A stretch of DNA of 64,000 nt, taken from the NCBI RefSeq assembly GCF_026810505.1, contig NZ_CP101750.1:2881254-2945253 (forward strand). The letters run 5' to 3'. Shown in pieces: positions 1-64,000 of this stretch. The notes beneath the pieces were generated by a model. The model worked only from the letters and a program-made list of their open reading frames with translations. It made no database searches and had not been told where the DNA came from. Both the position numbers and the translations under genes were made by a program. Origin of the DNA: Streptomyces sp. Je 1-369. Its GTDB lineage: Bacteria; Actinomycetota; Actinomycetes; Streptomycetales; Streptomycetaceae. How positions within the stretch are numbered: the first letter of the stretch is position 1; every line of letters begins with the position of its first letter.

Positions 1-113
1 GCCACACTTGCCAACTGGGCTTGCCGCCACTGGGAGCGTCCCGCACGCGGCGTGATGGGGGAAGGGGGCCCGCCCCCGACCATCCACATCACGTCACACC
101 TTCTCAGGGCCTC

Positions 114-1424
114 TCAGGGCCTCGCGGTCAGGCGGGTGTGCAGGGCGCGGGCCGCGGCGTCCGTCAAGGACGCGATCTGGTCGATCACGACGCGCCGCGC
201 GGCACGGTCGTCGGGCGCCTCGTCGAACAGCGCGCGGAACTGCGGGTCGAGTCCGTCGGGGGCGCGGGCGGTGAGCGCCTCGGCGAGCTCGGCGACGACG
301 ATGCGCTGGTCCGCGCGGAGCCGCTCCTGTGCGGGGCGCTGCATCACGTAGCGATCGGCCACGGCTTTGAGGACCGCGCACTCGTGCCGTGCCTCGCGGG
401 GCACGACGAGCTCGGCGGCGTACCGCGTGAGAGGGCCCTTGCCGTACCGCACGCGCGTGGCCGTCTCCGCGGCCAGACAGAAGCGGCCGATGAGCTGACT
501 GGTGGCGTCCTTCAACCGGGCCTGGGCGACGGCCGATCCGTCGTACCCGTGCGGCCACCACTCCTGCTCCAGGAGGCGGTCCAGGGCCTGGGCGAGCTCT
601 TCGGGGTCGGTGTCCGCGGGAACGTACCGCCCCAGTGCCACGGCGTAGATGTCCTGGCGCTCGGGCTCGGCGTGCAGCGCGTTCGGGTCGATGTGCCCGG
701 CGTGCAGGCCGTCCTCCAGGTCGTGGACCGAGTACGCGACGTCGTCCGACCAGTCCATGACCTGCGCCTCGAAGCAGGTGCGCTGTCCGGGGGCCTCTTT
801 GCGGACCCAGTCGAAGACGGGACGGTCGTCTTCGTAGACACCGAATTTCACGGACGACGGGTCGGTGGGGTGCGAGCCGAGCGACCAGGGGTACTTGGTG
901 GCGGCGTCCAGCGCGGCACGCGAGAGGTTGAGCCCCACGCTGACGAACTCGTCGGTGGCCTCCGAGCGGATGAAACGCTTCGGTTCGATGCGGGTCAGCA
1001 GCCTCAGCGACTGGGCGTTGCCCTCGAAACCGCCGCAGTCCTGCGCCACTTCGTTCAGCGCCTGCTCGCCGTTGTGCCCGAACGGCGGGTGGCCGAGGTC
1101 GTGGGAGAGACAGGCCGTCTCCACCAGGTCGGGGTCGCAGCCGAGCGCGGCACCGAGTTCGCGGCCCACCTGGGCGCACTCCAGGGAGTGCGTCAGACGC
1201 GTACGGGCACTGGCGTCCCAGGCCTGGCTGCGGGTGCCCGGCGTGACGACCTGCGTCTTGCCCGCGAGGCGGCGCAGGGCCGCGGAGTGCAGGACGCGCG
1301 CGCGGTCGCGCTGGAAGGCCGTGCGCCCCGGCCTCTTGTCGGGCTCGGCGGCCCACCGCTCCACGGCTGCTTCGTCATAGGCGCTGTACGCCTCGTATCG
1401 CGCGTTCGGTGCTGTGCCTTCCAT
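114..1424 (-). CDS. dgt: Deoxyguanosinetriphosphate triphosphohydrolase-like protein (dGTPase, HD domain)
   Basis: A 436-residue HD-domain protein of the dGTPase family, which hydrolyses dGTP to deoxyguanosine and triphosphate and helps set dNTP pools in the cytoplasm. The N-terminal part has the family pattern [20 protein letters not shown], then GKTQVV and a block TRLTHSLE. The metal-binding signature [14 protein letters not shown] follows about 100 residues in. The open frame extends much further upstream, but that stretch is Pro/Ser-rich shadow sequence; the ATG at 1424 (protein starting [10 protein letters not shown]) gives the usual family length. It lies 61 bases behind the chelatase gene on the same strand and may be cotranscribed with it. 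A short G-rich/C-rich hairpin near 65-79 could end the transcript. Confidence 0.92.
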
Positions 1425-1485
1425 GCACCGACAGTAGACGCAAGCACTGACAAACAGGGATCTGGCCTCATGGATTCGGCCTCCG

Positions 1486-2400
1486 TCAGACGCTGCTGAG
1501 GGTGCGTCGGAAGACTGCTGCGGGGGCGTTGCGTGCCTGGTCGTAGCGGAGGAGGACGAGGCGGGCGAGTGCGGCGTGGGGACCGAGGGGGGCCGCGGCG
1601 ATCCAGGGGGCAGCGCCCGCGCTCTGGGTGGCGAAGCGGCCGGGCGCGGTGAAGTAGGAGGCGACTGCGGTACGCGTCCGCCCTTCCGCGGCCAGCGCCG
1701 CGAGCGCTTCCGGGACGCCGCGGGGGCAGGCCGGGGTGGGGGCGGCGTAGGCGGGGACGACGGGGACGCCGAGGCGGTCGGCGAGCAGCCCGGCGGCGGT
1801 CTCCGTGTCGGCGGCGGACTCCGGGTCGCGGGAGCCCGCGGCGGCGAGGACCACGGCGTGCCCGCGCCGCGCACCGGCTCCGGACCCGGCCCCGGCAGGC
1901 CGCTCGGGCCAGCCGGCCTGGACGAGCCGGGCGTGCAGCGTCTCGGCGAGCAGCGGGTGGGGGCCCAGCGGGGCGGCGACCCGGGTGCCGAGGTCGGGGA
2001 AGCGGGCGGCGGCCGCGGGGATGTCGCGCTTGACGTGCTGACCTCGGCCGAGGAGGAGGGGGACGAGGACGGCGTGGCCCGTGAGCTCGTGCAGCACCTC
2101 GGTGAGCAGGGGTTCGTTCAGCTCGATGTGGCCCAGCCGGACGGCGAGTCCGGGGCGCTGCTCGCGGACGCGCTCGGCGAGGGCCGTGACGGTGGTGAGG
2201 GCACGGGGGTCGCGGCTGCCGTGGGCGACGAGGACGAGGGTGGGGCGGGGGTCGCGGCGGGATGCGCGGCGGCGGGTGCCGTCGGGTGAGACGAGGCTGA
2301 GCTGGGTGCCGAGCTGGCTGGAAATGCGGTCCATGATCTGCGCCGTACTGTCGAGGTGAGTGCTGCCGGACTCGTCGCGAAGAGGGTTCGACGGCGTCAT
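1486..2400 (-). CDS. Sirohydrochlorin chelatase family protein (CbiX/SirB-like)
   Basis: A 304-residue protein with two related halves as in the longer CbiX/SirB chelatases, which insert Fe or Co into sirohydrochlorin. The first half holds the metal-binding segment [14 protein letters not shown], then IELNEPLL and [18 protein letters not shown]. The second half repeats this pattern with [13 protein letters not shown] and [20 protein letters not shown]. Sirohaem is the cofactor of the nitrite reductase encoded about 14 kb away, so a role in sirohaem synthesis fits, but cobalt chelation is not excluded. The start is uncertain: the ATG at 2400 lacks a clear ribosome binding site, and a Met 22 residues later (2334) would still keep the whole catalytic domain. 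Confidence 0.85.
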
Positions 2401-2646
2401 GAACCGAGGATGGCCGGGACGTGTTGCGGGGGCGTTGCGCGGCGGTGACGACTGTTTTCCCCGGGCTCACGGCGGGGGGCGGGGCGATGTCAGGGGCGGG
2501 TCGGGGTGGTGTGGGGGGCGGCGTGGGGGACGGTGTCGGGGGTGTTTCGGGGGCACGGGTCGCTGACGTGGTCGGCGGGGGCGGCTTACCGTTGAGGCAT
2601 TGATCGGATCGGGGGAGATCCGGCGGGGCATGGGGGCGGATCACCG

Positions 2647-3417
2647 ATGAACGGACGTGGGGACCGGACGGCGCGATGGGCGGCACGCTGGTCGGGGCGA
2701 TGGGCGGGGCGGCGGATGGGGCGGCGGTTGGGGCGACTCCGCAGACCCGCGTGGCTGCGGCTGCCGCGCACGCGGAAGGAGCAGCGGCGGACGATACAGG
2801 CGGTGATGGCCCTGTGCGTGCTCGCGCTGCTGCCCGCGACCTGGCTGTTCGTGTCGACGGAGGACAAGATAGGAACGGTCGCGGAGGCGCCGCGCGCCCG
2901 CGTGGCCGTGGTCTTCGGCGCCGGACTGTGGCAGGGCGAGCCGTCGCCGTATCTGGCGCACCGGCTCGACGCGGCCGCGGAGTTGTACCGCACGGGCCGC
3001 ATCGAGGTCGTGCTCGTCACGGGTGACAACAGCCGGGAGGAGTACGACGAGCCGGACGCCATGCGCACCTACCTGAAGAAGCACGGCGTCCCGGACCGAC
3101 GGATAGTGAGCGACTACGCCGGGTTCGACACCTGGGACAGCTGCGTGCGCGCCAAGAAGATATTCGGCGTGGACCGGGCGGTGCTGGTCAGCCAGGGCTT
3201 CCACATACGCAGGGCGGTCGCGCTGTGCGACGCGGCGGGCGTCTCGTCGTACGGGGTCGCGGTGGACGCCAAGCACGACGAGACCTGGTACTACGGCGGG
3301 GCACGGGAGGTCCTCGCGGCGGGCAAGGCGGCGGTCGACGCGGCGTTCCGACCGGACCCGCACTTCCTCGGGCCGCGGGAGCCCGGCGTGGCCCGGGCGC
3401 TGGACGCGCCGCGCTGA
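2647..3417 (+). CDS. SanA/YdcF-like DUF218 membrane protein
   Basis: A 256-residue protein with one transmembrane segment at about residues 50-69 and a DUF218 (SanA/ElyC-like) domain behind it. The domain shows VVFGAGLWQGEPSPYLAHRL, VLVTGDNSREEYDEPDAMR and the downstream DTWDSC and SQGFHIRRAV blocks typical of SanA. Family members act in envelope integrity and vancomycin resistance in enterobacteria; the reaction is not established. The first 45 residues are unusually rich in Arg and Trp, which would hold the N terminus inside the cell and the domain outside. A G-rich ribosome binding site (ggggcgg) sits 8-9 bases before the ATG. It appears to be a single-gene unit. Confidence 0.85.
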   Translation: MNGRGDRTARWAARWSGRWAGRRMGRRLGRLRRPAWLRLPRTRKEQRRTIQAVMALCVLALLPATWLFVSTEDKIGTVAEAPRARVAVVFGAGLWQGEPSPYLAHRLDAAAELYRTGRIEVVLVTGDNSREEYDEPDAMRTYLKKHGVPDRRIVSDYAGFDTWDSCVRAKKIFGVDRAVLVSQGFHIRRAVALCDAAGVSSYGVAVDAKHDETWYYGGAREVLAAGKAAVDAAFRPDPHFLGPREPGVARALDAPR

Positions 3418-3580
3418 GGCACGGGCTGCTCGCGGCAGGCGGCGACCGGCCACCGGGAGGGCCCGCCTCACCGTGGGTGCCCGGCTCACAGTGAGGTGCG
3501 GTCCTCGCTGAGGTCGGCTTACCGCGTGCGTAACGCGATCGGGTCGGGGCGTGTAACAAGTCCGGTGGAGTCTGGACCGC

Positions 3581-5713
3581 ATGCACTCCACGGCGACACC
3601 GGCGGCACCCGCGACACCCTCGACGTCCGCGACACCCGCGACCTCGACCCACTGTCCGTACTGCGCGCTGCAATGCGGGATGGACCTGGTCACGGGCCCC
3701 CAGGGGGTGGAGGTCGTGGAGCGGACCGGGTTCCCCGTGAACAAGGGGGCCCTGTGCGGCAAGGGGCGCACGGCACCCGCGGTGCTCTCCTCGCGGGTGC
3801 GGCTGACGGAGCCGCTCATCCGGTCCCGCGCCACGGGCGAGCTCACGCCGGCCACCTGGGAGGAGGCCCTCGACCGGATCTCCGACGAGCTGATCCGCAC
3901 ACGGACGGAGTACGGCGCGGACGCGTGCGGGGTGTTCGGCGGGGGCGGTCTGACCAACGAGAAGGCGTACGCGCTGGGCAAGTTCGCGAGGGTCGCGCTC
4001 GGCACGTCGCAGATCGACTACAACGGACGGTTCTGCATGTCGTCGGCCGCGGCCGCCGGTCAGCGGGCGTTCGGGCTCGACCGGGGGCTGCCGTTCCCGC
4101 TGGAGGACATCCCGCGCACCGGGTGCGTGATCCTCGTCGGGTCGAACCTCGCCGAGACGATGCCGCCCGCGCTGCGGTATCTGACGGAACTGCGGGAGAA
4201 CGGCGGCACGTTGATCGTCGTGGACCCCCGGCGGACCCGGACCGCCGAGCAGGCGGACCTGCACCTGGCGCCGCGTCCCGGCACGGATCTCGCCCTGGCG
4301 CTCGGCCTGCTGCACCTGATCGTGGCGGAGGGCCGCACGGACGACGCGTTCATCGAGGAGCGGACGAGCGGCTGGGAGGAGGCAAGGGCGGCGGCGATGG
4401 CGCACTGGCCGGAGCACGTCGAGCGGATCACGGGTGTGGCGGTGCCCCAACTGCGGGACGCCGTGCGGCTCTTCTGCGGTGCCGACGCGGCGATGGTGCT
4501 GACCGCGCGCGGTCCCGAGCAGCACTCCAAGGGCACGGACACGGTGGGGGCATGGATCAACCTGTGCCTGGCCACGGGGAACGCCGGACGGCCGTTGTCC
4601 GGGTACGGGTGCCTGACGGGCCAGGGCAACGGGCAGGGCGGCCGGGAGCACGGGCAGAAGGCGGACCAGCTGCCCGGTTACCGGAAGCTGACCGACCCGG
4701 CGGCGCGGGCCCATGTGGCGGGGGTATGGGGAGTGGACCCGGACTCCCTGCCGGGCCCGGGCAGGTCGGCGTACGAGCTGCTGGACGCGTTGGGCGGGGA
4801 CATCAAGTCGCTGCTCCTGATGGGGTCCAACCCGGTCGTCTCCGCGCCGCGGGCCGCGCATGTGGAGGAGCGGCTGCGGTCGCTGGACTTCCTGGCGGTG
4901 GCGGACGTGGTGCTGTCCGAGACGGCGCGGCTGGCGGACGTGGTGCTGCCGGTGACGCAGTGGGCGGAGGAGACGGGGACGGTGACGAACCTGGAGGGGC
5001 GGGTGCTGCTGCGGCGGCGCGCGGTGGCGGCGCCGTCCGGGGTGCGCAGCGATCTCGACGTGCTGCACGGGCTCGCGGCGCGGCTCGGGCACGGAAAGGG
5101 GTTCCCTGCCGAGCCGGAGGAGGTCTTCGAGGAGCTTCGCCGGGCGAGCGCGGGCGGGCCCGCGGACTACTCGGGGATCAGCTACGAGCGGCTGAGGGAG
5201 GACGACGGGGAGGGGGTGTTCTGGCCGTGCCCGGCGGGTGTGGAAGGTGTGGCGGCCGAGGGGACGCCGCGGCTGTTCCTGGAGCGGTTCGCCACCGAGG
5301 ACGGGCGGGCGCGGTTCGTGCCGGTGGTGCACCGGGACGCGGCGGAGGAGCCGGACGCGGAGTATCCGGTGCTGCTCACGACGGGACGGGTGCTCGCGCA
5401 GTACCAGTCCGGGGCCCAGACGCGGCGCGTCGACGAGCTCAACGCTGCGGCTCCGGGGCCCTTCGTGGAGCTGCATCCGCGGCTCGCCGCGCGTCTGGGG
5501 GTCGAGGAGGACGATTCGGTCGCCGTCGTCTCACGGCGCGGCCGGGCGGTGGTGCCGGCACGGGTGACGTCGGCGATCCGCGCCGACACGGTGTTCATGC
5601 CGTTCCACTGGCCGGGCGAGGGTCGCGCCAACACGCTGACGCATCCCGCGCTGGATCCCGTGTCGCGGATGCCGGAGTTCAAGGTGTGCGCGGTGCGGGT
5701 GGAGCGGGCGTGA
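3581..5713 (+). CDS. nasA: Assimilatory nitrate reductase, molybdopterin catalytic subunit
   Basis: A 710-residue molybdopterin oxidoreductase. The N-terminal [4Fe-4S] motif is HCPYCALQCGMDL with the fourth Cys in KGALCGKG. The molybdopterin domain follows with YNGRFCMSSAA, LVGSNLAETMPPA, TARGPEQHSKGTDT and TGQGNGQGGREHGQKADQLPG in separate blocks. The molybdopterin dinucleotide-binding C-terminal domain carries LLTTGRVLAQYQSGAQTRRV. There is no Tat signal, so it is cytoplasmic, as expected for NasA/NarB rather than periplasmic NapA. No C-terminal [2Fe-2S] domain is present, so electrons must come from a separate reductase; the flavoprotein at 15022 is a candidate. The closest alternative is a formate dehydrogenase-like enzyme, which I consider less likely. 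Confidence 0.87.
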   Translation: MHSTATPAAPATPSTSATPATSTHCPYCALQCGMDLVTGPQGVEVVERTGFPVNKGALCGKGRTAPAVLSSRVRLTEPLIRSRATGELTPATWEEALDRISDELIRTRTEYGADACGVFGGGGLTNEKAYALGKFARVALGTSQIDYNGRFCMSSAAAAGQRAFGLDRGLPFPLEDIPRTGCVILVGSNLAETMPPALRYLTELRENGGTLIVVDPRRTRTAEQADLHLAPRPGTDLALALGLLHLIVAEGRTDDAFIEERTSGWEEARAAAMAHWPEHVERITGVAVPQLRDAVRLFCGADAAMVLTARGPEQHSKGTDTVGAWINLCLATGNAGRPLSGYGCLTGQGNGQGGREHGQKADQLPGYRKLTDPAARAHVAGVWGVDPDSLPGPGRSAYELLDALGGDIKSLLLMGSNPVVSAPRAAHVEERLRSLDFLAVADVVLSETARLADVVLPVTQWAEETGTVTNLEGRVLLRRRAVAAPSGVRSDLDVLHGLAARLGHGKGFPAEPEEVFEELRRASAGGPADYSGISYERLREDDGEGVFWPCPAGVEGVAAEGTPRLFLERFATEDGRARFVPVVHRDAAEEPDAEYPVLLTTGRVLAQYQSGAQTRRVDELNAAAPGPFVELHPRLAARLGVEEDDSVAVVSRRGRAVVPARVTSAIRADTVFMPFHWPGEGRANTLTHPALDPVSRMPEFKVCAVRVERA

Positions 5714-5725
5714 GGCCCAGCGGAG

Positions 5726-5752
5726 CGGGCCCGGGGTGGAGGCCCGGGCCCG
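5726..5752. terminator. Hairpin terminator between nasA and a convergent small gene
   Basis: A perfect 10-base stem (CGGGCCCGGG / CCCGGGCCCG) with a 7-base loop lies between the nasA stop and the stop of the oppositely oriented gene at 5772. No T-run follows, which is usual for Streptomyces terminators. It can serve both strands. Confidence 0.7.
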
Positions 5753-5771
5753 CGGCCGTACGGAGAGGAGG

Positions 5772-6062
5772 TCAGCAGGTGCGGCCGATGTACCAGGCGC
5801 CGTCCACGTCACCGGCCTTGCCGATCCAGGTGACGCCCGGGCCCACGCACCTGGTCGTGTTGGGGCCCCAGTCGTCGATCTCGATCAGGATCTTCGAGCC
5901 GTCGCTCGTGCAGTGGTTGTAGTAGGCGTCGGTGTGGGTCTCGTAGAAGCCGCATGGGTTCTGGATGGCCGCCGGGGAGGCGGAAGCCGAGGACGTCAGG
6001 GACATTCCGAGACCGAGGGCCAGGGCGCCGATGACGGCCGGGAGGGAACGACGAACGGGCAT
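5772..6062 (-). CDS. Small secreted Cys-containing protein, unknown function
   Basis: A 96-residue protein with a Sec signal peptide (MPVRRSLPAVIGALALGLGM, cleavage probably after SASA near residue 28). The mature part is about 68 residues and has four Cys in the blocks NPCGFYETHTDAYYNHC, TRCVGPG and the C-terminal GRTC, suggesting two disulfides. It is rich in Tyr, Asp and Gly and lacks a known catalytic motif. It resembles small exported actinobacterial proteins grouped as DUF6355; this is from memory and not checked. It converges on nasA and shares a terminator with it. No functional partner is adjacent. Confidence 0.72.
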   Translation of the reverse strand: MPVRRSLPAVIGALALGLGMSLTSSASASPAAIQNPCGFYETHTDAYYNHCTSDGSKILIEIDDWGPNTTRCVGPGVTWIGKAGDVDGAWYIGRTC

Positions 6063-6169
6063 AGGGCGATTCCTTCAGGGACAGGGTGCTGACGCACCAC
6101 CGCGCACACCAGCAGGTGTACACGCAGAGCTTGGCGTCGCTCACTTTGCGTAGTCGCGCCAACTCGCTC

Positions 6170-6658
6170 TCACGAGTGATTCAAGTCACCGGTTCGGGTG
6201 CGTGAGCGTTTGAGCTGCGTATTGCGGTGTGCGGCCCAGTCGCCGGTGCCTATGACCGAGCCGGAGGTGCGGAGCCCGGCGGCGATGCGCGGGGCCGCTA
6301 CGTAGACCCAGGCGCGGACGGAGTTGCCGGTCCGGTCGAGTACGTCGCGCACGACTCGTTCGTAGAGGTTGTGCGGGTCGCCCGGGGTGTACTCCTCCAG
6401 GAGGTCCAGGGCGGCGAGGAGGGGGGCGTAGGCGGTGGGGAGTGCGGTCAGGAGTTCGCCGTGGACGGGGCCCTTGCCGGGGTGCTCGACGGCGTACGGG
6501 TAGCCGGGACCGTCGTAGAGGAGCGCGTCCGGCAGGAGGGCGGGCTTCTCCGTCGCGGTCCTGCCGTGCAGGTGGACGGCGTGGTTGGGCTCGCCCGGGC
6601 GCAGCGTGCCGTACACGAAGAACGGCAGCCGGGGCGTACCGAGTTCGTCGTCGCTCAT
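6170..6658 (-). CDS. Gamma-glutamylcyclotransferase (AIG2-like) family protein
   Basis: A 162-residue protein with the family hallmark FFVYGTLRPGEPN near the N terminus and LLYDGPGYPYAV, then LDLLEEYTPGDPHNLYERVV and a C-terminal RAWVYVA strand. The conserved Glu in the LEEY block corresponds to the general acid/base of the gamma-glutamylcyclotransferase fold, which cyclises gamma-glutamyl peptides to 5-oxoproline. Substrate cannot be inferred. The start MSDDELG is preferred over the upstream in-frame Met at 6673 because homologues begin shortly before the YGTL motif. It is transcribed away from the lipoprotein/sensor kinase pair. Confidence 0.78.
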   Translation of the reverse strand: MSDDELGTPRLPFFVYGTLRPGEPNHAVHLHGRTATEKPALLPDALLYDGPGYPYAVEHPGKGPVHGELLTALPTAYAPLLAALDLLEEYTPGDPHNLYERVVRDVLDRTGNSVRAWVYVAAPRIAAGLRTSGSVIGTGDWAAHRNTQLKRSRTRTGDLNHS

Positions 6659-6909
6659 ACGGCGATTGTCCACAGTCGCGCGGCGAAGGCTCCGTGCGGG
6701 GCGTGCCGGGGGGGCCGGGCCGAGCGGCCTGGGCTTAGGTCCCGTGCGTCCAGGTTTCAGCGAGCTTAGGGGTAGTTGTTACACAACCTCCTGTTTTCCG
6801 TGATGGAGGGTTCCTACCTTCGAAAGCGGTGGCCGGTCCCCCTGCCGAATCCCCGGCGCAGCCCTGGACCGGCCACCACCAGCGCCCCCCACGTGACGGT
6901 CAGCCACCC

Positions 6910-7653
6910 ATGAATCCGATGCCCCGCCGCCTGCTCCTGCCGGGCGCCGCCCTCTTCGCCGTACTGGCGGCCCTCGTGCTGACGGGGTGTGCCGGTACGG
7001 ACGGTCTCGGGCACGGCGATTCCGCGCCGTCCGTCTCCGTGCAGCCGCGCCCGGAGGCGGTCTGGCCCGCCTGGGCCGGCCGGACATCGCGGGCGCCCGG
7101 CGCCGAGGCGTCCACGCGCCAGCCGCCCCCGCGGCCGTTGCGCGGCGTGGAGGTGGGTTCGGGCGGGCTCGCCTCGATGGACGTCCACGCGATCCTGCGG
7201 GCCGACCCCCGCACGAGACCGCTCGCCGACCGCGGGATGATCGACCGCCCGGGGCGGGCCGGGATACGGCCGCCGATGTTCCTCGACCTCACCGGCGACA
7301 AGAAGCCGGACATGCTCGTGGCCGCCGATACGGAGAGCGGCCGGTCGATCCTCGTCGTCTACACGGAGCGCGGCGGCAAGATCTACCCGATCCTGTTCAC
7401 CTCCGGCAGGAGCGTGAGCGTGGAGACGGTCGGCCCCGATCTGCTGGTGCGCACGCCGTGCTCCGAGGGCGGCGAGCAGGCGGTCCGCTTCCACTGGGAC
7501 GGCGCGCGGATGTCCACGGTCAGCGACATCAAGAACTACAAGCGGTCGCCCCGGCCCAGTTCCGACGGCGTCTCCAGCGGGTCGCCCTCCGATTCACCCT
7601 CCGACTCCTCCTCCGACTCGCCCTCCGGCTCCCCTTCCCCATGGGGCCCTTGA
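6910..7653 (+). CDS. Lipoprotein linked to an orphan sensor kinase
   Basis: A 247-residue lipoprotein: basic N terminus, hydrophobic stretch and lipobox LTGC with the modified Cys at residue 27. The mature part contains a segment FLDLTGDKKPDMLVAADTES that resembles an FG-GAP/VCBS-type repeat strand, and it ends in a Ser/Asp/Pro-rich tail (about the last 35 residues). Its stop codon overlaps the ATG of the sensor kinase gene by one base (TGATG), so the two products are likely translationally coupled. The layout recalls CseA, the lipoprotein that damps CseBC signalling in Streptomyces, but no response regulator gene is present here. The function as an accessory sensor is inferred from this arrangement. 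Confidence 0.78.
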   Translation: MNPMPRRLLLPGAALFAVLAALVLTGCAGTDGLGHGDSAPSVSVQPRPEAVWPAWAGRTSRAPGAEASTRQPPPRPLRGVEVGSGGLASMDVHAILRADPRTRPLADRGMIDRPGRAGIRPPMFLDLTGDKKPDMLVAADTESGRSILVVYTERGGKIYPILFTSGRSVSVETVGPDLLVRTPCSEGGEQAVRFHWDGARMSTVSDIKNYKRSPRPSSDGVSSGSPSDSPSDSSSDSPSGSPSPWGP

Positions 7654-8951
7654 TGGCGCGCAGGCCCGGGACCCGGGTCCGTGCCGCGCTCAACAGTCTC
7701 GGGCTGCGCTGGAAGATCGCCGCGCTGCTCGCCGTGGGCTGCGCGGTCGTCGCCATCGCCATCGGGCTGCTCGTCCACCACGCGCGGCTCGACCAGATCT
7801 CGTCGGGCGCCCGTTCCGGTGCGATCGCCCAACTCGTGCGCGTACGGCAGCTCTACGAGCTGACGGGACAGGTCGACCAGGCCGACACGGACGCCGGTGT
7901 CGACGACCCGCAGGTGCCCGCGGCGCTGCGCAGGGCCGCGTTGGCCGGGCAGCGCACCACCTACCTGGACATGACGTCGGACGATCCGTGCGTGTGGGCG
8001 GCGCGGCCGGTCGGCGACAACCCCCGCCACGTCCTGTCCATCCGCGAGCCGCTGCACGGACAGGCCGACGACATGGCCGACTTCGACCGGCAGCTGCTGG
8101 TTTCGGGTGCCGTCGTCGTCGGGCTCGCGGCGCTGGGCGGGGCCGGGCTTTCGAGCAGGCTGAGCCGCGAACTGCGTACCGCGGCGGCCATCGCGCGCCG
8201 CATCAGCCAGGGCGACCTCGACGCCCGCATCGACCATCCCCGCCCGCCGGGCACCCGGCACGGCAAGGACGAGGTGGCCGAACTCGCCACCGCCGTCGAC
8301 ACGATGGCCGCCTCCCTCCAGCAGCGCCTGGAAGCCGAGCAGCGCTTCACCGCCGACGTCGCCCACGAGCTGCGGACCCCGCTGACCGGACTGCACACGG
8401 CGGCCGAGCTGCTGCCGTCGAGCCGCCCGACCGAGCTCGTGCGCGACCGGGTCCGCGCCCTGCGCACCCTCACGGAGGATCTGCTCGAAGTGGCGCGCCT
8501 CGACGCGGAGGTGGAGAAGCCCGACCTGGTGGTGCATCCGCTGGGGCCGCTCGTCGAGGCGATCGCGGAACGCGCGGACGGGTCGGCGGCGGAGTTCACG
8601 GCGGTGGGTGCGGAGCGCGCGTACGACACGTTCGTCCGTACCGACGCGCGCCGACTGGAGCGCATCTTCACCAACCTCGTCGGCAACGCCCGTAAGCACG
8701 GCGGCGATCCGGTCGAGGTGCGGGTCGACGGCGTCGAGGTCACGATCCGCGACCACGGGCCCGGCTTCCCCGGCCACCTCCTCGACGACGGCCCGCGGCG
8801 CTTCCAGACCGGCGCGAGGGAGCGCGGCCAGGGCACCGGCCTCGGGCTGACCATCGCGTGCGGGCAGGCCCAGGTGATCGGCGCCCGCGTGGAGTTCTCC
8901 AACGCGGCGGACGGCGGGGCGGTGGCGGTGGTGCGCCTGCCCCGGGCGTGA
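7653..8951 (+). CDS. Two-component sensor histidine kinase (orphan)
   Basis: A 432-residue HAMP-type histidine kinase. There are transmembrane segments at about residues 21-43 and 148-167 bracketing a roughly 100-residue extracytoplasmic sensor. HAMP covers about 168-220. The H-box FTADVAHELRTPLTGL puts the phosphorylated His at about residue 238, followed by an N-box (FTNLVGNARKHG), DHGPGFPG and GTGLGLTIA for ATP binding. The ATG overlaps the lipoprotein stop; an in-frame ATG 12 bases upstream is also possible. No response regulator gene lies upstream or downstream (the next genes are soxR and an aminotransferase), so the partner must be encoded elsewhere. The nearest functional analogy is CseC. 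Confidence 0.9.
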   Translation: MARRPGTRVRAALNSLGLRWKIAALLAVGCAVVAIAIGLLVHHARLDQISSGARSGAIAQLVRVRQLYELTGQVDQADTDAGVDDPQVPAALRRAALAGQRTTYLDMTSDDPCVWAARPVGDNPRHVLSIREPLHGQADDMADFDRQLLVSGAVVVGLAALGGAGLSSRLSRELRTAAAIARRISQGDLDARIDHPRPPGTRHGKDEVAELATAVDTMAASLQQRLEAEQRFTADVAHELRTPLTGLHTAAELLPSSRPTELVRDRVRALRTLTEDLLEVARLDAEVEKPDLVVHPLGPLVEAIAERADGSAAEFTAVGAERAYDTFVRTDARRLERIFTNLVGNARKHGGDPVEVRVDGVEVTIRDHGPGFPGHLLDDGPRRFQTGARERGQGTGLGLTIACGQAQVIGARVEFSNAADGGAVAVVRLPRA

Positions 8952-9001
8952 CCCGCGGCGGCTCCACACGGCCGCTTGCGCCCGCTCACTACGCTGACCG
9001 C

Positions 9002-9559
9002 ATGACGCACCGCCTCGCACCGAAAGCCAAGGAAGCCACCATCGGCGAGCTCGCAGCGCGCAGCGGGGTCGCCCCCTCCGCCCTGCGGTTCTACGAGGCC
9101 GAAGGACTCATCAAGTCCCGCCGCACCTCCGGCAACCAGCGCCGCTACAGCCGCGACACCCTGCGCCGGGTCGCCTTCATCCGCACCTCGCAGCAGCTCG
9201 GCATGCCGCTCGCCACGATCCGCGAGGTGCTGGCGCTGCTCCCCGAGGACCGTACGCCGAACCGCGCGGACTGGGCGAGGATCTCGGAGTGCTGGCGCGA
9301 GGACCTCGACACCCGGATACGGACCCTCCAGCGGCTCCGCGACAACCTCACCGACTGCATCGGCTGCGGCTGCCTCTCCCTGTCCAGGTGCGCGCTGTCC
9401 AACACGTGGGACACGCTGGGGTCACGCGGCCCGGGCCCGCGGCGCCTCGTGGAGAAGGAGGTTCCGTGCGCGACCGGATCCTGCGGGGCGGCCGCTTCGG
9501 AGAACCAGGACGAAGCCGCTTCGGAGAGCGACCAGGAACAGGAAGACGTGTCCGTATGA
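9002..9559 (+). CDS. soxR: Redox-sensing MerR-family regulator SoxR
   Basis: A 185-residue MerR-family activator with the complete SoxR iron-sulfur signature CIGCGCLSLSRC; the four Cys fall at residues 119, 122, 124 and 130, as in E. coli SoxR. The N-terminal winged helix (TIGELAARSGVAPSALRFYE) binds a promoter spacer; the [2Fe-2S] cluster responds to redox-active compounds, which in Streptomyces include endogenous pigments. It has a C-terminal extension of about 55 residues past the cluster with two more Cys (PCATGSC) and a Glu/Ser-rich tail, longer than the enteric protein. The gene overlaps the next one by an ATGA, implying cotranslation with the aminotransferase-like enzyme. Confidence 0.95.
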   Translation: MTHRLAPKAKEATIGELAARSGVAPSALRFYEAEGLIKSRRTSGNQRRYSRDTLRRVAFIRTSQQLGMPLATIREVLALLPEDRTPNRADWARISECWREDLDTRIRTLQRLRDNLTDCIGCGCLSLSRCALSNTWDTLGSRGPGPRRLVEKEVPCATGSCGAAASENQDEAASESDQEQEDVSV

Positions 9560-10395
9560 CCACCCCCGTCCCCTCCCCCGTCCCCGTCTCCGCCCTCACC
9601 CCCACCTCCGCTCTCGCGCAGCGCATCGAGGTCGACGGGCGGCCCGCGACCGCCGAGACCCTGCTGTGGCCGGCCCTCGTCCAGACCGGGCACTTCACCG
9701 CGATGCAGGTCAGGGGCGGCAAGGTGCGCGGCCTCGGCCTGCATCTGGCGCGGCTCGACACGGCCACGCGTGAGCTGTTCGGGCACGGGGTCGACGGGGA
9801 GCACGTGCGCGTGCTCGTCCGGCACATCCTGCGCGACGACATCTCCGACGCGTCCGTACGGGTCTACGTCCACGCCCCGGGCGGGCAGCCGTCCCACCTG
9901 GTCACCGTCCGGCCGCCCATGGAGCTGCCCGCCACGATGGAGGGCCGGGCACAGTCGCTGCGTTCCGTGGCGTATCAGCGGCCCTTCGCCCACATCAAGC
10001 ACCTGGGCGGCTTCGCGCAGGCCCGCCACGCTGAGCTCGCGCGGGGCGACGGGTTCGACGAGGTGCTGCTCACCGGTCCCGGCGGGGAGGTCAGCGAGGG
10101 CGCGGTCACGAACATCGCCTTCTTCGACGGCACGGAGGTCGTCTGGCCGGACGCGCCGCACCTGGCAGGCATCACGATGCAGCTCGTCCGGTCGCGCCTG
10201 CCCGCCGCCGGGCTGCCCACCCGGCACGCTCCGGTGACCCTCGCGGACCTCCCCTCGTACAGGGCGGCCTTCGTCACGAACGCGTGGGGGGTACGGCCCG
10301 TGCGGCGGATCGACGACGTCGCGTACGGGGTCGACGAGCAGCTGATGGCGCGCGTGGCGGGGGCGTACGAGGACGTCCCGTGGGACACCGTCTGA
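9556..10395 (+). CDS. Class IV aminotransferase family protein (PLP-dependent)
   Basis: A 279-residue fold-type IV PLP enzyme, the family of 4-amino-4-deoxychorismate lyase and branched-chain/D-amino acid aminotransferases. The block AHIKHLGGFAQAR carries the expected Schiff-base Lys, and DEVLLTGPGGEVSEGAVTNI is the conserved Glu-containing segment of the family. The C-terminal part LAGITMQLV and FVTNAWGVRPV fits too. The specific substrate is not determinable. The ATG overlaps the soxR stop by four bases, so it is expected to be expressed with soxR, although a metabolic reason is not obvious. Confidence 0.85.
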   Translation: MTTPVPSPVPVSALTPTSALAQRIEVDGRPATAETLLWPALVQTGHFTAMQVRGGKVRGLGLHLARLDTATRELFGHGVDGEHVRVLVRHILRDDISDASVRVYVHAPGGQPSHLVTVRPPMELPATMEGRAQSLRSVAYQRPFAHIKHLGGFAQARHAELARGDGFDEVLLTGPGGEVSEGAVTNIAFFDGTEVVWPDAPHLAGITMQLVRSRLPAAGLPTRHAPVTLADLPSYRAAFVTNAWGVRPVRRIDDVAYGVDEQLMARVAGAYEDVPWDTV

Positions 10396-10678
10396 CGGCC
10401 GGAGTCACCACCGCGCCCGGTCGCACCACGCCCCAGGTCACCCATTCACAGCCGCGCCGCGCACCCTTCGAACACGGGCCCTCGGCACGCCGGTGACCTG
10501 CTGGAACGTTCCCTCCGCCGCGTCAGGAGCAGTCCGCCTCGCACCTTTCTGATGCCCCATCAGGAGGCGTCGGCCGCCGAGTGCCACTTACCTCGGTAGA
10601 GCGGGGTTCGACCGACGCAGCGGCACTTGGGGGTGCCGCGGGCCGTGCCCGTACGTAGGCCCTCGGAGGAACGACCAC

Positions 10679-11269
10679 ATGCGCTACGCCCGTCTGCTGA
10701 CCGGTACCGCTCTCGCCGTGGCGGCGGGCGCTCTGGCCGTCCCCGCCGCCGCAGCTCCCGGCACGCCCGCAGCTCCCGGCCCGCCCGCCGGGAGCCTGGA
10801 GATCCGCCCCGCCACCGTCACCCCCGGCTCCACCGTCACCGTGCACACCACCGCCTGCGGCTCGGGCGGGACGGCGACCGGCGACGCGAGCGCGGTCGGC
10901 GCGGGGTCGTTCACGATGGCGCCGGGCACGCGTGCGGAGGGCGGCGAGACCGCCGCCGGGCGGTTCGAGGTGCCGCCGTCCGCGCAGCCCGGCACGTACG
11001 AGATCGTCGCGAAGTGCTCCGGGTCCGGCGGCTCCGGTGCGAAGAACAAGCGGATCGCGGGCGATCTCATGGTCACGATCACCTCCACCGCCGCTGCCGC
11101 GGGTGAACGGCCGCAGCAGCAGCTCCCCAAGGGGCATGTGAAGACGGGGGTCGGCGGCGCACTCGGCCCCGACCCCGTGCAGACCGCGGCGGGAGTGGCG
11201 GCCCTGGCCGTCGCCGCCGCGGGCGGTACCTGGCTCCTGCATCGCCGGGCGAGAGGCGACAGGATCTGA
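10679..11269 (+). CDS. Exported C-terminally anchored surface protein, likely sortase-linked
   Basis: A 196-residue exported protein: signal peptide (residues 1-26, ending PAAAA), an immunoglobulin-like beta domain with a Cys pair (residues 60 and 113) and a C-terminal hydrophobic helix at about 168-187 followed by the basic tail HRRARGDRI. Just before the helix is LPKGHVKTG (149-157), which has the general shape of a sortase sorting signal but not a canonical LPXTG or LAXTG. A class F sortase gene starts about 120 bases downstream on the same strand, so it is probably the substrate or partner of that enzyme. The ligand-binding or structural role is unknown. Confidence 0.8.
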   Translation: MRYARLLTGTALAVAAGALAVPAAAAPGTPAAPGPPAGSLEIRPATVTPGSTVTVHTTACGSGGTATGDASAVGAGSFTMAPGTRAEGGETAAGRFEVPPSAQPGTYEIVAKCSGSGGSGAKNKRIAGDLMVTITSTAAAAGERPQQQLPKGHVKTGVGGALGPDPVQTAAGVAALAVAAAGGTWLLHRRARGDRI

Positions 11270-11386
11270 CGGACACCCTCCGCTGTCCACCGGTACCGCC
11301 GCCCCCGCCCCCTCCCTGCCCGTGTCCCCTCGCGGGCGGGGAGGGGGACGAGGGAACCGGCCCGCCCGATCCGAGGAGGTCGCCGT

Positions 11387-12187
11387 ATGCGCCGCACGGG
11401 AACCGGTACGCGACTACGTACGCGGCTTGAGGAGCGCCTGCGTACGCGACTCGGTGAGCGCCTGCGTACGCGCCTCCGCGCACGGTCACGTACGCGATCC
11501 CGCGCGGGCCGCAGGACCGGCAACGCCGTCATAGGCACGGTCACCGCCGTGGCGCTGTGCTCCGGGGCGTGGCTGCTGAGCAGCGGCACCGCGTCACATC
11601 CGCCGCCCCAGCCCTCCGCCGCACAGGCCGCACAGGCCTCGCAGGCCGAACAAGCCGAACAAGCCGAACAAGCCGAACAGGCCGCCCGCGCCACAGACCC
11701 CTCGACGACCGGTCACGGTACGGCCCCCCTCCCCCCGTCCCCGCCCGACCGCGTGCGGATCCCCGCGATCGGCGTCGACACGCCCCTGATGGGCCTCGGC
11801 CTGACCGGACAGGGCAGCCTCGACGTGCCGCCGCCCGAGCGGAAGAACCTCGCGGGCTGGTACGAGGCGGGCACCACGCCCGGCGAGCGCGGCACCGCCA
11901 TCGTGGCGGGCCACGTCGACAACAAGGAGGGGCCCGCCGTCTTCTACGAGCTGGGCGCCCTGCAGAAGGGCCGCACGATCGAGGTGGAACGCAGGGACGG
12001 CAGCGTCGCCGTCTTCACCGTGCACGCGAACGAGGTGTACGACGCCGAGGACTTCCCCGACGAGAAGGTGTACGGCGCCGCGTCGCGGCCTGAGCTGCGG
12101 GTCATCACCTGCGGCGGGAAGTACTCGAAGCAGACGGGTTACCAGGGCAACGTGGTGGTCTTCGCCCACCTCACCGCGGTCCGCTGA
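11387..12187 (+). CDS. Class F sortase
   Basis: A 266-residue membrane-anchored sortase. The first 45 residues are an Arg/Thr-rich repetitive segment, followed by a transmembrane helix at about 46-65 and a linker with four AEQ repeats. The catalytic domain begins at RVRIPAIGVDTPLMGLG; the active-site His lies in GHVDNKEG (H176) and the nucleophile in RVITCGG (C242), matching class F (DUF-type actinobacterial) sortases. The usual catalytic Arg a dozen or so residues after the Cys is not obvious: the segment is SKQTGYQGNVVVFAHL with Lys and Gln only. It probably processes the anchored protein encoded just upstream. Confidence 0.88.
   Translation: MRRTGTGTRLRTRLEERLRTRLGERLRTRLRARSRTRSRAGRRTGNAVIGTVTAVALCSGAWLLSSGTASHPPPQPSAAQAAQASQAEQAEQAEQAEQAARATDPSTTGHGTAPLPPSPPDRVRIPAIGVDTPLMGLGLTGQGSLDVPPPERKNLAGWYEAGTTPGERGTAIVAGHVDNKEGPAVFYELGALQKGRTIEVERRDGSVAVFTVHANEVYDAEDFPDEKVYGAASRPELRVITCGGKYSKQTGYQGNVVVFAHLTAVR
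11645..11680 (+). repeat. Nine-base tandem repeat inside the sortase linker
   Basis: Four in-frame copies of gccgaacaa encode an Ala-Glu-Gln repeat between the membrane helix and the catalytic domain. Copy number changes would only alter linker length. Confidence 0.85.
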
Positions 12188-12212
12188 GGTTCCCTCGCGC
12201 GCCGCACACCGC

Positions 12213-12995
12213 TCACGCCAGCCACTGCTCGTACGCCATCTTCACCACGAGCCCGAAGACGGTCGTCAGAAGCACGACACGGACGAAGCCACTGCCCTTC
12301 TTCAGGGCCGTGTGCGCGCCGAACATGCCGCCCGCCAGGTTGAAGACGGCCATGAGACCGGCCAGCTGCCACAGGACCGCGCCCTGCCAGGCGAACATCG
12401 CGAGGGCGCCCGCGTTGGTGCAGCAGTTCACGATCTTCGCGGTCGCGGACGCCGAGACCAGGTCGAGGTGGAGCACGGCGGTCAGGGCGAGAACGAGGAA
12501 CGTGCCGGTGCCGGGGCCGATGAGTCCGTCGTAGAAGCCGATGCCGAGGCCCGCGAGGCCGATCGCCGCGAGGATCCGCTTCGGGGACGCGGGGCCGGTG
12601 GCGGGCGCCGTGCCGAAGGCGGGCTTGAGGATCACGAAGGCGCCGACGGCGAGCAGCACCACCATGATCACGGGCTTCAGGACGTCGGTGCTCATCCCGG
12701 CCGCGAAGAACGCGCCACCCATCGACCCGGCGAGCGCGGCGAGGCCGATGCGGACGGCTGTCGGCACGTCGACGGGTGTCTTCCTGACGTACGTCACCGC
12801 GGCGCCCGTCGTCCCGACGATCGCGACGGCCTTGTTCGTACCGAGGGCGTGCGCGGCCGGGGTGCCGCCCGGCAGACCGAGCAGCAGGGCGGGGAGCAGC
12901 AGCAGTCCCCCGCCGCCGACCACGGCGTCGATCCAGCCGGCCGCGAGGGCGGCGAGGCAGAGGACGACGACTGTGGTCATGGATATGTCAGGCAT
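12213..12995 (-). CDS. TSUP (TauE/SafE) family membrane transporter
   Basis: A 260-residue protein with about eight hydrophobic segments and the TSUP signature AAGWIDAVVGGGGLLLLPALLL near the N terminus (written in parts: GWIDAVVGGGG then LLLLPALLL), repeated in the second half as GFYDGLIGPGTGTFLVLAL. The family exports sulfite, sulfoacetate or related organosulfonates, but the actual substrate here is unknown. It converges on the sortase gene. The initiation codon is either the Met at 12995 or the internal Met five residues later. Confidence 0.88.
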   Translation of the reverse strand: MPDISMTTVVVLCLAALAAGWIDAVVGGGGLLLLPALLLGLPGGTPAAHALGTNKAVAIVGTTGAAVTYVRKTPVDVPTAVRIGLAALAGSMGGAFFAAGMSTDVLKPVIMVVLLAVGAFVILKPAFGTAPATGPASPKRILAAIGLAGLGIGFYDGLIGPGTGTFLVLALTAVLHLDLVSASATAKIVNCCTNAGALAMFAWQGAVLWQLAGLMAVFNLAGGMFGAHTALKKGSGFVRVVLLTTVFGLVVKMAYEQWLA

Positions 12996-13016
12996 GATCG
13001 CGAGCCTATCCCGCGA

Positions 13017-13208
13017 TCAAGGGGCGGCCTGTGGTGCCGGGACGCCCGCCGAGGGGCGGTCGGGGGCCGGGGGCGCCGCCGGGTCGACCGCGACGGCGAG
13101 GGCCGCGGCGACGAGCGCGCTCGCCCCTGCCAGCCCCGCGGCGAGCTTCCTGCGGGCCTGGCGGGTGGGTCCCTGGGCGGGGGCGAGGGGTCTGCGGTGG
13201 CGTCCCAT
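13017..13208 (-). CDS. Small exported or membrane peptide, unknown
   Basis: A 63-residue frame starting MGRHRRPLAP, with a basic N terminus, one hydrophobic helix (LAAGLAGASALVAAALAVAV, about residues 21-40) and a Pro/Ala-rich tail. It follows the ferric-reductase-like gene on the same strand with a gap of 71 bases and could be its small partner. In related actinobacterial loci I would expect an FMN-binding protein at this position; this product is far too short for that. It has codon usage consistent with a gene but no recognisable domain. Confidence 0.5.
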   Translation of the reverse strand: MGRHRRPLAPAQGPTRQARRKLAAGLAGASALVAAALAVAVDPAAPPAPDRPSAGVPAPQAAP

Positions 13209-13279
13209 GACCTGCTTTCTCGAACTCGGGGGGGGGAGAGAGATGAAGGGCGCGCCCAGAACGTGCAGCACTCGTGCTC

Positions 13280-14818
13280 TCAGAACGTGAAGCACTCCGC
13301 GTGGATGCGGTCCTCCGGAACGCCCGCCCGTACGAGCGCCGTGGTCGCCATCGCGGACATGCCGGGCGGCCCGCACAGGTACACGTCGTGGTCGGCGAGG
13401 TCGGGGACGAGGTTGCGCAGGGCCTGCGGGGCCAAGGGGTCGAACGAGGCGTCGGAGCGGCCCAGCAGGTAGTGCAGGCCTGCTTGCCGCGTCCGCGCGA
13501 TGGCCTCCAGCTCCTCCTTGAGGACGAGTTGTTCGGCGCTGCCCGCGCGGTAGAGCAGGGTGAGGTCGCCGGGGCCGCAGGGCAGCGTCTCGAAGAGCGC
13601 CCGCATCGGGGTGATGCCGACGCCGCCCGCGAGGAGCAGCACCTTGCGACGGGTGCGCCGGTGCGCGGTGAGCGCGCCGAAGGGGCCGGTGGCGAGGACG
13701 CGCGTGCCGGGCCTGAGGCGCCGGATGCGGCGGGTGTGGTCACCGGCCGCCTTGACGGTGATGCGCAGCGTGTCGTCGCGGACGGGTGCGGAGAGCGAGA
13801 ACGGCAGCGCGGTGTGCCAGAGCCTGCGCCGCAGGAACCGCCACCTGAAGAACTGTCCGGGTTCGGCGCGCAGTTCGTCGACGCCGATGCCCTGCACGGC
13901 GACGGAGACGACACCGGGTCCTTCGTCGCGCACGCCGATGACGCGCAGGCTGTGCCGCAGCGCCTGCCGTACGGGTACGACGAGGCGGTACCAGACGAGA
14001 AGGACGGCGACGGTGGCGTGCAGCAGCGACCAGAGGCCGAGGGACAGGACGCCGCCCGCGATGTCGGGACCGGCGAGCTGGTGCGCGAAGGCGAGGGCGG
14101 CGCCGACGTAGGTCAGCAGGTGGACTGCCCGCCAGGTCTCGTGGCGGATGCGGCGGCGCAGGGCGCGGGCGGAGGTGACGCCGACGGCGGCGAGGAGGGC
14201 GGTGCCCGCGGTGGCGGCGGCGAGGCCCGGGTAGCCGAGCAGGTCGAGGGTGGCGTGCAGCAGGTCGGTGTCGGCGTGGACGGCGTAGCCGCAGAGGGCG
14301 AGGAGCGCGTGGGCGGCGCAGAGGCTCAGCACGTACCGGCCGCCGAGTGCGTGGAGCCGCGCGAGGCGGTCGGCGCCGACGCCGTGTTCGACCGCGGGGA
14401 CGCGGGCCATCAGGAACAGCATGACGAGGATGCCGTATCCGGCGAGCAGTCCCGTCAGGTGCGCCCCGGTGGCGAACAGCACGTCGAGCCGGGCGGAGGG
14501 CTCCGCCTGCACGGCCCACATCGCGGTGACGCCGAGGGCGCCGTTGACGATGGCGGTGTGCAGCGTGCGGGGCGCGACGCGGAGGGGCGGGGCGGGGGTG
14601 GCGCGCGGGGCCTCTCGGGTCCGGCGCGCCTCTCGGGTCCGGCGCGCCTCTCGGGTCCGGCGCCGCCCGCCGCCGGGAGTGTGGGGCGTGCGGGGCGTGC
14701 GCGGCGGCTCCTCGGGCATCGGCGGAATGCCCTGGTCCAGCGGGGCGTCCATCTGGCGCAGGTACGCGGCGAGGGCCGGGTACGCGTCGAGTCGGGGGGC
14801 GGCTGCGTCGGTGGTCAC
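13280..14818 (-). CDS. Ferric-reductase-like transmembrane flavocytochrome
   Basis: A 512-residue protein. Residues up to about 110 form a Pro/Arg-rich cytoplasmic region, then six hydrophobic helices with conserved His pairs (ATGAHLTG, RLHALGGR, CAAHALLAL, WRAVHLLTY, LAFAHQLAG) typical of the ferric reductase-like haem-binding core. A ferredoxin-NADP reductase module follows with an FAD segment (PFSLSAP), a GPFG block and the NAD(P)-binding LLAGGVGITPMRALFETL region, ending in YLCGPPGMSAMATTAL and the C-terminal aromatic FTF. It would move electrons from NAD(P)H across the membrane; iron reduction or periplasmic protein repair are both possible. It is divergent from the nirB operon. Confidence 0.85.
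   Translation of the reverse strand: MTTDAAAPRLDAYPALAAYLRQMDAPLDQGIPPMPEEPPRTPRTPHTPGGGRRRTREARRTREARRTREAPRATPAPPLRVAPRTLHTAIVNGALGVTAMWAVQAEPSARLDVLFATGAHLTGLLAGYGILVMLFLMARVPAVEHGVGADRLARLHALGGRYVLSLCAAHALLALCGYAVHADTDLLHATLDLLGYPGLAAATAGTALLAAVGVTSARALRRRIRHETWRAVHLLTYVGAALAFAHQLAGPDIAGGVLSLGLWSLLHATVAVLLVWYRLVVPVRQALRHSLRVIGVRDEGPGVVSVAVQGIGVDELRAEPGQFFRWRFLRRRLWHTALPFSLSAPVRDDTLRITVKAAGDHTRRIRRLRPGTRVLATGPFGALTAHRRTRRKVLLLAGGVGITPMRALFETLPCGPGDLTLLYRAGSAEQLVLKEELEAIARTRQAGLHYLLGRSDASFDPLAPQALRNLVPDLADHDVYLCGPPGMSAMATTALVRAGVPEDRIHAECFTF
14611..14661 (-). repeat. 18-base tandem repeat in the ferric-reductase-like gene
   Basis: Nearly three in-frame copies of an 18-base unit (cctctcgggtccggcgcg on the plus strand) encode repeats of RTREAR in the cytoplasmic N-terminal region. 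They are identical, indicating recent expansion. Confidence 0.85.
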
Positions 14819-14960
14819 GGCGGCACACTAGGCGCGGTGAGGGCCCGGAAGCCGCTGGTCAGCGGCGCCCCGCCGTTCTTTAAGGCAGCCTTGAGGATCG
14901 GCTCAACGGCGGTTAAGCCACGGGCCCTCACAGCCGTCCACGGCCCTCGCTGAGGGCAGC

Positions 14961-14998
14961 GTTCCTCCGGGGAAACAGGGCCGATCCTGCCGGGTAAC
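14961..14998 (+). promoter_or_regulatory. Candidate GlnR box upstream of the nitrite reductase operon
   Basis: GTTCC, six bases, GAAAC (14961-14976) approximates the GlnR consensus gTnAC-n6-GaAAC; a further GTAAC at 14994-14998 keeps the 11-base periodicity. It lies 24-61 bases before the flavoprotein gene. GlnR is the known activator of nitrate and nitrite assimilation genes in Streptomyces. The match is imperfect. Confidence 0.5.
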
Positions 14999-15021
14999 AC
15001 CGGCACCGCAGGCTTCTCGGC

Positions 15022-16386
<1,365 letters not shown>

Positions 16387-16387
16387 C

Positions 16388-18940
16388 ATGCCAACGAACC
16401 CGCTCCCCCGCCCCACCCTCGTGCTCGTCGGCCACGGCATGGTCGGCCAGCGTTTCCTCGAAGCCGCCGCCGCGCAGGGCCTCACGTCGAGCCACCGCGT
16501 CGTGGTGCTGTGCGAGGAGCCGCGTCCGGCCTACGACCGCGTGCAGCTCACCTCGTACTTCTCGGGCCGCACCCCCGACGACCTCTCCCTCACCGACCGG
16601 GAGTTCCTCGACGAGCACGGCATCGAGCTGTACGTCGGCGACGCGGCGGAGAGCTTCGACCGCGAGGCGAGGACGGTCACCGCGCGCTCGGGCGCCGTGT
16701 TCGCGTACGACAAGCTCGTGCTCGCGACCGGCTCCTACCCGTTCGTGCCGCCGGTGCCCGGCAAGGACGCGACGGGCTGCTTCGTCTACCGCACCATCGA
16801 GGACCTGCTGGCCATCGAGGAGTACGCGAAGCAGCACGCGACGACCGGCGCGGTCGTCGGCGGCGGGCTGCTCGGCCTGGAGGCGGCGGGCGCCCTGAAG
16901 GGGCTCGGACTCGCCACGCACGTCGTGGAGTTCGCGCCGCGCCTCATGCCGGTGCAGGTCGACGAGGGCGGCGGCGCCGCGCTCCTGCGGACCATCACCG
17001 GCATGGGCCTGAGCGTGCACACCGGCACCGGCACGCAGGAGATCGTGACCGGCGAGGACGGCGCCGTGACGGGCATGAAGCTGTCCGACGGGAGCGAACT
17101 CGCCACGGACCTCGTGGTGTTCTCGGCGGGCGTGCGGCCGCGTGACCAGCTGGCCCGCGAGCACGGTCTCGCCGTCGGCGAGCGCGGCGGCATCACGGTC
17201 GACGAGCAGTGCCGCACCAGCGACCCGGACGTGTACGCGATCGGCGAGTGCGCGCTGGCGGCGGACGGCCGCGTCTACGGTCTGGTCGCACCCGGTTACG
17301 AGATGGCGCAGACCGCGGCCGCCGACATCGCCGCGCAGGAGGCGAGCTTCACCGGCGCCGACCTCTCCACCAAGCTGAAGCTCCTCGGCGTCGACGTCGC
17401 GTCGTTCGGCGACGCGCACGGCGCGGCGGAGGGCTGCCTCGACGTCGTCTACACGGACTCGCGCTCGGGAACGTACAAGAAGCTGGTGATGTCGCCCGAC
17501 GGCGAGCTGCTCGGCGGCATCCTCGTCGGCGACGCGGAGCAGTACGGGGTGCTGCGGCCGCTCACCGGATCCGTGCCGCCGGTGCCCGCCGAACAGCTGG
17601 TGCTGCCCGCGGGCGCGGGCGCCCCCGTCGCGCTCGGCCCGGAGTCGCTGCCCGGCTCCGCGGTGATCTGCAACTGCCACAACGTCACCAAGGACGCCAT
17701 CTGCGTCTGCTCCAGCCTGCCCGAGGTGAAGAAGTGCACCAAGGCGGGGACGGGCTGCGGCAGTTGTCTCAAGGTGATCGGGCAGCTGCTGCCGAAGAGC
17801 GGTGACGACGGGCTGTGCGGCTGCTTCGCGCAGACCCGCCAGGAGCTGTACGAGATCGTGCGCGCCCTGCGCGTCACCTCCTTCCGCGAGCTGCTCGACG
17901 GGCACGGCCGCGAGGGGGCGCGCGGCGGTGAGGGCTGCGACGAGTGCAAGCCCGCGGTCGGCTCGATCATCGCGTCGCTCGCGCCGTCGATCGGCGCGAA
18001 GGGGTACGTCCTGGACGGTGAGCAGGCCGCGCTGCAGGACACCAACGACCACTTCCTCGCCAACCTCCAGAAGAACGGCTCCTATTCGGTGGTGCCGCGC
18101 ATCCCCGGCGGCGAGATCACCCCGGAGAAGCTGATCGTCATCGGCGAGGTGGCGCGGGACTTCGGGCTCTACACGAAGATCACCGGCGGCCAGCGCATCG
18201 ATTTGTTCGGCGCGCGCGTCGAGCAGCTCCCCATGATCTGGACGCGCCTGGTGGACGCGGGTTTCGAGTCGGGCCACGCGTACGGCAAGGCGCTGCGCAC
18301 CGTGAAGTCCTGCGTCGGGCAGACCTGGTGTCGCTACGGCGTGCAGGACTCGGTCCGCATGGCCATCGACCTGGAGCTGCGCTACCGGGGCCTGCGCGCC
18401 CCGCACAAGCTGAAGTCGGCGGTGTCCGGGTGTGCCCGCGAGTGCGCGGAGGCCCAGTCCAAGGACTTCGGCGTCATCGCCACGGCGAGCGGCTGGAACC
18501 TGTACGTCGGCGGGAACGGCGGCGCGACCCCGCGCCACGCGGACCTGCTCGCGCAGGACCTGAGCGACGCCGAACTGGTGCGCCTCATCGATCGGTTCCT
18601 GATGTTCTACATCCGCACCGCGGACCGCCTGGAGCGCACCGCGGCCTGGCTCGACCGGATCGACGGCGGCCTCGACCACGTGCGCGACGTCGTCGTCCAC
18701 GATTCGCTGGGCATCTGCGACGAGCTGGAGTCGCTGATGGCCGCGCACGTCACGCACTACCGCGACGAGTGGGCCGAGACCCTGGACGACCCGGAGCGGC
18801 TCGCGCGCTTCGTCTCCTTCGTGAACGCGCCGGGCGTGCCGGACCCCACCGTCGGCTTCGTCCCCGAGCGCGACCAGATCAAGCCCGACCTCCCCCTTCT
18901 GTCCATCGGCCCCCGCCCCCTGGAAGGAGCCACGCGATGA
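16388..18940 (+). CDS. nirB: NAD(P)H-dependent assimilatory nitrite reductase, large subunit
   Basis: An 850-residue NirB. Domains in order: FAD/NAD(P)H diaphorase (VLVGHGMVGQRFLEAA at the start, then TGAVVGGGLLGLEAAGAL and YAIGECALA); a BFD-type [2Fe-2S] domain with CNCHNVTKDAICVC and CTKAGTGCGSC; a second Cys pair GCDECKPA; and the sirohaem/[4Fe-4S] nitrite-sulfite reductase domain with SCVGQTWCRYG and SGCARECAEAQ. It reduces nitrite to ammonium in the cytoplasm, together with NirD. The full domain set and length match functional NirB. It begins one base after the flavoprotein stop and overlaps nirD by ATGA. Confidence 0.95.
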   Translation: MPTNPLPRPTLVLVGHGMVGQRFLEAAAAQGLTSSHRVVVLCEEPRPAYDRVQLTSYFSGRTPDDLSLTDREFLDEHGIELYVGDAAESFDREARTVTARSGAVFAYDKLVLATGSYPFVPPVPGKDATGCFVYRTIEDLLAIEEYAKQHATTGAVVGGGLLGLEAAGALKGLGLATHVVEFAPRLMPVQVDEGGGAALLRTITGMGLSVHTGTGTQEIVTGEDGAVTGMKLSDGSELATDLVVFSAGVRPRDQLAREHGLAVGERGGITVDEQCRTSDPDVYAIGECALAADGRVYGLVAPGYEMAQTAAADIAAQEASFTGADLSTKLKLLGVDVASFGDAHGAAEGCLDVVYTDSRSGTYKKLVMSPDGELLGGILVGDAEQYGVLRPLTGSVPPVPAEQLVLPAGAGAPVALGPESLPGSAVICNCHNVTKDAICVCSSLPEVKKCTKAGTGCGSCLKVIGQLLPKSGDDGLCGCFAQTRQELYEIVRALRVTSFRELLDGHGREGARGGEGCDECKPAVGSIIASLAPSIGAKGYVLDGEQAALQDTNDHFLANLQKNGSYSVVPRIPGGEITPEKLIVIGEVARDFGLYTKITGGQRIDLFGARVEQLPMIWTRLVDAGFESGHAYGKALRTVKSCVGQTWCRYGVQDSVRMAIDLELRYRGLRAPHKLKSAVSGCARECAEAQSKDFGVIATASGWNLYVGGNGGATPRHADLLAQDLSDAELVRLIDRFLMFYIRTADRLERTAAWLDRIDGGLDHVRDVVVHDSLGICDELESLMAAHVTHYRDEWAETLDDPERLARFVSFVNAPGVPDPTVGFVPERDQIKPDLPLLSIGPRPLEGATR

Positions 18941-19278
18941 GCGGCTCGACCTCCGTAAGGATCCAACTCCGCCTCGACGAGAACTGGTTCGAGGTCTGCG
19001 ACCGTACGCAGCTGATGCCGGGCCGGGGGCTCGCGGCCCTGCTGCCCGACGGCCGGCAGGCCGCGCTCTTCCTCGACCGCGAGGGCCGCGCGTACGCGAT
19101 CGACAACCGTGACCCGTTCACGGGCGCGGCGGTCCTCTCCCGGGGCCTGCTCGGAACGGAGCAGGGGCGGCCGTTCGTCGCCTCGCCGCTCCTGAAGCAG
19201 CGCTTCGACCTGGAGACGGGGCGGTGTCTGGACGACGAGGAGGTGTCGGTGGCGGTGCACCCGGTACGAGTTGCTTGA
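18937..19278 (+). CDS. nirD: Nitrite reductase small subunit
   Basis: A 113-residue NirD with the Rieske-like fold but without the cluster-binding Cys/His set, as is normal for this subunit. Recognisable parts are LMPGRGLAALLPDGRQAALF, AYAIDNRDPFTGAAVLSRG and SPLLKQRFDLETGRCL, which make up nearly the whole protein. It starts within the nirB stop codon (ATGA) and so is made with NirB in fixed ratio. The 3' end is followed within a few bases by a palindromic site for the adjacent TetR gene. Confidence 0.93.
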   Translation: MSGSTSVRIQLRLDENWFEVCDRTQLMPGRGLAALLPDGRQAALFLDREGRAYAIDNRDPFTGAAVLSRGLLGTEQGRPFVASPLLKQRFDLETGRCLDDEEVSVAVHPVRVA

Positions 19279-19290
19279 CCGATCGTTCCA
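19275..19290. promoter_or_regulatory. Candidate TetR operator upstream of the TetR gene
   Basis: TTGACCGATCGTTCCA, centred on CGATCG, lies 22 bases before the TetR start and shares its core with the palindrome in front of the following SDR gene. It overlaps the end of nirD. Confidence 0.55.
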
Positions 19291-19311
19291 GAACGGCGTA
19301 GCGTCCTCCCC

Positions 19312-19896
19312 GTGGCCAGGACCAAGGAATTCGATCCGGACGCCGCGCTGCAGTCGGCCCTGGAGCTGTTCTGGCGGCGCGGCTACGAGGCGACGTCGAT
19401 GGCGGACCTCGTCGAGGCGCTCGGCATCGGGCGCGCCAGCATCTACGCGACCTTCGGGAACAAGCACGAGCTGTATCTGAAGGCGCTGGAGCGGTACGCG
19501 GCGCAGCAGAACCCGCTCCTGCTCACCGAGCTCTCCCGGCCGGGCCCCGCCCTGCCCGCCGTCCGCGCCCTGCTGCACCGCTTCGGCAGCGAGACGTCCA
19601 CCGGCGACGGGCGCCTGACCGGCTGTTTCATCACGAACACGGCGGCCGAGCTCGGTCCGCACGACGAACCCGCGGCCCGCTGCGTCGAGCGCAGCTGGGA
19701 GCACATGGAGACGCTGCTGCACTCCGCGCTCGTCCGGGCGCGGGCGCAGGGCGAGCTGCCCGAGGGCCGCGATCCGCTGACGCTCGCCCGCATGCTGCTC
19801 GTCCTGATGCAGGGCCTGCGGGTGGTCGGCAAGGCGTCCAAGGACCCGGCGCGGGTGCGGGACGCGGTGGAGCAGGCACTGACCCTGCTCGACTGA
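19312..19896 (+). CDS. TetR-family transcriptional regulator
   Basis: A 194-residue TetR regulator. The N-terminal helix-turn-helix is EALGIGRASIYATFGNKHELY and the C-terminal ligand domain has the TetR_C blocks GCFITNTAAELGPHD and RARAQGELPEGRDPLTLA. The GTG start is at 19312; no convincing ribosome binding site precedes it. It probably represses itself and the downstream short-chain dehydrogenase gene, because both promoters hold a CGATCG-centred palindrome. The inducing ligand is unknown. Confidence 0.9.
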   Translation: MARTKEFDPDAALQSALELFWRRGYEATSMADLVEALGIGRASIYATFGNKHELYLKALERYAAQQNPLLLTELSRPGPALPAVRALLHRFGSETSTGDGRLTGCFITNTAAELGPHDEPAARCVERSWEHMETLLHSALVRARAQGELPEGRDPLTLARMLLVLMQGLRVVGKASKDPARVRDAVEQALTLLD

Positions 19897-19956
19897 CGGC
19901 CCACCCGCCGTTCCTTACGACCCCGTACGCGCAGCCCACTTTTATTTGCCCTCATA

Positions 19957-19974
19957 TTGAACCGATCGGTCAAG
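19957..19974. promoter_or_regulatory. Candidate TetR operator upstream of the SDR gene
   Basis: TTGAACCGATCGGTCAAG contains the perfect 10-base palindrome ACCGATCGGT and matches the site before the TetR gene. It sits 14 bases before the SDR start codon and in a locally AT-rich promoter. Confidence 0.65.
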
Positions 19975-19987
19975 AAAAGAGTCCGTC

Positions 19988-20767
19988 ATGACTGCTCACG
20001 CTCCCCGCACCCGTTTCGCGGGCCGCACCGCCCTCGTCACCGGCGGCGGCTCCGGCCTCGGCCGTGCCATCGCGCTCGCCTTCACCGCCGAGGGCGCGAA
20101 CGTCGTCGTAGCCGGACGCACCGAGGGCCCCCTGAAGGAGACGGCGGACCTCATAGAGGCGGCGGGCGGCAAGGCGCTCGTCGTCACCGCCGACGTCTCC
20201 CGCTCCGCCGACCTCGCCTCGCTCGTCACCGCCACCGTCGACCGCTTCGGCTCCCTCGACGTCGCCGTGAACAACGCGGGCGTCCTGCGCGCCGGACAGC
20301 CGGTCGCCGAGCTGCCCGAGGAGGACTGGCGCACGATGCTCGACATCAACGTCACCGGCGTACTGCTAGCCCTCCAGGCCGAGGTCAAGCAGATGCGCAC
20401 GCAGCCCGCGGGCGGCGCCGTCGTCAACATCGGCTCCACCCTCGGCGCGCACACCAGCACGCCGGGCACGGCGGCCTACGGAGCGACCAAGGCGGCCGTC
20501 TCCGCGCTGAGCCGCGCGGCCGCCGCCGAGCACATCCGGGACGGCGTCCGCATCAACACCGTCAGCCCCGGCTCCTCCGACACCACCATGTCGTTCCGCC
20601 CCGGCGAGACCGAGGCCGACCGCGCGGCCCGCATGCGGAAGGCGACGCCGCTGGGCCGCGTGGTGACGACGGAGGAGGTCGCCGCGGCGGTGCTGTACCT
20701 GGCCTCCGACGAGTCCGGCTCGGTGGTCGGCGCCGATCTGGTGATCGACGGCGGCGCCGCGGCCTGA
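19988..20767 (+). CDS. Short-chain dehydrogenase/reductase (classical SDR)
   Basis: A 259-residue classical SDR. The cofactor site is TGGGSGLGRAIAL, NNAG appears in VAVNNAGVL, the catalytic Ser lies in VNIGSTLGAH, and the Tyr-Lys pair is in AAYGATKAAVSAL. The C terminus has the usual VVGADLVIDGGAA. An Arg (AGRTEG) after the second strand suggests NADP(H) use. It is preceded by a TetR gene and a matching operator, so it is likely the induced target of that regulator, possibly detoxifying a carbonyl compound. Confidence 0.9.
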   Translation: MTAHAPRTRFAGRTALVTGGGSGLGRAIALAFTAEGANVVVAGRTEGPLKETADLIEAAGGKALVVTADVSRSADLASLVTATVDRFGSLDVAVNNAGVLRAGQPVAELPEEDWRTMLDINVTGVLLALQAEVKQMRTQPAGGAVVNIGSTLGAHTSTPGTAAYGATKAAVSALSRAAAAEHIRDGVRINTVSPGSSDTTMSFRPGETEADRAARMRKATPLGRVVTTEEVAAAVLYLASDESGSVVGADLVIDGGAAA

Positions 20768-20852
20768 ACGGCGGCGCCCTGCCGTAGGCTCCGTCCCCCG
20801 CTTACGGTTGGTGAGCAACGGTGGACGAGAGCCGACGACGAGGAGCCCTGTT

Positions 20853-21779
20853 ATGGCGGCGTGGACCGCGCACGACATCCCCGACCAGAGCGGCCGCACC
20901 GCCGTGGTCACCGGCGCCAACAGCGGCATCGGCTACGTCACGGCGCGTGAACTCGCCCGCCGCGGCGCCCGCGTCGTCCTCGCCTGCCGCAGCGAGGAGC
21001 GCGGGGGCGTGGCGGTAGGGCGGCTGCTCAGTGAAGTGCCCGGCGCCCACGCCGAGTTCCGCGCCCTCGACCTCGGGAACCTGGCGTCCGTACGGGAGTT
21101 CGCGGACGCGTTCGACAGCACGCACCTCGACCTGCTGATCAACAACGCGGGCGTGATGGCACTCCCCTACCGCCGCACCGCCGACGGCTTCGAGACCCAG
21201 TTCGGCGTCAACCACCTCGGGCACTACGCCCTCACCGGGCTGCTGCTCCCCCGCATCATGGAGACCCCGGGGGCGCGCGTCGTCACCGTGTCGTCCGGCC
21301 TGCACGCGCTCGCCAACATCGACATCGGCGACCTCAACAGCGAGCGCCACTACCGCCGCTGGATCGCCTACGGGCGCTCCAAGACGGCCAACCTCCTCTT
21401 CACCCACGAGCTGGCCCGCCGCCTGGCCGCGACCGGCGCCGACACCGTCGCGGCCGCCGCCCACCCGGGCTACGCCTCGACCAACCTGCAGAGCGCGGGA
21501 CCCAGGATGGAGGGCCGCAGGGGCGCGGAACGCTTCGCGGCGCTCGCCAACCGCGTCGTCGCGCAGCCCGCCGCGGCCGGCGCACTGCCCACGCTGTATG
21601 CGGCGACGGCGCGGGGCATACGGCCCGACTCGTTCACCGGACCCGGCCCGCTCGGGTGGCGCGGGTCGCCGACACGGTCCTGGCGGGCGAAGTGGACGCG
21701 CAACGATGTGGCGGGTGAGCGGCTGTGGGCGGCGTCCGAGGGGCTGACCGGGGTGCGGTACGAGGGCCTGAAGGACTGA
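20853..21779 (+). CDS. SDR-family oxidoreductase, retinol dehydrogenase/protochlorophyllide reductase-like
   Basis: A 308-residue SDR of the type annotated as retinol dehydrogenase-like. It has TGANSGIGYVTARELARRGARVVLACRS, given here as TGANSGIGYVTAREL plus VVLACRS, then NNAGVMALPYRRTADGFE, FGVNHLGHYALTGLLL, VVTVSSGLH and the catalytic YGRSKTANLLF. The C terminus is the usual long variable region. The start at 20853 is chosen because an AGGAG lies eight bases upstream; the frame extends further back without one. It is probably not under the TetR operator. Confidence 0.88.
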   Translation: MAAWTAHDIPDQSGRTAVVTGANSGIGYVTARELARRGARVVLACRSEERGGVAVGRLLSEVPGAHAEFRALDLGNLASVREFADAFDSTHLDLLINNAGVMALPYRRTADGFETQFGVNHLGHYALTGLLLPRIMETPGARVVTVSSGLHALANIDIGDLNSERHYRRWIAYGRSKTANLLFTHELARRLAATGADTVAAAAHPGYASTNLQSAGPRMEGRRGAERFAALANRVVAQPAAAGALPTLYAATARGIRPDSFTGPGPLGWRGSPTRSWRAKWTRNDVAGERLWAASEGLTGVRYEGLKD

Positions 21780-21800
21780 CCTCCGGACCGGTGGTGTGGG

Positions 21801-22295
21801 TCAGGCCGCCCCGCGCAGTCGCAGCGCCGCCAGCGGGACGAACCCGGGGCCCTCGCCCTCGGTCGACGCGTCCCTGCCGCCCAGTCGGCGCAGCAGGGCG
21901 ACCGCGATCCGCTCCCCCTGCGCCTTCGCGCGGTCCGCGTTCGGCCCCCGGTGCAGTCCGTCGACCGTGGCGTGCCACAGCTGCACCCAACGGCCGAAGT
22001 GCTCGGCGGTGAGGGGGCGGGCGGAGTACAGCACGGCGTGCGGCGCGAACGCGTCGCGGCGGTACTCGGCGGAACGGAAGAGCGCGCGCTCCCAGAAGTC
22101 GGTGATGCGCGGCATGTGCACGTCGAGGTCGGTGCCGGCGATCTCCGTGAAGAAGGGGCCGATCAGCGGATCGGCGAAGGCCGCCGTGTAGAAGCGGCGC
22201 AGGAGCACGTCGAGGTCGGCGCGGGTCGTGATGTCCACACGTACGACTGTGACACGGGCGGCGGGTGCCGTGTCCACGGAATACGAGATGTCCAT
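21801..22295 (-). CDS. Truncated haemoglobin, group III-like
   Basis: A protein of 164 residues (169 from an upstream GTG at 22310) of the group III truncated haemoglobin type. It shows LLRRFYTAAFADPLIGPFFTE near the N terminus, HMPRITDFWERALF with the expected Trp in the E region, and EHFGRWVQLWHATVDGLHRG, where the His after LW is a good proximal haem ligand. The C-terminal 30 residues extend beyond the globin. Such proteins bind O2 or NO in the cytoplasm; NO detoxification alongside nitrite metabolism is possible but inferred only from the neighbourhood. Confidence 0.82.
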   Translation of the reverse strand: MDISYSVDTAPAARVTVVRVDITTRADLDVLLRRFYTAAFADPLIGPFFTEIAGTDLDVHMPRITDFWERALFRSAEYRRDAFAPHAVLYSARPLTAEHFGRWVQLWHATVDGLHRGPNADRAKAQGERIAVALLRRLGGRDASTEGEGPGFVPLAALRLRGAA

Positions 22296-22346
22296 GGTCC
22301 CACGGTCCACCCCCCGCCCGACCGCTCCCAGGGCCGAAGGTCCCGC

Positions 22347-22922
22347 TCAGTGCAGGTCGGACGCCTCGAAGACGCCGCGCGCCGTCGTGTTGTCGGCGCG
22401 CTCGGTGAGGCGTCGCAGCTCGACGTGGCCGGTCCGCAGCAACCCCGCTTCCAGCGCGGAGCGTGCCCCCGTGTCGAGGCGGTGCAGGAGCAGCGGGTTG
22501 TCGACGAGGACCTGCGGGTCGAGCTCGACGCGGTTGCCCAGCGAGTCGCACAGGACGAGGCGCGCGGCGACGCCCTCGTCGTACCGCACGGCGGTGAGGA
22601 GGCAGGTGCAGACGTGCTTGCGGCGGCCGAGTCCCCGTACCGCCAGCCAGCCGGGGCCCGCCGTCACCCGCACCGGGTGCAGCACCGCGTACAGCAGTAC
22701 GGAGAGCGGCACCCAGAGGCAGGCGGCGCGGACGAGGCCGAGCGTGCCGTTGGCCCAGTCGATGAGGAGGACGAGCCCGAAGAGCGCGAACGCGCAGAAG
22801 ACGCCGGATCGTACGTCGTGCGCCCAGTTGCGGTCCGAGACAGTCGCGTACGGGGTCTCGGCTCCGTACGGCTCCCCCGCCCCCGTCCGTACGACGCCCT
22901 GTCTCGTCCTGTTGTGTCCCAT
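22347..22922 (-). CDS. Membrane protein with a bacterial PH-like domain, unknown
   Basis: A 191-residue protein with two hydrophobic helices at about residues 40-58 and 63-82, followed by a beta-rich segment (VRVTAGPGWLAVRGLGRRKH, LVLCDSLGNRVELDP) that resembles the PH-like domain found in many small Streptomyces membrane proteins. The C-terminal 50 residues are charged. It is divergent from the ABC importer operon; no function can be assigned. An alternative GTG start lies nine bases upstream. Confidence 0.7.
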   Translation of the reverse strand: MGHNRTRQGVVRTGAGEPYGAETPYATVSDRNWAHDVRSGVFCAFALFGLVLLIDWANGTLGLVRAACLWVPLSVLLYAVLHPVRVTAGPGWLAVRGLGRRKHVCTCLLTAVRYDEGVAARLVLCDSLGNRVELDPQVLVDNPLLLHRLDTGARSALEAGLLRTGHVELRRLTERADNTTARGVFEASDLH

Positions 22923-23127
22923 GTGCGGCACCGTAGAACGTCCGCGGAGCCTCGGCGTCGTCCTTGACGTGGTGCATACACACGATGGGTCCTCCTTTAC
23001 GCGGCACTGACGGATTCACGGCGTACGGGCGGGTCGACACTCGGCCGCAACACCCCTGTCGTAATCCCTCTGCATGGTTGATCGTTGGGCCCGGCACACA
23101 CCTACGTCACGCAGGGGGACGACCAGC

Positions 23128-24393
23128 ATGGCCATCAGCCGCAGGACACTTCTCGGGACGGGTGCGGCGGGCGCCGCCCTCGGGCTGCTCACCGCGTGCG
23201 GGTCCAACACGGGACGCGACGGCGGCGGCTCGGGCGGCAAGGGCCCGCGGCTCGCGCAGTGGTACCACCAGTACGGCGAACCGGGCACCGAGGACGCCGT
23301 GAAGCGGTACGCGGCGGCGTACAAGAAAGCGAACGTCAGCGTCCAGTGGCGCCCCGGCAACTACGACGAGCAGACCGCGGCCGCGCTCCTCACCGACTCG
23401 GGCCCCGACGTGTTCGAGGTCAACGGCCCGTCCCTGGACCAGATCAGGCAGGGCCAGGTCGTCGACCTCACCGAGCTGTTCGACGGCGTGAAGGACGACT
23501 TCAACCCGGCGGTCCTCGCCCCCAAGACGTACGACGGGAAGATCTGGGCGATCCCGCAGGTCGTCGACATGCACCTGCTCTACTACCGCAGGAGCCTGCT
23601 CGACGACGCGGGCGTCGAGCCGCCGAAGAGCCTGGACGAGCTGGTCGACGCGGCGAAGGCGCTGACCACGAAGGACGTGAAGGGCCTCTTCCTCGGCAAC
23701 GACGGCGGAGCGGGCGCCCTCGGCGTCACGCCCCTGTACGCGGCGGGCCTGTCCTCCGTCACCGAGGACGGCGAGGTCGGCTTCGACGACCCGGCGGCCG
23801 CCCGCGCCCTGGGCAAGCTGCGCCAGCTGTACGCCGACAAGTCGCTGCTGCTCGGCGCGCCCGCCGACTGGTCGGACCCGTCGGCGTTCGTGCAGGAGCT
23901 GTGCGCCATGCAGTGGTGCGGTCTGTGGGCGCTGCCCGCCGTGCGGAAGGAGCTGGGCGACGACTTCGGCGTGCTGGCGCTGCCCGCCGACGGCACCGAC
24001 GGGAAGCCGTCGCTGCCCGTGGGGTCGTACGGCGCGGCGGTGAGCGCCCGCAGCGACCACAAGGAGCAGGCGAAGGACTTCCTCAAGTGGCTCTGGATCG
24101 ACAAGTCCGACTACCAGGAGGACTTCGCGCTCTCGTACGGCTTCCACATCCCGGCCAGACTCTCCCTCGCGAAGAAGGCCGCCAAACTGAAGGAGGGCGC
24201 GGCGGCGGACGCGGTGCGCTACTCCACCGAGTACGGCTACTCCGAGCCGCTGCTGTGGACCCCGGCGAGCCGCACCGCGTACCAGGACGCGCTGAGCCGG
24301 ATCATCAAGTCCGGCGCGAACCCGGAGAGCGAGCTCAAGTCCGTCGTACGCAAGGTGCGGGCGGAACTGGACCGGGTCAAGAAGGACTCGTGA
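23128..24393 (+). CDS. ABC transporter extracellular sugar-binding lipoprotein
   Basis: A 421-residue family 1 extracellular solute-binding protein. The signal MAISRRTLLGTGAAGAALGL carries a twin-Arg-like RR and ends in the lipobox LTAC with the lipidated Cys at about residue 24. The mature protein has VFEVNGPSLDQIRQGQVVDL, WAIPQVVDMHLLYYRRSLLDDAG and EELCAMQWCGLWALP-like blocks typical of oligosaccharide-binding proteins. It is the first gene of an importer operon; its stop overlaps the first permease start (GTGA). No LacI repressor or glycosidase is adjacent, so the sugar remains unknown. Confidence 0.92.
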   Translation: MAISRRTLLGTGAAGAALGLLTACGSNTGRDGGGSGGKGPRLAQWYHQYGEPGTEDAVKRYAAAYKKANVSVQWRPGNYDEQTAAALLTDSGPDVFEVNGPSLDQIRQGQVVDLTELFDGVKDDFNPAVLAPKTYDGKIWAIPQVVDMHLLYYRRSLLDDAGVEPPKSLDELVDAAKALTTKDVKGLFLGNDGGAGALGVTPLYAAGLSSVTEDGEVGFDDPAAARALGKLRQLYADKSLLLGAPADWSDPSAFVQELCAMQWCGLWALPAVRKELGDDFGVLALPADGTDGKPSLPVGSYGAAVSARSDHKEQAKDFLKWLWIDKSDYQEDFALSYGFHIPARLSLAKKAAKLKEGAAADAVRYSTEYGYSEPLLWTPASRTAYQDALSRIIKSGANPESELKSVVRKVRAELDRVKKDS

Positions 24394-25301
24394 GCCGACT
24401 CCTGGGCAGTCAGAACCGCACCCTCTGGTTCTGGGTCTTCGTCGGGCCGTTCGCGCTGGGCCTGATCCTCTTCACGTACGTGCCGCTCGCCTGGAGCGTC
24501 TACCTCAGCTTCTTCGACGCCCACAACACCGTCTCGCCCGACGACTTCATCGGCTTCGACAACTACACGTCGATGCTGCGGAACGACGCGTTCACCGACA
24601 GCCTCGTCACCTTCGCGGTCTTCTCGGCGTTCATCGTCCCCACGACCTTCGTCCTGTCGCTCGCGCTCGCCCTGATGGTGAACCGCCTGCGCCGCGCCCA
24701 GGCGTTCTTCCGCTCGGTCTTCTTCCTACCGGCGGCGTGCAGTTACGTCGTGGCGGCGATGATCTGGAAGCTGTCGATCTTCAACGGGGTGCGGTTCGGG
24801 CTCGCCAACACCGTCCTCGGCTGGTTCGGCGTCGACCAGACGGCATGGCTGTCGACCACGGAACCGCCCTGGTACTGGCTGGTCATCGTCACCGTACGGC
24901 TCTGGCTCCAGGCGGGCTTCTACATGATCCTGTTCCTGGCGGGCCTGCAACGCATCTCCCCCACCCTCTACGAGGCGGCGGCGGTGGACGGCGCCCGGCC
25001 CGGCTGGCAGGTCCTGCGCCACATCACGCTCCCCCAGCTGCGCGCGACCTCCGTCGCCGTCACGCTGCTGCTCGTCATCAACGCGTTCCAGGCCTTCGAC
25101 GAGTTCTACAACCTGCTCTCGACCTCCAGCGGCTACCCGCCGCACGCCCGCCCGCCGCTCGTCTACCTCTACTACACGGCGCTCGGCCGCGAGCAGAACC
25201 TCGGACTCGGCAGCGCGGGCGCCGTGCTCCTCGCACTGATCATCGCGGTGGTGACGATCGGCCAGGCGCGCTGGTTCGGCCTGGGCAGAAAGGAGGACTG
25301 A
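24390..25301 (+). CDS. ABC sugar transporter permease (MalF-type)
   Basis: A 303-residue inner-membrane permease with six predicted helices. The EAA loop that contacts the ATPase is YEAAAVDGARPGWQVLRHIT, followed by LPQL, exactly as in carbohydrate uptake permeases. Translation begins at a GTG overlapping the binding-protein stop, supported by the frame and by the hydrophobic N terminus LWFWVFVGPFALGLILF. It pairs with the next permease five bases downstream. Confidence 0.93.
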   Translation: MSRLLGSQNRTLWFWVFVGPFALGLILFTYVPLAWSVYLSFFDAHNTVSPDDFIGFDNYTSMLRNDAFTDSLVTFAVFSAFIVPTTFVLSLALALMVNRLRRAQAFFRSVFFLPAACSYVVAAMIWKLSIFNGVRFGLANTVLGWFGVDQTAWLSTTEPPWYWLVIVTVRLWLQAGFYMILFLAGLQRISPTLYEAAAVDGARPGWQVLRHITLPQLRATSVAVTLLLVINAFQAFDEFYNLLSTSSGYPPHARPPLVYLYYTALGREQNLGLGSAGAVLLALIIAVVTIGQARWFGLGRKED

Positions 25302-25306
25302 CCCCC

Positions 25307-26215
25307 ATGACCGCACCCGTCAAACGTCCCGCGACCGCACCCGCAAAACGCTCCGCGACCGCACCCCGCAACAGGTCGACGGACGACGCCCTGGTCAGAG
25401 CGGGCCGCGCCCTGCGCGTAGCCCTCCTCATCGCCCTGGCACTCCTCTTCCTGATCCCCTTCTACCTCCTCGTACGCAACGGCCTGGCGTCCGAGGACGA
25501 CATCACGTCCCCCGACTGGACGTTCTTCCCCTCCACGCTGCACTGGTCGAACATCACCGAGCTCTTCGACGACCCGACGGTCCCGATGGCCAGGGCCCTG
25601 CTCAACTCCTCGCTGATCGCGATCGCGACAACGATCGGCACCCTGCTCCTCGCCTCCCTCGCGGGCTACGGCCTGGCCCGCATCCCCTACCGCTACGCCG
25701 ACCACGTCTTCTACGCCATCCTCGGCACGATGATGGTCCCGGCGGCCGTCGCCTTCGTCCCGAGCTTCGTCCTGGTCTCGTCCCTCGGCTGGGTCTCGAC
25801 CCTGCGCGGCCTGATCGTCCCGACCCTCTTCTCGGCCTTCGCGTGCTTCGTCTTCCGCCAGTACTTCCTGGGCTTCCCGAGGGAACTGGAGGACGCGGCA
25901 CGGGTGGACGGCCTGGGCTACTGGCGTACGTACTGGCGCGTGGTCGTCCCGAACTCCCGCCCCGCCTTCGCCGCCGTCGGCACGATCGTGTTCATCGGCG
26001 CGTGGAACTCCTTCCTGTGGCCCCTGGTCATCGGCCAGGACCGCGACGCCTGGACGGTCCAGGTCGCCCTGGCCACGTTCACGACGTCCCAGGTCATCCG
26101 CTTGCACGTGCTGTTCGTAGCGGCCGCGGTGTCGATCGTGCCGCTGCTCGTGGTCTTCCTGTTCTTCCAGCGGTGGATCGTGGCGGGGGTGGAGAGGTCG
26201 GGGATCGACGACTGA
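25307..26215 (+). CDS. ABC sugar transporter permease (MalG-type)
   Basis: A 302-residue permease with six helices. The EAA loop is EDAARVDGLGYWRTYWRVVV followed by PNSRPA. The first 35 residues contain an imperfect repeat (VKRPATAPAKRSATAPRNRS) in the cytoplasm. AGGAGG overlaps the end of the preceding gene and serves as ribosome binding site. No ATPase gene follows; in Streptomyces such systems commonly share the ATPase MsiK encoded elsewhere. Confidence 0.93.
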   Translation: MTAPVKRPATAPAKRSATAPRNRSTDDALVRAGRALRVALLIALALLFLIPFYLLVRNGLASEDDITSPDWTFFPSTLHWSNITELFDDPTVPMARALLNSSLIAIATTIGTLLLASLAGYGLARIPYRYADHVFYAILGTMMVPAAVAFVPSFVLVSSLGWVSTLRGLIVPTLFSAFACFVFRQYFLGFPRELEDAARVDGLGYWRTYWRVVVPNSRPAFAAVGTIVFIGAWNSFLWPLVIGQDRDAWTVQVALATFTTSQVIRLHVLFVAAAVSIVPLLVVFLFFQRWIVAGVERSGIDD

Positions 26216-26697
26216 GATCGCCGAGATCTGTCCGGAACTCCGTTCCCTCGCCGCCGTCGGCGAAGCACTCCACCGCACTTCAGGGAGCCCGGACCGCCCG
26301 CAGGCCGTCCACAGGGGGTCCGGATGCTGACATCGGGCCGCTTGAAACGGCGTGATTCTCGCCACCCCTGATAGGGGTTGCGCTCAGATGAGCGCTTCGT
26401 GCGCGGCTGCACTTCTCCAAGGGGTGGCACTCAGTGCCACTGCTCGATCATTCACGACGTGAACTCACATCTGAGTTCTAGCCGCTCATCTGAGCGTTTA
26501 GTGGGTAACGGGGAGGGTGAGCGTTCAAGACTTAAACACATGATCGAGATCTCGGCTACCGCCCAGTCACTTTCGATCTAGCGGCGGACGGGTGGTTACG
26601 GCCGCATGACGCACAAGTGGACGTACCCAGGTGCCTTCGATCTGGGTATGTTCCTCGCCGTCAGGGCAGCCACCGAGCTCTCGAGGAGTCGAGACCC
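26216..26697 (+). other. 482-base intergenic region upstream of ppdK
   Basis: This stretch is clearly less GC-rich than its surroundings in its second half. It contains five perfect inverted repeats between 26364 and 26496 and another (CGAGATCTCG, 26545-26554) nearer the gene. An open frame of 67 codons (26378-26581) crosses the palindromes but has no Streptomyces codon bias. I take the region as regulatory. Confidence 0.7.
26364..26496. promoter_or_regulatory. Cluster of inverted repeats in the ppdK upstream region
   Basis: Perfect inverted repeats: ACCCCT-GAT-AGGGGT (26364-26378); GCGCTCA-GA-TGAGCGC (26380-26395); GTGGCACT-C-AGTGCCAC (26424-26440); GAACTCA-CATC-TGAGTTC (26461-26478); CGCTCA-TC-TGAGCG (26483-26496). 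Three of them share the frame CTCA-N2/4-TGAG, and the second and fifth are the same 14-base sequence on opposite strands about 100 bases apart. This looks like a multi-site operator for an unidentified dimeric regulator, possibly with DNA looping. Confidence 0.65.
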
Positions 26698-29433
<2,736 letters not shown>

Positions 29434-29595
29434 CCCGCCGGTAGACCACCGGTAACCAAACCCCGGGACCGCCGCCGTGTCCCCGACCCTCAGTACCGAT
29501 GCGGCGGCGGTTCCGGTTCGCGATGAAGGGGCGGCATCCTGTGCGGGGGTGCCGCTTCTTCCTGCGTTACACGCGTTGCTCGCGTTGCTCGCGGG

Positions 29596-29991
29596 TCAGG
29601 CCTCGTGCAGCGCGACGAGTTCCGCCAGGTCGTTGCCCACCATGACGTGAGCGAGCCGTCCGGCGACGGCCACGACGTCGGGCCAGGAGGCCGCCATGAG
29701 GTGCTCGGCATCGGTGTCATGGGGCGCCTCGCCCGCGGCCGTGTTGAGTGCCGCGCCGAGCTCCCGCATGAGGGTGACCTCCTCCTGCGTCCGCAGACTC
29801 GTGCCGAGGTAGCGCTCGGGTTCGTCGGCGTCGCAGAAGTCGTCGAAGAGCACGTGGAAGATGTGGTCCAGGTTCTCGAACGTCGTCGGGTCGAGCCAGA
29901 CGTCCCGCTGCCAGGGCGGATTGGCCAGCGACAGCACCGCCGGCACCAGGTTGACCCGGGAGTTCGCCAGGCATCGCGCATCGTCGTTCAT
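29596..29991 (-). CDS. Small hypothetical protein, SCO4402-like
   Basis: A 131-residue acidic protein with LANPPWQRDVWLDPTTFENL and DHIFHVLFDDFCDADEP, then LGTSLRTQEEVTLMRELGAAL and a C-terminal helix. I recall this pattern from proteins labelled SCO4402 family in Streptomyces, whose function is not known. No signal peptide or membrane segment. It converges on ppdK; the 160-base spacer between them has a GC-rich imperfect hairpin (near 29530-29560) that may end both transcripts. Confidence 0.75.
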   Translation of the reverse strand: MNDDARCLANSRVNLVPAVLSLANPPWQRDVWLDPTTFENLDHIFHVLFDDFCDADEPERYLGTSLRTQEEVTLMRELGAALNTAAGEAPHDTDAEHLMAASWPDVVAVAGRLAHVMVGNDLAELVALHEA

Positions 29992-30114
29992 GGCCCCAGC
30001 CTAGGCAGCCGACAGGGCGGTGACTCAGGCACCGCGGCAGCGATCAGTGGGCGGAGCTCGCCGCGGTCCGTGGGCAGCCGGGTCCGCGGCGAGCGGGTGA
30101 CCCGTGGGAGGGGC

Positions 30115-31005
30115 TCAGTTGCCGGTGAGGGAGATGGCCAGGTCCGTGATGTTCAGGGGGAACCTGGACCCGAGGGCGTCGGACACGGGCGTGGCCTCGC
30201 CGGTGAAGAGGTTGATGCTGTAGAGGGAGGGTCTGGTGGCGCCGGAGGCGGTGAGAGTGGCGTAGGCGGCGTTGCTGACCGTCTTGCCGCCCGACGGGCT
30301 GCTGAAGATGTCCAGGCCCGCGTTGGTCTGCGCGTCGATGCCGAGGCTGCCGGTCGGTGCCAGCGTGCCGTTGTTGGCCGGCGACTGGATGACGATCTGG
30401 TCGCCGGCCGTGTTGACGTCGAAGAGCGTGGTCCCGGTGGCCCCGTTGAGGTCGTTGTTCGTGTAGGCGGCGGCGGAGACGCCCTTGGTCGTGCCCTCGG
30501 CCGGCGGGGTCGTGAGGTTCAGGTCCTGGATGGTCGTGTGGTCGTTGAGGTTGTGCCGCAGGTTCTGGCCGTTGTCGCTGACCACGCGCAGCCGGTCGGC
30601 GGCCGGGTTGAAGTCGACGCCGAAGTTCGTGCCGTGCAGCGAGTACTGGAGCTGGGACACCTTGGTGATCACGACGTCGGGGGTGGCGGGCGGGGTCTTG
30701 ATCGTGTAGATGCCGCCCTTGTCGCCGACGCCGTACATGAGGCCGTTCTGCACCCGGAAGTCGATGCCGATCAGAGCCGTGTCGCCACTGAGGCCGACGA
30801 TGTCCCTGACCCAGTCGAGCACATTCGGCCGGTCGGTGGTGAACGTGGCCATCTGGGTGCCGTCACCCGTGATCCCGAACGCGCGGAGGCCGGGAGCGGC
30901 GGCGGGGGCGGCCGAACCGCTGCCCGGCGCACTCAGCATGAGTGCTGTCGACGTGGCCATGACCGCTACCGCCGCCGCGATTCTCTTTCTCGTTCCTGCT
31001 TTCAT
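30115..31005 (-). CDS. Secreted DUF4394 protein
   Basis: A 296-residue exported protein. The signal peptide is MKAGTRKRIAAAVAVMATST followed by a hydrophobic part and cleavage near SAAPA (about residue 36). The mature part has the DUF4394 pattern: GLSGDTALIGIDFRVQNGLMY, YGVGDKGGIYTI, FGVDFNPAADRLRVVSDNGQ, LDIFSSPSGGKTV and SLYSINLFTGEA, suggesting a beta-propeller of repeated strands. The biological role of the family is unknown. The start is chosen for its GGAGGGA ribosome site. The gene is divergent from a PucR regulator 246 bases away. Confidence 0.85.
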   Translation of the reverse strand: MKAGTRKRIAAAVAVMATSTALMLSAPGSGSAAPAAAPGLRAFGITGDGTQMATFTTDRPNVLDWVRDIVGLSGDTALIGIDFRVQNGLMYGVGDKGGIYTIKTPPATPDVVITKVSQLQYSLHGTNFGVDFNPAADRLRVVSDNGQNLRHNLNDHTTIQDLNLTTPPAEGTTKGVSAAAYTNNDLNGATGTTLFDVNTAGDQIVIQSPANNGTLAPTGSLGIDAQTNAGLDIFSSPSGGKTVSNAAYATLTASGATRPSLYSINLFTGEATPVSDALGSRFPLNITDLAISLTGN

Positions 31006-31251
31006 CGGTGTTTCCCTCCCGATTGAGCAAGCACCATTGAGTGGCGCGCAGATAAGAGATTTACGTACCGATACGCGGTTCCAATTAATGCCGGTCCGCA
31101 GTGCCTCCACAAGGAGAACAGGCGATGGTTATGCTCCGATCAAGGGATTTTGCGCACTGTGACAAAGCGCCCCAGACGTGGTCGTCTCCGATGTGCGCAG
31201 AGTGATGAATGCCGTCTGGATTTCCCCTGGGGCTTCTTCGACCGGAATGGC

Positions 31252-32517
31252 ATGCTCGCGCCCATGGAGAGCCTTTTCGCCGAGTTGGCCCGGCAGGCGT
31301 CGGCCAACGCGCGCCGGGAGGTCGAGGCGTACGCGCGCGAGATCGCGGAGCTCGAGTTCCTGGACACGAACTCCCGGGCACGGGCCGAGACGCTGGAGTA
31401 CGCGTTGTGGTTCCGCCGCCGTACGATCGAACTCTCCCCGGACAACAGCGAACTGAGCGACGACGACCTCGGCTACATCGCCGCGATCGGCGAGACGAGG
31501 GCCGCGGCGGGGATGTCGCTGGACGCACGGCAGCGGGTCCTGCGACTGCACACCTCACTCATGCTGCGCGAGATCAACGAAGCGACCGACGCTCAGCGCG
31601 GCGTCGGAGTCGGCGTCGGAGTCGGCGAACTCATGCGGATGATGCACTGGTTCGCCCCGCAGGGAGAACGCGGTATCCGTGCCTACAGTCAGGGATTCGT
31701 GACGGCGCTGCGACACCGTCTGCCGTACGTCGAACAGGCCGCCCTGCTGGCCAGGTCATTGCTGAAAGGAGACCCCATATCGGCGGGACTCGCCTCGGCC
31801 CTGGGCATAGAACTGCCCGAGCACTGCGCGGTGACGGTGATCCGGGTGCCGGACCGTCCCGTCGGCGATCGCGACCTGGAGAGCGAGATCGAAGTGCTGG
31901 TGAAAACCCACCACGCGCCGATCACATGGTGGCCGGGCAAGGGAAGCAGGAGCGGTGAGCTGATCGCCTTGATTCCCTTACGTCCCGCCGCACCCCCGGC
32001 GTCTACGGGGTCCGGTAACGCCGAGACCGTACAGCCGCACTCCGTGCCCGACCCGGTATCCGATCTCGTACGGGACTTCGCCCAGGCCCTGGGTCGCCCC
32101 TGCGCCGCCGGCACCGTCACCTCATCGCTGTCCGAGGTTGCCGACGCCCTCGACCTGGCCCGGCGGGTCAGCAGGGCGGCGCCGCTGCGACGGGCGTCCG
32201 CTCGGCCGCGGCCGCACACCATGTCGGACGTGTTCGTGGAACTCGCCGTCGCCGACGCGCCGTTCGTCGACGCATGGCTCCGCGCCGTGGGCCGGAGCCT
32301 GCGGCCCGGTCCGGACCTCGTTGTCACGCTTGACGCGTACTACCGCCACGACATGCACCGCGGCGCCGCGGCGGCGGCCCTCAACGTCCACCCCCGCACC
32401 CTGGACTATCGCCTCCGCCGGGTGCGGGAGCTCACCGGCATCGATCCCGGCTCGACGCGCGGCGTGCGCATTCTCAGCTCGGTCGTCACGCGGCGCCTGT
32501 CGGAAGCGTGGCACTGA
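31252..32517 (+). CDS. PucR-family (CdaR-like) transcriptional regulator with a TTA codon
   Basis: A protein of about 421 residues with a GGDEF-like middle region and a C-terminal PucR helix-turn-helix: HRGAAAAALNVHPRTLDYRLRRVRELTGIDP (HTH core AALNVHPRTLDYRLRRV). The N-terminal helical part carries a Gly-Val repeat (GVGVGVGVG, near residue 120). The start is uncertain between the ATG at 31252 and the one at 31264. A TTA codon at 31978-31980 (about residue 243) is the only in-frame TTA I found in the window, so translation should depend on the bldA tRNA. It may control the divergent DUF4394 gene. Confidence 0.85.
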   Translation: MLAPMESLFAELARQASANARREVEAYAREIAELEFLDTNSRARAETLEYALWFRRRTIELSPDNSELSDDDLGYIAAIGETRAAAGMSLDARQRVLRLHTSLMLREINEATDAQRGVGVGVGVGELMRMMHWFAPQGERGIRAYSQGFVTALRHRLPYVEQAALLARSLLKGDPISAGLASALGIELPEHCAVTVIRVPDRPVGDRDLESEIEVLVKTHHAPITWWPGKGSRSGELIALIPLRPAAPPASTGSGNAETVQPHSVPDPVSDLVRDFAQALGRPCAAGTVTSSLSEVADALDLARRVSRAAPLRRASARPRPHTMSDVFVELAVADAPFVDAWLRAVGRSLRPGPDLVVTLDAYYRHDMHRGAAAAALNVHPRTLDYRLRRVRELTGIDPGSTRGVRILSSVVTRRLSEAWH

Positions 32518-32612
32518 AGCCCGCATGTCGGCTGATGCGGACCGTCGTCATGGGGACGTGACGAGGCAGCACCCGGCCAGAGGTGCTGCCCCTTCCGCAT
32601 ACCTGTGCCGGG

Positions 32613-33848
32613 TCAGACCACCGGCTCCGGCAGCGTCATGAGGTGGGCGCGGTGGCGGGCTGCCGCGGCCGCTGCCGAGGGGCCGCCCAGCGCGGCTACG
32701 CCGATGAGGCGGGCGCCCTGGTAGTAGGCGTAGAGGAGGTCCCCTTCGGGTGCGGCGGGGTCGCCTTGGAGGAGTTCGCAGCGGTCGGCCAGTGCGGGTT
32801 GGCCGAACGATTGGAGGCGGAGCGTGAACTGGTCGCTCCAGAAGGAGGGGAGCGGGGCGCAGGGCGCCGGGTCGCGGGGGGTGTCCGTGAGGGCCGCGAC
32901 CAGGGTGCGGGCCGCGTGGCGGGCCGTTTCGCCGGGGAGCGACCAGTGCTCCACGCGGCGTGGCACGGGACCGTAGCGCGGGTTGGGGAAGCGGGCGACG
33001 TCGCCCACCGCCACCGCGTGCGGGATGCCGCCTATGCGCAGGTGGGCGTCGCAGAGGATGCCGTCGGTGAGGTCGAGGCCGGGCGTTGCCGCCAGCCATT
33101 CCGTGTTGGGGAGGGAGCCGATCGCTTCGACGAGCAGGTCCGCCCGTAGTTCGGTGCCGTCGTTCAGGAGGCAGCCCTGTGGGGTCAGTTCCGTCGCCAG
33201 GCAGCCCATGCGGAAACGTACTCCCCGCGCCTCGTGGCGGTGGCGCAGCGCCCGCGCCAAGTGCGGGCCGAGCGCGAGCACCATCGGTTCCGTCTCCGGC
33301 GCGACGACGGTCACCGCGCACCCCGCCGAGCGCGCGGTGGCCGCCACCTCGCAGCCGATGAAACCCGATCCGATCACTAGCACCCGGGCGCCCGCCGCCA
33401 GTCCGGCGGCCAGGGCCGCCGAGTCCTCCAGCGTGCGGACGACGTGCCGGGGCGGGCCCCCGGGCATCGGGAGTCTGCGTGGCCGCACCCCCGTCGCGGC
33501 CACCAGACCCTCGTACATGTGGACCGATCCGTCGGTCAGTGTGAGCGTGCGCGTCGTGAGGTCCGCGGCCGTGACGGCTGAACCGAGCCGCCACTCGACG
33601 TCCTCGACGCTGGGGCGCCTGCGCAGTTCCGTGCCGGCCGCGGGCGCGTGGCCCGCGAGTACGGCCTTGGAGAGCGGCGGGCGGTTGTACGGGAGATGGG
33701 GCTCGTCACCGAAGAGGGTGATCGGGCCGTGCCAGCCCGCGGCGCGGAGCTGTTCGGCCGCGCGCAGTCCGCCGAGCGACGCGCCCACGACCGCGATGCC
33801 GTGCGTCTCGTCGCCGCGTGGCCTCTGCACGGTGCCCGTTCCCTCCAT
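32613..33848 (-). CDS. Ferredoxin reductase (FAD/NAD, P450 redox partner type)
   Basis: A 411-residue flavoprotein reductase of the rubredoxin/putidaredoxin-reductase class. FAD site GIAVVGASLGGLRAAEQLR; then PYNRPPLSK, the GLVAATGVRPRRLP block, NAD site VLVIGSGFIGCEVAATAR and AVGDVARFPN. It passes electrons from NAD(P)H to a small ferredoxin. The ferredoxin gene precedes it in the same operon with a gap of three bases, and a P450 belongs to the same island, so it is very probably the reductase of that P450 chain. Confidence 0.9.
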   Translation of the reverse strand: MEGTGTVQRPRGDETHGIAVVGASLGGLRAAEQLRAAGWHGPITLFGDEPHLPYNRPPLSKAVLAGHAPAAGTELRRRPSVEDVEWRLGSAVTAADLTTRTLTLTDGSVHMYEGLVAATGVRPRRLPMPGGPPRHVVRTLEDSAALAAGLAAGARVLVIGSGFIGCEVAATARSAGCAVTVVAPETEPMVLALGPHLARALRHRHEARGVRFRMGCLATELTPQGCLLNDGTELRADLLVEAIGSLPNTEWLAATPGLDLTDGILCDAHLRIGGIPHAVAVGDVARFPNPRYGPVPRRVEHWSLPGETARHAARTLVAALTDTPRDPAPCAPLPSFWSDQFTLRLQSFGQPALADRCELLQGDPAAPEGDLLYAYYQGARLIGVAALGGPSAAAAAARHRAHLMTLPEPVV

Positions 33849-33851
33849 GTC

Positions 33852-34040
33852 TCAGCCCTCGACCCGGATGGCCTGCAACGGGCATACGTCGGCGGCGTCC
33901 TCGGCGTCGGCGCGCAGCGCCGCGTCGGGCGCGTCCACGTAAGCGAGGCGGCCCTCGTCGTCGAGCCGGAAGATGTCCGGCGCGGCGAAGACGCACTGCC
34001 CGTGGTCCTGGCAGACGTCCAGGTCGACTATCACCCTCAT
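33852..34040 (-). CDS. [3Fe-4S]-type ferredoxin for a P450
   Basis: A 62-residue ferredoxin with Cys at residues 10, 16 and 53. The first motif is CQDHGQC, in which the second Cys of a [4Fe-4S] site is replaced by His, and the last is VCPLQAI. This is the usual pattern of actinobacterial P450 ferredoxins that carry a 3Fe or labile 4Fe cluster. It lies three bases upstream of the ferredoxin reductase gene and about 50 bases downstream of the FAH-family gene, all leftward, so redox partners and ring-cleavage enzymes appear cotranscribed. Confidence 0.92.
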   Translation of the reverse strand: MRVIVDLDVCQDHGQCVFAAPDIFRLDDEGRLAYVDAPDAALRADAEDAADVCPLQAIRVEG

Positions 34041-34089
34041 TTAGCTGATCAACTCCTTTGATGGGTTGCCCTTTTGGGTGTGGGTTCGC

Positions 34090-34947
34090 TCAGCGGCGCG
34101 GCGGTCTGACGCCTCGGAACTCCCAGTCGCCGCCCAGCGCCGTGGAGAGGACCTCCTCGGACTCCGTGGGCTGGGCCCCGACATCGGGACGGATGGCCGT
34201 CGGGCCGGTGACGATGTGGTTGGTGAGGCGTCCCAGGCCCTCCGCCTCGACCTCGACGACGTCGCCGGGGCTGACCGGGCGGGAGCCCGCGGGTGTTCCG
34301 GAGAGCAGGACGTCGCCCGGCTCCAGGGTGATCGTGCGGGCGATGTCGGCGACGAGGTAGTGCATGTCCCACTGCATCTCGTCGGTCGAACCGTCCTGCG
34401 CGAGCTCGCCGTTGACGTACGTGCGGAGGTGTTTTCCGTGGAAGTCCCAGCCGGTGACCAGGCCCGGGCCGAGTGGGCAGAGCGTGTCGGAGCCCTTGAC
34501 GCGGAGCATCGAACCGGCGTCGGTGTCGCGGAAGTCGTGCAGGCCGTAGTCGTTGGCGACGGTGAAGCCCGCGATGTACGCGGCGGCTTCGTCCGGCGCC
34601 ACGTTGCGGCAGGTGCGGCCGATGACGATGCCGATCTCGCCCTCGTAGTTGAGGTACTTGCAGCCTTCGGGGCGTACGACGGCGCCGCCGTGGCTGTTGA
34701 GGGCGGAGACCGGCTTGTGGAAGTAGGTGGGTGCGGGTGGCAGCGTGGCTCCGAATTCCTCGACTCTGCTGCGGTGGTTGAGGTGGACCGCGATGACCTT
34801 GGACGGGCGTACGGGCGGGAGGTGGTGGGCCTCGGACGTCTTGACGCGGCGGCCGTCCGCGGCGATCAGTTCGTCGCCCTCGCGCACGACCTGGACGGCG
34901 GACCCGTCGAGCAGGATGCGGCGGTATTCCGTCGCGGTCGCCCTCAT
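34090..34947 (-). CDS. Fumarylacetoacetate hydrolase family protein (HpaG-like decarboxylase/isomerase)
   Basis: A 285-residue FAH-superfamily protein. The metal ligands are in LNYEGEIGIVIGR (two Glu) and the downstream Asp of NDYGLHDFRDTDAG; further blocks are KGSDTLCPLGPG, DMHYLVADIARTITLEPGD and LLSGTPAGSRPV. In the homoprotocatechuate pathway this family decarboxylates and isomerises the ring-cleavage product after dehydrogenation (HpaG). HpaG usually has two FAH domains or two proteins; here there is only one. It overlaps the dioxygenase stop by ATGA and is therefore part of the same operon. Confidence 0.85.
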   Translation of the reverse strand: MRATATEYRRILLDGSAVQVVREGDELIAADGRRVKTSEAHHLPPVRPSKVIAVHLNHRSRVEEFGATLPPAPTYFHKPVSALNSHGGAVVRPEGCKYLNYEGEIGIVIGRTCRNVAPDEAAAYIAGFTVANDYGLHDFRDTDAGSMLRVKGSDTLCPLGPGLVTGWDFHGKHLRTYVNGELAQDGSTDEMQWDMHYLVADIARTITLEPGDVLLSGTPAGSRPVSPGDVVEVEAEGLGRLTNHIVTGPTAIRPDVGAQPTESEEVLSTALGGDWEFRGVRPPRR

Positions 34948-35858
34948 GCCGTCGCCTCCGCTTCGGGGGTCGAGCCGGTCCAGCCGGACGCCGGGCGGTC
35001 GAACCACAGGTGCATCTGTCCCGTGCCGATGGAGTTCTCGTACGCGCTGTAGGCCCGCCCGGGCGCGGTGCAGCGCTCCTCGCCGAGGGCGCCGATCATC
35101 ATCAGGTAGTGCCCGAACCGCGCTTCCGGCTTGTGGGTGAGGAACTCCGGCATCGTGCGCAGGACTTGGGCGTGGTCGCCGCGTTCGAGCCATTCGATCC
35201 GTGCGTGGTCGGCCGCGCGTGCCTCGGGCGTACGGATGTGGGCGGGGTCGCTGGACTCGTGGGCGCGGAGTTCGCGCAGCGGCCAGAACGTGTGCGAGAG
35301 GGCGCCGGACGCGATGAGCAGGACCCTGCGTCCGGGCAGCGCGCCGATGCCGTCGGCGAGCGCCCGGCCGAGCCGCAGGTGGTCCTCGGCGTCACCGGTC
35401 TGGCAGACCCCGATCGAGACCCACTTCTTCGCGGGGAGGCCGTGGCCCAGGTACGTCCACAGGTTGATGGTGGCGTAGTACACGGGCAGGAAGGGGTCGT
35501 CGATCGGGGTGATCCAGGTGCCGTGCTTCTCCGCGAAACGGGCGACGGAGGCGGCGAGTTCGGGGTCGCCGGGGTAGTCGTACGGCATGCGGCACATGCC
35601 GCGCGGCAGCTCTTCGGAGGTGAAGAGGCCTGCCCGGCGGGGCTGCGCGGAGATCACGAACTCGACGGTGGTCGCCCAGTGCGAGTCGAGGACGACGACG
35701 GTGTCGTAGTCGAGCGTCTCGAAGACGTCGGCGCGCAGCTTGCGCAGGCCGGGGACGAGGCTGATCTCGCGGCCCTCGTTGAGCTCTTTGCGGGTGGACT
35801 CGGGCAGCACGATGGTGGGGACGTGGGCGAGGAGCCCGGCTCCGACGATCTCACCCAT
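34944..35858 (-). CDS. Homoprotocatechuate 2,3-dioxygenase-like class III extradiol enzyme (HpaD)
   Basis: A 304-residue LigB-type (class III) extradiol dioxygenase. Likely iron ligands are His12 (GLLAHVPT) and His60 (VVLDSHWAT), with a Glu later in the chain. Other family blocks are RMPYDYPGDPELA, ITPIDDPFLPVYYATINLW and LLIASGALSHTFWPLRE. It should open 3,4-dihydroxyphenylacetate or a close analogue next to the hydroxyls. It overlaps the dehydrogenase gene by eight bases upstream and the FAH gene by four bases downstream, giving a tight hpaE-D-G order. Confidence 0.88.
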   Translation of the reverse strand: MGEIVGAGLLAHVPTIVLPESTRKELNEGREISLVPGLRKLRADVFETLDYDTVVVLDSHWATTVEFVISAQPRRAGLFTSEELPRGMCRMPYDYPGDPELAASVARFAEKHGTWITPIDDPFLPVYYATINLWTYLGHGLPAKKWVSIGVCQTGDAEDHLRLGRALADGIGALPGRRVLLIASGALSHTFWPLRELRAHESSDPAHIRTPEARAADHARIEWLERGDHAQVLRTMPEFLTHKPEARFGHYLMMIGALGEERCTAPGRAYSAYENSIGTGQMHLWFDRPASGWTGSTPEAEATA

Positions 35859-37389
35859 GGTCGGCCCAGCCCTTCGGCGCGGTCACGGTGTTCTTGAGGT
35901 CGCAGTAGAAGTCGAAGGACCAGTCGCCGCCCTCGCGCCCGATGCCGGAGCGGCGTGCACCGCCGAAGGGTGCGGAGAGGTCGCGTACGTAGAAACAGTT
36001 GACCCAGACCGTGCCCGCGACGAGCCGAGCGCCGATCCGCGCCGCGCGTTCGCGGTCCCCCGCGACGAGGGTGGCGGCGAGCCCGAAGCGGGTGCCGTTG
36101 GCGAGGCGCACCGCCTCGTTCTCGTCGCCGTCGGGGAAGGTCTGGAGGGTCAGGACGGGTCCGAAGACCTCCTCCTGGACGATCTCGGAGTCCTGGTCGA
36201 CGTCGGTGAGGAGGGTGGGGAGGTAGTAGTTTCCGCCCGGTGCGTCGGTCGGCCCGGGGCCGCGGGCGCCGCCGATGACGGCTGTGGCGCCCGCGGCCAG
36301 TGCGCGGCGCACGAATCCGTCGACGCGCTCCACGTGCCGGGGGTGGATGCTGGGCCCGATGTCGGTGGCCTCGTCGCGCGGGTCGCCCTGGGTCAGCTTG
36401 GCCGCGCGGTCGAGGAAGCGGCCGAGGAAGGCGTCGCGCACGGATTCCTCTACGAGGATGCGGGTGGCGGCGAGGCAGATCTGGCCCGCGTTGTCGTACT
36501 GCTCCACGGCGAGGTCCGCGGCCAGGTCCAGGTCGGCGTCGGCGAGGACGAGCAGCGGTGACTTGCCGCCGAGCTCGAAGCCGCACGGGACGAGGTGCGC
36601 GGCGGCGGCCGCGGCGATGCGGCGAGCGGTGGGCACGGAGCCGGTGAAGCTGATGCGGCGCACGTCGGGGTGGGCGGTGAGGGCCGCGCCGGCCTCGTCC
36701 CCGTATCCCTGCACGACGTTGAAGACCCCGGGCGGCAGCCCCGCCTCGTGCGTGATGTCCGCGAGGAGGGAGGCGGTGAGCGGGGTCCACTCGGAGGGCT
36801 TGAGCACGACGGTGGAGCCCGCGGCGAGCGCGGGGGCGATCTTCCAGCTGGACAGCATCAGCGGCGCGTTCCACGGCGTGATGAGGACGGCGGGGCCCGC
36901 CGGGTCCCAGCTGACGTGGTTGGTGTGGCCGCGGGTGTCGAAGTCGTCGTGGGAGAGGGCGAGGAGGCGGTCGGCGAAGTAGCGGAAGTTGTGGGCGACG
37001 CGGGGCAGTACGCCTCGGCGGTGCGAGCGGAGGAGGGCGCCGTTGTCGGCGGTCTCCACGGCGGCGAGCTCTTCGGCGCGGGCGTCGACGCCGTCGGCGA
37101 CGGCGTGCAGCAGCGCGGCGCGCTCGGCGGGGGGCGTCGCGGCCCAGCCGGTCCGGCCGGACCCGCCGGTGAAGGCGGCGTCGGCGGCGGCCACGGCGGC
37201 GCGGGCCTCGGCGGCGGTGCCGCGGGCGATCCCGGCGAGCGGGGTGCCGTCGATGGGCGAGTGGTCGGTGAAGGCGGCGGGCGAGGCGACTCGGGTGCCG
37301 TCGATCCAGTGGCGGGTGTCGACGGGCACGCCGGCGACGGTCGCGGTGTGCGGCGGGTGCCCCGTGGGTGCGGGGGTGGGAGGAGCCAT
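35851..37389 (-). CDS. 5-Carboxymethyl-2-hydroxymuconate semialdehyde dehydrogenase-like (HpaE)
   Basis: A 512-residue aldehyde dehydrogenase. Catalytic Glu lies in CGFELGGKSPLLVLA and catalytic Cys in QYDNAGQICLAATRIL; NAD site around FTGSVPTARRIAAAAA. The C terminus shows the typical PFGGARRSGIGREGGDWSFD. In the homoprotocatechuate route it oxidises the semialdehyde made by HpaD. The ATG at 37389 is chosen because GGAGG lies directly before it; 16 bases upstream of the start is the operator-like palindrome. This is the first gene of the leftward operon. Confidence 0.9.
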   Translation of the reverse strand: MAPPTPAPTGHPPHTATVAGVPVDTRHWIDGTRVASPAAFTDHSPIDGTPLAGIARGTAAEARAAVAAADAAFTGGSGRTGWAATPPAERAALLHAVADGVDARAEELAAVETADNGALLRSHRRGVLPRVAHNFRYFADRLLALSHDDFDTRGHTNHVSWDPAGPAVLITPWNAPLMLSSWKIAPALAAGSTVVLKPSEWTPLTASLLADITHEAGLPPGVFNVVQGYGDEAGAALTAHPDVRRISFTGSVPTARRIAAAAAAHLVPCGFELGGKSPLLVLADADLDLAADLAVEQYDNAGQICLAATRILVEESVRDAFLGRFLDRAAKLTQGDPRDEATDIGPSIHPRHVERVDGFVRRALAAGATAVIGGARGPGPTDAPGGNYYLPTLLTDVDQDSEIVQEEVFGPVLTLQTFPDGDENEAVRLANGTRFGLAATLVAGDRERAARIGARLVAGTVWVNCFYVRDLSAPFGGARRSGIGREGGDWSFDFYCDLKNTVTAPKGWADHG

Positions 37390-37404
37390 CACTGCCTCCA
37401 ATTC

Positions 37405-37418
37405 GTTTGAACCCAAAC
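37405..37418. promoter_or_regulatory. Regulon palindrome, site 1 (before hpaE-like gene)
   Basis: GTTTG-AACC-CAAAC, a perfect 5+5 inverted repeat located 16 bases upstream of the leftward dehydrogenase start. It matches sites 2 and 3. It is close enough to the start to block transcription. Confidence 0.78.
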
Positions 37419-37479
37419 AACATTAGGGAGGGGTTGGGGTGGGGTCAACCCCTCGTAGCGGGTTCGGTGTTGAGTTATT

Positions 37480-37493
37480 GTTTGAATCCAAAC
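37480..37493. promoter_or_regulatory. Regulon palindrome, site 2 (before puuD-like gene)
   Basis: GTTTG-AATC-CAAAC, a perfect 5+5 inverted repeat 43 bases upstream of the rightward hydrolase start, 75 bases from site 1 (centre to centre). Two sites in a divergent spacer suggest joint control of both directions. Confidence 0.78.
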
Positions 37494-37535
37494 GAGTTTG
37501 TACCCGCACGACAGGTCCGCTTCCGGGAGCCAGCC

Positions 37536-38324
37536 ATGCCGATGCCCCGGCCCGCGCACGCTCGCCCCCTCATCGCCCTCCCCCAGCGGTACGCCGCGAC
37601 GACCTCCGCCCTGCGCTACGCCGCCGTCGTCACCGCGCGCGCCCTCGCCGACGCGGTGGTCCGCGCGGGCGGCGAACCGTTCATGATGCATCCCGGGCCA
37701 CCGGACGAGGCGGCCGACCGGCTCTCACGCTGCGCTGGGCTGCTGCTCCCCGGCGGCGGGGACGTCGCGCCCTGGCGGTACGCGGCCGAGGCCGGTGCGC
37801 AGGTCGAGGCCGATGCCGAGGTCGAGGTGCACGGCGCCGTGTACGACGTCGACGACGCGCAGGACGAGTTCGACCTCGCGCTCGCCCGCTGCGCACTGTC
37901 GCGCGGGCTCCCGACCCTGGCGGTCTGCCGGGGCATGCAGGTGGTCAACGTCGAGCTCGGCGGCACGCTGCGCCAGGACATGGGCGGCCCGGCGGCGGAG
38001 CACCGGCACAAGGTGCATGCGGTGCGGGTGGCGGCGGGGTCGGTGGTGGGGCGGGCGCTCGGTGCCGCGCAGACGGACGTGTCCTGTTACCACCACCAGT
38101 GCGTGGAGCGGCCCGGGCGAGGGCTCGTCCCCTCGGCATGGGCGGACGACGGGACGGTCGAGGCGCTCGAACTGCCGGAGGCGCGGGGGTGGTTCGCGGC
38201 TGTCCAGTGGCACCCGGAGGACACGGCGGCCGTGGACGGGGGACAGCAGGGGTTGTTCGGGGGGTTGGTCCAGGCTGCGGAGGCGTGGGCGGGGCGGGGG
38301 GCGGGGGTGGGGCTGTTGGGTTAG
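37536..38324 (+). CDS. Gamma-glutamyl-gamma-aminobutyrate hydrolase family protein (PuuD-like)
   Basis: A 262-residue class I glutamine amidotransferase-like hydrolase. The nucleophile is Cys131 in AVCRGMQVVNVELGG, with the His/Glu pair in AVQWHPEDT (H226, E228). GLLLPGGGDVAPWRY and SCYHHQCVERPG are further family marks. PuuD-type enzymes release the gamma-glutamyl group after oxidation of a gamma-glutamylated amine. Its regulon partner is the glutamine-synthetase-like ligase at 42014, which would add that group. It converges on the MarR gene with a 4-base overlap. Confidence 0.88.
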   Translation: MPMPRPAHARPLIALPQRYAATTSALRYAAVVTARALADAVVRAGGEPFMMHPGPPDEAADRLSRCAGLLLPGGGDVAPWRYAAEAGAQVEADAEVEVHGAVYDVDDAQDEFDLALARCALSRGLPTLAVCRGMQVVNVELGGTLRQDMGGPAAEHRHKVHAVRVAAGSVVGRALGAAQTDVSCYHHQCVERPGRGLVPSAWADDGTVEALELPEARGWFAAVQWHPEDTAAVDGGQQGLFGGLVQAAEAWAGRGAGVGLLG

Positions 38325-38899
38325 CTGACCGGGCGAGGCTTGCGGCCGCTGCGGCGGGGGGTGGGGGGTGCGCCGTTCAGGAGGTTCTGCCTGCGGTCGT
38401 CGCCCTTCTCCTCCGTCCGTACGACGATCTTGCGGAGCAGGTCCGCGAGCGTTTCGCACTCCGCGTCCGTCAACCCCTCCGTCACGAACGCCTCTTCCGC
38501 GTTGAAGGCGGGGAAGACCTCTCCCATCATGCGTTCCCCCTCGTCCGTGAGGCGGAGCAGGACGAGCCTGCCGTCCTCCGGGTGCCCCCGGCGCTCGAGC
38601 AGGCCCCGGCCCATGAGCGTACGGGCGACACCCGTCAGCGTGCCCTTGGAGATGCCCGCCTCCTCGGCGACGTACCGCGTCTCCATCTCGCCCCAGATCC
38701 AGACCACATAGAGCACGACGAACGACGTCCACGTCAGTTCGGCGCCGCGCAGGACGGAGTTCTCGAAGTGCTGGCGGACGGCCGCGGCCGCCCGGTAGAT
38801 GTTCGACACGGCGGCCATCTGCTCGTACGCCATGGGTGTGCCGCCGAGTTTGGCCCTGACCGCCTTCTCGGTCTCGTGGATGGTGCGATCGCCCGTCAC
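38321..38899 (-). CDS. MarR-family regulator of the catabolic island
   Basis: A 192-residue MarR-type protein. The winged helix is YVAEEAGISKGTLTGVARTLMGRGLLER followed by RRGHPEDGRLVLLRLTDEG (given in parts: VAEEAGISKGTLTG, LERRGHPEDGR). The GTG at 38899 has GAGGGG about ten bases before it. The gene sits centrally in the island, between the hydrolase and the permease, and a degenerate copy of the shared palindrome lies in its own upstream region, so it is the best candidate repressor; HpaR of the E. coli homoprotocatechuate pathway is also a MarR protein. The inducer would be a pathway compound. Confidence 0.88.
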   Translation of the reverse strand: MTGDRTIHETEKAVRAKLGGTPMAYEQMAAVSNIYRAAAAVRQHFENSVLRGAELTWTSFVVLYVVWIWGEMETRYVAEEAGISKGTLTGVARTLMGRGLLERRGHPEDGRLVLLRLTDEGERMMGEVFPAFNAEEAFVTEGLTDAECETLADLLRKIVVRTEEKGDDRRQNLLNGAPPTPRRSGRKPRPVS

Positions 38900-38961
38900 G
38901 TCCGTGTCCCCCTCTTGCCGCGGTGCATGCGCCTCCGTACCATCGGCGCCACTCGAATTTC

Positions 38962-38975
38962 GTACGGGCTCAAAC
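38962..38975. promoter_or_regulatory. Degenerate regulon palindrome between MarR and permease genes
   Basis: GTACG-GGCT-CAAAC keeps one full half-site and three of five bases in the other compared with sites 1-3. It lies 63 bases upstream of the MarR start and 48 bases before the permease start, so it could serve both. Confidence 0.45.
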
Positions 38976-39022
38976 GATAACGCGTCCCGAGCGGATGCGC
39001 CCACCTCTCAACGGAGTTCGGC

Positions 39023-40516
39023 ATGGCCCTCGACTCCCCCGCCACACCCACACCCCCCACTCCCCCCACCATGCCCGCTTCCCCCACCGTCCCCGAACGC
39101 CGCATCGGCGTCGCGGGCATCGTCTTCGTCGTGATCGCCGCGTCCGCGCCGCTGACCGTGGCCGCGGGCGGCGTCCCGCAGTCCCTCGGCATCACGGGCA
39201 TCCTCGGGATACCCCTCCTTTACCTCCTGACAGCCGTCGTACTCGCGCTCTTCAGCGCCGGATACGCGGCGATGAGCCGCCACATCACGGGTGCCGGGGC
39301 GTTCTACGCGTACACCGCCCGCGGTCTCGGCCGCATCCCGGGCGTCGGCGCGGCCTTCGTCGCGCTGCTCTCGTACAACGCCATGCAGATCGGCATCGCG
39401 GGCCTCTTCGGCGCCACCACCGCGGAATTCATCGACGCGCGGACCGGGGTGGAGATCCCCTGGTGGGTCCTCGTGCTCGCCTGCACGGCGGTCGTCGGAG
39501 CGCTCGGCTACCGCCGCGTCGACGTGGGCGTACGGGTCCTCGCCGTGCTGCTCGTCCTGGAGTTCGGCACGGTGCTCGTCTTCGACATCGGCGCGTTCGC
39601 CCACGCCCCCGAGGGCGTCTCGGCCGCGCCGCTCACCTGGGGCGCCGCCACGGACGGCTCACTCGGCGTCGCGCTGTGCTGCGTGTTCGCGGCGTACATG
39701 GGCTTCGAGTCGGCCGCGCTGTACAGCGAGGAGTGCCGGGATCCGCGCCGCACCGTGGCGCGCGCCACGTACATCGCCGTCGGGCTCATCGGCGTCTTCT
39801 ACGCCGCCACGGCCTGGGCGATGGTCAGCGGCGCGGGGACGGGGCGGGCTACGCGGGTCGCCGCGGAGCAGGGGCCGCAGATGATGTTCTCGCTCAGCGA
39901 CTCCAGTCTCGGCACGGTCTTCTCCGACCTCGCCCAGTTCTTCCTGATCACCAGCCTGCTCGCGGCGCTGCTCTCCTTCCACAACGCCGTCGCGCGGTAC
40001 GTGCGTTCGCTCGGCCGGGAAGGTGTCCTGCCGCGCGGCCTCGGCGTCCTCCACCGGCGGCACTCCTCGCCGCACCGTGGCTCGCTCCTGCAGACCGCGG
40101 TCACCGCCACCGTCATCGGGGTCTTCGCCCTGGCCGGGCGCGACCCCGTCGCCGACGTCTTCACCTGGCTGACCAACCTCGGCGCGCTCGGTGTGATCCT
40201 GCTCCTGTTCGCCACGTCGGCGTCCGTCGTCGCGTACTTCGCGCGCCGGCCCGAGCTGGGCGAGCCCCTCTGGCACCGGCTGATCGCACCCGTCCTCTCG
40301 GGCGCCGCACTCGCCGTCATCTTCTGGCTCGCCCTCACCAACTTCAGCGTCCAGCTGGGGGTTTCGTCGGACAACCCACTGCGGTGGATCCTGCCGGGGC
40401 TCATTCTGGTCGCGGCGGGGGTGGGGGTCGGGTGGGGAGCTTGGCTGCGGGTCGAGCGGCCGGAGATCTATGCGGGGGTCGGGGAGGGGGAGGAAAGGCG
40501 CGTCGTGGGTGGCTAG
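39023..40516 (+). CDS. APC-family amino acid/amine permease
   Basis: A 497-residue membrane protein with about 12 helices of the amino acid-polyamine-organocation family. The N-terminal signature GIVFVVIAASAPLTVAAGGVPQSLG appears as VFVVIAASAPLTVAAGGVP, then SRHITGAGAFYAYTARGLG and GFESAALYSEECRDPRRTVARAT (in parts: GFESAALYSEE, RDPRRTVARAT). In gamma-glutamylation pathways the permease PuuP occupies this role. The substrate is probably an amine or amino acid. It is divergent from the MarR gene and converges on the ADC-like gene with a four-base overlap. Confidence 0.9.
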   Translation: MALDSPATPTPPTPPTMPASPTVPERRIGVAGIVFVVIAASAPLTVAAGGVPQSLGITGILGIPLLYLLTAVVLALFSAGYAAMSRHITGAGAFYAYTARGLGRIPGVGAAFVALLSYNAMQIGIAGLFGATTAEFIDARTGVEIPWWVLVLACTAVVGALGYRRVDVGVRVLAVLLVLEFGTVLVFDIGAFAHAPEGVSAAPLTWGAATDGSLGVALCCVFAAYMGFESAALYSEECRDPRRTVARATYIAVGLIGVFYAATAWAMVSGAGTGRATRVAAEQGPQMMFSLSDSSLGTVFSDLAQFFLITSLLAALLSFHNAVARYVRSLGREGVLPRGLGVLHRRHSSPHRGSLLQTAVTATVIGVFALAGRDPVADVFTWLTNLGALGVILLLFATSASVVAYFARRPELGEPLWHRLIAPVLSGAALAVIFWLALTNFSVQLGVSSDNPLRWILPGLILVAAGVGVGWGAWLRVERPEIYAGVGEGEERRVVGG

Positions 40517-41304
40517 AGGTTTCGCTCCAGCAAGGTGCCGCCGTTCCATGTGACGCCCACCTGGCGGTAGTACGCGCCGATGGGCTCGTCGACCGTGAGC
40601 TCGGCCAGCTCCTCCGTGGGCGCGTCGAAGAGGGCCAGGTCCGCGTCGCCCGACCACGCCTGACCGCCCTCGAACGCGGCGGCGCCCGACGCGATCAGCT
40701 CGTCGAGGGCGAGCCCCTTGCCGTCGATGGCGGGAAGCTGGCGGTGGTGGGCCATGGGATGCGCGTTCACGAACCCGTTGGTCTCGGACGGCTCCCGCAG
40801 TGTCACCACGGCCTGGGCGAGGCGGCGGTCGGCGGCGGCGAGCGTGGCACCGAAGGCGGCGCCGGGCTCGATGCGGGGGGCGGGGCCGTAGGGGTGGGGC
40901 CGGGTGAGGTGGATGGAGCCGAGCTTCTTCGGGTAGCCCTGGTGATTGCCGCGGGCGACGGCGAAGTCCTTGTCGACCCAGATGTACACGCAGCGGGAGT
41001 AGGTGCGGGCGCGGTAGGCACAGCGGACCACCGCGAAGCACTCCTTGTACTGGGCGCGGACGGGGTCGAGCAGCTCCGCCCTGTCATCCCCGCACGACTG
41101 CCAGTCGGCCCAGATGAGGGCGACGGCGCCGGGGTCCTCGGGGGCCGGTTCCAGCGGCTCGGGGAGGAGTTCGCGGACGCGGGCGGGGTTGGTGCGGTAC
41201 TCGATGGTGAGGAGGTCGCCGGAGTAGCGCCAAGGGGGTGCGGGGATCAGGGAGGAGCGGCCGGTGGCGCTCTTGGGCGGATAGAACCCACGGACTCCGA
41301 TCAT
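40513..41304 (-). CDS. Acetoacetate decarboxylase-like protein
   Basis: A 263-residue member of the acetoacetate decarboxylase superfamily. The block GNHQGYPKKLGSIHL contains the Lys pair that in true decarboxylases forms and tunes the Schiff base; LLTIEYRTNPARVRELLP near the N terminus and KECFAVVRCAYRARTYSRCVY are further marks. Some relatives are not decarboxylases but aldolase-dehydratases. Its presence in a ring-cleavage island is unusual: it might act on a keto acid or substitute for a missing hydratase or aldolase. It is leftward, upstream of it is a long repeat-rich spacer. Confidence 0.8.
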   Translation of the reverse strand: MIGVRGFYPPKSATGRSSLIPAPPWRYSGDLLTIEYRTNPARVRELLPEPLEPAPEDPGAVALIWADWQSCGDDRAELLDPVRAQYKECFAVVRCAYRARTYSRCVYIWVDKDFAVARGNHQGYPKKLGSIHLTRPHPYGPAPRIEPGAAFGATLAAADRRLAQAVVTLREPSETNGFVNAHPMAHHRQLPAIDGKGLALDELIASGAAAFEGGQAWSGDADLALFDAPTEELAELTVDEPIGAYYRQVGVTWNGGTLLERNL

Positions 41305-41446
41305 GATCGGCGCACCCCCATTCGGTGTCGTTTGAGGCCGTACGATACGCCGGGGGGCGGGGGGCTGTCACGGTTTCTGGCGGGGGCGCCTCGGGCGGGG
41401 TCTGCGCCTCGGCCCGCCGGGGGGCGGGGGGAGCGGGGGGCTGGGC

Positions 41447-41678
41447 GGCGCGGGTATGTACGTACTCGCTGTCCCTGCGGCCGCGCGCACATACCCCTGT
41501 GTCCCCTCGCGTCTCGCGGGTCGGTGCGGGTCGGTGGGGGTGGGTGCGCCTTCGGTTCGTCTGTGGGGGCGGGGCCGCGCGGGTATGTACGTACTCGCTA
41601 TCCCTGCGCCGCGCCCGACATTCCCGGCCGTGGGGGTGTGCTCGGTGCTCCGTGCGCACATACCCCCACGTCCCCTCC
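41447..41678 (+). repeat. Duplicated module with inverted GGGTATGT/ACATACCC boxes
   Basis: Copy A (41447-41511) and copy B (41575-41615 plus 41651-41678) share a left part reading GCGGGTATGTACGTACTCGC and a right part reading GCGCACATACCC followed by a C-rich tail. In each copy the left GGGTATGT (41452, 41581) pairs with the right ACATACCC (41489, 41658). The spacing between boxes is 29 bases in A and 69 in B. Confidence 0.75.
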
Positions 41679-41721
41679 GGCGCGCTCGCGACTGCGGCCC
41701 GGTGGGACCGCCGCCCCTGCC

Positions 41722-41905
41722 CCTACTCCCGCTGGACGTCGCGGGGCAAACGGGCGGGCGGGTGGGGAACATCCGCCGCGAAGCGGCGGGCTTGGCGCCC
41801 CTACCCGCACACGGCGTCGCGGGGTGAACGGGCGGGCGGGCGGGAGTGATCCGCCGCGAAGCGGCGGGCTCGGCGCTCCTACCCGCGCAGGACGTCGCAG
41901 GGGGT
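41722..41905 (+). repeat. 78-base tandem repeat with internal hairpins
   Basis: Two full units (41722-41799, 41800-41877) and a partial third (from 41878) start with CCTAC. Each full unit contains the perfect hairpin CCGCCGC-GAA-GCGGCGG (41773-41789 and 41851-41867) and a run of CGGG. Units differ at several positions, so the duplication is not very recent. Confidence 0.8.
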
Positions 41906-41961
41906 CACGGCAACAAACCCACCCGCACAGACACTTGCGGCCCCGCCCCGCCCTCCCTACC

Positions 41962-41975
41962 GTTTGGAGTCAAAC
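41962..41975. promoter_or_regulatory. Regulon palindrome, site 3 (before GS-like/P450 operon)
   Basis: GTTTG-GAGT-CAAAC, a perfect 5+5 inverted repeat 39 bases upstream of the GTG of the glutamine-synthetase-like gene. Together with sites 1 and 2 it links the ligase/P450 operon to the ring-cleavage and hydrolase genes. Confidence 0.78.
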
Positions 41976-42013
41976 AAATCGCGCACCGCGCCCCCGGAAA
42001 GGCTGGGACACGG

Positions 42014-43432
42014 GTGAGTGAAGCGAGCGCACCATCACAGGGCAAGGCGAAGACCGTTCAGGCCACGGCCACGGTCACCGTGGAGAACCTCCGAGCCACC
42101 GGCACCGACGTCGTCCGCGTCGTCTACCCCGACCTCCTGGGCGCCGACCGAGGCAGAGACGTCCTCCTGGGCCAGCTGCCGAGCGCCTGCACACACGGCC
42201 TGACCTTCTGCAGGGCCGTCTACCACACCACCCCGCGAGGCGACGTCGTCCCCGTCGCGGGCGGACTCGACGCGGGACTCCCCGACATCTGCGTACAGCC
42301 GGACCTCGCCACCCTGAAGCCCCTGCCGTGGGAGCCCGGCGTCGCCTGGTGCCTGGGCGACAGCCTGGACCCGCTCACCGAAGGACCCGTACCGGAGTCC
42401 CCACGCGCCCTGCTGAAGCGCGTACTCGCGCACGCCGACGACTACACCTCAGGACAGGAAGGCACCGTCGGACACCCCGGCCTCGCCGCGATCGTCGGCC
42501 CCGAGCTGGAGTACTTCCTCTGCGACTCCTCCCCCACCGCCCCCTCCGGCTGGACCCCGTACGGCGCCGCCACCGGCAACGTCTACAGCGCCGGACGACG
42601 CGGCGACCCGGACGGCCATCTGCTGCGCACGCTCCGCCAGTTGGAGGCACTCGGCATCGGCGTCATCGCCGGTAACCACGAGTTCGACGGCGGGCAGTTC
42701 GAGATCAACCTCGACCACTCCGGCGCCCTGGACGCCGCCGACCGCGCCTTCTTCTTCAAGGCCGCCGTCAAGGAGACCGCCCGCCACGAGGGGCGCCTCG
42801 CGACCTTCATGGCCAAGCCGTTCAACGGGCTCGGCGGGTCGGGGTTCCACGTGCATCTGTCGCTCGTCGACAGCGACGGGCGGAACGTCTTCGACGATCC
42901 GCGCGCCGAGTACGGGCTCTCCGCCACCGCCCGGCACGCCGTCGGCGGCGTCCTGCGGCACGCCCCCGCGCTGGCCGCCCTGCTCAACCCGACGGTCAAC
43001 TCGTACAAACGCTTCGGGCCCGACACCCTCGCCCCCTGGCTGATCGACTGGGGACTGGACAACCGCAGCGCCATGGTCCGCATCCCGCCCGAGCGCGGCA
43101 CCGGAACCCGCCTGGAGCTGCGCCTCGGCGACGCCTCCGCCAACCCCTACCTCCTCGTCGCCGGCACCGTCGCCGCCGTCCTGCTCGGCCTGCGCGACCG
43201 CCCCGAACCGCCCGCCCCGCTGGAGGGGTACGGCTACGACGAGTCCTCCGCACCCCGCCTCCCCGCCACGCTCCCCGAGGCCCTCGACGCCCTGGAGGCC
43301 GACGAGGCGCTCACCGGCCTCCTCGGCGCGGACTTCACCCGCGCGTTCCTGACGTACAAGCGCAACGAGGTCGAGCGGTACCAACAGGCCGTCACGGACT
43401 GGGAGTTCGAGGAGTACGCACTCCTCATCTGA
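42014..43432 (+). CDS. Glutamine-synthetase-like gamma-glutamyl-amine ligase
   Basis: A 472-residue class I GS-fold protein. It has GNHEFDGGQFEINLDHS, AKPFNGLGGSGFHVHLSL with the catalytic His, NSYKRFGPDTLAPWLIDWG and the ATP-site block RIPPERGTGTRLELRLGDASANPYL (given in parts). The adenylylation Tyr loop of true GlnA is absent. The N-terminal half is closer to PuuA/GlnA3/GlnA4-type ligases that attach glutamate to amines such as polyamines or ethanolamine, using ATP. The GTG at 42014 has GGAAAGG upstream. Next gene, 70 bases on, is a P450. The amine is unknown; an aromatic amine is inferred from the neighbours. Confidence 0.88.
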   Translation: MSEASAPSQGKAKTVQATATVTVENLRATGTDVVRVVYPDLLGADRGRDVLLGQLPSACTHGLTFCRAVYHTTPRGDVVPVAGGLDAGLPDICVQPDLATLKPLPWEPGVAWCLGDSLDPLTEGPVPESPRALLKRVLAHADDYTSGQEGTVGHPGLAAIVGPELEYFLCDSSPTAPSGWTPYGAATGNVYSAGRRGDPDGHLLRTLRQLEALGIGVIAGNHEFDGGQFEINLDHSGALDAADRAFFFKAAVKETARHEGRLATFMAKPFNGLGGSGFHVHLSLVDSDGRNVFDDPRAEYGLSATARHAVGGVLRHAPALAALLNPTVNSYKRFGPDTLAPWLIDWGLDNRSAMVRIPPERGTGTRLELRLGDASANPYLLVAGTVAAVLLGLRDRPEPPAPLEGYGYDESSAPRLPATLPEALDALEADEALTGLLGADFTRAFLTYKRNEVERYQQAVTDWEFEEYALLI

Positions 43433-43502
43433 CCGCCGGGCGCCGGGTCGACACCCCCGAGCCCCGAAAGCCCGAACCCGAGCCTCGAAAGGGAGCATCC
43501 CC

Positions 43503-44771
43503 ATGCGTACGGACACCCCGCCCCTCCCTCTCGCCGACGTCGACCTCGCCGACAACGACCGGTTCACCGACCGCGAGCTGCCCTGGCGCATGTTCGACGT
43601 GCTGCGCCGCGAGGACCCCGTCCACTGGCAGCCCGAGCCCCCGCCCAACTCCGGTTTCTGGGCGGTCACCCGGCACGCCGACATCGTGCGCGTCGACCGC
43701 GACCCCGAGACCTTCACCTCCGAGATGTTCACCAACCTGGAGGAGGTGGACGACGACTACATCGCTGTGCGCCGGTCGCTCCTCGAAACCGACGGGCTCC
43801 GGCACCGGGCGATGCGGCTCATCCTGCAGAAGCGGTTCACGCCGCGCGCCGTCGCCACGTACGAGACGTTCCTGCGGGGCCTGACCGCCCGTACGCTCGA
43901 CGCCGCCCTGCCCAAAGGCACGTTCGATTTCGTGCGTGAGGTGTCCGCGGACTTCCCCATCAACGTGCTCGCCCGCATGCTCGACGTCCCGGGAGGCGAC
44001 ACGCAGCAGCTCATCGACTGGGGCAACCGCATCATCGGCAACACCGACCCGGACTACGCCGACGTACTCCTGGAGAGCGAGGAGAGCGGGCAGTACCGCA
44101 ATCTTCCCTTCAGGTCCCCCGCTTCCCTCGAAGTCTTCGCGTACGGGCGGGAGTTGGCAGCCCGGCGGCGGGGCGGGGGCGGGAACGACCTCGTGACGGC
44201 GCTGGTGAACAGCTCACCCAAGGACGGCGTGCCGCTCTCCGCCACCGACTTCGACAACTACTTCCTGCTGCTCGTCGTCGCCGGCAACGAGACGACCCGG
44301 CACGCCATTTCGCACTCCATGCTCGCACTGATCGAGCACCCGGAGGAGCGGGAGCGGCTCGTCCGAGACCCCTCGCTCATACCGAACGCCGTTGAGGAGT
44401 GCCTGCGTTGGGCCTCGCCCGTCTACCACTTCCGGCGGACGGCGACGTGCGACGTCGAGCTCGGCGGGAAGCTGATCAGGGCGGGCGACAAGGTCGTCAT
44501 GTGGTTCGCCTCCGGCAACCGCGACGAGGACGCCTTCCCGGACCCGTACCGCTTCGACGTCACCCGCGAGAACAACGACCACGTCACCTTCGGCAAGGGC
44601 AGCCCCCACTTCTGCCTCGGCAACTCCCTGGCCCGCCTGGAGATGCGGATCATGTTCGAGGAGCTGCTGCCGCGACTCGCGGACATCCGCGTCGCGGGTG
44701 AGGTGCGGCGCGTACGCTCCAACTTCGTCAACGGGATCAAGGAGCTTCCCGTGACGGTGACACTCACTTAG
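43503..44771 (+). CDS. Cytochrome P450
   Basis: A 422-residue bacterial P450. The haem loop is FGKGSPHFCLGNSLARLE with the thiolate Cys at residue 371. The K-helix ExxR lies in EECLRWASP. The I-helix reads VAGNETTRHAIS, with Glu-Thr in place of Asp-Thr as in several actinobacterial P450s that act on hydrophobic or aromatic substrates. GAAAGGGAG lies seven bases before the ATG. It is the second gene of the GS-like operon; its likely electron chain (ferredoxin, reductase) is encoded in the leftward operon of the same regulon. It may hydroxylate, O-demethylate or N-dealkylate the pathway intermediate. Confidence 0.9.
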   Translation: MRTDTPPLPLADVDLADNDRFTDRELPWRMFDVLRREDPVHWQPEPPPNSGFWAVTRHADIVRVDRDPETFTSEMFTNLEEVDDDYIAVRRSLLETDGLRHRAMRLILQKRFTPRAVATYETFLRGLTARTLDAALPKGTFDFVREVSADFPINVLARMLDVPGGDTQQLIDWGNRIIGNTDPDYADVLLESEESGQYRNLPFRSPASLEVFAYGRELAARRRGGGGNDLVTALVNSSPKDGVPLSATDFDNYFLLLVVAGNETTRHAISHSMLALIEHPEERERLVRDPSLIPNAVEECLRWASPVYHFRRTATCDVELGGKLIRAGDKVVMWFASGNRDEDAFPDPYRFDVTRENNDHVTFGKGSPHFCLGNSLARLEMRIMFEELLPRLADIRVAGEVRRVRSNFVNGIKELPVTVTLT

Positions 44772-44772
44772 G

Positions 44773-44806
44773 CCTGAGGACCTCAATCTCAGACCTGAGG
44801 ACCTCA
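44773..44806. terminator. Paired short palindromes between P450 and dusB
   Basis: Two copies of CCTGAGGACCTCA (44773-44785 and 44794-44806), each an inverted repeat around a single base, lie between convergent genes; the second overlaps the dusB stop. They may form a bidirectional terminator. Confidence 0.45.
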
Positions 44807-45943
44807 GCCGCCCGACGTATCCAGTTCCGCTTCCTCGCTGATGCCCGCGCAGTCGTAGGGGTCCTTCAGCCAGCCGTCCGGCAGCACGACGCGGTTGTTC
44901 CCGGAGGTACGTCCACGGGGACCGTCGGCCCCGACGGGCCAGGCCTGGTCCAGGTCCAACTCGCCGAGCCCGTCCTCCAGTTCGGCGAGCGAGGAGGTGA
45001 TCGCGAGACGCTTGCGCATCTCCGAACCGACCGCGAAGCCCTTCAGGTACCAGGCCACGTGCTTGCGGAAGTCGATGACGCCCCGCGCCTCGTCGCCGAT
45101 CCACTCGCCGAGGAGCGTCGCGTGGCGCAGCATGACGGCGGAGACCTCGCGCAGGGTCGGCGCCTTGGGCGCGCCCGTGCCCTCGAAGGCGGCGACCAGG
45201 TCGCCGAAGAGCCAGGGGCGGCCGAGGCAGCCGCGGCCCACGACGACGCCGTCGCAGCCCGTCTCGTTCATCATGCGGACCGCGTCGGCCGCCGACCAGA
45301 TGTCGCCGTTGCCGAGCACGGGGATCTCGGGGACGTGCTCCTTGAGGCGGGCGATGGCGTCCCAGTCGGCGGTGCCGCCGTAGTGCTGGGCGGCCGTCCT
45401 GCCGTGCAGGGCGATCGCCGTGACGCCCTCCTCGACCGCGATGCGGCCCGCGTCCAGGAAGGTGATGTGCTCGTCGTTGATGCCCTTGCGCATCTTCATC
45501 GTGACGGGCAGGTCCCCGGCGCCGCTGACGGCCTCGCGGAGGATCGCGCGCAGCAGCGGCCGCTTGTACGGGAGCGCGGAGCCGCCGCCCTTACGGGTGA
45601 CCTTGGGTACGGGGCACCCGAAGTTCAGGTCGATGTGATCGGCGAGGCCCTCTTCCGCGATCATGCGGACGGCCTTGCCGACGGTGGCGGGGTCGACGCC
45701 GTACAGCTGGATCGAGCGGGGCTTCTCCGTCTCGTCGAAGTGGATCAGCTGCATGGTCTTCTCGTTGCGCTCGACCAGGGCGCGCGTGGTGATCATCTCG
45801 CTGACGAAGAGGCCCTTGCCGCCGCTGAACTCGCGGCACAGCGTCCGGAACGGCGCGTTCGTGATGCCCGCCATGGGGGCGAGCACGACGGGCGGCTGCA
45901 CGGTGTGCGGGCCGATCGACAGGGGCTTCGGCAGGGACGGCAT
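44804..45943 (-). CDS. dusB: tRNA-dihydrouridine synthase B
   Basis: A 379-residue DusB, which reduces specific uridines in the D-loop of tRNA using FMN and NADPH. Near the N terminus is VVLAPMAGITNAPFR, then IDLNFGCPVPKVTRKGGGSAL with the catalytic Cys, GVTAIALHGRTAAQHYGG, VLGNGDIWSAADA and GCDGVVVGRGCLGRPWLF. The start MPSLPKP at 45943 follows GGAGATC; the frame extends 15 codons further. The gene is stable core content and unrelated to the neighbouring island. Confidence 0.94.
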   Translation of the reverse strand: MPSLPKPLSIGPHTVQPPVVLAPMAGITNAPFRTLCREFSGGKGLFVSEMITTRALVERNEKTMQLIHFDETEKPRSIQLYGVDPATVGKAVRMIAEEGLADHIDLNFGCPVPKVTRKGGGSALPYKRPLLRAILREAVSGAGDLPVTMKMRKGINDEHITFLDAGRIAVEEGVTAIALHGRTAAQHYGGTADWDAIARLKEHVPEIPVLGNGDIWSAADAVRMMNETGCDGVVVGRGCLGRPWLFGDLVAAFEGTGAPKAPTLREVSAVMLRHATLLGEWIGDEARGVIDFRKHVAWYLKGFAVGSEMRKRLAITSSLAELEDGLGELDLDQAWPVGADGPRGRTSGNNRVVLPDGWLKDPYDCAGISEEAELDTSGG

Positions 45944-45974
45944 CGATGATCTCCGGGACGGACGACGGGACCCT

Positions 45975-46937
45975 CTATTGTCCCTCACGCGCGGACCGCC
46001 CGTTTCCCCCGGTACCGACGGCCGCCCCGCCCTCCCCCACTGGCAGCTTCGGCGGCTCCGACAACTCGGCCAGCCTCTCCAGCCGCTCCTCGGTCGCGTC
46101 GTCGGCGGGGACGTACGCGATCAGGCGGTACGACTGCACCAGCGGGGCCATCCACAGCATCCGGTGCTCCAGGCGGAGCAGGCCGACCTTCGGGTGCTGG
46201 TAGCGCTTGACGTGCGGCGACATCGTCGCGACCTCGTGCCGCTCCCACAGCTCGCGGAACTCCGCGGACGCCCCGACGAGCCGGTCCCGCAGCTCCTTCC
46301 ACGCGGGCTCGGCGCCGTGCTCGGCCATGGAGCCGCGGAACTTCGCGACGAGGTCGCGCAGCATCTCGTCCCGGTCGAGGAAGGTCTCCCGCCAGCTCCC
46401 GCTGGTGGCGAGGAGCCACAGGCAGTTGCGATCGCGCGGCTCCATCGCGTCGAAGTCGCCGAAGACGTGGGTCCAGGAGCGGTTGTACGCGAGGACGTCG
46501 TAGCGGCCGTTCTGCACGGTGGCCGGGTAGGGCGTGAGGCGGCGGAGGAGTCGCCGCACCTCCGCGGAGAGGGCGTTGCACTCCGCCTCGGGGCGCGTGT
46601 CGATGGCACCGGCGAGTGCGAAGAGGTGCGCGCGCTCGCTGGGGTCCATGCGCAGCGCCCGCGCGATCGCGTCGATGACCTGCGCGGACACCTTGATGGG
46701 CCGGGCCTGCTCCAGCCACGTGTACCAGGTGACGCCCACGTTGGAGAGCTGCGCGACCTCCTCGCGCCGCAGCCCCGGAGTGCGGCGTCGGGTCCCGCGG
46801 ACCAGCCCCACCTGCTCGGGCGTGACGCGCTCGCGGCGGCTGCGGAGGAATGCGGCGAGCTCCTGGCGGCGGATGTCGGCGGCGGGCTCAGCGGGATCCG
46901 TCGCCCCGGCCCCTGAGGTCCCCGTTGTAATAGTCAC
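45975..46937 (-). CDS. XRE-family regulator with MmyB-like ligand domain
   Basis: A 320-residue regulator: XRE helix-turn-helix at about residues 25-95 (LRREEVAQLSNVGVTWYTWLEQ, in family form RREEVA and YTWLEQ) and a MmyB-like PAS-type ligand-binding domain (DVLAYNRSWTHVFGDF, HEVATMSPHVKRYQHPKVG). These proteins often sit next to, and control, a divergent transporter or oxidoreductase gene. Here the divergent neighbour is an MFS exporter 102 bases away, with an inverted repeat in the shared promoter. Confidence 0.88.
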   Translation of the reverse strand: MTITTGTSGAGATDPAEPAADIRRQELAAFLRSRRERVTPEQVGLVRGTRRRTPGLRREEVAQLSNVGVTWYTWLEQARPIKVSAQVIDAIARALRMDPSERAHLFALAGAIDTRPEAECNALSAEVRRLLRRLTPYPATVQNGRYDVLAYNRSWTHVFGDFDAMEPRDRNCLWLLATSGSWRETFLDRDEMLRDLVAKFRGSMAEHGAEPAWKELRDRLVGASAEFRELWERHEVATMSPHVKRYQHPKVGLLRLEHRMLWMAPLVQSYRLIAYVPADDATEERLERLAELSEPPKLPVGEGGAAVGTGGNGRSAREGQ

Positions 46938-46983
46938 CGTTCAAGACTGACCCATACCGCAGCCTGTTTCCAGGTGCGCCTGC

Positions 46984-47007
46984 TACCAGGATAAAGAGAC
47001 TCTGGTA
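46984..47007. promoter_or_regulatory. Inverted repeat in the XRE/MFS divergent promoter
   Basis: TACCAG-N12-CTGGTA (perfect 6+6). It lies 33-56 bases before the MFS start and about 50 before the XRE start. The AT-rich spacer could hold the -10 element of the MFS promoter. Confidence 0.45.
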
Positions 47008-47039
47008 CCCCCCTGGAGGCCCGCCCCACCCTCATACCC

Positions 47040-48464
47040 GTGACTCTCACACCCCCTTCCCTCGCCGCCCCCACCCCCACCCGCCCCCCGTCTCCCCTCA
47101 CGACCCCCGGCCTGCTCACCCTCCTCCTCGGCGCCTCCCTCTCCAGCATCGACTTCTTCATCGTCAACGTCGCCCTGCCCAGCATCGAGCGCGACCTGCA
47201 CGCCTCCCCCGCCACGCTGGAGATGGTCGTGGCGGGGTACGCGGTGGCGTACGCCGTGCTGCTCGTGCTCGGCGGCCGGCTCGGCGACACGTACGGACGC
47301 AGGAAGCTGTTCCTGTGGGGCGTGGCAGCCTTCGGCGTGACCTCGCTGGCCTGCGGGCTCGCGCCGGGCGCGTGGTGGCTGGTCGGGGCGCGGGTGGCGC
47401 AGGGCGCCGCGTCCGCGCTGATGCTGCCGCAGGTCCTCGGCACGCTGCACGCGACGACGCGGGGCGAGCGCCGGGCCCGGGCCGTCGCGCTGTACGGCGC
47501 GGTGAGCGGCATCGCGGGCCTGCTCGGCCAGGCACTCGGCGGCGCCCTCGTCGCCGCTGACCTGGGCGGCACCGGCTGGCGGGCGGCGTTCCTCGTCAAC
47601 GTGCCGGTCGCGGCCGCGGCCCTGCTCGTCGGGGTGCGGGCGGTGCCCGACAGCCGCGCGGAGCGGCCCGCGCGGGGCGACGTCCTGGGCACCGTCCTGT
47701 TCGCCGCCGCGCTGACCGCGCTCCTGCTGCCGCTGACGGAGGGGCGTACGACGGGCTGGCCGCTGTGGTCCGTGCTCCTGCTGCTCGCGGCGCCGCTGCT
47801 CGGCTGGGCGTTCGGGGCGGTGGAGGGCCGCGCCGAACGTACCGGCGGCAGCCCGCTACTGCCCCCGTCGCTGCTGCGCGAGCCCGCCGTACGCAAGAGC
47901 CTGGCCCTGGGCCTGCCGATCTTCGTCGGTTTCAGCGGCTTCATGTTCTGCTTCGCGATCGTCCTCCAACAGGGCCTGCGTTACGGGGCGTTGAAGGCGG
48001 GCCTGACCGTGATCCCGATGGGTCTGACGCAGGTCCCGGCGGCGATGCTCGTGCCGCGGTTGGTGCGGCGCTGGGGTACGCGTGCGATGACGCGCGCGGC
48101 CCTGGTGCACGCCGCGGGCCTGACGGTCCTGGCCCTGACGGTGCGGTGGTCCACCCTCCCTCCGCTCGCCCTCGCCCCCGGGCTGCTCCTGTGCGGCCTC
48201 GGGCAGGGCGTGCAGCTGGCCCTGTACTACCGGATCGCGCTCTCGGCGGTGCCTGCCGCGCGGGCGGGCGCGGGCAGCGGTCTGGCCGCGACGGTGCAGC
48301 AATCATGCCTGGCCCTGGGCGTGGCGACGGTCGGCTCGCTCTTCCTGGCACTGGTGCCGGACATCGGCATGCGGGACGCGTTCGTGGGCGCGCTGGGGGT
48401 GCAGCTGGTGGGACTTCTGGGGCTTGCGGGCCTGAGCCTGCGGTTGCCGCGAGCAATGACCTGA
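47040..48464 (+). CDS. MFS drug exporter, DHA2 (14-helix) type
   Basis: A 474-residue major facilitator with about 14 hydrophobic helices. Motifs include SSIDFFIVNVALPSIERDL near helix 1 (motif D1), GGRLGDTYGRRKLF (motif A) and ARVAQGAASALMLPQVLG, then GLLGQALGGALVAA (motif C region). It should export hydrophobic or cationic drugs in exchange for protons. Start: GTG at 47040; the nearest GGAGG is about 20 bases upstream, so initiation may not depend on a normal ribosome site. Regulated probably by the divergent XRE protein. Confidence 0.9.
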   Translation: MTLTPPSLAAPTPTRPPSPLTTPGLLTLLLGASLSSIDFFIVNVALPSIERDLHASPATLEMVVAGYAVAYAVLLVLGGRLGDTYGRRKLFLWGVAAFGVTSLACGLAPGAWWLVGARVAQGAASALMLPQVLGTLHATTRGERRARAVALYGAVSGIAGLLGQALGGALVAADLGGTGWRAAFLVNVPVAAAALLVGVRAVPDSRAERPARGDVLGTVLFAAALTALLLPLTEGRTTGWPLWSVLLLLAAPLLGWAFGAVEGRAERTGGSPLLPPSLLREPAVRKSLALGLPIFVGFSGFMFCFAIVLQQGLRYGALKAGLTVIPMGLTQVPAAMLVPRLVRRWGTRAMTRAALVHAAGLTVLALTVRWSTLPPLALAPGLLLCGLGQGVQLALYYRIALSAVPAARAGAGSGLAATVQQSCLALGVATVGSLFLALVPDIGMRDAFVGALGVQLVGLLGLAGLSLRLPRAMT

Positions 48465-48489
48465 GCGCCGGACACGTGACCGGTATCAG

Positions 48490-48541
48490 ATGACGGATGA
48501 CAGATAACGGATGACAGATATTGAAATCTGTCATCCGTCAT
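48490..48541. promoter_or_regulatory. Three-copy operator-like repeat upstream of an aldo-keto reductase
   Basis: ATGACGGATGACAGAT (48490-48505) is exactly inverted as ATCTGTCATCCGTCAT (48526-48541), and an extra direct copy of GGATGACAGAT lies at 48509-48519 between them. The region is AT-rich and ends 14 bases before the reductase start. It could be a multi-site operator, or a terminator of the MFS gene; the third copy favours an operator. Confidence 0.6.
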
Positions 48542-48555
48542 GCCATGGTGAAGGC

Positions 48556-49575
48556 ATGCGTACTCTCACTCTTGGAAACACCGGCCCCCGGACGTCCGCA
48601 CTCGGCCTCGGCTGCATGGGCATGTCCGCGCTCTACGGGGAAGCGGACCGCACGGAGTCGATCGCGACGATCCACGCCGCGTTGGAGGCGGGCGTCACGC
48701 TCCTCGACACCGGCGACTTCTACGCGATGGGCCACAACGAGATGCTGATCGGCGAAGCCCTGCGCTCCGCCCCGGCGGCCCGCCGCGAACAGGCGCTGAC
48801 CAGCGTGAAGTTCGGCGCGCTGCGCGACCCGGCGGGCGGCTGGTCGGGTTACGACGGCCGCCCGTCCGCGGTCAAGAACTTCGCCGCGTACTCGCTCCAG
48901 CGCCTCGGCGTCGACCACATCGACGTGTACCGCATCGCTCGCATCGACCCGGACGTACCGGTGGAGGAGACGGTGGGCGCCATCGCGGAACTGGTCGAGA
49001 AAGGTTACGTACGGCACATCGGCCTCTCCGAGGTCGGCCCGGGCACGATCCGCCGGGCGGCGGCCACGGCACCGATCTCCGACCTCCAGATCGAGTACTC
49101 CCTCATCTCGCGCGGCATCGAGGCGGAGATCCTGCCGACGGTCGCGGAGCTCGGCATCGGCGTGACGGCGTACGGGGTCCTCTCGCGCGGCCTGATCTCC
49201 GGCCACTTCACCCGCGACCGCAAGCTGGCCGCGAACGACTTCCGTTCGATGAGCCCCCGCTTCCAGGGCGAGAACCTCGACCGCAACCTCGACCTGGTCG
49301 ACGCGCTGCGGAAGATCGCCGACCAGAAGGGCGTGAGCGTGGCGCAGACCGCGATCGCCTGGGTCCTGGCGCAGGGCACCCGGCACGGCGGCGCGTCGAT
49401 CGTGCCGCTGGTGGGCGCTCGTACGCGCGCCCGCCTCGAAGAGGCACTCGCCGCCCTGGACGTAACGCTCGACGCCGCCGACCTGGCCGCGATCGAGGCA
49501 GCGGTCCCCGCGGGCGCGGCGGCCGGAGCCCGCTACCCGGACTCCCAGATGGCACACCTCGACAGCGAGCACTGA
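48556..49575 (+). CDS. Aldo-keto reductase
   Basis: A 339-residue AKR of the group that starts LGLGCMGMSALYG. The catalytic tetrad is Asp in LLDTGDFYAMGHNE, Tyr in the same block, and Lys in SVKFGALRD; the usual catalytic His is replaced in IDVYRIARID, as in related actinobacterial AKRs that have Arg. NADPH-binding segments include IGLSEVGPGTIRRA and GVTAYGVLSRGLISG. It reduces carbonyls, probably xenobiotic or stress-derived. The TetR gene starts 23 bases downstream, in the same direction, and is likely its regulator. Confidence 0.9.
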   Translation: MRTLTLGNTGPRTSALGLGCMGMSALYGEADRTESIATIHAALEAGVTLLDTGDFYAMGHNEMLIGEALRSAPAARREQALTSVKFGALRDPAGGWSGYDGRPSAVKNFAAYSLQRLGVDHIDVYRIARIDPDVPVEETVGAIAELVEKGYVRHIGLSEVGPGTIRRAAATAPISDLQIEYSLISRGIEAEILPTVAELGIGVTAYGVLSRGLISGHFTRDRKLAANDFRSMSPRFQGENLDRNLDLVDALRKIADQKGVSVAQTAIAWVLAQGTRHGGASIVPLVGARTRARLEEALAALDVTLDAADLAAIEAAVPAGAAAGARYPDSQMAHLDSEH

Positions 49576-49598
49576 TCGCCCCCGGGTACGGTCTAGCC

Positions 49599-50186
49599 AT
49601 GGCAGCAACCGCGGCTCCCCTGACCCCCGAGCGCATCCTCGAAGCGACCGAGGAGGTGCTGCGCAGGCACGGCGCGGCCAAGGCCACGGTGGTCGACGTG
49701 GCCCGCGCGCTCGGGGTGAGCCACGGCACGGTGTACCGCCACTTCCGCACGAAGGCGGAGCTGCGCGGCGCGGTGACGCGGCGCTGGCTGGACCGTACGT
49801 CGCAGACGCTCTCCACGATCGTCACCGGCCCGGAGTCCCCCGAGGCGAAGCTCCGCCTGTGGCTGGCGGGCCTCTTCGCCGCGAAGCAGCACAAGGCGGG
49901 CGACGACCCCGAACTCTTCGCCACGTACTCGGTCCTGGTCGACGAGAACAGCGAAGTGGTGGACGCGCACATCGCGGACCTGACGTCCCAACTGACGTCG
50001 ATCATCCAAGAGGGCGCGGAAACAGGCGACTTCACGTCTGTTGACCCCACCCTCTCGGCCCGAGCGGTCTTCGACGCCACGTCCCGCTTCCACGACCCGT
50101 GCTACGCGCCCCACTGGTCCCGCCCCGGCATCGAGGACGCGTTCACGGCGGTCCTGGACCTCACCCTCCGCGGCCTGCGGGCCTGA
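49599..50186 (+). CDS. TetR-family transcriptional regulator
   Basis: A 195-residue TetR protein. The HTH is VARALGVSHGTVYRHFRTKAEL and the C-terminal helices show ELFATYSVLVDENSEVV. It is placed after the aldo-keto reductase in the same transcriptional direction; the operator-like triple repeat upstream of that gene is its likely target. The ligand is unknown. Confidence 0.88.
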   Translation: MAATAAPLTPERILEATEEVLRRHGAAKATVVDVARALGVSHGTVYRHFRTKAELRGAVTRRWLDRTSQTLSTIVTGPESPEAKLRLWLAGLFAAKQHKAGDDPELFATYSVLVDENSEVVDAHIADLTSQLTSIIQEGAETGDFTSVDPTLSARAVFDATSRFHDPCYAPHWSRPGIEDAFTAVLDLTLRGLRA

Positions 50187-50244
50187 GTAGAGGTCCCGCC
50201 GCGGCGGGCGGCCATCACCGCCGAACAGCGGTAAACCCCCCGCA

Positions 50245-50886
50245 TCACCCTCGGCGCATCAGCAGATGCCCCCGCCTGAACCGCTCCCCCTCCCCCGGCT
50301 CCCGCAGCATCCGCCCCAGTTCCGTGAAGCCCGCCTCGCGGGCGAGGCCCGCCAGGTCGTCGATCGGCCAGCGGTACGCCGTTGTCACCCTGTGGTCGAA
50401 CGGGGTGAGCGGGGCGTTCTCCGACTCGAAGAAAGCGAGCACGAGGTGGCCGCCGGGGGCCAGAGCCCTGTGGAACTCCGCGAAGTATGAGGGGAGTTCC
50501 TGTGGGGGCGTGTGGATCAGGGAGTACCAGGAGACGATGCCGCCCAACTCCTCGCCGGGCAGGGTCAGCGCCTCCGTCGAGCCGACCTCGAAGCGGATGT
50601 CCGGGTAGGCCTCTCGGGCCAGGTCGATCATCGCCGGGGAGAGGTCGATGCCGAACGCGTTCAGGCCCAGGTCCCGGAGGAGTGCCGTCACCGGGCCCGG
50701 CCCGCAGCCGAACTCCGCGACGGGGCCCCCGCCTTCGGCCCGGACCCGTTCGGCGAACGCGGTGATCCACGCGTGGTCCAGCGAGGGGGATCGCAGGTCG
50801 TCGCGGGGCAGGCCCGCGTACACCGTGGCGATGGAGTCGTAGGCGTCTGCTGTCTGCGTGAGGTGTGTGGAGGGAGTGGTAGTCAC
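50245..50886 (-). CDS. SAM-dependent methyltransferase
   Basis: A 213-residue class I methyltransferase. The SAM motif I is VAEFGCGPGPVTALLRDLG, with LNAFGIDLSPAMIDLAR for the following acidic loop and LAPGGHLVLAFFE as motif III. No substrate-specific domain. It is transcribed leftward, converging on the TetR gene. The start MTTTPSTHL is supported by length and an upstream purine-rich stretch. Confidence 0.85.
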   Translation of the reverse strand: MTTTPSTHLTQTADAYDSIATVYAGLPRDDLRSPSLDHAWITAFAERVRAEGGGPVAEFGCGPGPVTALLRDLGLNAFGIDLSPAMIDLAREAYPDIRFEVGSTEALTLPGEELGGIVSWYSLIHTPPQELPSYFAEFHRALAPGGHLVLAFFESENAPLTPFDHRVTTAYRWPIDDLAGLAREAGFTELGRMLREPGEGERFRRGHLLMRRG

Positions 50887-50957
50887 GAGTGGACCCTAGG
50901 GGCTGCCTCTGACAAGCACCCCTACAGGCCCCCCTACCGGCCCTTTTACAGGCCCTC

Positions 50958-51383
50958 CTACAGGCCCTCCTCCGTCGGCCTGTGCTCCACGTACTCGATC
51001 ACCGTGCCGTCCCGGTGGCGGGCCGTGAAGCCCGAGCCCGTGGGGACCCGGATCAGGGGAGCCGTGATCTCCGCGCCTTCCGCCGCAAGGCGCGTCAGGT
51101 ACGTCTGGGCCGAGTCGACCAGCAGCGTGCCGTCGACGGCGCGGAAGGGGGACAGGGTTTCCTCCGTGCCCTCTATCAGGAGGAACGCTCCCACTACCGC
51201 CAGGTTCAGTCCCTTCTCCGGGTACGCGAACCACATGTCCCGTTCCATGTCGAGCAGGCGCTCGTAGGACGACGCCAGGGAGTCCAGCGTGCCGGGCGGT
51301 GTGTAGACGCGGATGAAGGGGCGGGGCTCGGGCAGGTTCGTGGAGTCGGTGCGGCGACGCCACATCGTCGGGGTCTCAGTCAT
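50958..51383 (-). CDS. VOC-superfamily (glyoxalase-like) protein
   Basis: A 141-residue protein with the single-module VOC fold: FIRVYTPPGTLDSLASSYER, FAYPEKGLNLAVVGAFLLIEG and GSGFTARHRDGTVIEYVEHRP are characteristic. The C-terminal Glu and upstream strands could bind a metal or small molecule. Function is open (lyase, dioxygenase or drug-binding protein). It is divergent from an XRE regulator, which may control it. An upstream in-frame Met at 51404 is less likely. Confidence 0.8.
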   Translation of the reverse strand: MTETPTMWRRRTDSTNLPEPRPFIRVYTPPGTLDSLASSYERLLDMERDMWFAYPEKGLNLAVVGAFLLIEGTEETLSPFRAVDGTLLVDSAQTYLTRLAAEGAEITAPLIRVPTGSGFTARHRDGTVIEYVEHRPTEEGL

Positions 51384-51430
51384 GGGTTCAGGCTCGCCCT
51401 CCACAACCGCACCGACCAGTCGGTGATTTA

Positions 51431-51444
51431 TGGGGGTGCCCCCA
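51431..51444. promoter_or_regulatory. Palindrome in the VOC/XRE divergent promoter
   Basis: TGGGGG-TG-CCCCCA (perfect 6+6) followed by a direct repeat of AGGTCAT at 51444 and 51457. The site is 18 bases before the XRE start and may be its autoregulatory operator. Confidence 0.4.
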
Positions 51445-51461
51445 GGTCATACCCTGAGGTC

Positions 51462-52337
51462 ATGGCAACCATGAAGGCGGCCTCGGAGCTGCGACTGGGA
51501 CTCGGCGGGTTCCTGCGCGCCCATCGCGAGCGCCTCTCCCCCGGTGACGTCGGGCTCCCGGACACCGCCCGCCGCCGCGCGAAGGGGCTGCGCCGCGAAG
51601 AGGTCGCCGCGCTCTCGGGAGTCTCCGTGGCCTGGTACACCTGGCTGGAACAGGGCCGCGTGGACACGTCCAGGCAGGTGCTCGACGCCGTGGCCCGCAC
51701 CCTGCGCCTCGACGACACGGCCCACCGGCACGCGCTGGCCCTCGCCGGGTTCGCCCCCGGCGAGGCGGCGGCGGCCGACGTCCCGGCAGTGGTCGAGCCG
51801 GGGTTCGTCGACATGATCGACCGTTGGTCCGACAGCCCCGCCGTCGTCCTCGGACCCGCCCTCGACCTCCTCGCCTGGAACCGCGCCTACGTCGACGTAT
51901 GGCCCGATCCGGCCGGAGTCCCCGCAGACGGTCGGCGTAATCTGCTGCTCCTGCTCGCCGGTGACGAGGCTCATCAGCGCGTGCTGAGCGAGTGGGAGCC
52001 CGTCGTCGTCGATCTGTACCGGCAGCTGCGCAGCCGCGCCGACCGCCGTCCCGGAGACGAGGGGTTCGAGCGGCTCACCGCGCGGCTGCGGAGCGCCCGG
52101 CCCGAGCTCGACGACTGGTGGGCCTGCCGATCCGTCGGGGACTTCGCCCCGCGGACCGTCCGGCTCACCTCTCACCGGGGTCGTACACCGCGCTCGTACG
52201 GCATGAACCTGCTGCTCACCCCGCAGGGGCCGGAGGGCGCCGTCATCCTCGTCATGACCCCCAAGTCCCTTACGGAACCGGCGACGAAGGATTCACCGTC
52301 GCCTGATGCTCCAGCGTCAGGTGTTCCTCGGCCTTGA
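51462..52337 (+). CDS. XRE-family regulator with MmyB-like ligand domain
   Basis: A 291-residue regulator with an XRE HTH (KGLRREEVAALSGVSVAWYTWLEQGR region, about residues 40-70) and a MmyB-like domain (VLGPALDLLAWNRAYVDVW; the C-terminal block YGMNLLLTPQGPEG). Same architecture as the one at 45975. It is divergent from the VOC gene and probably controls it. Its 3' end overlaps the convergent small gene by 68 bases. Confidence 0.87.
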   Translation: MATMKAASELRLGLGGFLRAHRERLSPGDVGLPDTARRRAKGLRREEVAALSGVSVAWYTWLEQGRVDTSRQVLDAVARTLRLDDTAHRHALALAGFAPGEAAAADVPAVVEPGFVDMIDRWSDSPAVVLGPALDLLAWNRAYVDVWPDPAGVPADGRRNLLLLLAGDEAHQRVLSEWEPVVVDLYRQLRSRADRRPGDEGFERLTARLRSARPELDDWWACRSVGDFAPRTVRLTSHRGRTPRSYGMNLLLTPQGPEGAVILVMTPKSLTEPATKDSPSPDAPASGVPRP

Positions 52338-52485
52338 GCCACGGCAGGAACTGCGCCTTCCTGCGCCACCCGCAGGTGTCGCAGCTCAACTGGCGCAGCA
52401 CACCCGCCTTCTGGACCTGGACGACGTGCTCACGTCCGTGCTGGTCCCATCGTCTGACCTTGCTCGTGGTCGTGGGCGTAGACAT
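52270..52485 (-). CDS. Small CxxC zinc-ribbon-like protein
   Basis: A 71-residue protein starting MSTPTTTSKVRRWDQHG with one Cys pair (SCDTCGW) and a His-containing C-terminal part (LKAEEHLTLEHQ). The pattern suggests a small metal-binding or nucleic-acid-associated protein; such a gene commonly sits beside glyS in Streptomyces. Its 3' end overlaps the convergent XRE gene. It lies just beyond the strong glyS terminator, so it must have its own promoter. Confidence 0.65.
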   Translation of the reverse strand: MSTPTTTSKVRRWDQHGREHVVQVQKAGVLRQLSCDTCGWRRKAQFLPWLKAEEHLTLEHQATVNPSSPVP

Positions 52486-52504
52486 GCGCTCAGTGTGCAC
52501 GCAC

Positions 52505-52543
52505 GGAAGCCCCCGGTTCCAGGATTCGGAACCGGGGGCTTCC
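52505..52543 (-). terminator. Strong hairpin terminator downstream of glyS
   Basis: A perfect 16-base stem (GGAAGCCCCCGGTTCC and its complement) around a 7-base loop, placed about 65 bases after the leftward glyS stop. Confidence 0.85.
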
Positions 52544-52549
52544 CGCCGA

Positions 52550-52597
52550 GTCACACGGTCACCCAGTCACACGGTCACCCCGTCACGCGGTCACTCG
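52550..52597. repeat. 16-base tandem repeat between glyS and its terminator
   Basis: Three units: GTCACACGGTCACCCA, GTCACACGGTCACCCC, GTCACGCGGTCACTCG. A short non-coding satellite, no spacer structure. Confidence 0.8.
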
Positions 52598-52606
52598 GTC
52601 GAAGCG

Positions 52607-53989
<1,383 letters not shown>

Positions 53990-54161
53990 GGTGCTCTCTT
54001 CATTACGACGGCGGACGAAGCAAGTGCTGCTGGAGCAACGGCTTCGGGAGCGAATGCTTCAGGTTACCGGCGGCCTTACCCCCCTAATCAAATCGGTTCC
54101 CCGTACCCGTCCCCGCGGACGTCCCCGCGCACGCCCGCACAGAGACCTCACAGAGACCTTG

Positions 54162-54199
54162 TTGACAATCGTTTCCATATTTGTTGAAAATGAGTGTCA
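54162..54199 (+). promoter_or_regulatory. Zur boxes and promoter of znuA, overlapping the start codon
   Basis: TTGACA (54162-54167), 17 bases, TGAAAAT (54185-54191) form a good promoter. Two Zur-like boxes cover it: TGACAATCGTTTCCA (54163-54177) and TGAAAATGAGTGTCA (54185-54199), compared with the Streptomyces form TGAAAATGATTTTCA. The second runs into the start codon. Confidence 0.7.
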
Positions 54200-55185
54200 T
54201 GAACGTACGACGACGCCTGATACCCACCGCCGCCCTCGCCTCCGCCACGGTCCTCGGCCTCACCGCCCTGACCGCCTGCTCCACCTCCGCCGCGGACGAC
54301 AAGGACGGCAAGCTGGACGTCGTGGCGTCGTTCTACCCGATGCAGTACCTCGCGGAGCAGATCGGCGGCGACCACGTCTCCGTCACCACCCTCACCGAGC
54401 CCGGCCAGGAGCCCCACGACCTCGACATCTCCGCCCGGCAGCGCGGCGAGCTGGAGGACTCGGACGTCGCCCTCTACCTCAAGGGCCTGCAGCCCGCCGT
54501 CGACGACGCCATCGACCAGTCCGGCATCAGGACCAAGGTCGACGCCGCGTCGCTGACCAGCATGGAGAAGCACGGCAACGAGGTCGGCGGGCACGCCGAG
54601 GAGCACGACCACGCCGAGGACGAGGAGGGGCACGAGGGACACGACCACGGCCACTCCCACGAAGGCGCCGACCCCCACATCTGGCTGGACCCGGTGAAGT
54701 ACTCCGAGGTCGCCGAGGGCGTCGGCAAGGCCCTGGAGAAGGCCGACCCGGAGAACGCGAAGACGTACGAGAAGAACACCGCGGCCCTGGTGAAGAAGCT
54801 CGGTGGCCTGAACAAGTCGTTCGAGGACGGCCTGAAGAACACCGACTCCAAGGTCTTCATCACCACCCACGCCGCCTTCGGCTACCTCGCCGAGCGCTAC
54901 GGCCTCACCGAGGAGGCCATCAGCGGCCTCGACCCCGAGGGCGAGCCGAGCAACAAGCGCGTCACGGACCTCCAGAAGATGGCGAAGGCCGACGGCGTCA
55001 CCACGGTCTTCTACGAGACCCTCGTCAGCGACAAGACGGCACAGACCCTCGCCAAGGACACCGGCCTGAAGACGGACGTGCTCGACCCCATCGAGGGCAT
55101 CACCGAGGACTCCAAGGGCAACGACTACATACAGGTCATGGAGTCCAACCTCAAGGCCCTGCAGAAGGCCCTGGGCGCCAAGTGA
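54199..55185 (+). CDS. znuA: Zinc ABC transporter substrate-binding lipoprotein
   Basis: A 328-residue cluster A-I metal-binding lipoprotein. Signal peptide and lipobox LTAC (Cys near residue 27), then VVASFYPMQYLAEQIGGDHV, EPGQEPHDLDISARQ with a metal His, a long His/Glu-rich loop (residues about 120-155, with HDH, GHDHGHSH) and PHIWLDPVKYSEVAEGV, THAAFGYLAERYGL, FYETLVSD. The His-rich loop marks zinc specificity. ATG at 54190 is an alternative start. There is no ribosome binding site before either; if transcription begins at the predicted site the mRNA is leaderless. First gene of znuACB-zur. Confidence 0.93.
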   Translation: MNVRRRLIPTAALASATVLGLTALTACSTSAADDKDGKLDVVASFYPMQYLAEQIGGDHVSVTTLTEPGQEPHDLDISARQRGELEDSDVALYLKGLQPAVDDAIDQSGIRTKVDAASLTSMEKHGNEVGGHAEEHDHAEDEEGHEGHDHGHSHEGADPHIWLDPVKYSEVAEGVGKALEKADPENAKTYEKNTAALVKKLGGLNKSFEDGLKNTDSKVFITTHAAFGYLAERYGLTEEAISGLDPEGEPSNKRVTDLQKMAKADGVTTVFYETLVSDKTAQTLAKDTGLKTDVLDPIEGITEDSKGNDYIQVMESNLKALQKALGAK

Positions 55186-55217
55186 CCCCCACTCCCGCGG
55201 CTACGGAGGCACGAGCC

Positions 55218-56000
55218 ATGAACAAGAAGGCCGACACCGGCGACGCCGTCATATCCCTGCGCAAGGTGACGGCCGAGCTCGGCTCGCGCCCCGTGCTGCG
55301 CGGCATCGACCTCACCGTCGGCCGCGGCGAGGTCGTCGCCCTCCTCGGCGCCAACGGCTCCGGCAAGTCCACGGCCGTCCGCACGGTCATAGGGCAGGTC
55401 CCCGTCACCGGCGGCGACGTCGAGATCTTCGGCACCCCGCGCCGCCGCTTCCGCGACTGGGCCCGCGTCGGGTACGTACCGCAGCGCACCACCGCCGCGG
55501 GCGGCGTCCCCGCCACCATCAACGAGGTCGTCACCTCGGGGCGGCTCTCGCGTGCCCGCCTCGGGATCCTGCGCAAGGCCGACCGCGAGGCCGTCGCCCG
55601 CGCCATCGACCTCGTGGGGCTCTCCGACCGCGCCAAGGACTCCGTCGACGCCCTCTCCGGCGGTCAGCACCAGCGGGTCCTCATCGCCCGCGCGCTGGCC
55701 TCCGAGCCGGAGCTGCTGATCATGGACGAGCCGATGGCGGGCGTCGACCTGGCCAGCCAGGAGGTCCTCGCCGCCACCCTGCGCCAGCAGGTCGCGGCCG
55801 GTGCCTCCGTCCTGCTCGTCCTGCACGAGCTCGGCCCTCTGGAGCCGCTGATCGACCGTGCCGTGGTCCTGCGCGACGGCTGCGTCCTGCACGACGGCCC
55901 GCCGCCGCGCGCGGTCGGCCAGCACGCGCTGCCCGGCCACGACCACGTCCACCCGCACACCGCCGACGCGGAGCCGGTCCGTACCGGCCTGCTCACCTGA
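55218..56000 (+). CDS. znuC: Zinc ABC transporter ATPase
   Basis: A 260-residue ABC ATPase. Walker A GANGSGKSTAV, signature LSGGQHQRVLIARAL, Walker B LLIMDEPMAGVD and the switch His in LLVLHELGPLE. The C-terminal tail has extra His (GQHALPGHDHVHPHT) that may bind zinc. It follows znuA by 32 bases with a GGAGG-like site and precedes the permease by 23 bases. Confidence 0.94.
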   Translation: MNKKADTGDAVISLRKVTAELGSRPVLRGIDLTVGRGEVVALLGANGSGKSTAVRTVIGQVPVTGGDVEIFGTPRRRFRDWARVGYVPQRTTAAGGVPATINEVVTSGRLSRARLGILRKADREAVARAIDLVGLSDRAKDSVDALSGGQHQRVLIARALASEPELLIMDEPMAGVDLASQEVLAATLRQQVAAGASVLLVLHELGPLEPLIDRAVVLRDGCVLHDGPPPRAVGQHALPGHDHVHPHTADAEPVRTGLLT

Positions 56001-56023
56001 GCCTGAGGACGCGAGAGTCAGTC

Positions 56024-56914
56024 ATGGAACTCCTCAACTACGCCTTCATGCAGCGGGCCCTGCTCGCCGCCGTCCTGGTCGGCATCACCGCGCCCGCCGT
56101 CGGCATCTACCTCGTCCAGCGCCGCCAGGCCCTCATGGGCGACGGCATCGGCCACGTCGCGATGACCGGCGTCGGCCTCGGCTTCCTGCTCTCCACCTCC
56201 CCCGTGTGGATGGCGACGGCGGTCGCGATCGTCGGCGCCGTCGTCATGGAGCTGATCCGCTGGTACGGCAAGACGCGCGGCGACATCGCGCTCGCGATGC
56301 TGTTCTACGGCGGCATGGCGGGCGGCGTCATGTTCATCAACCTCGCCCCCGGCGGCTCGAACGCGAACCTCCAGTCGTACCTGTTCGGCTCGCTCTCGAC
56401 GGTCTCCGAGGAGGACGTCTCGGCGATCTGCCTGCTCGCCGCGTTTGTGGTTCTCGTCACGGTCGGGCTGCGCCGCCAGCTCTTCGCGGTCAGCCAGGAC
56501 GAGGAGTTCGCGCGGGTCACCGGCCTGCCGGTCCGCGCCCTCAACCTGCTCACCGCCGTCACCGCGGCGGTCACGGTCACTGTCGCGATGCGCGTCGTGG
56601 GCCTGCTCCTGGTCTCCGCGCTGATGGTGGTGCCGGTGGCGGCCGCCCAGCAGCTCACCCGGAGCTTCGCGGCGACGTTCGCCGTCTCGGTGGCGATCGG
56701 CATCTCGGTGACGCTCGGCGGAACGGTGACGTCCTACTACCAGGACGTGCCGCCCGGCGCGACGATCGTGCTGCTCACCATCGGCGTCTTCATCGCCCTC
56801 ACGGTCCTCGCGACGCCGCTGGCCAGGCGCAGAGCGCGGGCGGCGGCCGCGGCGGAGGCGGCCGGTGATCCCGCGGAGTGCTCGGTACCGGCCCAGCCGG
56901 TGGCCAAGACCTGA
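56024..56914 (+). CDS. znuB: Zinc ABC transporter permease
   Basis: A 296-residue membrane permease with about eight or nine helices of the ABC-3 family: VGIYLVQRRQALMGDGIGHVAMTGVGLGF (in parts: LVQRRQALMGDGIGHV), NANLQSYLFGSLSTVSEEDV and LPVRALNLLTAVTAAVTVTVAMRVVG, LLLVSALMVVPVAAA. It forms the zinc importer with ZnuA and ZnuC. Zur follows 71 bases downstream on the same strand. Confidence 0.94.
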   Translation: MELLNYAFMQRALLAAVLVGITAPAVGIYLVQRRQALMGDGIGHVAMTGVGLGFLLSTSPVWMATAVAIVGAVVMELIRWYGKTRGDIALAMLFYGGMAGGVMFINLAPGGSNANLQSYLFGSLSTVSEEDVSAICLLAAFVVLVTVGLRRQLFAVSQDEEFARVTGLPVRALNLLTAVTAAVTVTVAMRVVGLLLVSALMVVPVAAAQQLTRSFAATFAVSVAIGISVTLGGTVTSYYQDVPPGATIVLLTIGVFIALTVLATPLARRRARAAAAAEAAGDPAECSVPAQPVAKT

Positions 56915-56985
56915 CCTGCGTCCAGGCCGACCTGGCACAATGGCCCGGCAGGCCCAGACCAGAGCGCAGACGCGAGGAGGCAACC

Positions 56986-57387
56986 GTGGGAGCCCCGGTT
57001 CGAGGCAGGTCTACCCGCCAGCGTGCGGCGGTGGCCGCGGCACTCGACGACGTGGACGAGTTCCGCAGTGCGCAGGAGCTGCACGACATGCTCAAGCACA
57101 AGGGCGACTCGGTCGGTCTGACCACGGTCTACCGCACCCTCCAGTCCCTCGCCGACGCCGGTGAGGTCGACGCGCTGCGCACGAGCGAGGGCGAGACGGT
57201 CTACCGCCGCTGCTCGACCGGCGACCACCACCACCACCTGGTCTGCCGCGTCTGCGGCAAGGCCGTCGAGGTGGAGGGCCCCGCGGTCGAGAAGTGGGCC
57301 GAGGCGATCGCCTCGGAGCACGGCTTCGTGAACGTGGCGCACACGGTGGAGATCTTCGGGACGTGTCGGGAGTGCGCGAACAAGTAG
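56986..57387 (+). CDS. zur: Zinc uptake regulator (Fur family)
   Basis: A 133-residue Fur-type repressor. DNA-binding part STRQRAAVAAALDDVDEF ... GLTTVYRTLQSLADAGEVD; metal sites CSTGDHHHHLVCRVCGK and the C-terminal CRECANK give the structural zinc Cys4 set. The GTG at 56986 has GAGGAGG six bases before it; the longer frame to 56878 is not supported. With zinc bound it represses znuACB through the boxes before znuA, so it closes a feedback loop in its own operon. Confidence 0.94.
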   Translation: MGAPVRGRSTRQRAAVAAALDDVDEFRSAQELHDMLKHKGDSVGLTTVYRTLQSLADAGEVDALRTSEGETVYRRCSTGDHHHHLVCRVCGKAVEVEGPAVEKWAEAIASEHGFVNVAHTVEIFGTCRECANK

Positions 57388-57399
57388 CGGTACGCAGGT

Positions 57400-57454
57400 G
57401 TACGTGAGAGGGGCCCGCACCGTCGGTCTGACGGTGCGGGCCCCTCTCACGTAC
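57400..57454. terminator. Bidirectional terminator between zur and uppS
   Basis: A perfect 25-base stem with a five-base loop lies between convergent genes, with stem ends GTACGTGAGAGG and CCTCTCACGTAC. It is one of the strongest hairpins in the window. Confidence 0.9.
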
Positions 57455-57469
57455 GAGCTACGAGCATCT

Positions 57470-58291
57470 CTAACTGTTGGCGATCTGCTCCTCGTTGGGG
57501 ATCGCGCCGCCGAAGCGGCGGTCGCGCGAGGCGTATTCGAGGCAGGCGCGCCACAGGTCGCGCCGGTCGAAGTCCGGCCACAGGACGTCCTGGAAGACCA
57601 TCTCGGCGTAGGCGCTCTGCCAGAGGAGGTAGTTGGAGGTGCGCTGCTCGCCGCTCGGGCGGAGGAAGAGGTCGACGTCCGGCATGTCCGGGTAGTACAG
57701 GTACTTCGCGAACGTCTTCTCGTTGACCTTGGACGGGTTGAGCCGCCCCGCCTTCACGTCCTCGGCGAGGGCCTGGGCCGCGTCAGCGATCTCGGCGCGG
57801 CCGCCGTAGTTCATGCAGAAGTACAGGGTCAGCTTGTCGTTGTCCTTGGTCTGCTCCTGGGAGATCTCCAGCTCCCGGGCGACCGACTTCCACAGCTTGG
57901 GCATCCGGCCCACCCAGCGCACGCGTACGCCCAGGTCGTCCAGCTGGTCGCGGGTCTTGCGGATGAAGTCGCGGTTGAAGTTCATCAGGAACTTCACCTC
58001 GTCCGGGGACCGCTTCCAGTTCTCGGTGGAGAAGGCGTAGAGCGAGATCGCGCCGACGCCCATCTCGATGCTGCCCTGCAGTACGTCGAGGACGCGCTCG
58101 GCGCCGACCTTGTGCCCCTCGGTGCGCGGCAGGCCGCGGTCCTTGGCCCACCGTCCGTTCCCGTCCATGACGATCGCCACGTGCCGCGGGACCAGTTCGC
58201 CGGGGATCTTCGGCGGTCGCGCGCCCGAGGGGTGCGGCTCGGGCAGCTGGTACTCGCGGCGGGACCGTCCGAGGATTCCGCGTCGTGCCAT
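57470..58291 (-). CDS. uppS: Isoprenyl (undecaprenyl) diphosphate synthase
   Basis: A 273-residue cis-prenyltransferase. The substrate site is [20 protein letters not shown] with the catalytic Asp, then [30 protein letters not shown] and the C-terminal [19 protein letters not shown] and [10 protein letters not shown]. It makes the C55 lipid carrier for cell-wall synthesis. It follows recO with a gap of 26 bases and probably shares its transcript. Confidence 0.95.
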
Positions 58292-58317
58292 GGGGGGTCT
58301 CTCTCCTACCTAGCTGT

Positions 58318-59070
58318 TCACGTGCTTTTCTCTACGTAACGCAATGAGCGCAGTCCGCGCTCCAGGTGCCAGTGCAGATAGGCGGAAACAAGCCCGCTGC
58401 CCTCCCTGGCGTGCCGCGCCTCGCACGCGTCCGCCGTCTCCCAGTCGCCGGTGAGCAGCGCGCCGAGCAGCGTGAGCGTCTCCGCCGACGGGACGACGCT
58501 GCCGGGCACCCGACAGTCGACGCAAATCGATCCGCCCGCGGCGACCGAAAAGAACCGGTTGGGGCCCGGCATGCCGCATTTCGCGCAGTCGGTGAAGCTC
58601 GGCGCGTAGCCGTTGACGGCGAGGGAGCGGAGCAGAAAGGCGTCGAGTACGAGGTGGGGCTCGTGCTCGCCCCTCGACAGGACGCGCAGGGCGCCGACGA
58701 GCAGCAGGTACTGCTGCACGGCGGGCTCGCCTTCATGATCCGTGAACCGCTCGGCGGTCTCCAGCATGGCCGTACCGGCGGTGTAGCGGGCGTAGTCGGT
58801 GACGATGCCGCCACCGTAAGGAGCGATGGTCTCACTCTGCGTGCAGAGCGGCAGCCCCCGCCCGACGAGCTCGCTCCCCCGCGCGAAGAACTGCACGTCG
58901 ACGTGGGAGAACGGCTCAAGGCGGGCCCCGAACTTCGACTTGGTCCGCCGCACACCGCGCGCGACGGCGCGGACGCGGCCGTGACCGCGGGTGAGCAGGG
59001 TGATGATGCGGTCCGCTTCGCCTAGCTTCTGGGTGCGCAGGACGACACCGTCGTCCCTGAAGAGGCTCAC
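58318..59070 (-). CDS. recO: DNA repair protein RecO
   Basis: A 250-residue RecO. The N-terminal OB-fold begins SLFRDDGVVLRTQKLGEAD and continues ITLLTRGHGRVRAVARG; the helical part has LLLVGALRVLSRGEHE-type blocks; a zinc finger uses CAKCGMP and CVDC. It loads RecA with RecR during gap repair. The start is a GTG that overlaps the stop of an upstream fragment of the same gene (see 59067-59198); homologues normally begin with the motif at this exact point, so the start is sound. Confidence 0.93.
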   Translation of the reverse strand: MSLFRDDGVVLRTQKLGEADRIITLLTRGHGRVRAVARGVRRTKSKFGARLEPFSHVDVQFFARGSELVGRGLPLCTQSETIAPYGGGIVTDYARYTAGTAMLETAERFTDHEGEPAVQQYLLLVGALRVLSRGEHEPHLVLDAFLLRSLAVNGYAPSFTDCAKCGMPGPNRFFSVAAGGSICVDCRVPGSVVPSAETLTLLGALLTGDWETADACEARHAREGSGLVSAYLHWHLERGLRSLRYVEKST

Positions 59071-59198
59071 CGCCTGCCACCCCGGGTGTCCGGTCGGTGG
59101 TACGGGGGTGGCCCCCCGGGAGACAGCGGCATGATGCGGTCCGCTTCACCCGGCTTCTGGGTGCGCAGCACGATGCCGTCGTCGCGGAACAGACTCAT
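59067..59198 (-). pseudogene. Duplicated 5' fragment of recO overlapping the intact gene
   Basis: A 43-codon frame beginning MSLFRDDGIVLRTQKPGEAD is a second copy of the recO N terminus; 20 of the first 23 residues match the intact gene. The matching DNA runs 59131-59198 against 59003-59070, an offset of 128 bases. After DRIM it diverges into Pro-rich unrelated sequence and stops in a TGA that overlaps the recO GTG. It has an ATG start, and its translation could be coupled to recO. Confidence 0.8.
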
Positions 59199-59369
59199 GG
59201 GGTCCATTCTCGCGTATGCCGCCGGGTCGCCGGGCCCGGGTGCCCGACCGGGACCGGTTCGCCACGTACGCCCTCCGCGTCCCGCGCCGGACGCCCCCGT
59301 GAGCGCACAGCCCATTCGGGACGCGGCGGAAGCGGAGGCCGGTCCGTGACCGGCCGGTACGGCTGACCG

Positions 59370-59600
59370 TCAGGGCACCTCGCCCCGGCTCCTCGCGTTC
59401 GCGTACGCCGTCGCCGCGCGCAGCCGTTCCGCGGTCGTCGCCGTGCGGACCGCCTCCGGGGCGCAGTCCCACTCCCGGCCGCCCCCGTAGGGGCGCAACT
59501 GGACGTACGGGCCCTCGTGGCCCATCACCCGGCCCACCTCGCCGCTCCGCGTATCCACGACGTACGCCCCTACGGGCGGGTTCAGCGGAAGGTCATTCAT
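59370..59600 (-). CDS. Small hypothetical protein near a DUF5753 regulator
   Basis: A 76-residue protein starting MNDLPLNPPVGAYVVDTRSG, with EVGRVMGHEGPYVQLRP and GGREWDCAPEAVR; a compact beta-barrel-like pattern followed by a helix. Such short proteins recur in Streptomyces beside XRE-DUF5753/DUF397 genes, with unknown role. Its ATG overlaps the stop of the preceding small gene by four bases (ATGA), so the two are cotranslated. Confidence 0.7.
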   Translation of the reverse strand: MNDLPLNPPVGAYVVDTRSGEVGRVMGHEGPYVQLRPYGGGREWDCAPEAVRTATTAERLRAATAYANARSRGEVP

Positions 59601-59821
59601 GGCGCACTCCTCAGCACGGCGGCGAGTCGTGCCGTCGCGTCGACCGAACAACCTCCCAATTCGATCCTCGGACACGGGATTTCCCTCGCGAGCGACGAGG
59701 GGTCCATCCTCAGCGACGGCAGGGTAATTCCCACCCGTGCGAGTGCGGCGCGCAATTCCTTCACGGTGTCCTCCGCCTGTTCGATACATGCCACTGCGTG
59801 CTGCTTTCCGTCCGCCTTCAC
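59597..59821 (-). CDS. Small hypothetical protein, first of a two-gene unit
   Basis: A 74-residue protein MKADGKQHAVACIEQAEDTV with a helix-rich first half and a Cys-containing second half (IPCPRIELGGCSV). No known domain. It overlaps the next gene by ATGA and is divergent from the XRE-DUF5753 gene, with 115 bases between, so the three are probably one locus. Confidence 0.65.
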   Translation of the reverse strand: MKADGKQHAVACIEQAEDTVKELRAALARVGITLPSLRMDPSSLAREIPCPRIELGGCSVDATARLAAVLRSAP

Positions 59822-59936
59822 GTGGCTCCCCTTTACCTTCGGATTTCACTCTTCTCGCCCCTACGGTGACGCACTCGACCTACACTCGGCAGGAGTCTGC
59901 CCTCTACAACTGCGAGGCAGCGAAAGGCGGTTGGCC

Positions 59937-60770
59937 ATGGCCAATGGTTCGAGGCAGGCGGCGTGGGAATTCTTCGGCGCGGAGCTGAAGCGGAGACGGG
60001 AGGACGCGGGGCTCAGCCAGTCGGCGCTGGGCCTCCGCGTATTCGTTTCCGGCGGCTACATCGGCCAGTTCGAGCAGGCGATTCGAAAACCTCAGCTGGA
60101 TGTGGCTCAACGTATTGATGAGGTGCTACAAACCGATGGTTTTTTCGAGCGAATGTGCCGGAAACTGATCGATGACAAACGGTACGCGGATTACTTCGCG
60201 GCGGTCGTCGAGCTGGAGGCGCTGGCGACGCGGATCTGCGAGTTCGCGCCGACGTTGGTCCCGGGCCTGTTGCAGACCGCCGCGTACGCGCGAGCGGTGA
60301 CGCTCGCGGCCAATCCGTTCGTCACGGACGCGTACGTCGAGGAGATCGTCACCGCTCGACTGGAACGGGCGGGAGTCCTGAAGGACGCGACGAGGCCCGA
60401 GTACTGGGTCGTCCTGCACGAGAACGTGCTGTACATCCCGGTGGGCGGTTCAGCGGCGATGGCCGAGCAGCTGGACCACGTGGCGGCGCTGATGCGGGAG
60501 CGGCAGGTACTGGTGATGCTGCTTCCGTACGGGGCAGGGGCGCACGCCACGATGGGCGGGATGCTGACACTCATGGGGTTCGAGGATGCGCCGCCAACCG
60601 CCTATACAGAGACCTCGTTTTCGGGAACTCTCGTCGACGAACCGGCTGTGGTGATGCGCGCGCAGCGCGCATACGATCTGCTCAGGGGAGCCGCGCTGTC
60701 GCCGGAGGCATCCCTCGCCATGGTCGAGTCGGCGGCGGAGGACTACAGACGATGCACGAGTACGACCTGA
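59937..60770 (+). CDS. XRE-family regulator with DUF5753 domain
   Basis: A 277-residue protein: XRE HTH (LKRRREDAGLSQSALGLRVFVSGGYIGQFEQ, core LSQSALGLRVFVSGGYI) at about residues 15-75 and a DUF5753 sensor domain (LVPGLLQTAAYARAV, VVLHENVLYIPVGG, VLMLLPYGAGAH as VMLLPYGAGAH). The stretch 60060-60180 uses more A/T third positions than its neighbours, suggesting transfer or rapid change. It overlaps the DUF397 gene by 19 bases; the pair (as in BldB/WhiJ-like systems) is abundant in Streptomyces and affects development. Confidence 0.9.
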   Translation: MANGSRQAAWEFFGAELKRRREDAGLSQSALGLRVFVSGGYIGQFEQAIRKPQLDVAQRIDEVLQTDGFFERMCRKLIDDKRYADYFAAVVELEALATRICEFAPTLVPGLLQTAAYARAVTLAANPFVTDAYVEEIVTARLERAGVLKDATRPEYWVVLHENVLYIPVGGSAAMAEQLDHVAALMRERQVLVMLLPYGAGAHATMGGMLTLMGFEDAPPTAYTETSFSGTLVDEPAVVMRAQRAYDLLRGAALSPEASLAMVESAAEDYRRCTSTT

Positions 60771-61045
60771 CCAACGCCCGCTGGCGCAAGAGCAGCTACA
60801 GCAACGGCGAGGGCGGCAGCTGCGTCGAGGTCTCGTACGACTTCGTGGGCGCCGCCCGCTGGCGCAAGAGCAGCTACAGCAGCGGCGACGACAGTGACAA
60901 CTGCGTCGAGGTCGCCGACGGAGTCCCCGGCGTCGTCCCCGTACGGGACAGCAAGGTCGTCCAGGGCCCCGCCCTGGTCATCGGCGCCGCCGCCTGGACC
61001 GCGTTCGTCGCACACGCCGCCGCTACGTGTACGCGAGCGCGTTGA
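60752..61045 (+). CDS. DUF397 protein with duplicated core motif
   Basis: A 97-residue DUF397 protein. The core ARWRKSSYSNGEGGSCVEV occurs twice (about residues 9-27 and 35-53), the second as ARWRKSSYSSGDDSDNCVEV; then the normal tail VPVRDSKVVQGPALVIGAAAW. The duplication is visible in DNA with a 78-base period (60781 and 60859). DUF397 proteins are partners of XRE-DUF5753 regulators. Start at 60752, inside the upstream gene. Confidence 0.88.
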   Translation: MHEYDLTNARWRKSSYSNGEGGSCVEVSYDFVGAARWRKSSYSSGDDSDNCVEVADGVPGVVPVRDSKVVQGPALVIGAAAWTAFVAHAAATCTRAR

Positions 61046-61233
61046 ACTCCGGGGACTCCTCCGGCTTCAGCGCCGGCGGTCGACGCAGCGCGAACGTCAC
61101 CGTGCCGACCAGCACGAGCGACAGCAGCCACGCCGCCGCCCGCGTGGGCCCGCTCCCGGAAGTCGACATCCCGCCCGTACGGATACGTCTCCCACACCCG
61201 CCGCTCGGCATCGGTCAGTTCGTTGTCCTCCAC
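61023..61233 (-). pseudogene. Decayed remnant of a membrane protein
   Basis: A frame starting MEDNELTDAERRVWETYPYG looks like the N terminus of a Streptomyces pentapeptide-type membrane protein, but it runs into unnatural sequence after about 35 codons. In another frame, AAAWLLSLVLVGTVTFALRR with a normal stop (61023) looks like the C-terminal helix of the same kind of protein. The two are joined near 61135, consistent with an internal deletion plus frameshift. I treat it as non-functional. Confidence 0.5.
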
Positions 61234-61243
61234 CGGCGCGACG

Positions 61244-62071
61244 CTAGGAGAACCCGTCCGCCAACGCCTGCGTCTCCGCGTACGAGGGGACGTCCTCGGC
61301 CGACGGAAGGCTGCCCGCGCCGTCCGCCACGGACCGCGCCGCAGTCACCGCCGCCCCCAGCGCCGCCCGGAAGAGCAGCGAGCCACAGCTGACCCGGCCC
61401 ACCCCCGCCTCCGCCAGTTCCGGCATCGAAGGTCCGTCAGGGGCGTGGAGGACGTTGAGCGGGGTGTCGCCCGACGCCGACGTCAGCTCCGCGATCACCC
61501 GCAGGTCCCCCAGCCCCGGCACGAACACCCCGTCCGCGCCCGCCCCCCGGTACGCCTCCAGCCGCTCCCCCGTCTCCGAGGCCGCCTTCCCCGCGCCCCG
61601 CAACCAGTACGTGTCCGTCCGCGCGTTCACGAACAAGCGACCCTCCACCGCCTCCCGTACCGCCGCCAGAATCTCGACCTGGTGCCCGGTATCCCGCAGC
61701 GTGCCGTCCGCGCGGCCGTCCTCGATGTTGATGCCGACTGCGCCCGCCTCCGCCAACTCCGCCGCCAGCGCCGCCACGTCCCCCGGCTCGTCGCTGAAGC
61801 CGCCCTCGACGTCGACGCTGATCAGCGCGTCCAGGCGGGTCAGGCCGCGGGCAAGGCGCACCGTCTCCGCCCGTGTCGCGCCCGTACCGTCGGGGAGGCC
61901 CGCCGCGGCCGCCACGCCCAGGCTGGTCGTCCCCACCGCGCGGAACCCGGCGGCGGACAGAGCCGCGGCGGACGCGTGGTCCCATGCGTTGGGCAACAGC
62001 AGGGGCGCACCGGCGCGGTGCAGGGCGCGGAATTCCTCGTAGGGGAGTCCGTCGTACGCAAGCGTCGTCAT
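61244..62071 (-). CDS. Isocitrate lyase/PEP mutase family protein
   Basis: A 275-residue TIM-barrel protein. Near the N terminus is LLLPNAWDHASAAALSAAGF, then ISVDVEGGFSDEPGDVAAL with metal-binding acids, VGINIEDGRADGTL and FVNARTDTYWL. These mark the PEP mutase/isocitrate lyase superfamily, subgroup of uncharacterised oxaloacetate decarboxylase- or carboxyphosphonoenolpyruvate-like enzymes. The start is MTTLAYDG. An AraC gene lies 45 bases upstream on the same strand, likely its regulator. Confidence 0.87.
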   Translation of the reverse strand: MTTLAYDGLPYEEFRALHRAGAPLLLPNAWDHASAAALSAAGFRAVGTTSLGVAAAAGLPDGTGATRAETVRLARGLTRLDALISVDVEGGFSDEPGDVAALAAELAEAGAVGINIEDGRADGTLRDTGHQVEILAAVREAVEGRLFVNARTDTYWLRGAGKAASETGERLEAYRGAGADGVFVPGLGDLRVIAELTSASGDTPLNVLHAPDGPSMPELAEAGVGRVSCGSLLFRAALGAAVTAARSVADGAGSLPSAEDVPSYAETQALADGFS

Positions 62072-62116
62072 GCCACGACCGTAAGGGCAGGACCCTTCGC
62101 CGCCCGCCGACATGTC

Positions 62117-62932
62117 TCAACCCTCCCCGCCCAGCGGGAAGTACTGCCTCGGCGTCAGGCCCACCACCTCGTGAAACGCCGCCGCGAACGAACTCGCGGA
62201 GGCGTAACCCACTCGCCGCGCCACCGCCTCCAACGGCAGGCCCTCGGCCAGAAGCGGCATGGCCGCGCGCATCCGCAGGCGCCGGCGCCACTGGCCGAAG
62301 GACAGTCCCGTCTCCGTGGCGAAGAGCCTCGCCAGCGTTCGGGCGCTCGCGCCAACCCCCGAACCCCACGCCGACAGAGCCCTGCCGTCCGCCGGGTTCG
62401 CCGCCAGCGCCCGTGCCACTCCCCGCGCCCGCACGTCCTTCGGTTCCGGTGCGGACACGTCCGTCACCGGCACCGGGCTCAGCACGTCGAAGAGCACGTC
62501 CTCCGCGCGGGCGCGTGCCTCCGGCGCCAAGTCGTCGCGGATCAAGTGGTCGAGGAGCGCCCGGAGGAGAGGGTCGGCCGTCAGGACCGTCGGAGCCTGC
62601 CAGGACGTGGACGCCGGGCAGCGCTCGGGGCGCAGGTACAGGCTGCCAAGCACCGCGTCGCCCTCGGACTCCGGCGCGTGCGCCACGCCCGCCGGGATCC
62701 ACAGGGCCAGGGACGGCGGGAGCAGCCAGGAGCCCAGGTCCGTGCGGATGCGGAGCAAGCCGCGTGCGGGCCACGCCAGTTGGTGGGACGTGTGGCGGTG
62801 CGTGGGGAGTGCGTGGCCGCGTGGCATGGGGAAGTCGCCGATGAAGAGCGCGGTGACGGTCGGGGCGATCGGGAAGATCGGGACGGTCGGGCCTGCCTGC
62901 TCGGGCGGCCTCCGCTGTCCGTTGCGCGACAT
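62117..62932 (-). CDS. AraC-family transcriptional regulator
   Basis: A 271-residue AraC regulator: cupin-like N-terminal domain (GHALPTHRHTSHQLAWPARG) and a C-terminal double HTH with ASARTLARLFATETGLSFGQWRRRLR (core ARTLARLFATETGLSF) and VARRVGYASASSFAAAFHEVVGLTPRQY (core GYASASSFAAAFHEV). It precedes the PEP mutase-like gene in the same direction and is divergent from a methyltransferase 55 bases away. Confidence 0.88.
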   Translation of the reverse strand: MSRNGQRRPPEQAGPTVPIFPIAPTVTALFIGDFPMPRGHALPTHRHTSHQLAWPARGLLRIRTDLGSWLLPPSLALWIPAGVAHAPESEGDAVLGSLYLRPERCPASTSWQAPTVLTADPLLRALLDHLIRDDLAPEARARAEDVLFDVLSPVPVTDVSAPEPKDVRARGVARALAANPADGRALSAWGSGVGASARTLARLFATETGLSFGQWRRRLRMRAAMPLLAEGLPLEAVARRVGYASASSFAAAFHEVVGLTPRQYFPLGGEG

Positions 62933-62987
62933 GGGTCGGCAGCCTAGCCCGTGGCGGCCCGTACGGGACCGGGCGCAGCATCGACGT

Positions 62988-63560
62988 ATGCCGATGAACT
63001 TCGCACACCGGAAATTCTGCAGCTCCGAGAAATGGGCGCGGATGGTCGAGGAACACGTGCTGCCCTGGGCACTTGAGGGTGTCCTGCTCGGTGACGAGAC
63101 ACTGGAGATCGGGCCCGGGTACGGGGCCAATCTCCGCGCGCTCGTCGAGCTCACGCCCCACCTCACCGCCGTCGAGATCGACGCGGAGACCGCGCGGCTC
63201 CTGGAGCGGCGCTGGGGGCACCGCGCACGCGTCCTGCACGCGGACGGCGCCGCCATGCCGCTGCCGGGCGAGGCGTATTCGTCCGTCGTGTGCTTCACGA
63301 TGCTTCATCACGTCCCTACGGACGAACTCCAGGACCGCATCTTCGCCGAGGCGTTCCGCGTGCTGCGGCCCGGTGGCGTCTTCGCAGGCAGCGACGGGCA
63401 GCCGAGCCTCGCGTTCCGGGTTCTGCACATCCGCGACACCCGGAACACTGTGGACCCTGCCCGGCTCCCCGACCGGTTGAAAGCCGCGGGGTTCTCGGAC
63501 GTCGCCGTCGGTCTGCATCCGCGCAGCGGTGCGCTGCGCTTCCGCGCGCACAAGGCGTAG
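62988..63560 (+). CDS. SAM-dependent methyltransferase
   Basis: A 190-residue class I methyltransferase with motif I LEIGPGYGANLRAL, TAVEIDAETARLLE, VLHADGAAMPLP and FRVLRPGGVFAGSDG. HKA ends the protein. Substrate unknown. A near-exact copy of the last 25 bases including the stop follows directly, indicating a small tandem duplication. Confidence 0.86.
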   Translation: MPMNFAHRKFCSSEKWARMVEEHVLPWALEGVLLGDETLEIGPGYGANLRALVELTPHLTAVEIDAETARLLERRWGHRARVLHADGAAMPLPGEAYSSVVCFTMLHHVPTDELQDRIFAEAFRVLRPGGVFAGSDGQPSLAFRVLHIRDTRNTVDPARLPDRLKAAGFSDVAVGLHPRSGALRFRAHKA

Positions 63561-63587
63561 CTGCTTCCGCGCGCTCAAGGCGTAGCT
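63538..63587 (+). repeat. 25-base tandem duplication over a stop codon
   Basis: The last 23 bases of the methyltransferase gene, including its TAG, plus two following bases are repeated once with a single mismatch (63538-63562, 63563-63587). Confidence 0.85.
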
Positions 63588-63599
63588 CAAGATGTGGAC

Positions 63600-64000
63600 A
63601 TGAAGAGTGACTTGTTCTCCAGCGACCACATGGCCCAGCCCGCCCACGCGCCCGGCATGACCCTCCAGAGCGCCAAATCCATCAAGTACGCGGTCAGCGG
63701 CGAGATGCACGCCCGGCAGGGCGCGATGATCGCCTACCGGGGCGACCTCCAGTTCGAGCGGAAGAGCCAGGGCGTCGGCGGGATGCTCAAGCGGGCGGTG
63801 ACCGGCGAGGGGCTGCCGTTGATGGCCGTGCGCGGGCAGGGCGAGGCGTGGTTCGCGCACGAGGCGCAGAACTGCTTCATCGTCGACATCGAGCCCGGCG
63901 ACGTCCTCACCGTCAACGGCCGCAACGTCCTCTGTTTCGACGCGACCCTCTCGTACGAGATCAAGACGGTGAAGGGCGCGGGCATGACCGGCGGCGGCCT
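63600..64000 (+). CDS. AIM24-family protein, 5' part only
   Basis: The frame starts MKSDLFSSDHMAQPAHAPGM and stays open to the window end (about 133 codons seen). It contains SIKYAVSGEMHARQGAMIAYRG, the typical AIM24/TIGR00266 opening, then GEAWFAHEAQNCFIVDIEPGD and LSYEIKTVKGAGMTGGG (in parts). These beta-rich proteins are of unclear function in bacteria. Cut by the window boundary, so length cannot be judged. Confidence 0.83.
   Translation, partial: MKSDLFSSDHMAQPAHAPGMTLQSAKSIKYAVSGEMHARQGAMIAYRGDLQFERKSQGVGGMLKRAVTGEGLPLMAVRGQGEAWFAHEAQNCFIVDIEPGDVLTVNGRNVLCFDATLSYEIKTVKGAGMTGGG

What the first reader, a model, noticed from the sequence alone, without database searches (positions are those of the whole stretch)
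32613..44771. One regulon combining P450 chemistry, gamma-glutamylation and meta-cleavage
Seen: HpaE-D-G-like genes, ferredoxin, ferredoxin reductase, P450, GS-like ligase, PuuD-like hydrolase, APC permease, an ADC-like protein and one MarR gene lie within 12 kb, with a shared palindrome at three promoters. Known: homoprotocatechuate cleavage uses HpaD/E/G; amine pathways use a GS-like ligase and a hydrolase (PuuA/PuuD, aniline AtdA1/A2). Inference: an aromatic amine (for example a tyramine, dopamine or methoxylated phenethylamine type) is taken up, gamma-glutamylated, oxidised by the P450 and cleaved. The HpaF, HpaH and HpaI steps, and the amine-oxidising step, are not encoded here, so the pathway must be non-standard or use genes elsewhere. 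I do not know of a described system with this combination.
Basis: partly seen in the sequence, partly recalled or inferred. Interest (0 to 1): 0.85.

Follow-up and report, generated by a model that had tools for sequence, protein, structure and literature searches.

The report
Glutamyl-shielded aromatic amine ring-cleavage module
A widely shared set of soil-bacterium genes looks like an undescribed route for eating tyramine- or dopamine-like compounds, in which the amine is capped with glutamate while the aromatic ring is broken open, so that no amine oxidase is needed.

Summary
They form one inherited module: in 200 Streptomycetaceae genomes the dioxygenase (23) and GS-like gene (24) co-occur in 22, and relatives occur across Actinomycetia and on a Novosphingobium plasmid. 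Relatives (43 of 57 loci) carry a second, PuuC-like aldehyde dehydrogenase, lost here, and the ADC-like protein belongs to the MppR family, so it could stand in for HpaH plus HpaI, relatives of which were not found in the module loci. Best reading: a phenolic phenethylamine (tyramine, dopamine or methoxylated analogue) is gamma-glutamylated, made a catechol by the P450 system, ring-cleaved, and degraded to pyruvate plus 4-(gamma-glutamylamino)butanal, which PuuC/PuuD-type steps turn into GABA plus glutamate. No amine oxidase is needed; the cap would stop the amine cyclising onto the ring-cleavage aldehyde. Decarboxylase-like genes in ten related clusters, one tyrosine-decarboxylase-like, support this. 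Substrate and every reaction are inferred; nothing was assayed.

The parts
32613..33848 (-). ferredoxin reductase (FdR), P450 electron transfer
   Evidence: Pyr_redox_2 1e-51, Reductase_C; in 44 of 57 related loci
33852..34040 (-). ferredoxin, single cluster, C10-x2-H13-x2-C16 ... C53
   Evidence: Fer4_13; the four residues in 44 of 44 relatives
34090..34953 (-). FAH-family decarboxylase/isomerase (HpaG-like, single domain); start re-assigned
   Evidence: FAA_hydrolase 4e-56, HpaG-C-term 209.5 bits, cut-off 276.4; 55 of 57 loci
34944..35858 (-). LigB-type extradiol dioxygenase (HpaD-like subfamily)
   Evidence: LigB 4e-22, HpaD_Fe 119.6 bits, cut-off 315.95; H12, H60, H189 and E245 invariant in 56 of 56, and in 76 of 76 module rows of a wider alignment
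35851..37389 (-). ALDH1, ring-cleavage semialdehyde dehydrogenase (HpaE-like); ATG 37389 preferred to the TTG at 37416
   Evidence: Aldedh 2e-148, top model HpaE 506.6 bits, cut-off 638.35
37403..37420 (.). operator palindrome TCGTTTGAACCCAAACAA
37478..37495 (.). operator palindrome TTGTTTGAATCCAAACGA
37536..38324 (+). PuuD-like gamma-glutamyl-amide hydrolase (Peptidase_C26); C131, H226, E228
   Evidence: Peptidase_C26 2e-45; triad in 44 of 44. The PuuC-like ALDH2 that lies next to it in most relatives is absent here
38321..38899 (-). MarR regulator, likely the repressor of the regulon
   Evidence: MarR 2e-11; 40 of 57 loci
38960..38977 (.). operator between MarR and APC
39023..40516 (+). APC-family amine/amino-acid permease
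   Evidence: AA_permease_2 4e-32; 41 of 57 loci have an APC relative
40513..41304 (-). ADC/MppR-like protein; proposed hydratase-aldolase replacing HpaH+HpaI
   Evidence: ADC 3e-56; PDB 4jm3 MppR 1e-45, 4zbo/6eej 8e-44, lysines aligned; K126 and K127 in 50 of 50
41328..41345 (.). operator upstream of the ADC-like gene
41960..41977 (.). operator upstream of the GS-like gene
42014..43432 (+). GS-like gamma-glutamyl-amine synthetase (GoaS type)
   Evidence: Gln-synt_C 5e-96 (on the longer ORF); Glu-flap residue replaced by L339, L in 47 and I in 2 of 49 relatives
43503..44771 (+). cytochrome P450, proposed ring hydroxylase or O-demethylase
   Evidence: p450 2e-23; haem Cys371 in 41 of 43 relatives, the other 2 not covering it

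Best explanation
A MarR-controlled catabolic module for phenolic phenethylamines, in which the amine stays gamma-glutamylated through ring cleavage. Proposed order: APC uptake; GS-like ligase makes the gamma-glutamyl amide; P450+ferredoxin+FdR hydroxylates (or O-demethylates) the ring to give gamma-glutamyl-dopamine; LigB cleaves it 2,3 (extradiol); ALDH1 oxidises the semialdehyde; the FAH protein isomerises and decarboxylates; the ADC/MppR-like enzyme hydrates and retro-aldol-cleaves the 2-oxo-3-enoate to pyruvate plus 4-(gamma-glutamylamino)butanal; a PuuC-like ALDH (ALDH2, lost here and presumably replaced by another ALDH) gives gamma-glutamyl-GABA; the PuuD-like hydrolase frees GABA and glutamate. 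The cap stops the side-chain amine closing onto the ring-cleavage aldehyde. Shown: gene content, conservation, co-inheritance, shared operators, intact catalytic residues, lost ammonia-GS flap residue. Inferred: substrate, order, every reaction.
For: Co-inheritance: of 200 Streptomycetaceae genomes LigB in 23 and GS in 24, shared 22, p = 6e-26; the same 24 as GS carry the close P450. Operators recur in 51 of 57 loci. ALDH2, in 43 of 57 loci, has PuuC as top NCBIfam model in 3 of 3 tested (547-554 bits, next 473-476; cut-off 850) while the window ALDH1 has HpaE on top. PuuD-like triad intact in 44 of 44. ADC-like protein is in the MppR family with its lysine; ADC-like genes are induced about 80-fold in archaeal phenol meta-cleavage and proposed there as the aldolase (PMC7820114 passages). 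No HpaH/HpaI-like gene found in the module loci, against 7 of 7 and 6 of 7 canonical hpa loci that I picked, which have no GS, ADC, PuuD or P450 relative. Amino-acid-decarboxylase-like genes adjoin the module in 9 of 21 distant loci and on pSLUN1, there tyrosine-decarboxylase-like; at least three sequence-distinct kinds. VanA-type O-demethylase-like genes in 5 of 21. Extradiol products of 3,4-dihydroxyphenethylamines cyclise onto the amine (PMC12311729 passages).
Against: No enzyme here has been assayed, and no curated cut-off was reached. ALDH2 is missing in the window, its best own-genome relative being 49% identical, and no ALDH2 relative of 60% or more was seen in the 21 distant loci. No isomerase for the HpaF step is assigned; one CHMI-family protein lies about 0.25 Mb away. 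P450/Fdx/FdR are absent in L059, L075, L076, which have a phenylacetaldehyde-dehydrogenase-like ALDH3 and a SnoaL-like protein instead; L069 and L078 also show no P450, and L041, L049, L050, L053, L080 show the P450 without Fdx/FdR, in the stretch held. L132 has no GS in its 20 kb. The decarboxylases other than pSLUN1's have L-2,4-diaminobutyrate decarboxylase as top NCBIfam model in 4 of 4 tested, far below cut-off; in the PDB one has DOPA, desferrioxamine-type and another PLP decarboxylase nearly tied on top, the other a decarboxylase of unstated substrate. A PLP decarboxylase also sits in one canonical hpa locus (L151). A recurrent F420-type LLM oxidoreductase has no role in this scheme.
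Confidence: 0.57

Rival explanations
1. Ipu/HPA hybrid: the P450 oxidises the carbon next to the glutamylated nitrogen (N-dealkylation) or the amide is hydrolysed early; the arylacetaldehyde is oxidised to an arylacetate and homoprotocatechuate itself is ring-cleaved.
For: GS-like + P450 + ferredoxin + reductase + amidotransferase + permease is described for isopropylamine in Arthrobacter aurescens TC1, where the P450 works on the glutamylated amine (PMC6776027 passages). ALDH3, tested in one of the three clusters that have it, looks like phenylacetaldehyde dehydrogenase. One Cu amine oxidase gene exists elsewhere in the own genome.
Against: HpaI and HpaB models have no match in the own genome; module LigB differs from canonical HpaD at 23 listed near-fixed positions, though the L100 sequence shares several module states; a PuuC-like plus PuuD-like pair beside the cluster would have no evident role.
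Confidence: 0.16
2. The same shielded logic on a benzylamine (for example vanillylamine), ending in gamma-glutamyl-beta-alanine, or on a beta-hydroxylated phenethylamine (octopamine/noradrenaline type), ending in a hydroxy-GABA.
For: VanA-like O-demethylase genes in 5 of 21 distant loci; the enzymes could treat a shorter or hydroxylated chain the same way (inference).
Against: Amino-acid-decarboxylase-like genes beside the module fit phenethylamines better; top ALDH2 model is PuuC.
Confidence: 0.12
3. Aniline-type pathway: the glutamylated nitrogen is on the ring (AtdA1/NpaA1-like).
For: GoaS enzymes act on anilines and naphthylamines (PMC11335346 passages).
Against: The aniline system uses a Rieske dioxygenase (same passages); a PuuC/PuuD-like tail and amino-acid decarboxylases would have no evident purpose.
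Confidence: 0.05
4. Biosynthetic role: the dioxygenase makes a building block, as L-DOPA dioxygenases do in lincomycin-type pathways.
For: A 59%-identical LigB paralogue (L044) lies in a biosynthesis-like cluster with HpaB, flavin reductase and Asn synthase.
Against: The window module has a permease, ring-degradation enzymes and a hydrolase, and no assembly-line genes among those scanned; no GS or P450 relative in L044.
Confidence: 0.05

Closest known systems
Ipu pathway (isopropylamine; GS-like IpuC, P450, ferredoxin, reductase, amidotransferase, permease)
   Same: Permease, GS-like ligase, three-part P450 system and amidotransferase-like hydrolase in one cluster; oxidation of a glutamylated amine
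   Different: No ring cleavage and no PuuC-like or ADC-like enzyme in the passages read; sequences not compared because the TC1 plasmid was not found
4-hydroxyphenylacetate/homoprotocatechuate (Hpa) meta pathway
   Same: LigB-type dioxygenase, HpaE-like ALDH, FAH-family decarboxylase, MarR regulator
   Different: GS, ADC-like and PuuD-like genes present; no HpaH/HpaI relative found; dioxygenase about 28-37% identical to those of the seven canonical loci compared
Puu putrescine pathway (PuuA, PuuC, PuuD)
   Same: gamma-glutamylation at the start, PuuC-like ALDH and PuuD-like hydrolase at the end; the proposed last two intermediates are the same compounds (Puu chemistry recalled)
   Different: No PuuB-type amine oxidase among the cluster genes; the aldehyde would come from ring cleavage and retro-aldol, not amine oxidation (inference)
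AtdA/NpaA aniline and naphthylamine pathways (GoaS + GAT + Rieske dioxygenase)
   Same: Glutamylation before oxygenation, GAT-like hydrolase, later ring cleavage
   Different: P450 in place of Rieske dioxygenase; hydrolase proposed at the end; aliphatic amine proposed
L-DOPA 2,3-dioxygenase mini-pathway (lincomycin type)
   Same: Extradiol 2,3-cleavage of a catechol with an amine side chain
   Different: There the product semialdehyde cyclises onto the side-chain amine (PMC12311729 passages); here the cap would prevent it

Membership tests
Hpa (homoprotocatechuate) pathway | HpaD/HpaE/HpaG at curated family level | tested here: not met
   HpaD_Fe 119.6 of 315.95; HpaE 506.6 of 638.35; HpaG-C 209.5 of 276.4 bits
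Hpa (homoprotocatechuate) pathway | HpaH hydratase and HpaI aldolase | tested here: not met
   No HpcG/HpcH relative (one query each, E 1e-6, over 50% of the query) in the module loci searched; HpaI model 0 matches in own genome; canonical loci 7 of 7 and 6 of 7. HpaH was not searched genome-wide
Hpa (homoprotocatechuate) pathway | homoprotocatechuate as ring-cleavage substrate | not testable with these tools
   needs assay
Puu pathway | gamma-glutamyl-amine synthetase (PuuA) | tested here: inconclusive
   GGputSyn 247 of 650 bits; GS fold present, curated cut-off not met
Puu pathway | PuuC and PuuD | tested here: inconclusive
   ALDH2 of three relatives: PuuC top model, 547-554 of 850 bits; PuuD model top but 45.9 (window) and 72.3 (L029) of 266 bits; ALDH2 absent in window
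Puu pathway | PuuB amine oxidase | tested here: not met
   no FAD amine oxidase among the window cluster genes; not searched genome-wide
Ipu-type P450 amine pathway | GS-like + P450 + ferredoxin + FdR + hydrolase + permease in one cluster | tested here: met
   GS 49, P450 43, Fdx 45, FdR 44, PuuD 44, APC 41 of 57 loci
Ipu-type P450 amine pathway | P450 acts on the glutamylated amine | not testable with these tools
   needs assay
GoaS (glutamyl-organic-amine synthetases) | loss of the GS Glu-flap glutamate | tested here: met
   L339 (L 47, I 2 of 49) where a true GS (8ool) has Glu; criterion from PMC11335346 passages, which print Glu357; recalled as E327 of the Salmonella enzyme
GoaS (glutamyl-organic-amine synthetases) | loss of Asp50' and no ammonia ligation | tested here: inconclusive
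   the FDGSS region of 8ool is not matched in the alignment; activity needs assay
MppR/ADC-like aldolases | active-site lysine in the ADC fold | tested here: met
   PKKLG aligned with MppR PKQFG and 4zbo PKKLG; both lysines in 50 of 50; which lysine is catalytic is recalled, not tested. MppR model 172.3 of 380 bits, so not an MppR itself
MppR/ADC-like aldolases | hydratase/retro-aldolase on 2-oxo-3-enoates | not testable with these tools
   needs assay

The most novel reading that the evidence does not exclude
Actinobacteria and some Alphaproteobacteria have an undescribed modular pathway that turns tyrosine-derived and plant or animal phenethylamines into pyruvate, GABA and glutamate by carrying a gamma-glutamyl protecting group through aromatic ring cleavage, with a single ADC-family hydratase-aldolase in place of HpaH and HpaI and interchangeable entry enzymes (decarboxylase, P450, VanA-type demethylase, amidohydrolase).
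Probability: 0.48. Interest if true: 0.85.

Novelty: new variant of a known kind. Interest (0 to 1): 0.74.

Why it matters
If true, it is a catabolic logic that, as far as I know, none of the Hpa, Puu, Ipu or aniline routes has: the nitrogen is protected while the ring is opened and leaves as GABA, so neither an amine oxidase nor ammonia release is needed at the start. It gives a testable function to a dioxygenase now often annotated 'catechol 1,2-dioxygenase' or '3,4-dihydroxyphenylacetate 2,3-dioxygenase' (names), to an ADC-like protein family and to a GS-like clade. It would also bear on how actinobacteria recycle catecholamines and methoxylated phenethylamines.

Tried and rejected
Chance neighbourhood: rejected by co-inheritance and operators. 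Canonical Hpa pathway: rejected as membership. A separate hpa cluster around the one CHMI-family match: of its neighbours I scanned only one, an APC permease, so this was looked at only in part. Cu amine oxidase: one distant match, not linked to the module. LLM oxidoreductase as a substitute for ALDH2: dropped, since several loci have both. Comparison with the Ipu genes of strain TC1: record not found. Structure prediction and fold search were not used. Papers PMC127573 and PMC3743547 are not held. Literature searches for this combination, seen as listings only, showed no paper that I recognised as describing it; one search found 0 papers and one search listed 15 of 29. Preprints and most subscription journals are not covered, so absence from print is not claimed.

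Dropped rows and choices: L044 (59% paralogue) was left out of the residue counts but is one of the 57 loci; five loci duplicate another (L056, L061, L062, L063, L067) and are included in counts of 57 and in the residue counts, leaving 52 distinct; many loci are cut by contig ends or the flank. The three searches of 200 genomes used different E-value limits (1e-10, 1e-110, 1e-100). In the P450 co-occurrence I counted only matches of 73% identity or more (24 genomes), leaving out G019 and G020 and extra paralogues in G001 and G029. That the three searches drew the same genomes is judged from the listed handles only. The seven canonical hpa loci are ones I picked from 15 listed of 46 plasmid records.
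Full report
What is there. The window lies in an 8.82-Mb one-contig genome; the closest dioxygenase records (96% identity) are named Streptomyces venezuelae. Between 32613 and 44771, Pfam and NCBIfam scans show a ferredoxin reductase, a small single-cluster ferredoxin, an FAH-family protein, a LigB-type dioxygenase, an HpaE-like aldehyde dehydrogenase (ALDH1), a Peptidase_C26 (PuuD-like) hydrolase, a MarR regulator, an APC permease, an ADC/MppR-like protein, a GS-like protein and a P450. Of the hits shown none reaches its curated cut-off, so the names mean 'of this family', not 'is this enzyme'.

Operators. The palindrome close to TCGTTTGRNNYCAAACGA is at 37403, 37478, 38960, 41328 and 41960. 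Seven strand hits were found against 0.12 expected; the largest of 100 shuffles had two. The motif at 13 or more of 16 scored positions occurs in 51 of 57 related loci, 134 sites in all; one Markov-1 simulation per locus gave none. The six loci without a site are L044, L045 and L075-L078. Of 21 distant loci, 18 have no site.

One inherited module. In Streptomycetaceae, 23 of 200 genomes have the dioxygenase (E up to 1e-10), 24 of 200 the GS-like gene (1e-110), and 24 the P450 at 73% identity or more (26 at 1e-100). Dioxygenase and GS are shared by 22 (Fisher p = 6e-26); GS and close P450 are in the same 24 (p = 2e-31). The exceptions are informative: G142 has only a 59% dioxygenase paralogue in a biosynthesis-like cluster, G131 is a 1260-contig assembly, and G144 has only truncated GS and P450. 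In 57 fetched loci (52 distinct; many cut by contig ends or the 10-kb flank) the counts are LigB 57 (with the L044 paralogue), ALDH1 56, FAH 55, ADC 50, GS 49, Fdx 45, FdR 44, PuuD-like 44, ALDH2 43, P450 43, APC 41, MarR 40. Gene order and strand change between loci while content stays. The module is also on plasmids of Streptomyces canus and S. lunaelactis and in Embleya replicons and, with a 57% LigB, on a Novosphingobium plasmid. In a class-level draw 30 of 394 genomes, in 12 of 137 genera, had a dioxygenase match; of the 21 outside Streptomycetaceae, 18 have GS and 18 the P450 within the stretch held, one partial each.

The missing dehydrogenase. In 43 of 57 loci a second dehydrogenase (ALDH2) is present, as a rule beside the PuuD-like gene. 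Its best NCBIfam model is PuuC in 3 of 3 tested, 547-554 bits with the next model at 473-476, below the cut-off of 850. The window has lost it: its own genome's best relative is 49% identical and lies elsewhere. PuuC acts on gamma-glutamyl-gamma-aminobutyraldehyde and PuuD on gamma-glutamyl-GABA (Puu pathway, recalled; the PuuD model is so named).

Why these parts fit together. If the ring substrate is gamma-glutamyl-dopamine, 2,3-cleavage, aldehyde oxidation, isomerisation/decarboxylation and hydration/retro-aldol lead, atom by atom, to pyruvate plus 4-(gamma-glutamylamino)butanal, the PuuC substrate (my derivation from the known Hpa chemistry, recalled). The PuuC-like and PuuD-like genes then have a natural place, and no amine oxidase is needed. 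The ADC-like protein is related to MppR (4jm3, 1e-45) and to the 4zbo/6eej enzyme (8e-44), with the lysine aligned and conserved in 50 of 50 relatives. In Saccharolobus grown on phenol, two ADC-like genes are induced about 80-fold and were proposed as aldolases of a meta-cleavage route (PMC7820114, passages only). With one HpaH-like and one HpaI-like query no relative was found in the module loci, while seven canonical hpaD loci that I picked have the HpaH-like gene in 7 and the HpaI-like gene in 6, and none has a GS, ADC, PuuD or P450 relative. HpaI and HpaB models have no match in the own genome; a GabT over its curated cut-off is there. The proposed reason for the cap is chemical: the L-DOPA dioxygenase product spontaneously cyclises onto the side-chain amine, and 3,4-dihydroxyphenethylamines give cyclic pyrrolines (PMC12311729, passages only).

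Active sites. LigB H12, H60, H189 and E245 are invariant in 56 of 56 relatives. The subfamily differs from the seven canonical sequences at 23 listed near-fixed positions, of which the E245 row is probably an alignment shift (the two glutamates align); one of the seven (L100) shares several module states. FAH E184 and E186 are invariant in 55 of 55, and the PuuD-like C/H/E triad in 44 of 44. The GS-like protein has Leu (47) or Ile (2 of 49) where a true GS has the Glu-flap glutamate, a loss described for glutamyl-organic-amine synthetases (PMC11335346, passages only).

Which amine. On pSLUN1 the gene after FAH, annotated as a class-V aminotransferase, is a Pyridoxal_deC protein. Its best NCBIfam models are two tyrosine decarboxylases, below cut-off, and its best structures are bacterial decarboxylases that I recall as tyrosine decarboxylases. 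No P450 relative was found in that stretch. In 9 of 21 distant loci a relative of this decarboxylase adjoins the module. Eight of the nine are one group (52-96% identical); L127 and pSLUN1 carry two further kinds (38% or less to the rest), which suggests separate recruitments. The amino acid is not fixed by sequence: one member of the larger group has DOPA, desferrioxamine-type and another PLP decarboxylase nearly tied on top, L127 a decarboxylase of unstated substrate, and in NCBIfam 4 of 4 tested have diaminobutyrate decarboxylase on top, far below cut-off. Other possible entry genes are VanA-type oxygenases (5 of 21 distant loci; the domain checked in one), an Amidohydro_3 gene (11 of 57) and, on the S. 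canus plasmid, a second P450/ferredoxin plus GcvT-like, FolD and PurU genes. A second GATase-family gene lies beside GS in many distant loci (relatives in 14 of 21). A GabT-like gene is at the edge of one locus, L132. Taken together these point to phenolic, partly methoxylated, phenethylamines, with tyramine or dopamine the simplest guess.

Against this reading. Nothing is assayed. ALDH2 is not universal: it is absent here, present only as short fragments in L080 and L047 (the latter at a contig end) and not seen in distant loci. The HpaF step has no assigned enzyme. Three clusters (L059, L075, L076) have, in place of the P450 set and permease, an ALDH3 and a SnoaL-like protein; other loci show no P450, or a P450 without Fdx/FdR, in the stretch held. 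L132 has no GS in its 20 kb. An F420-type LLM oxidoreductase recurs without a role. A PLP decarboxylase also lies in one canonical hpa locus (L151), so decarboxylases are not exclusive to the module.

Comparison with known systems. The upper half works like the Ipu route (glutamylation, then P450; PMC6776027, passages only), the middle like the Hpa meta route, the end like Puu. It is not a member of Hpa (no HpaH/HpaI relative found, scores below cut-off), and membership of Puu is not supported (no PuuB among the cluster genes, scores below cut-off). I rate it a new variant built from known kinds of enzymes, with a mechanism that would be new if shown.

Noticed in passing
L044 9520-10584 (with 4048-15674): A 59%-identical LigB paralogue sits in a biosynthesis-like Streptomycetaceae cluster with HpaB, a flavin reductase, Asn synthase, a PALP/rhodanese protein, a class-V aminotransferase, TauD and a methyltransferase: perhaps a natural product made by catechol ring cleavage.
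   Followed up: partly
L059, L075, L076: Clusters without P450, ferredoxin, reductase and permease carry instead an ALDH3 (phenylacetaldehyde-dehydrogenase-like in the one tested) and a SnoaL/lumazine-binding-like 136-aa protein next to GS.
   Followed up: partly
L099 17311-18234 and 26 other loci: A TIGR03619-family F420-type LLM oxidoreductase recurs beside the module; its role is unknown.
   Followed up: no
L098 10959-14266 (Sagittula stellata plasmid): GS-like, glutamine-amidotransferase-like and P450 genes in a row, the P450 44% identical to the window's: an Ipu-like or related amine pathway.
   Followed up: no
L148 (G144): A decayed copy of the module: only a truncated GS and a P450 found in two pieces remain in the stretch held.
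   Followed up: no
window 41440-41900: The long ADC-GS intergenic region holds two pairs of repeated segments (around 41450/41580 and 41765/41845), seen by eye.
   Followed up: no
window 30115-32517: DUF4394 protein next to a PucR-type regulator gene; this pair also adjoins the module in Streptomyces atriruber (L045).
   Followed up: no
L124-L126, L135, L136, L099, L036: A formyl-transferase-domain protein (PurU-like) recurs beside the module, suggesting C1 recycling from demethylation.
   Followed up: partly
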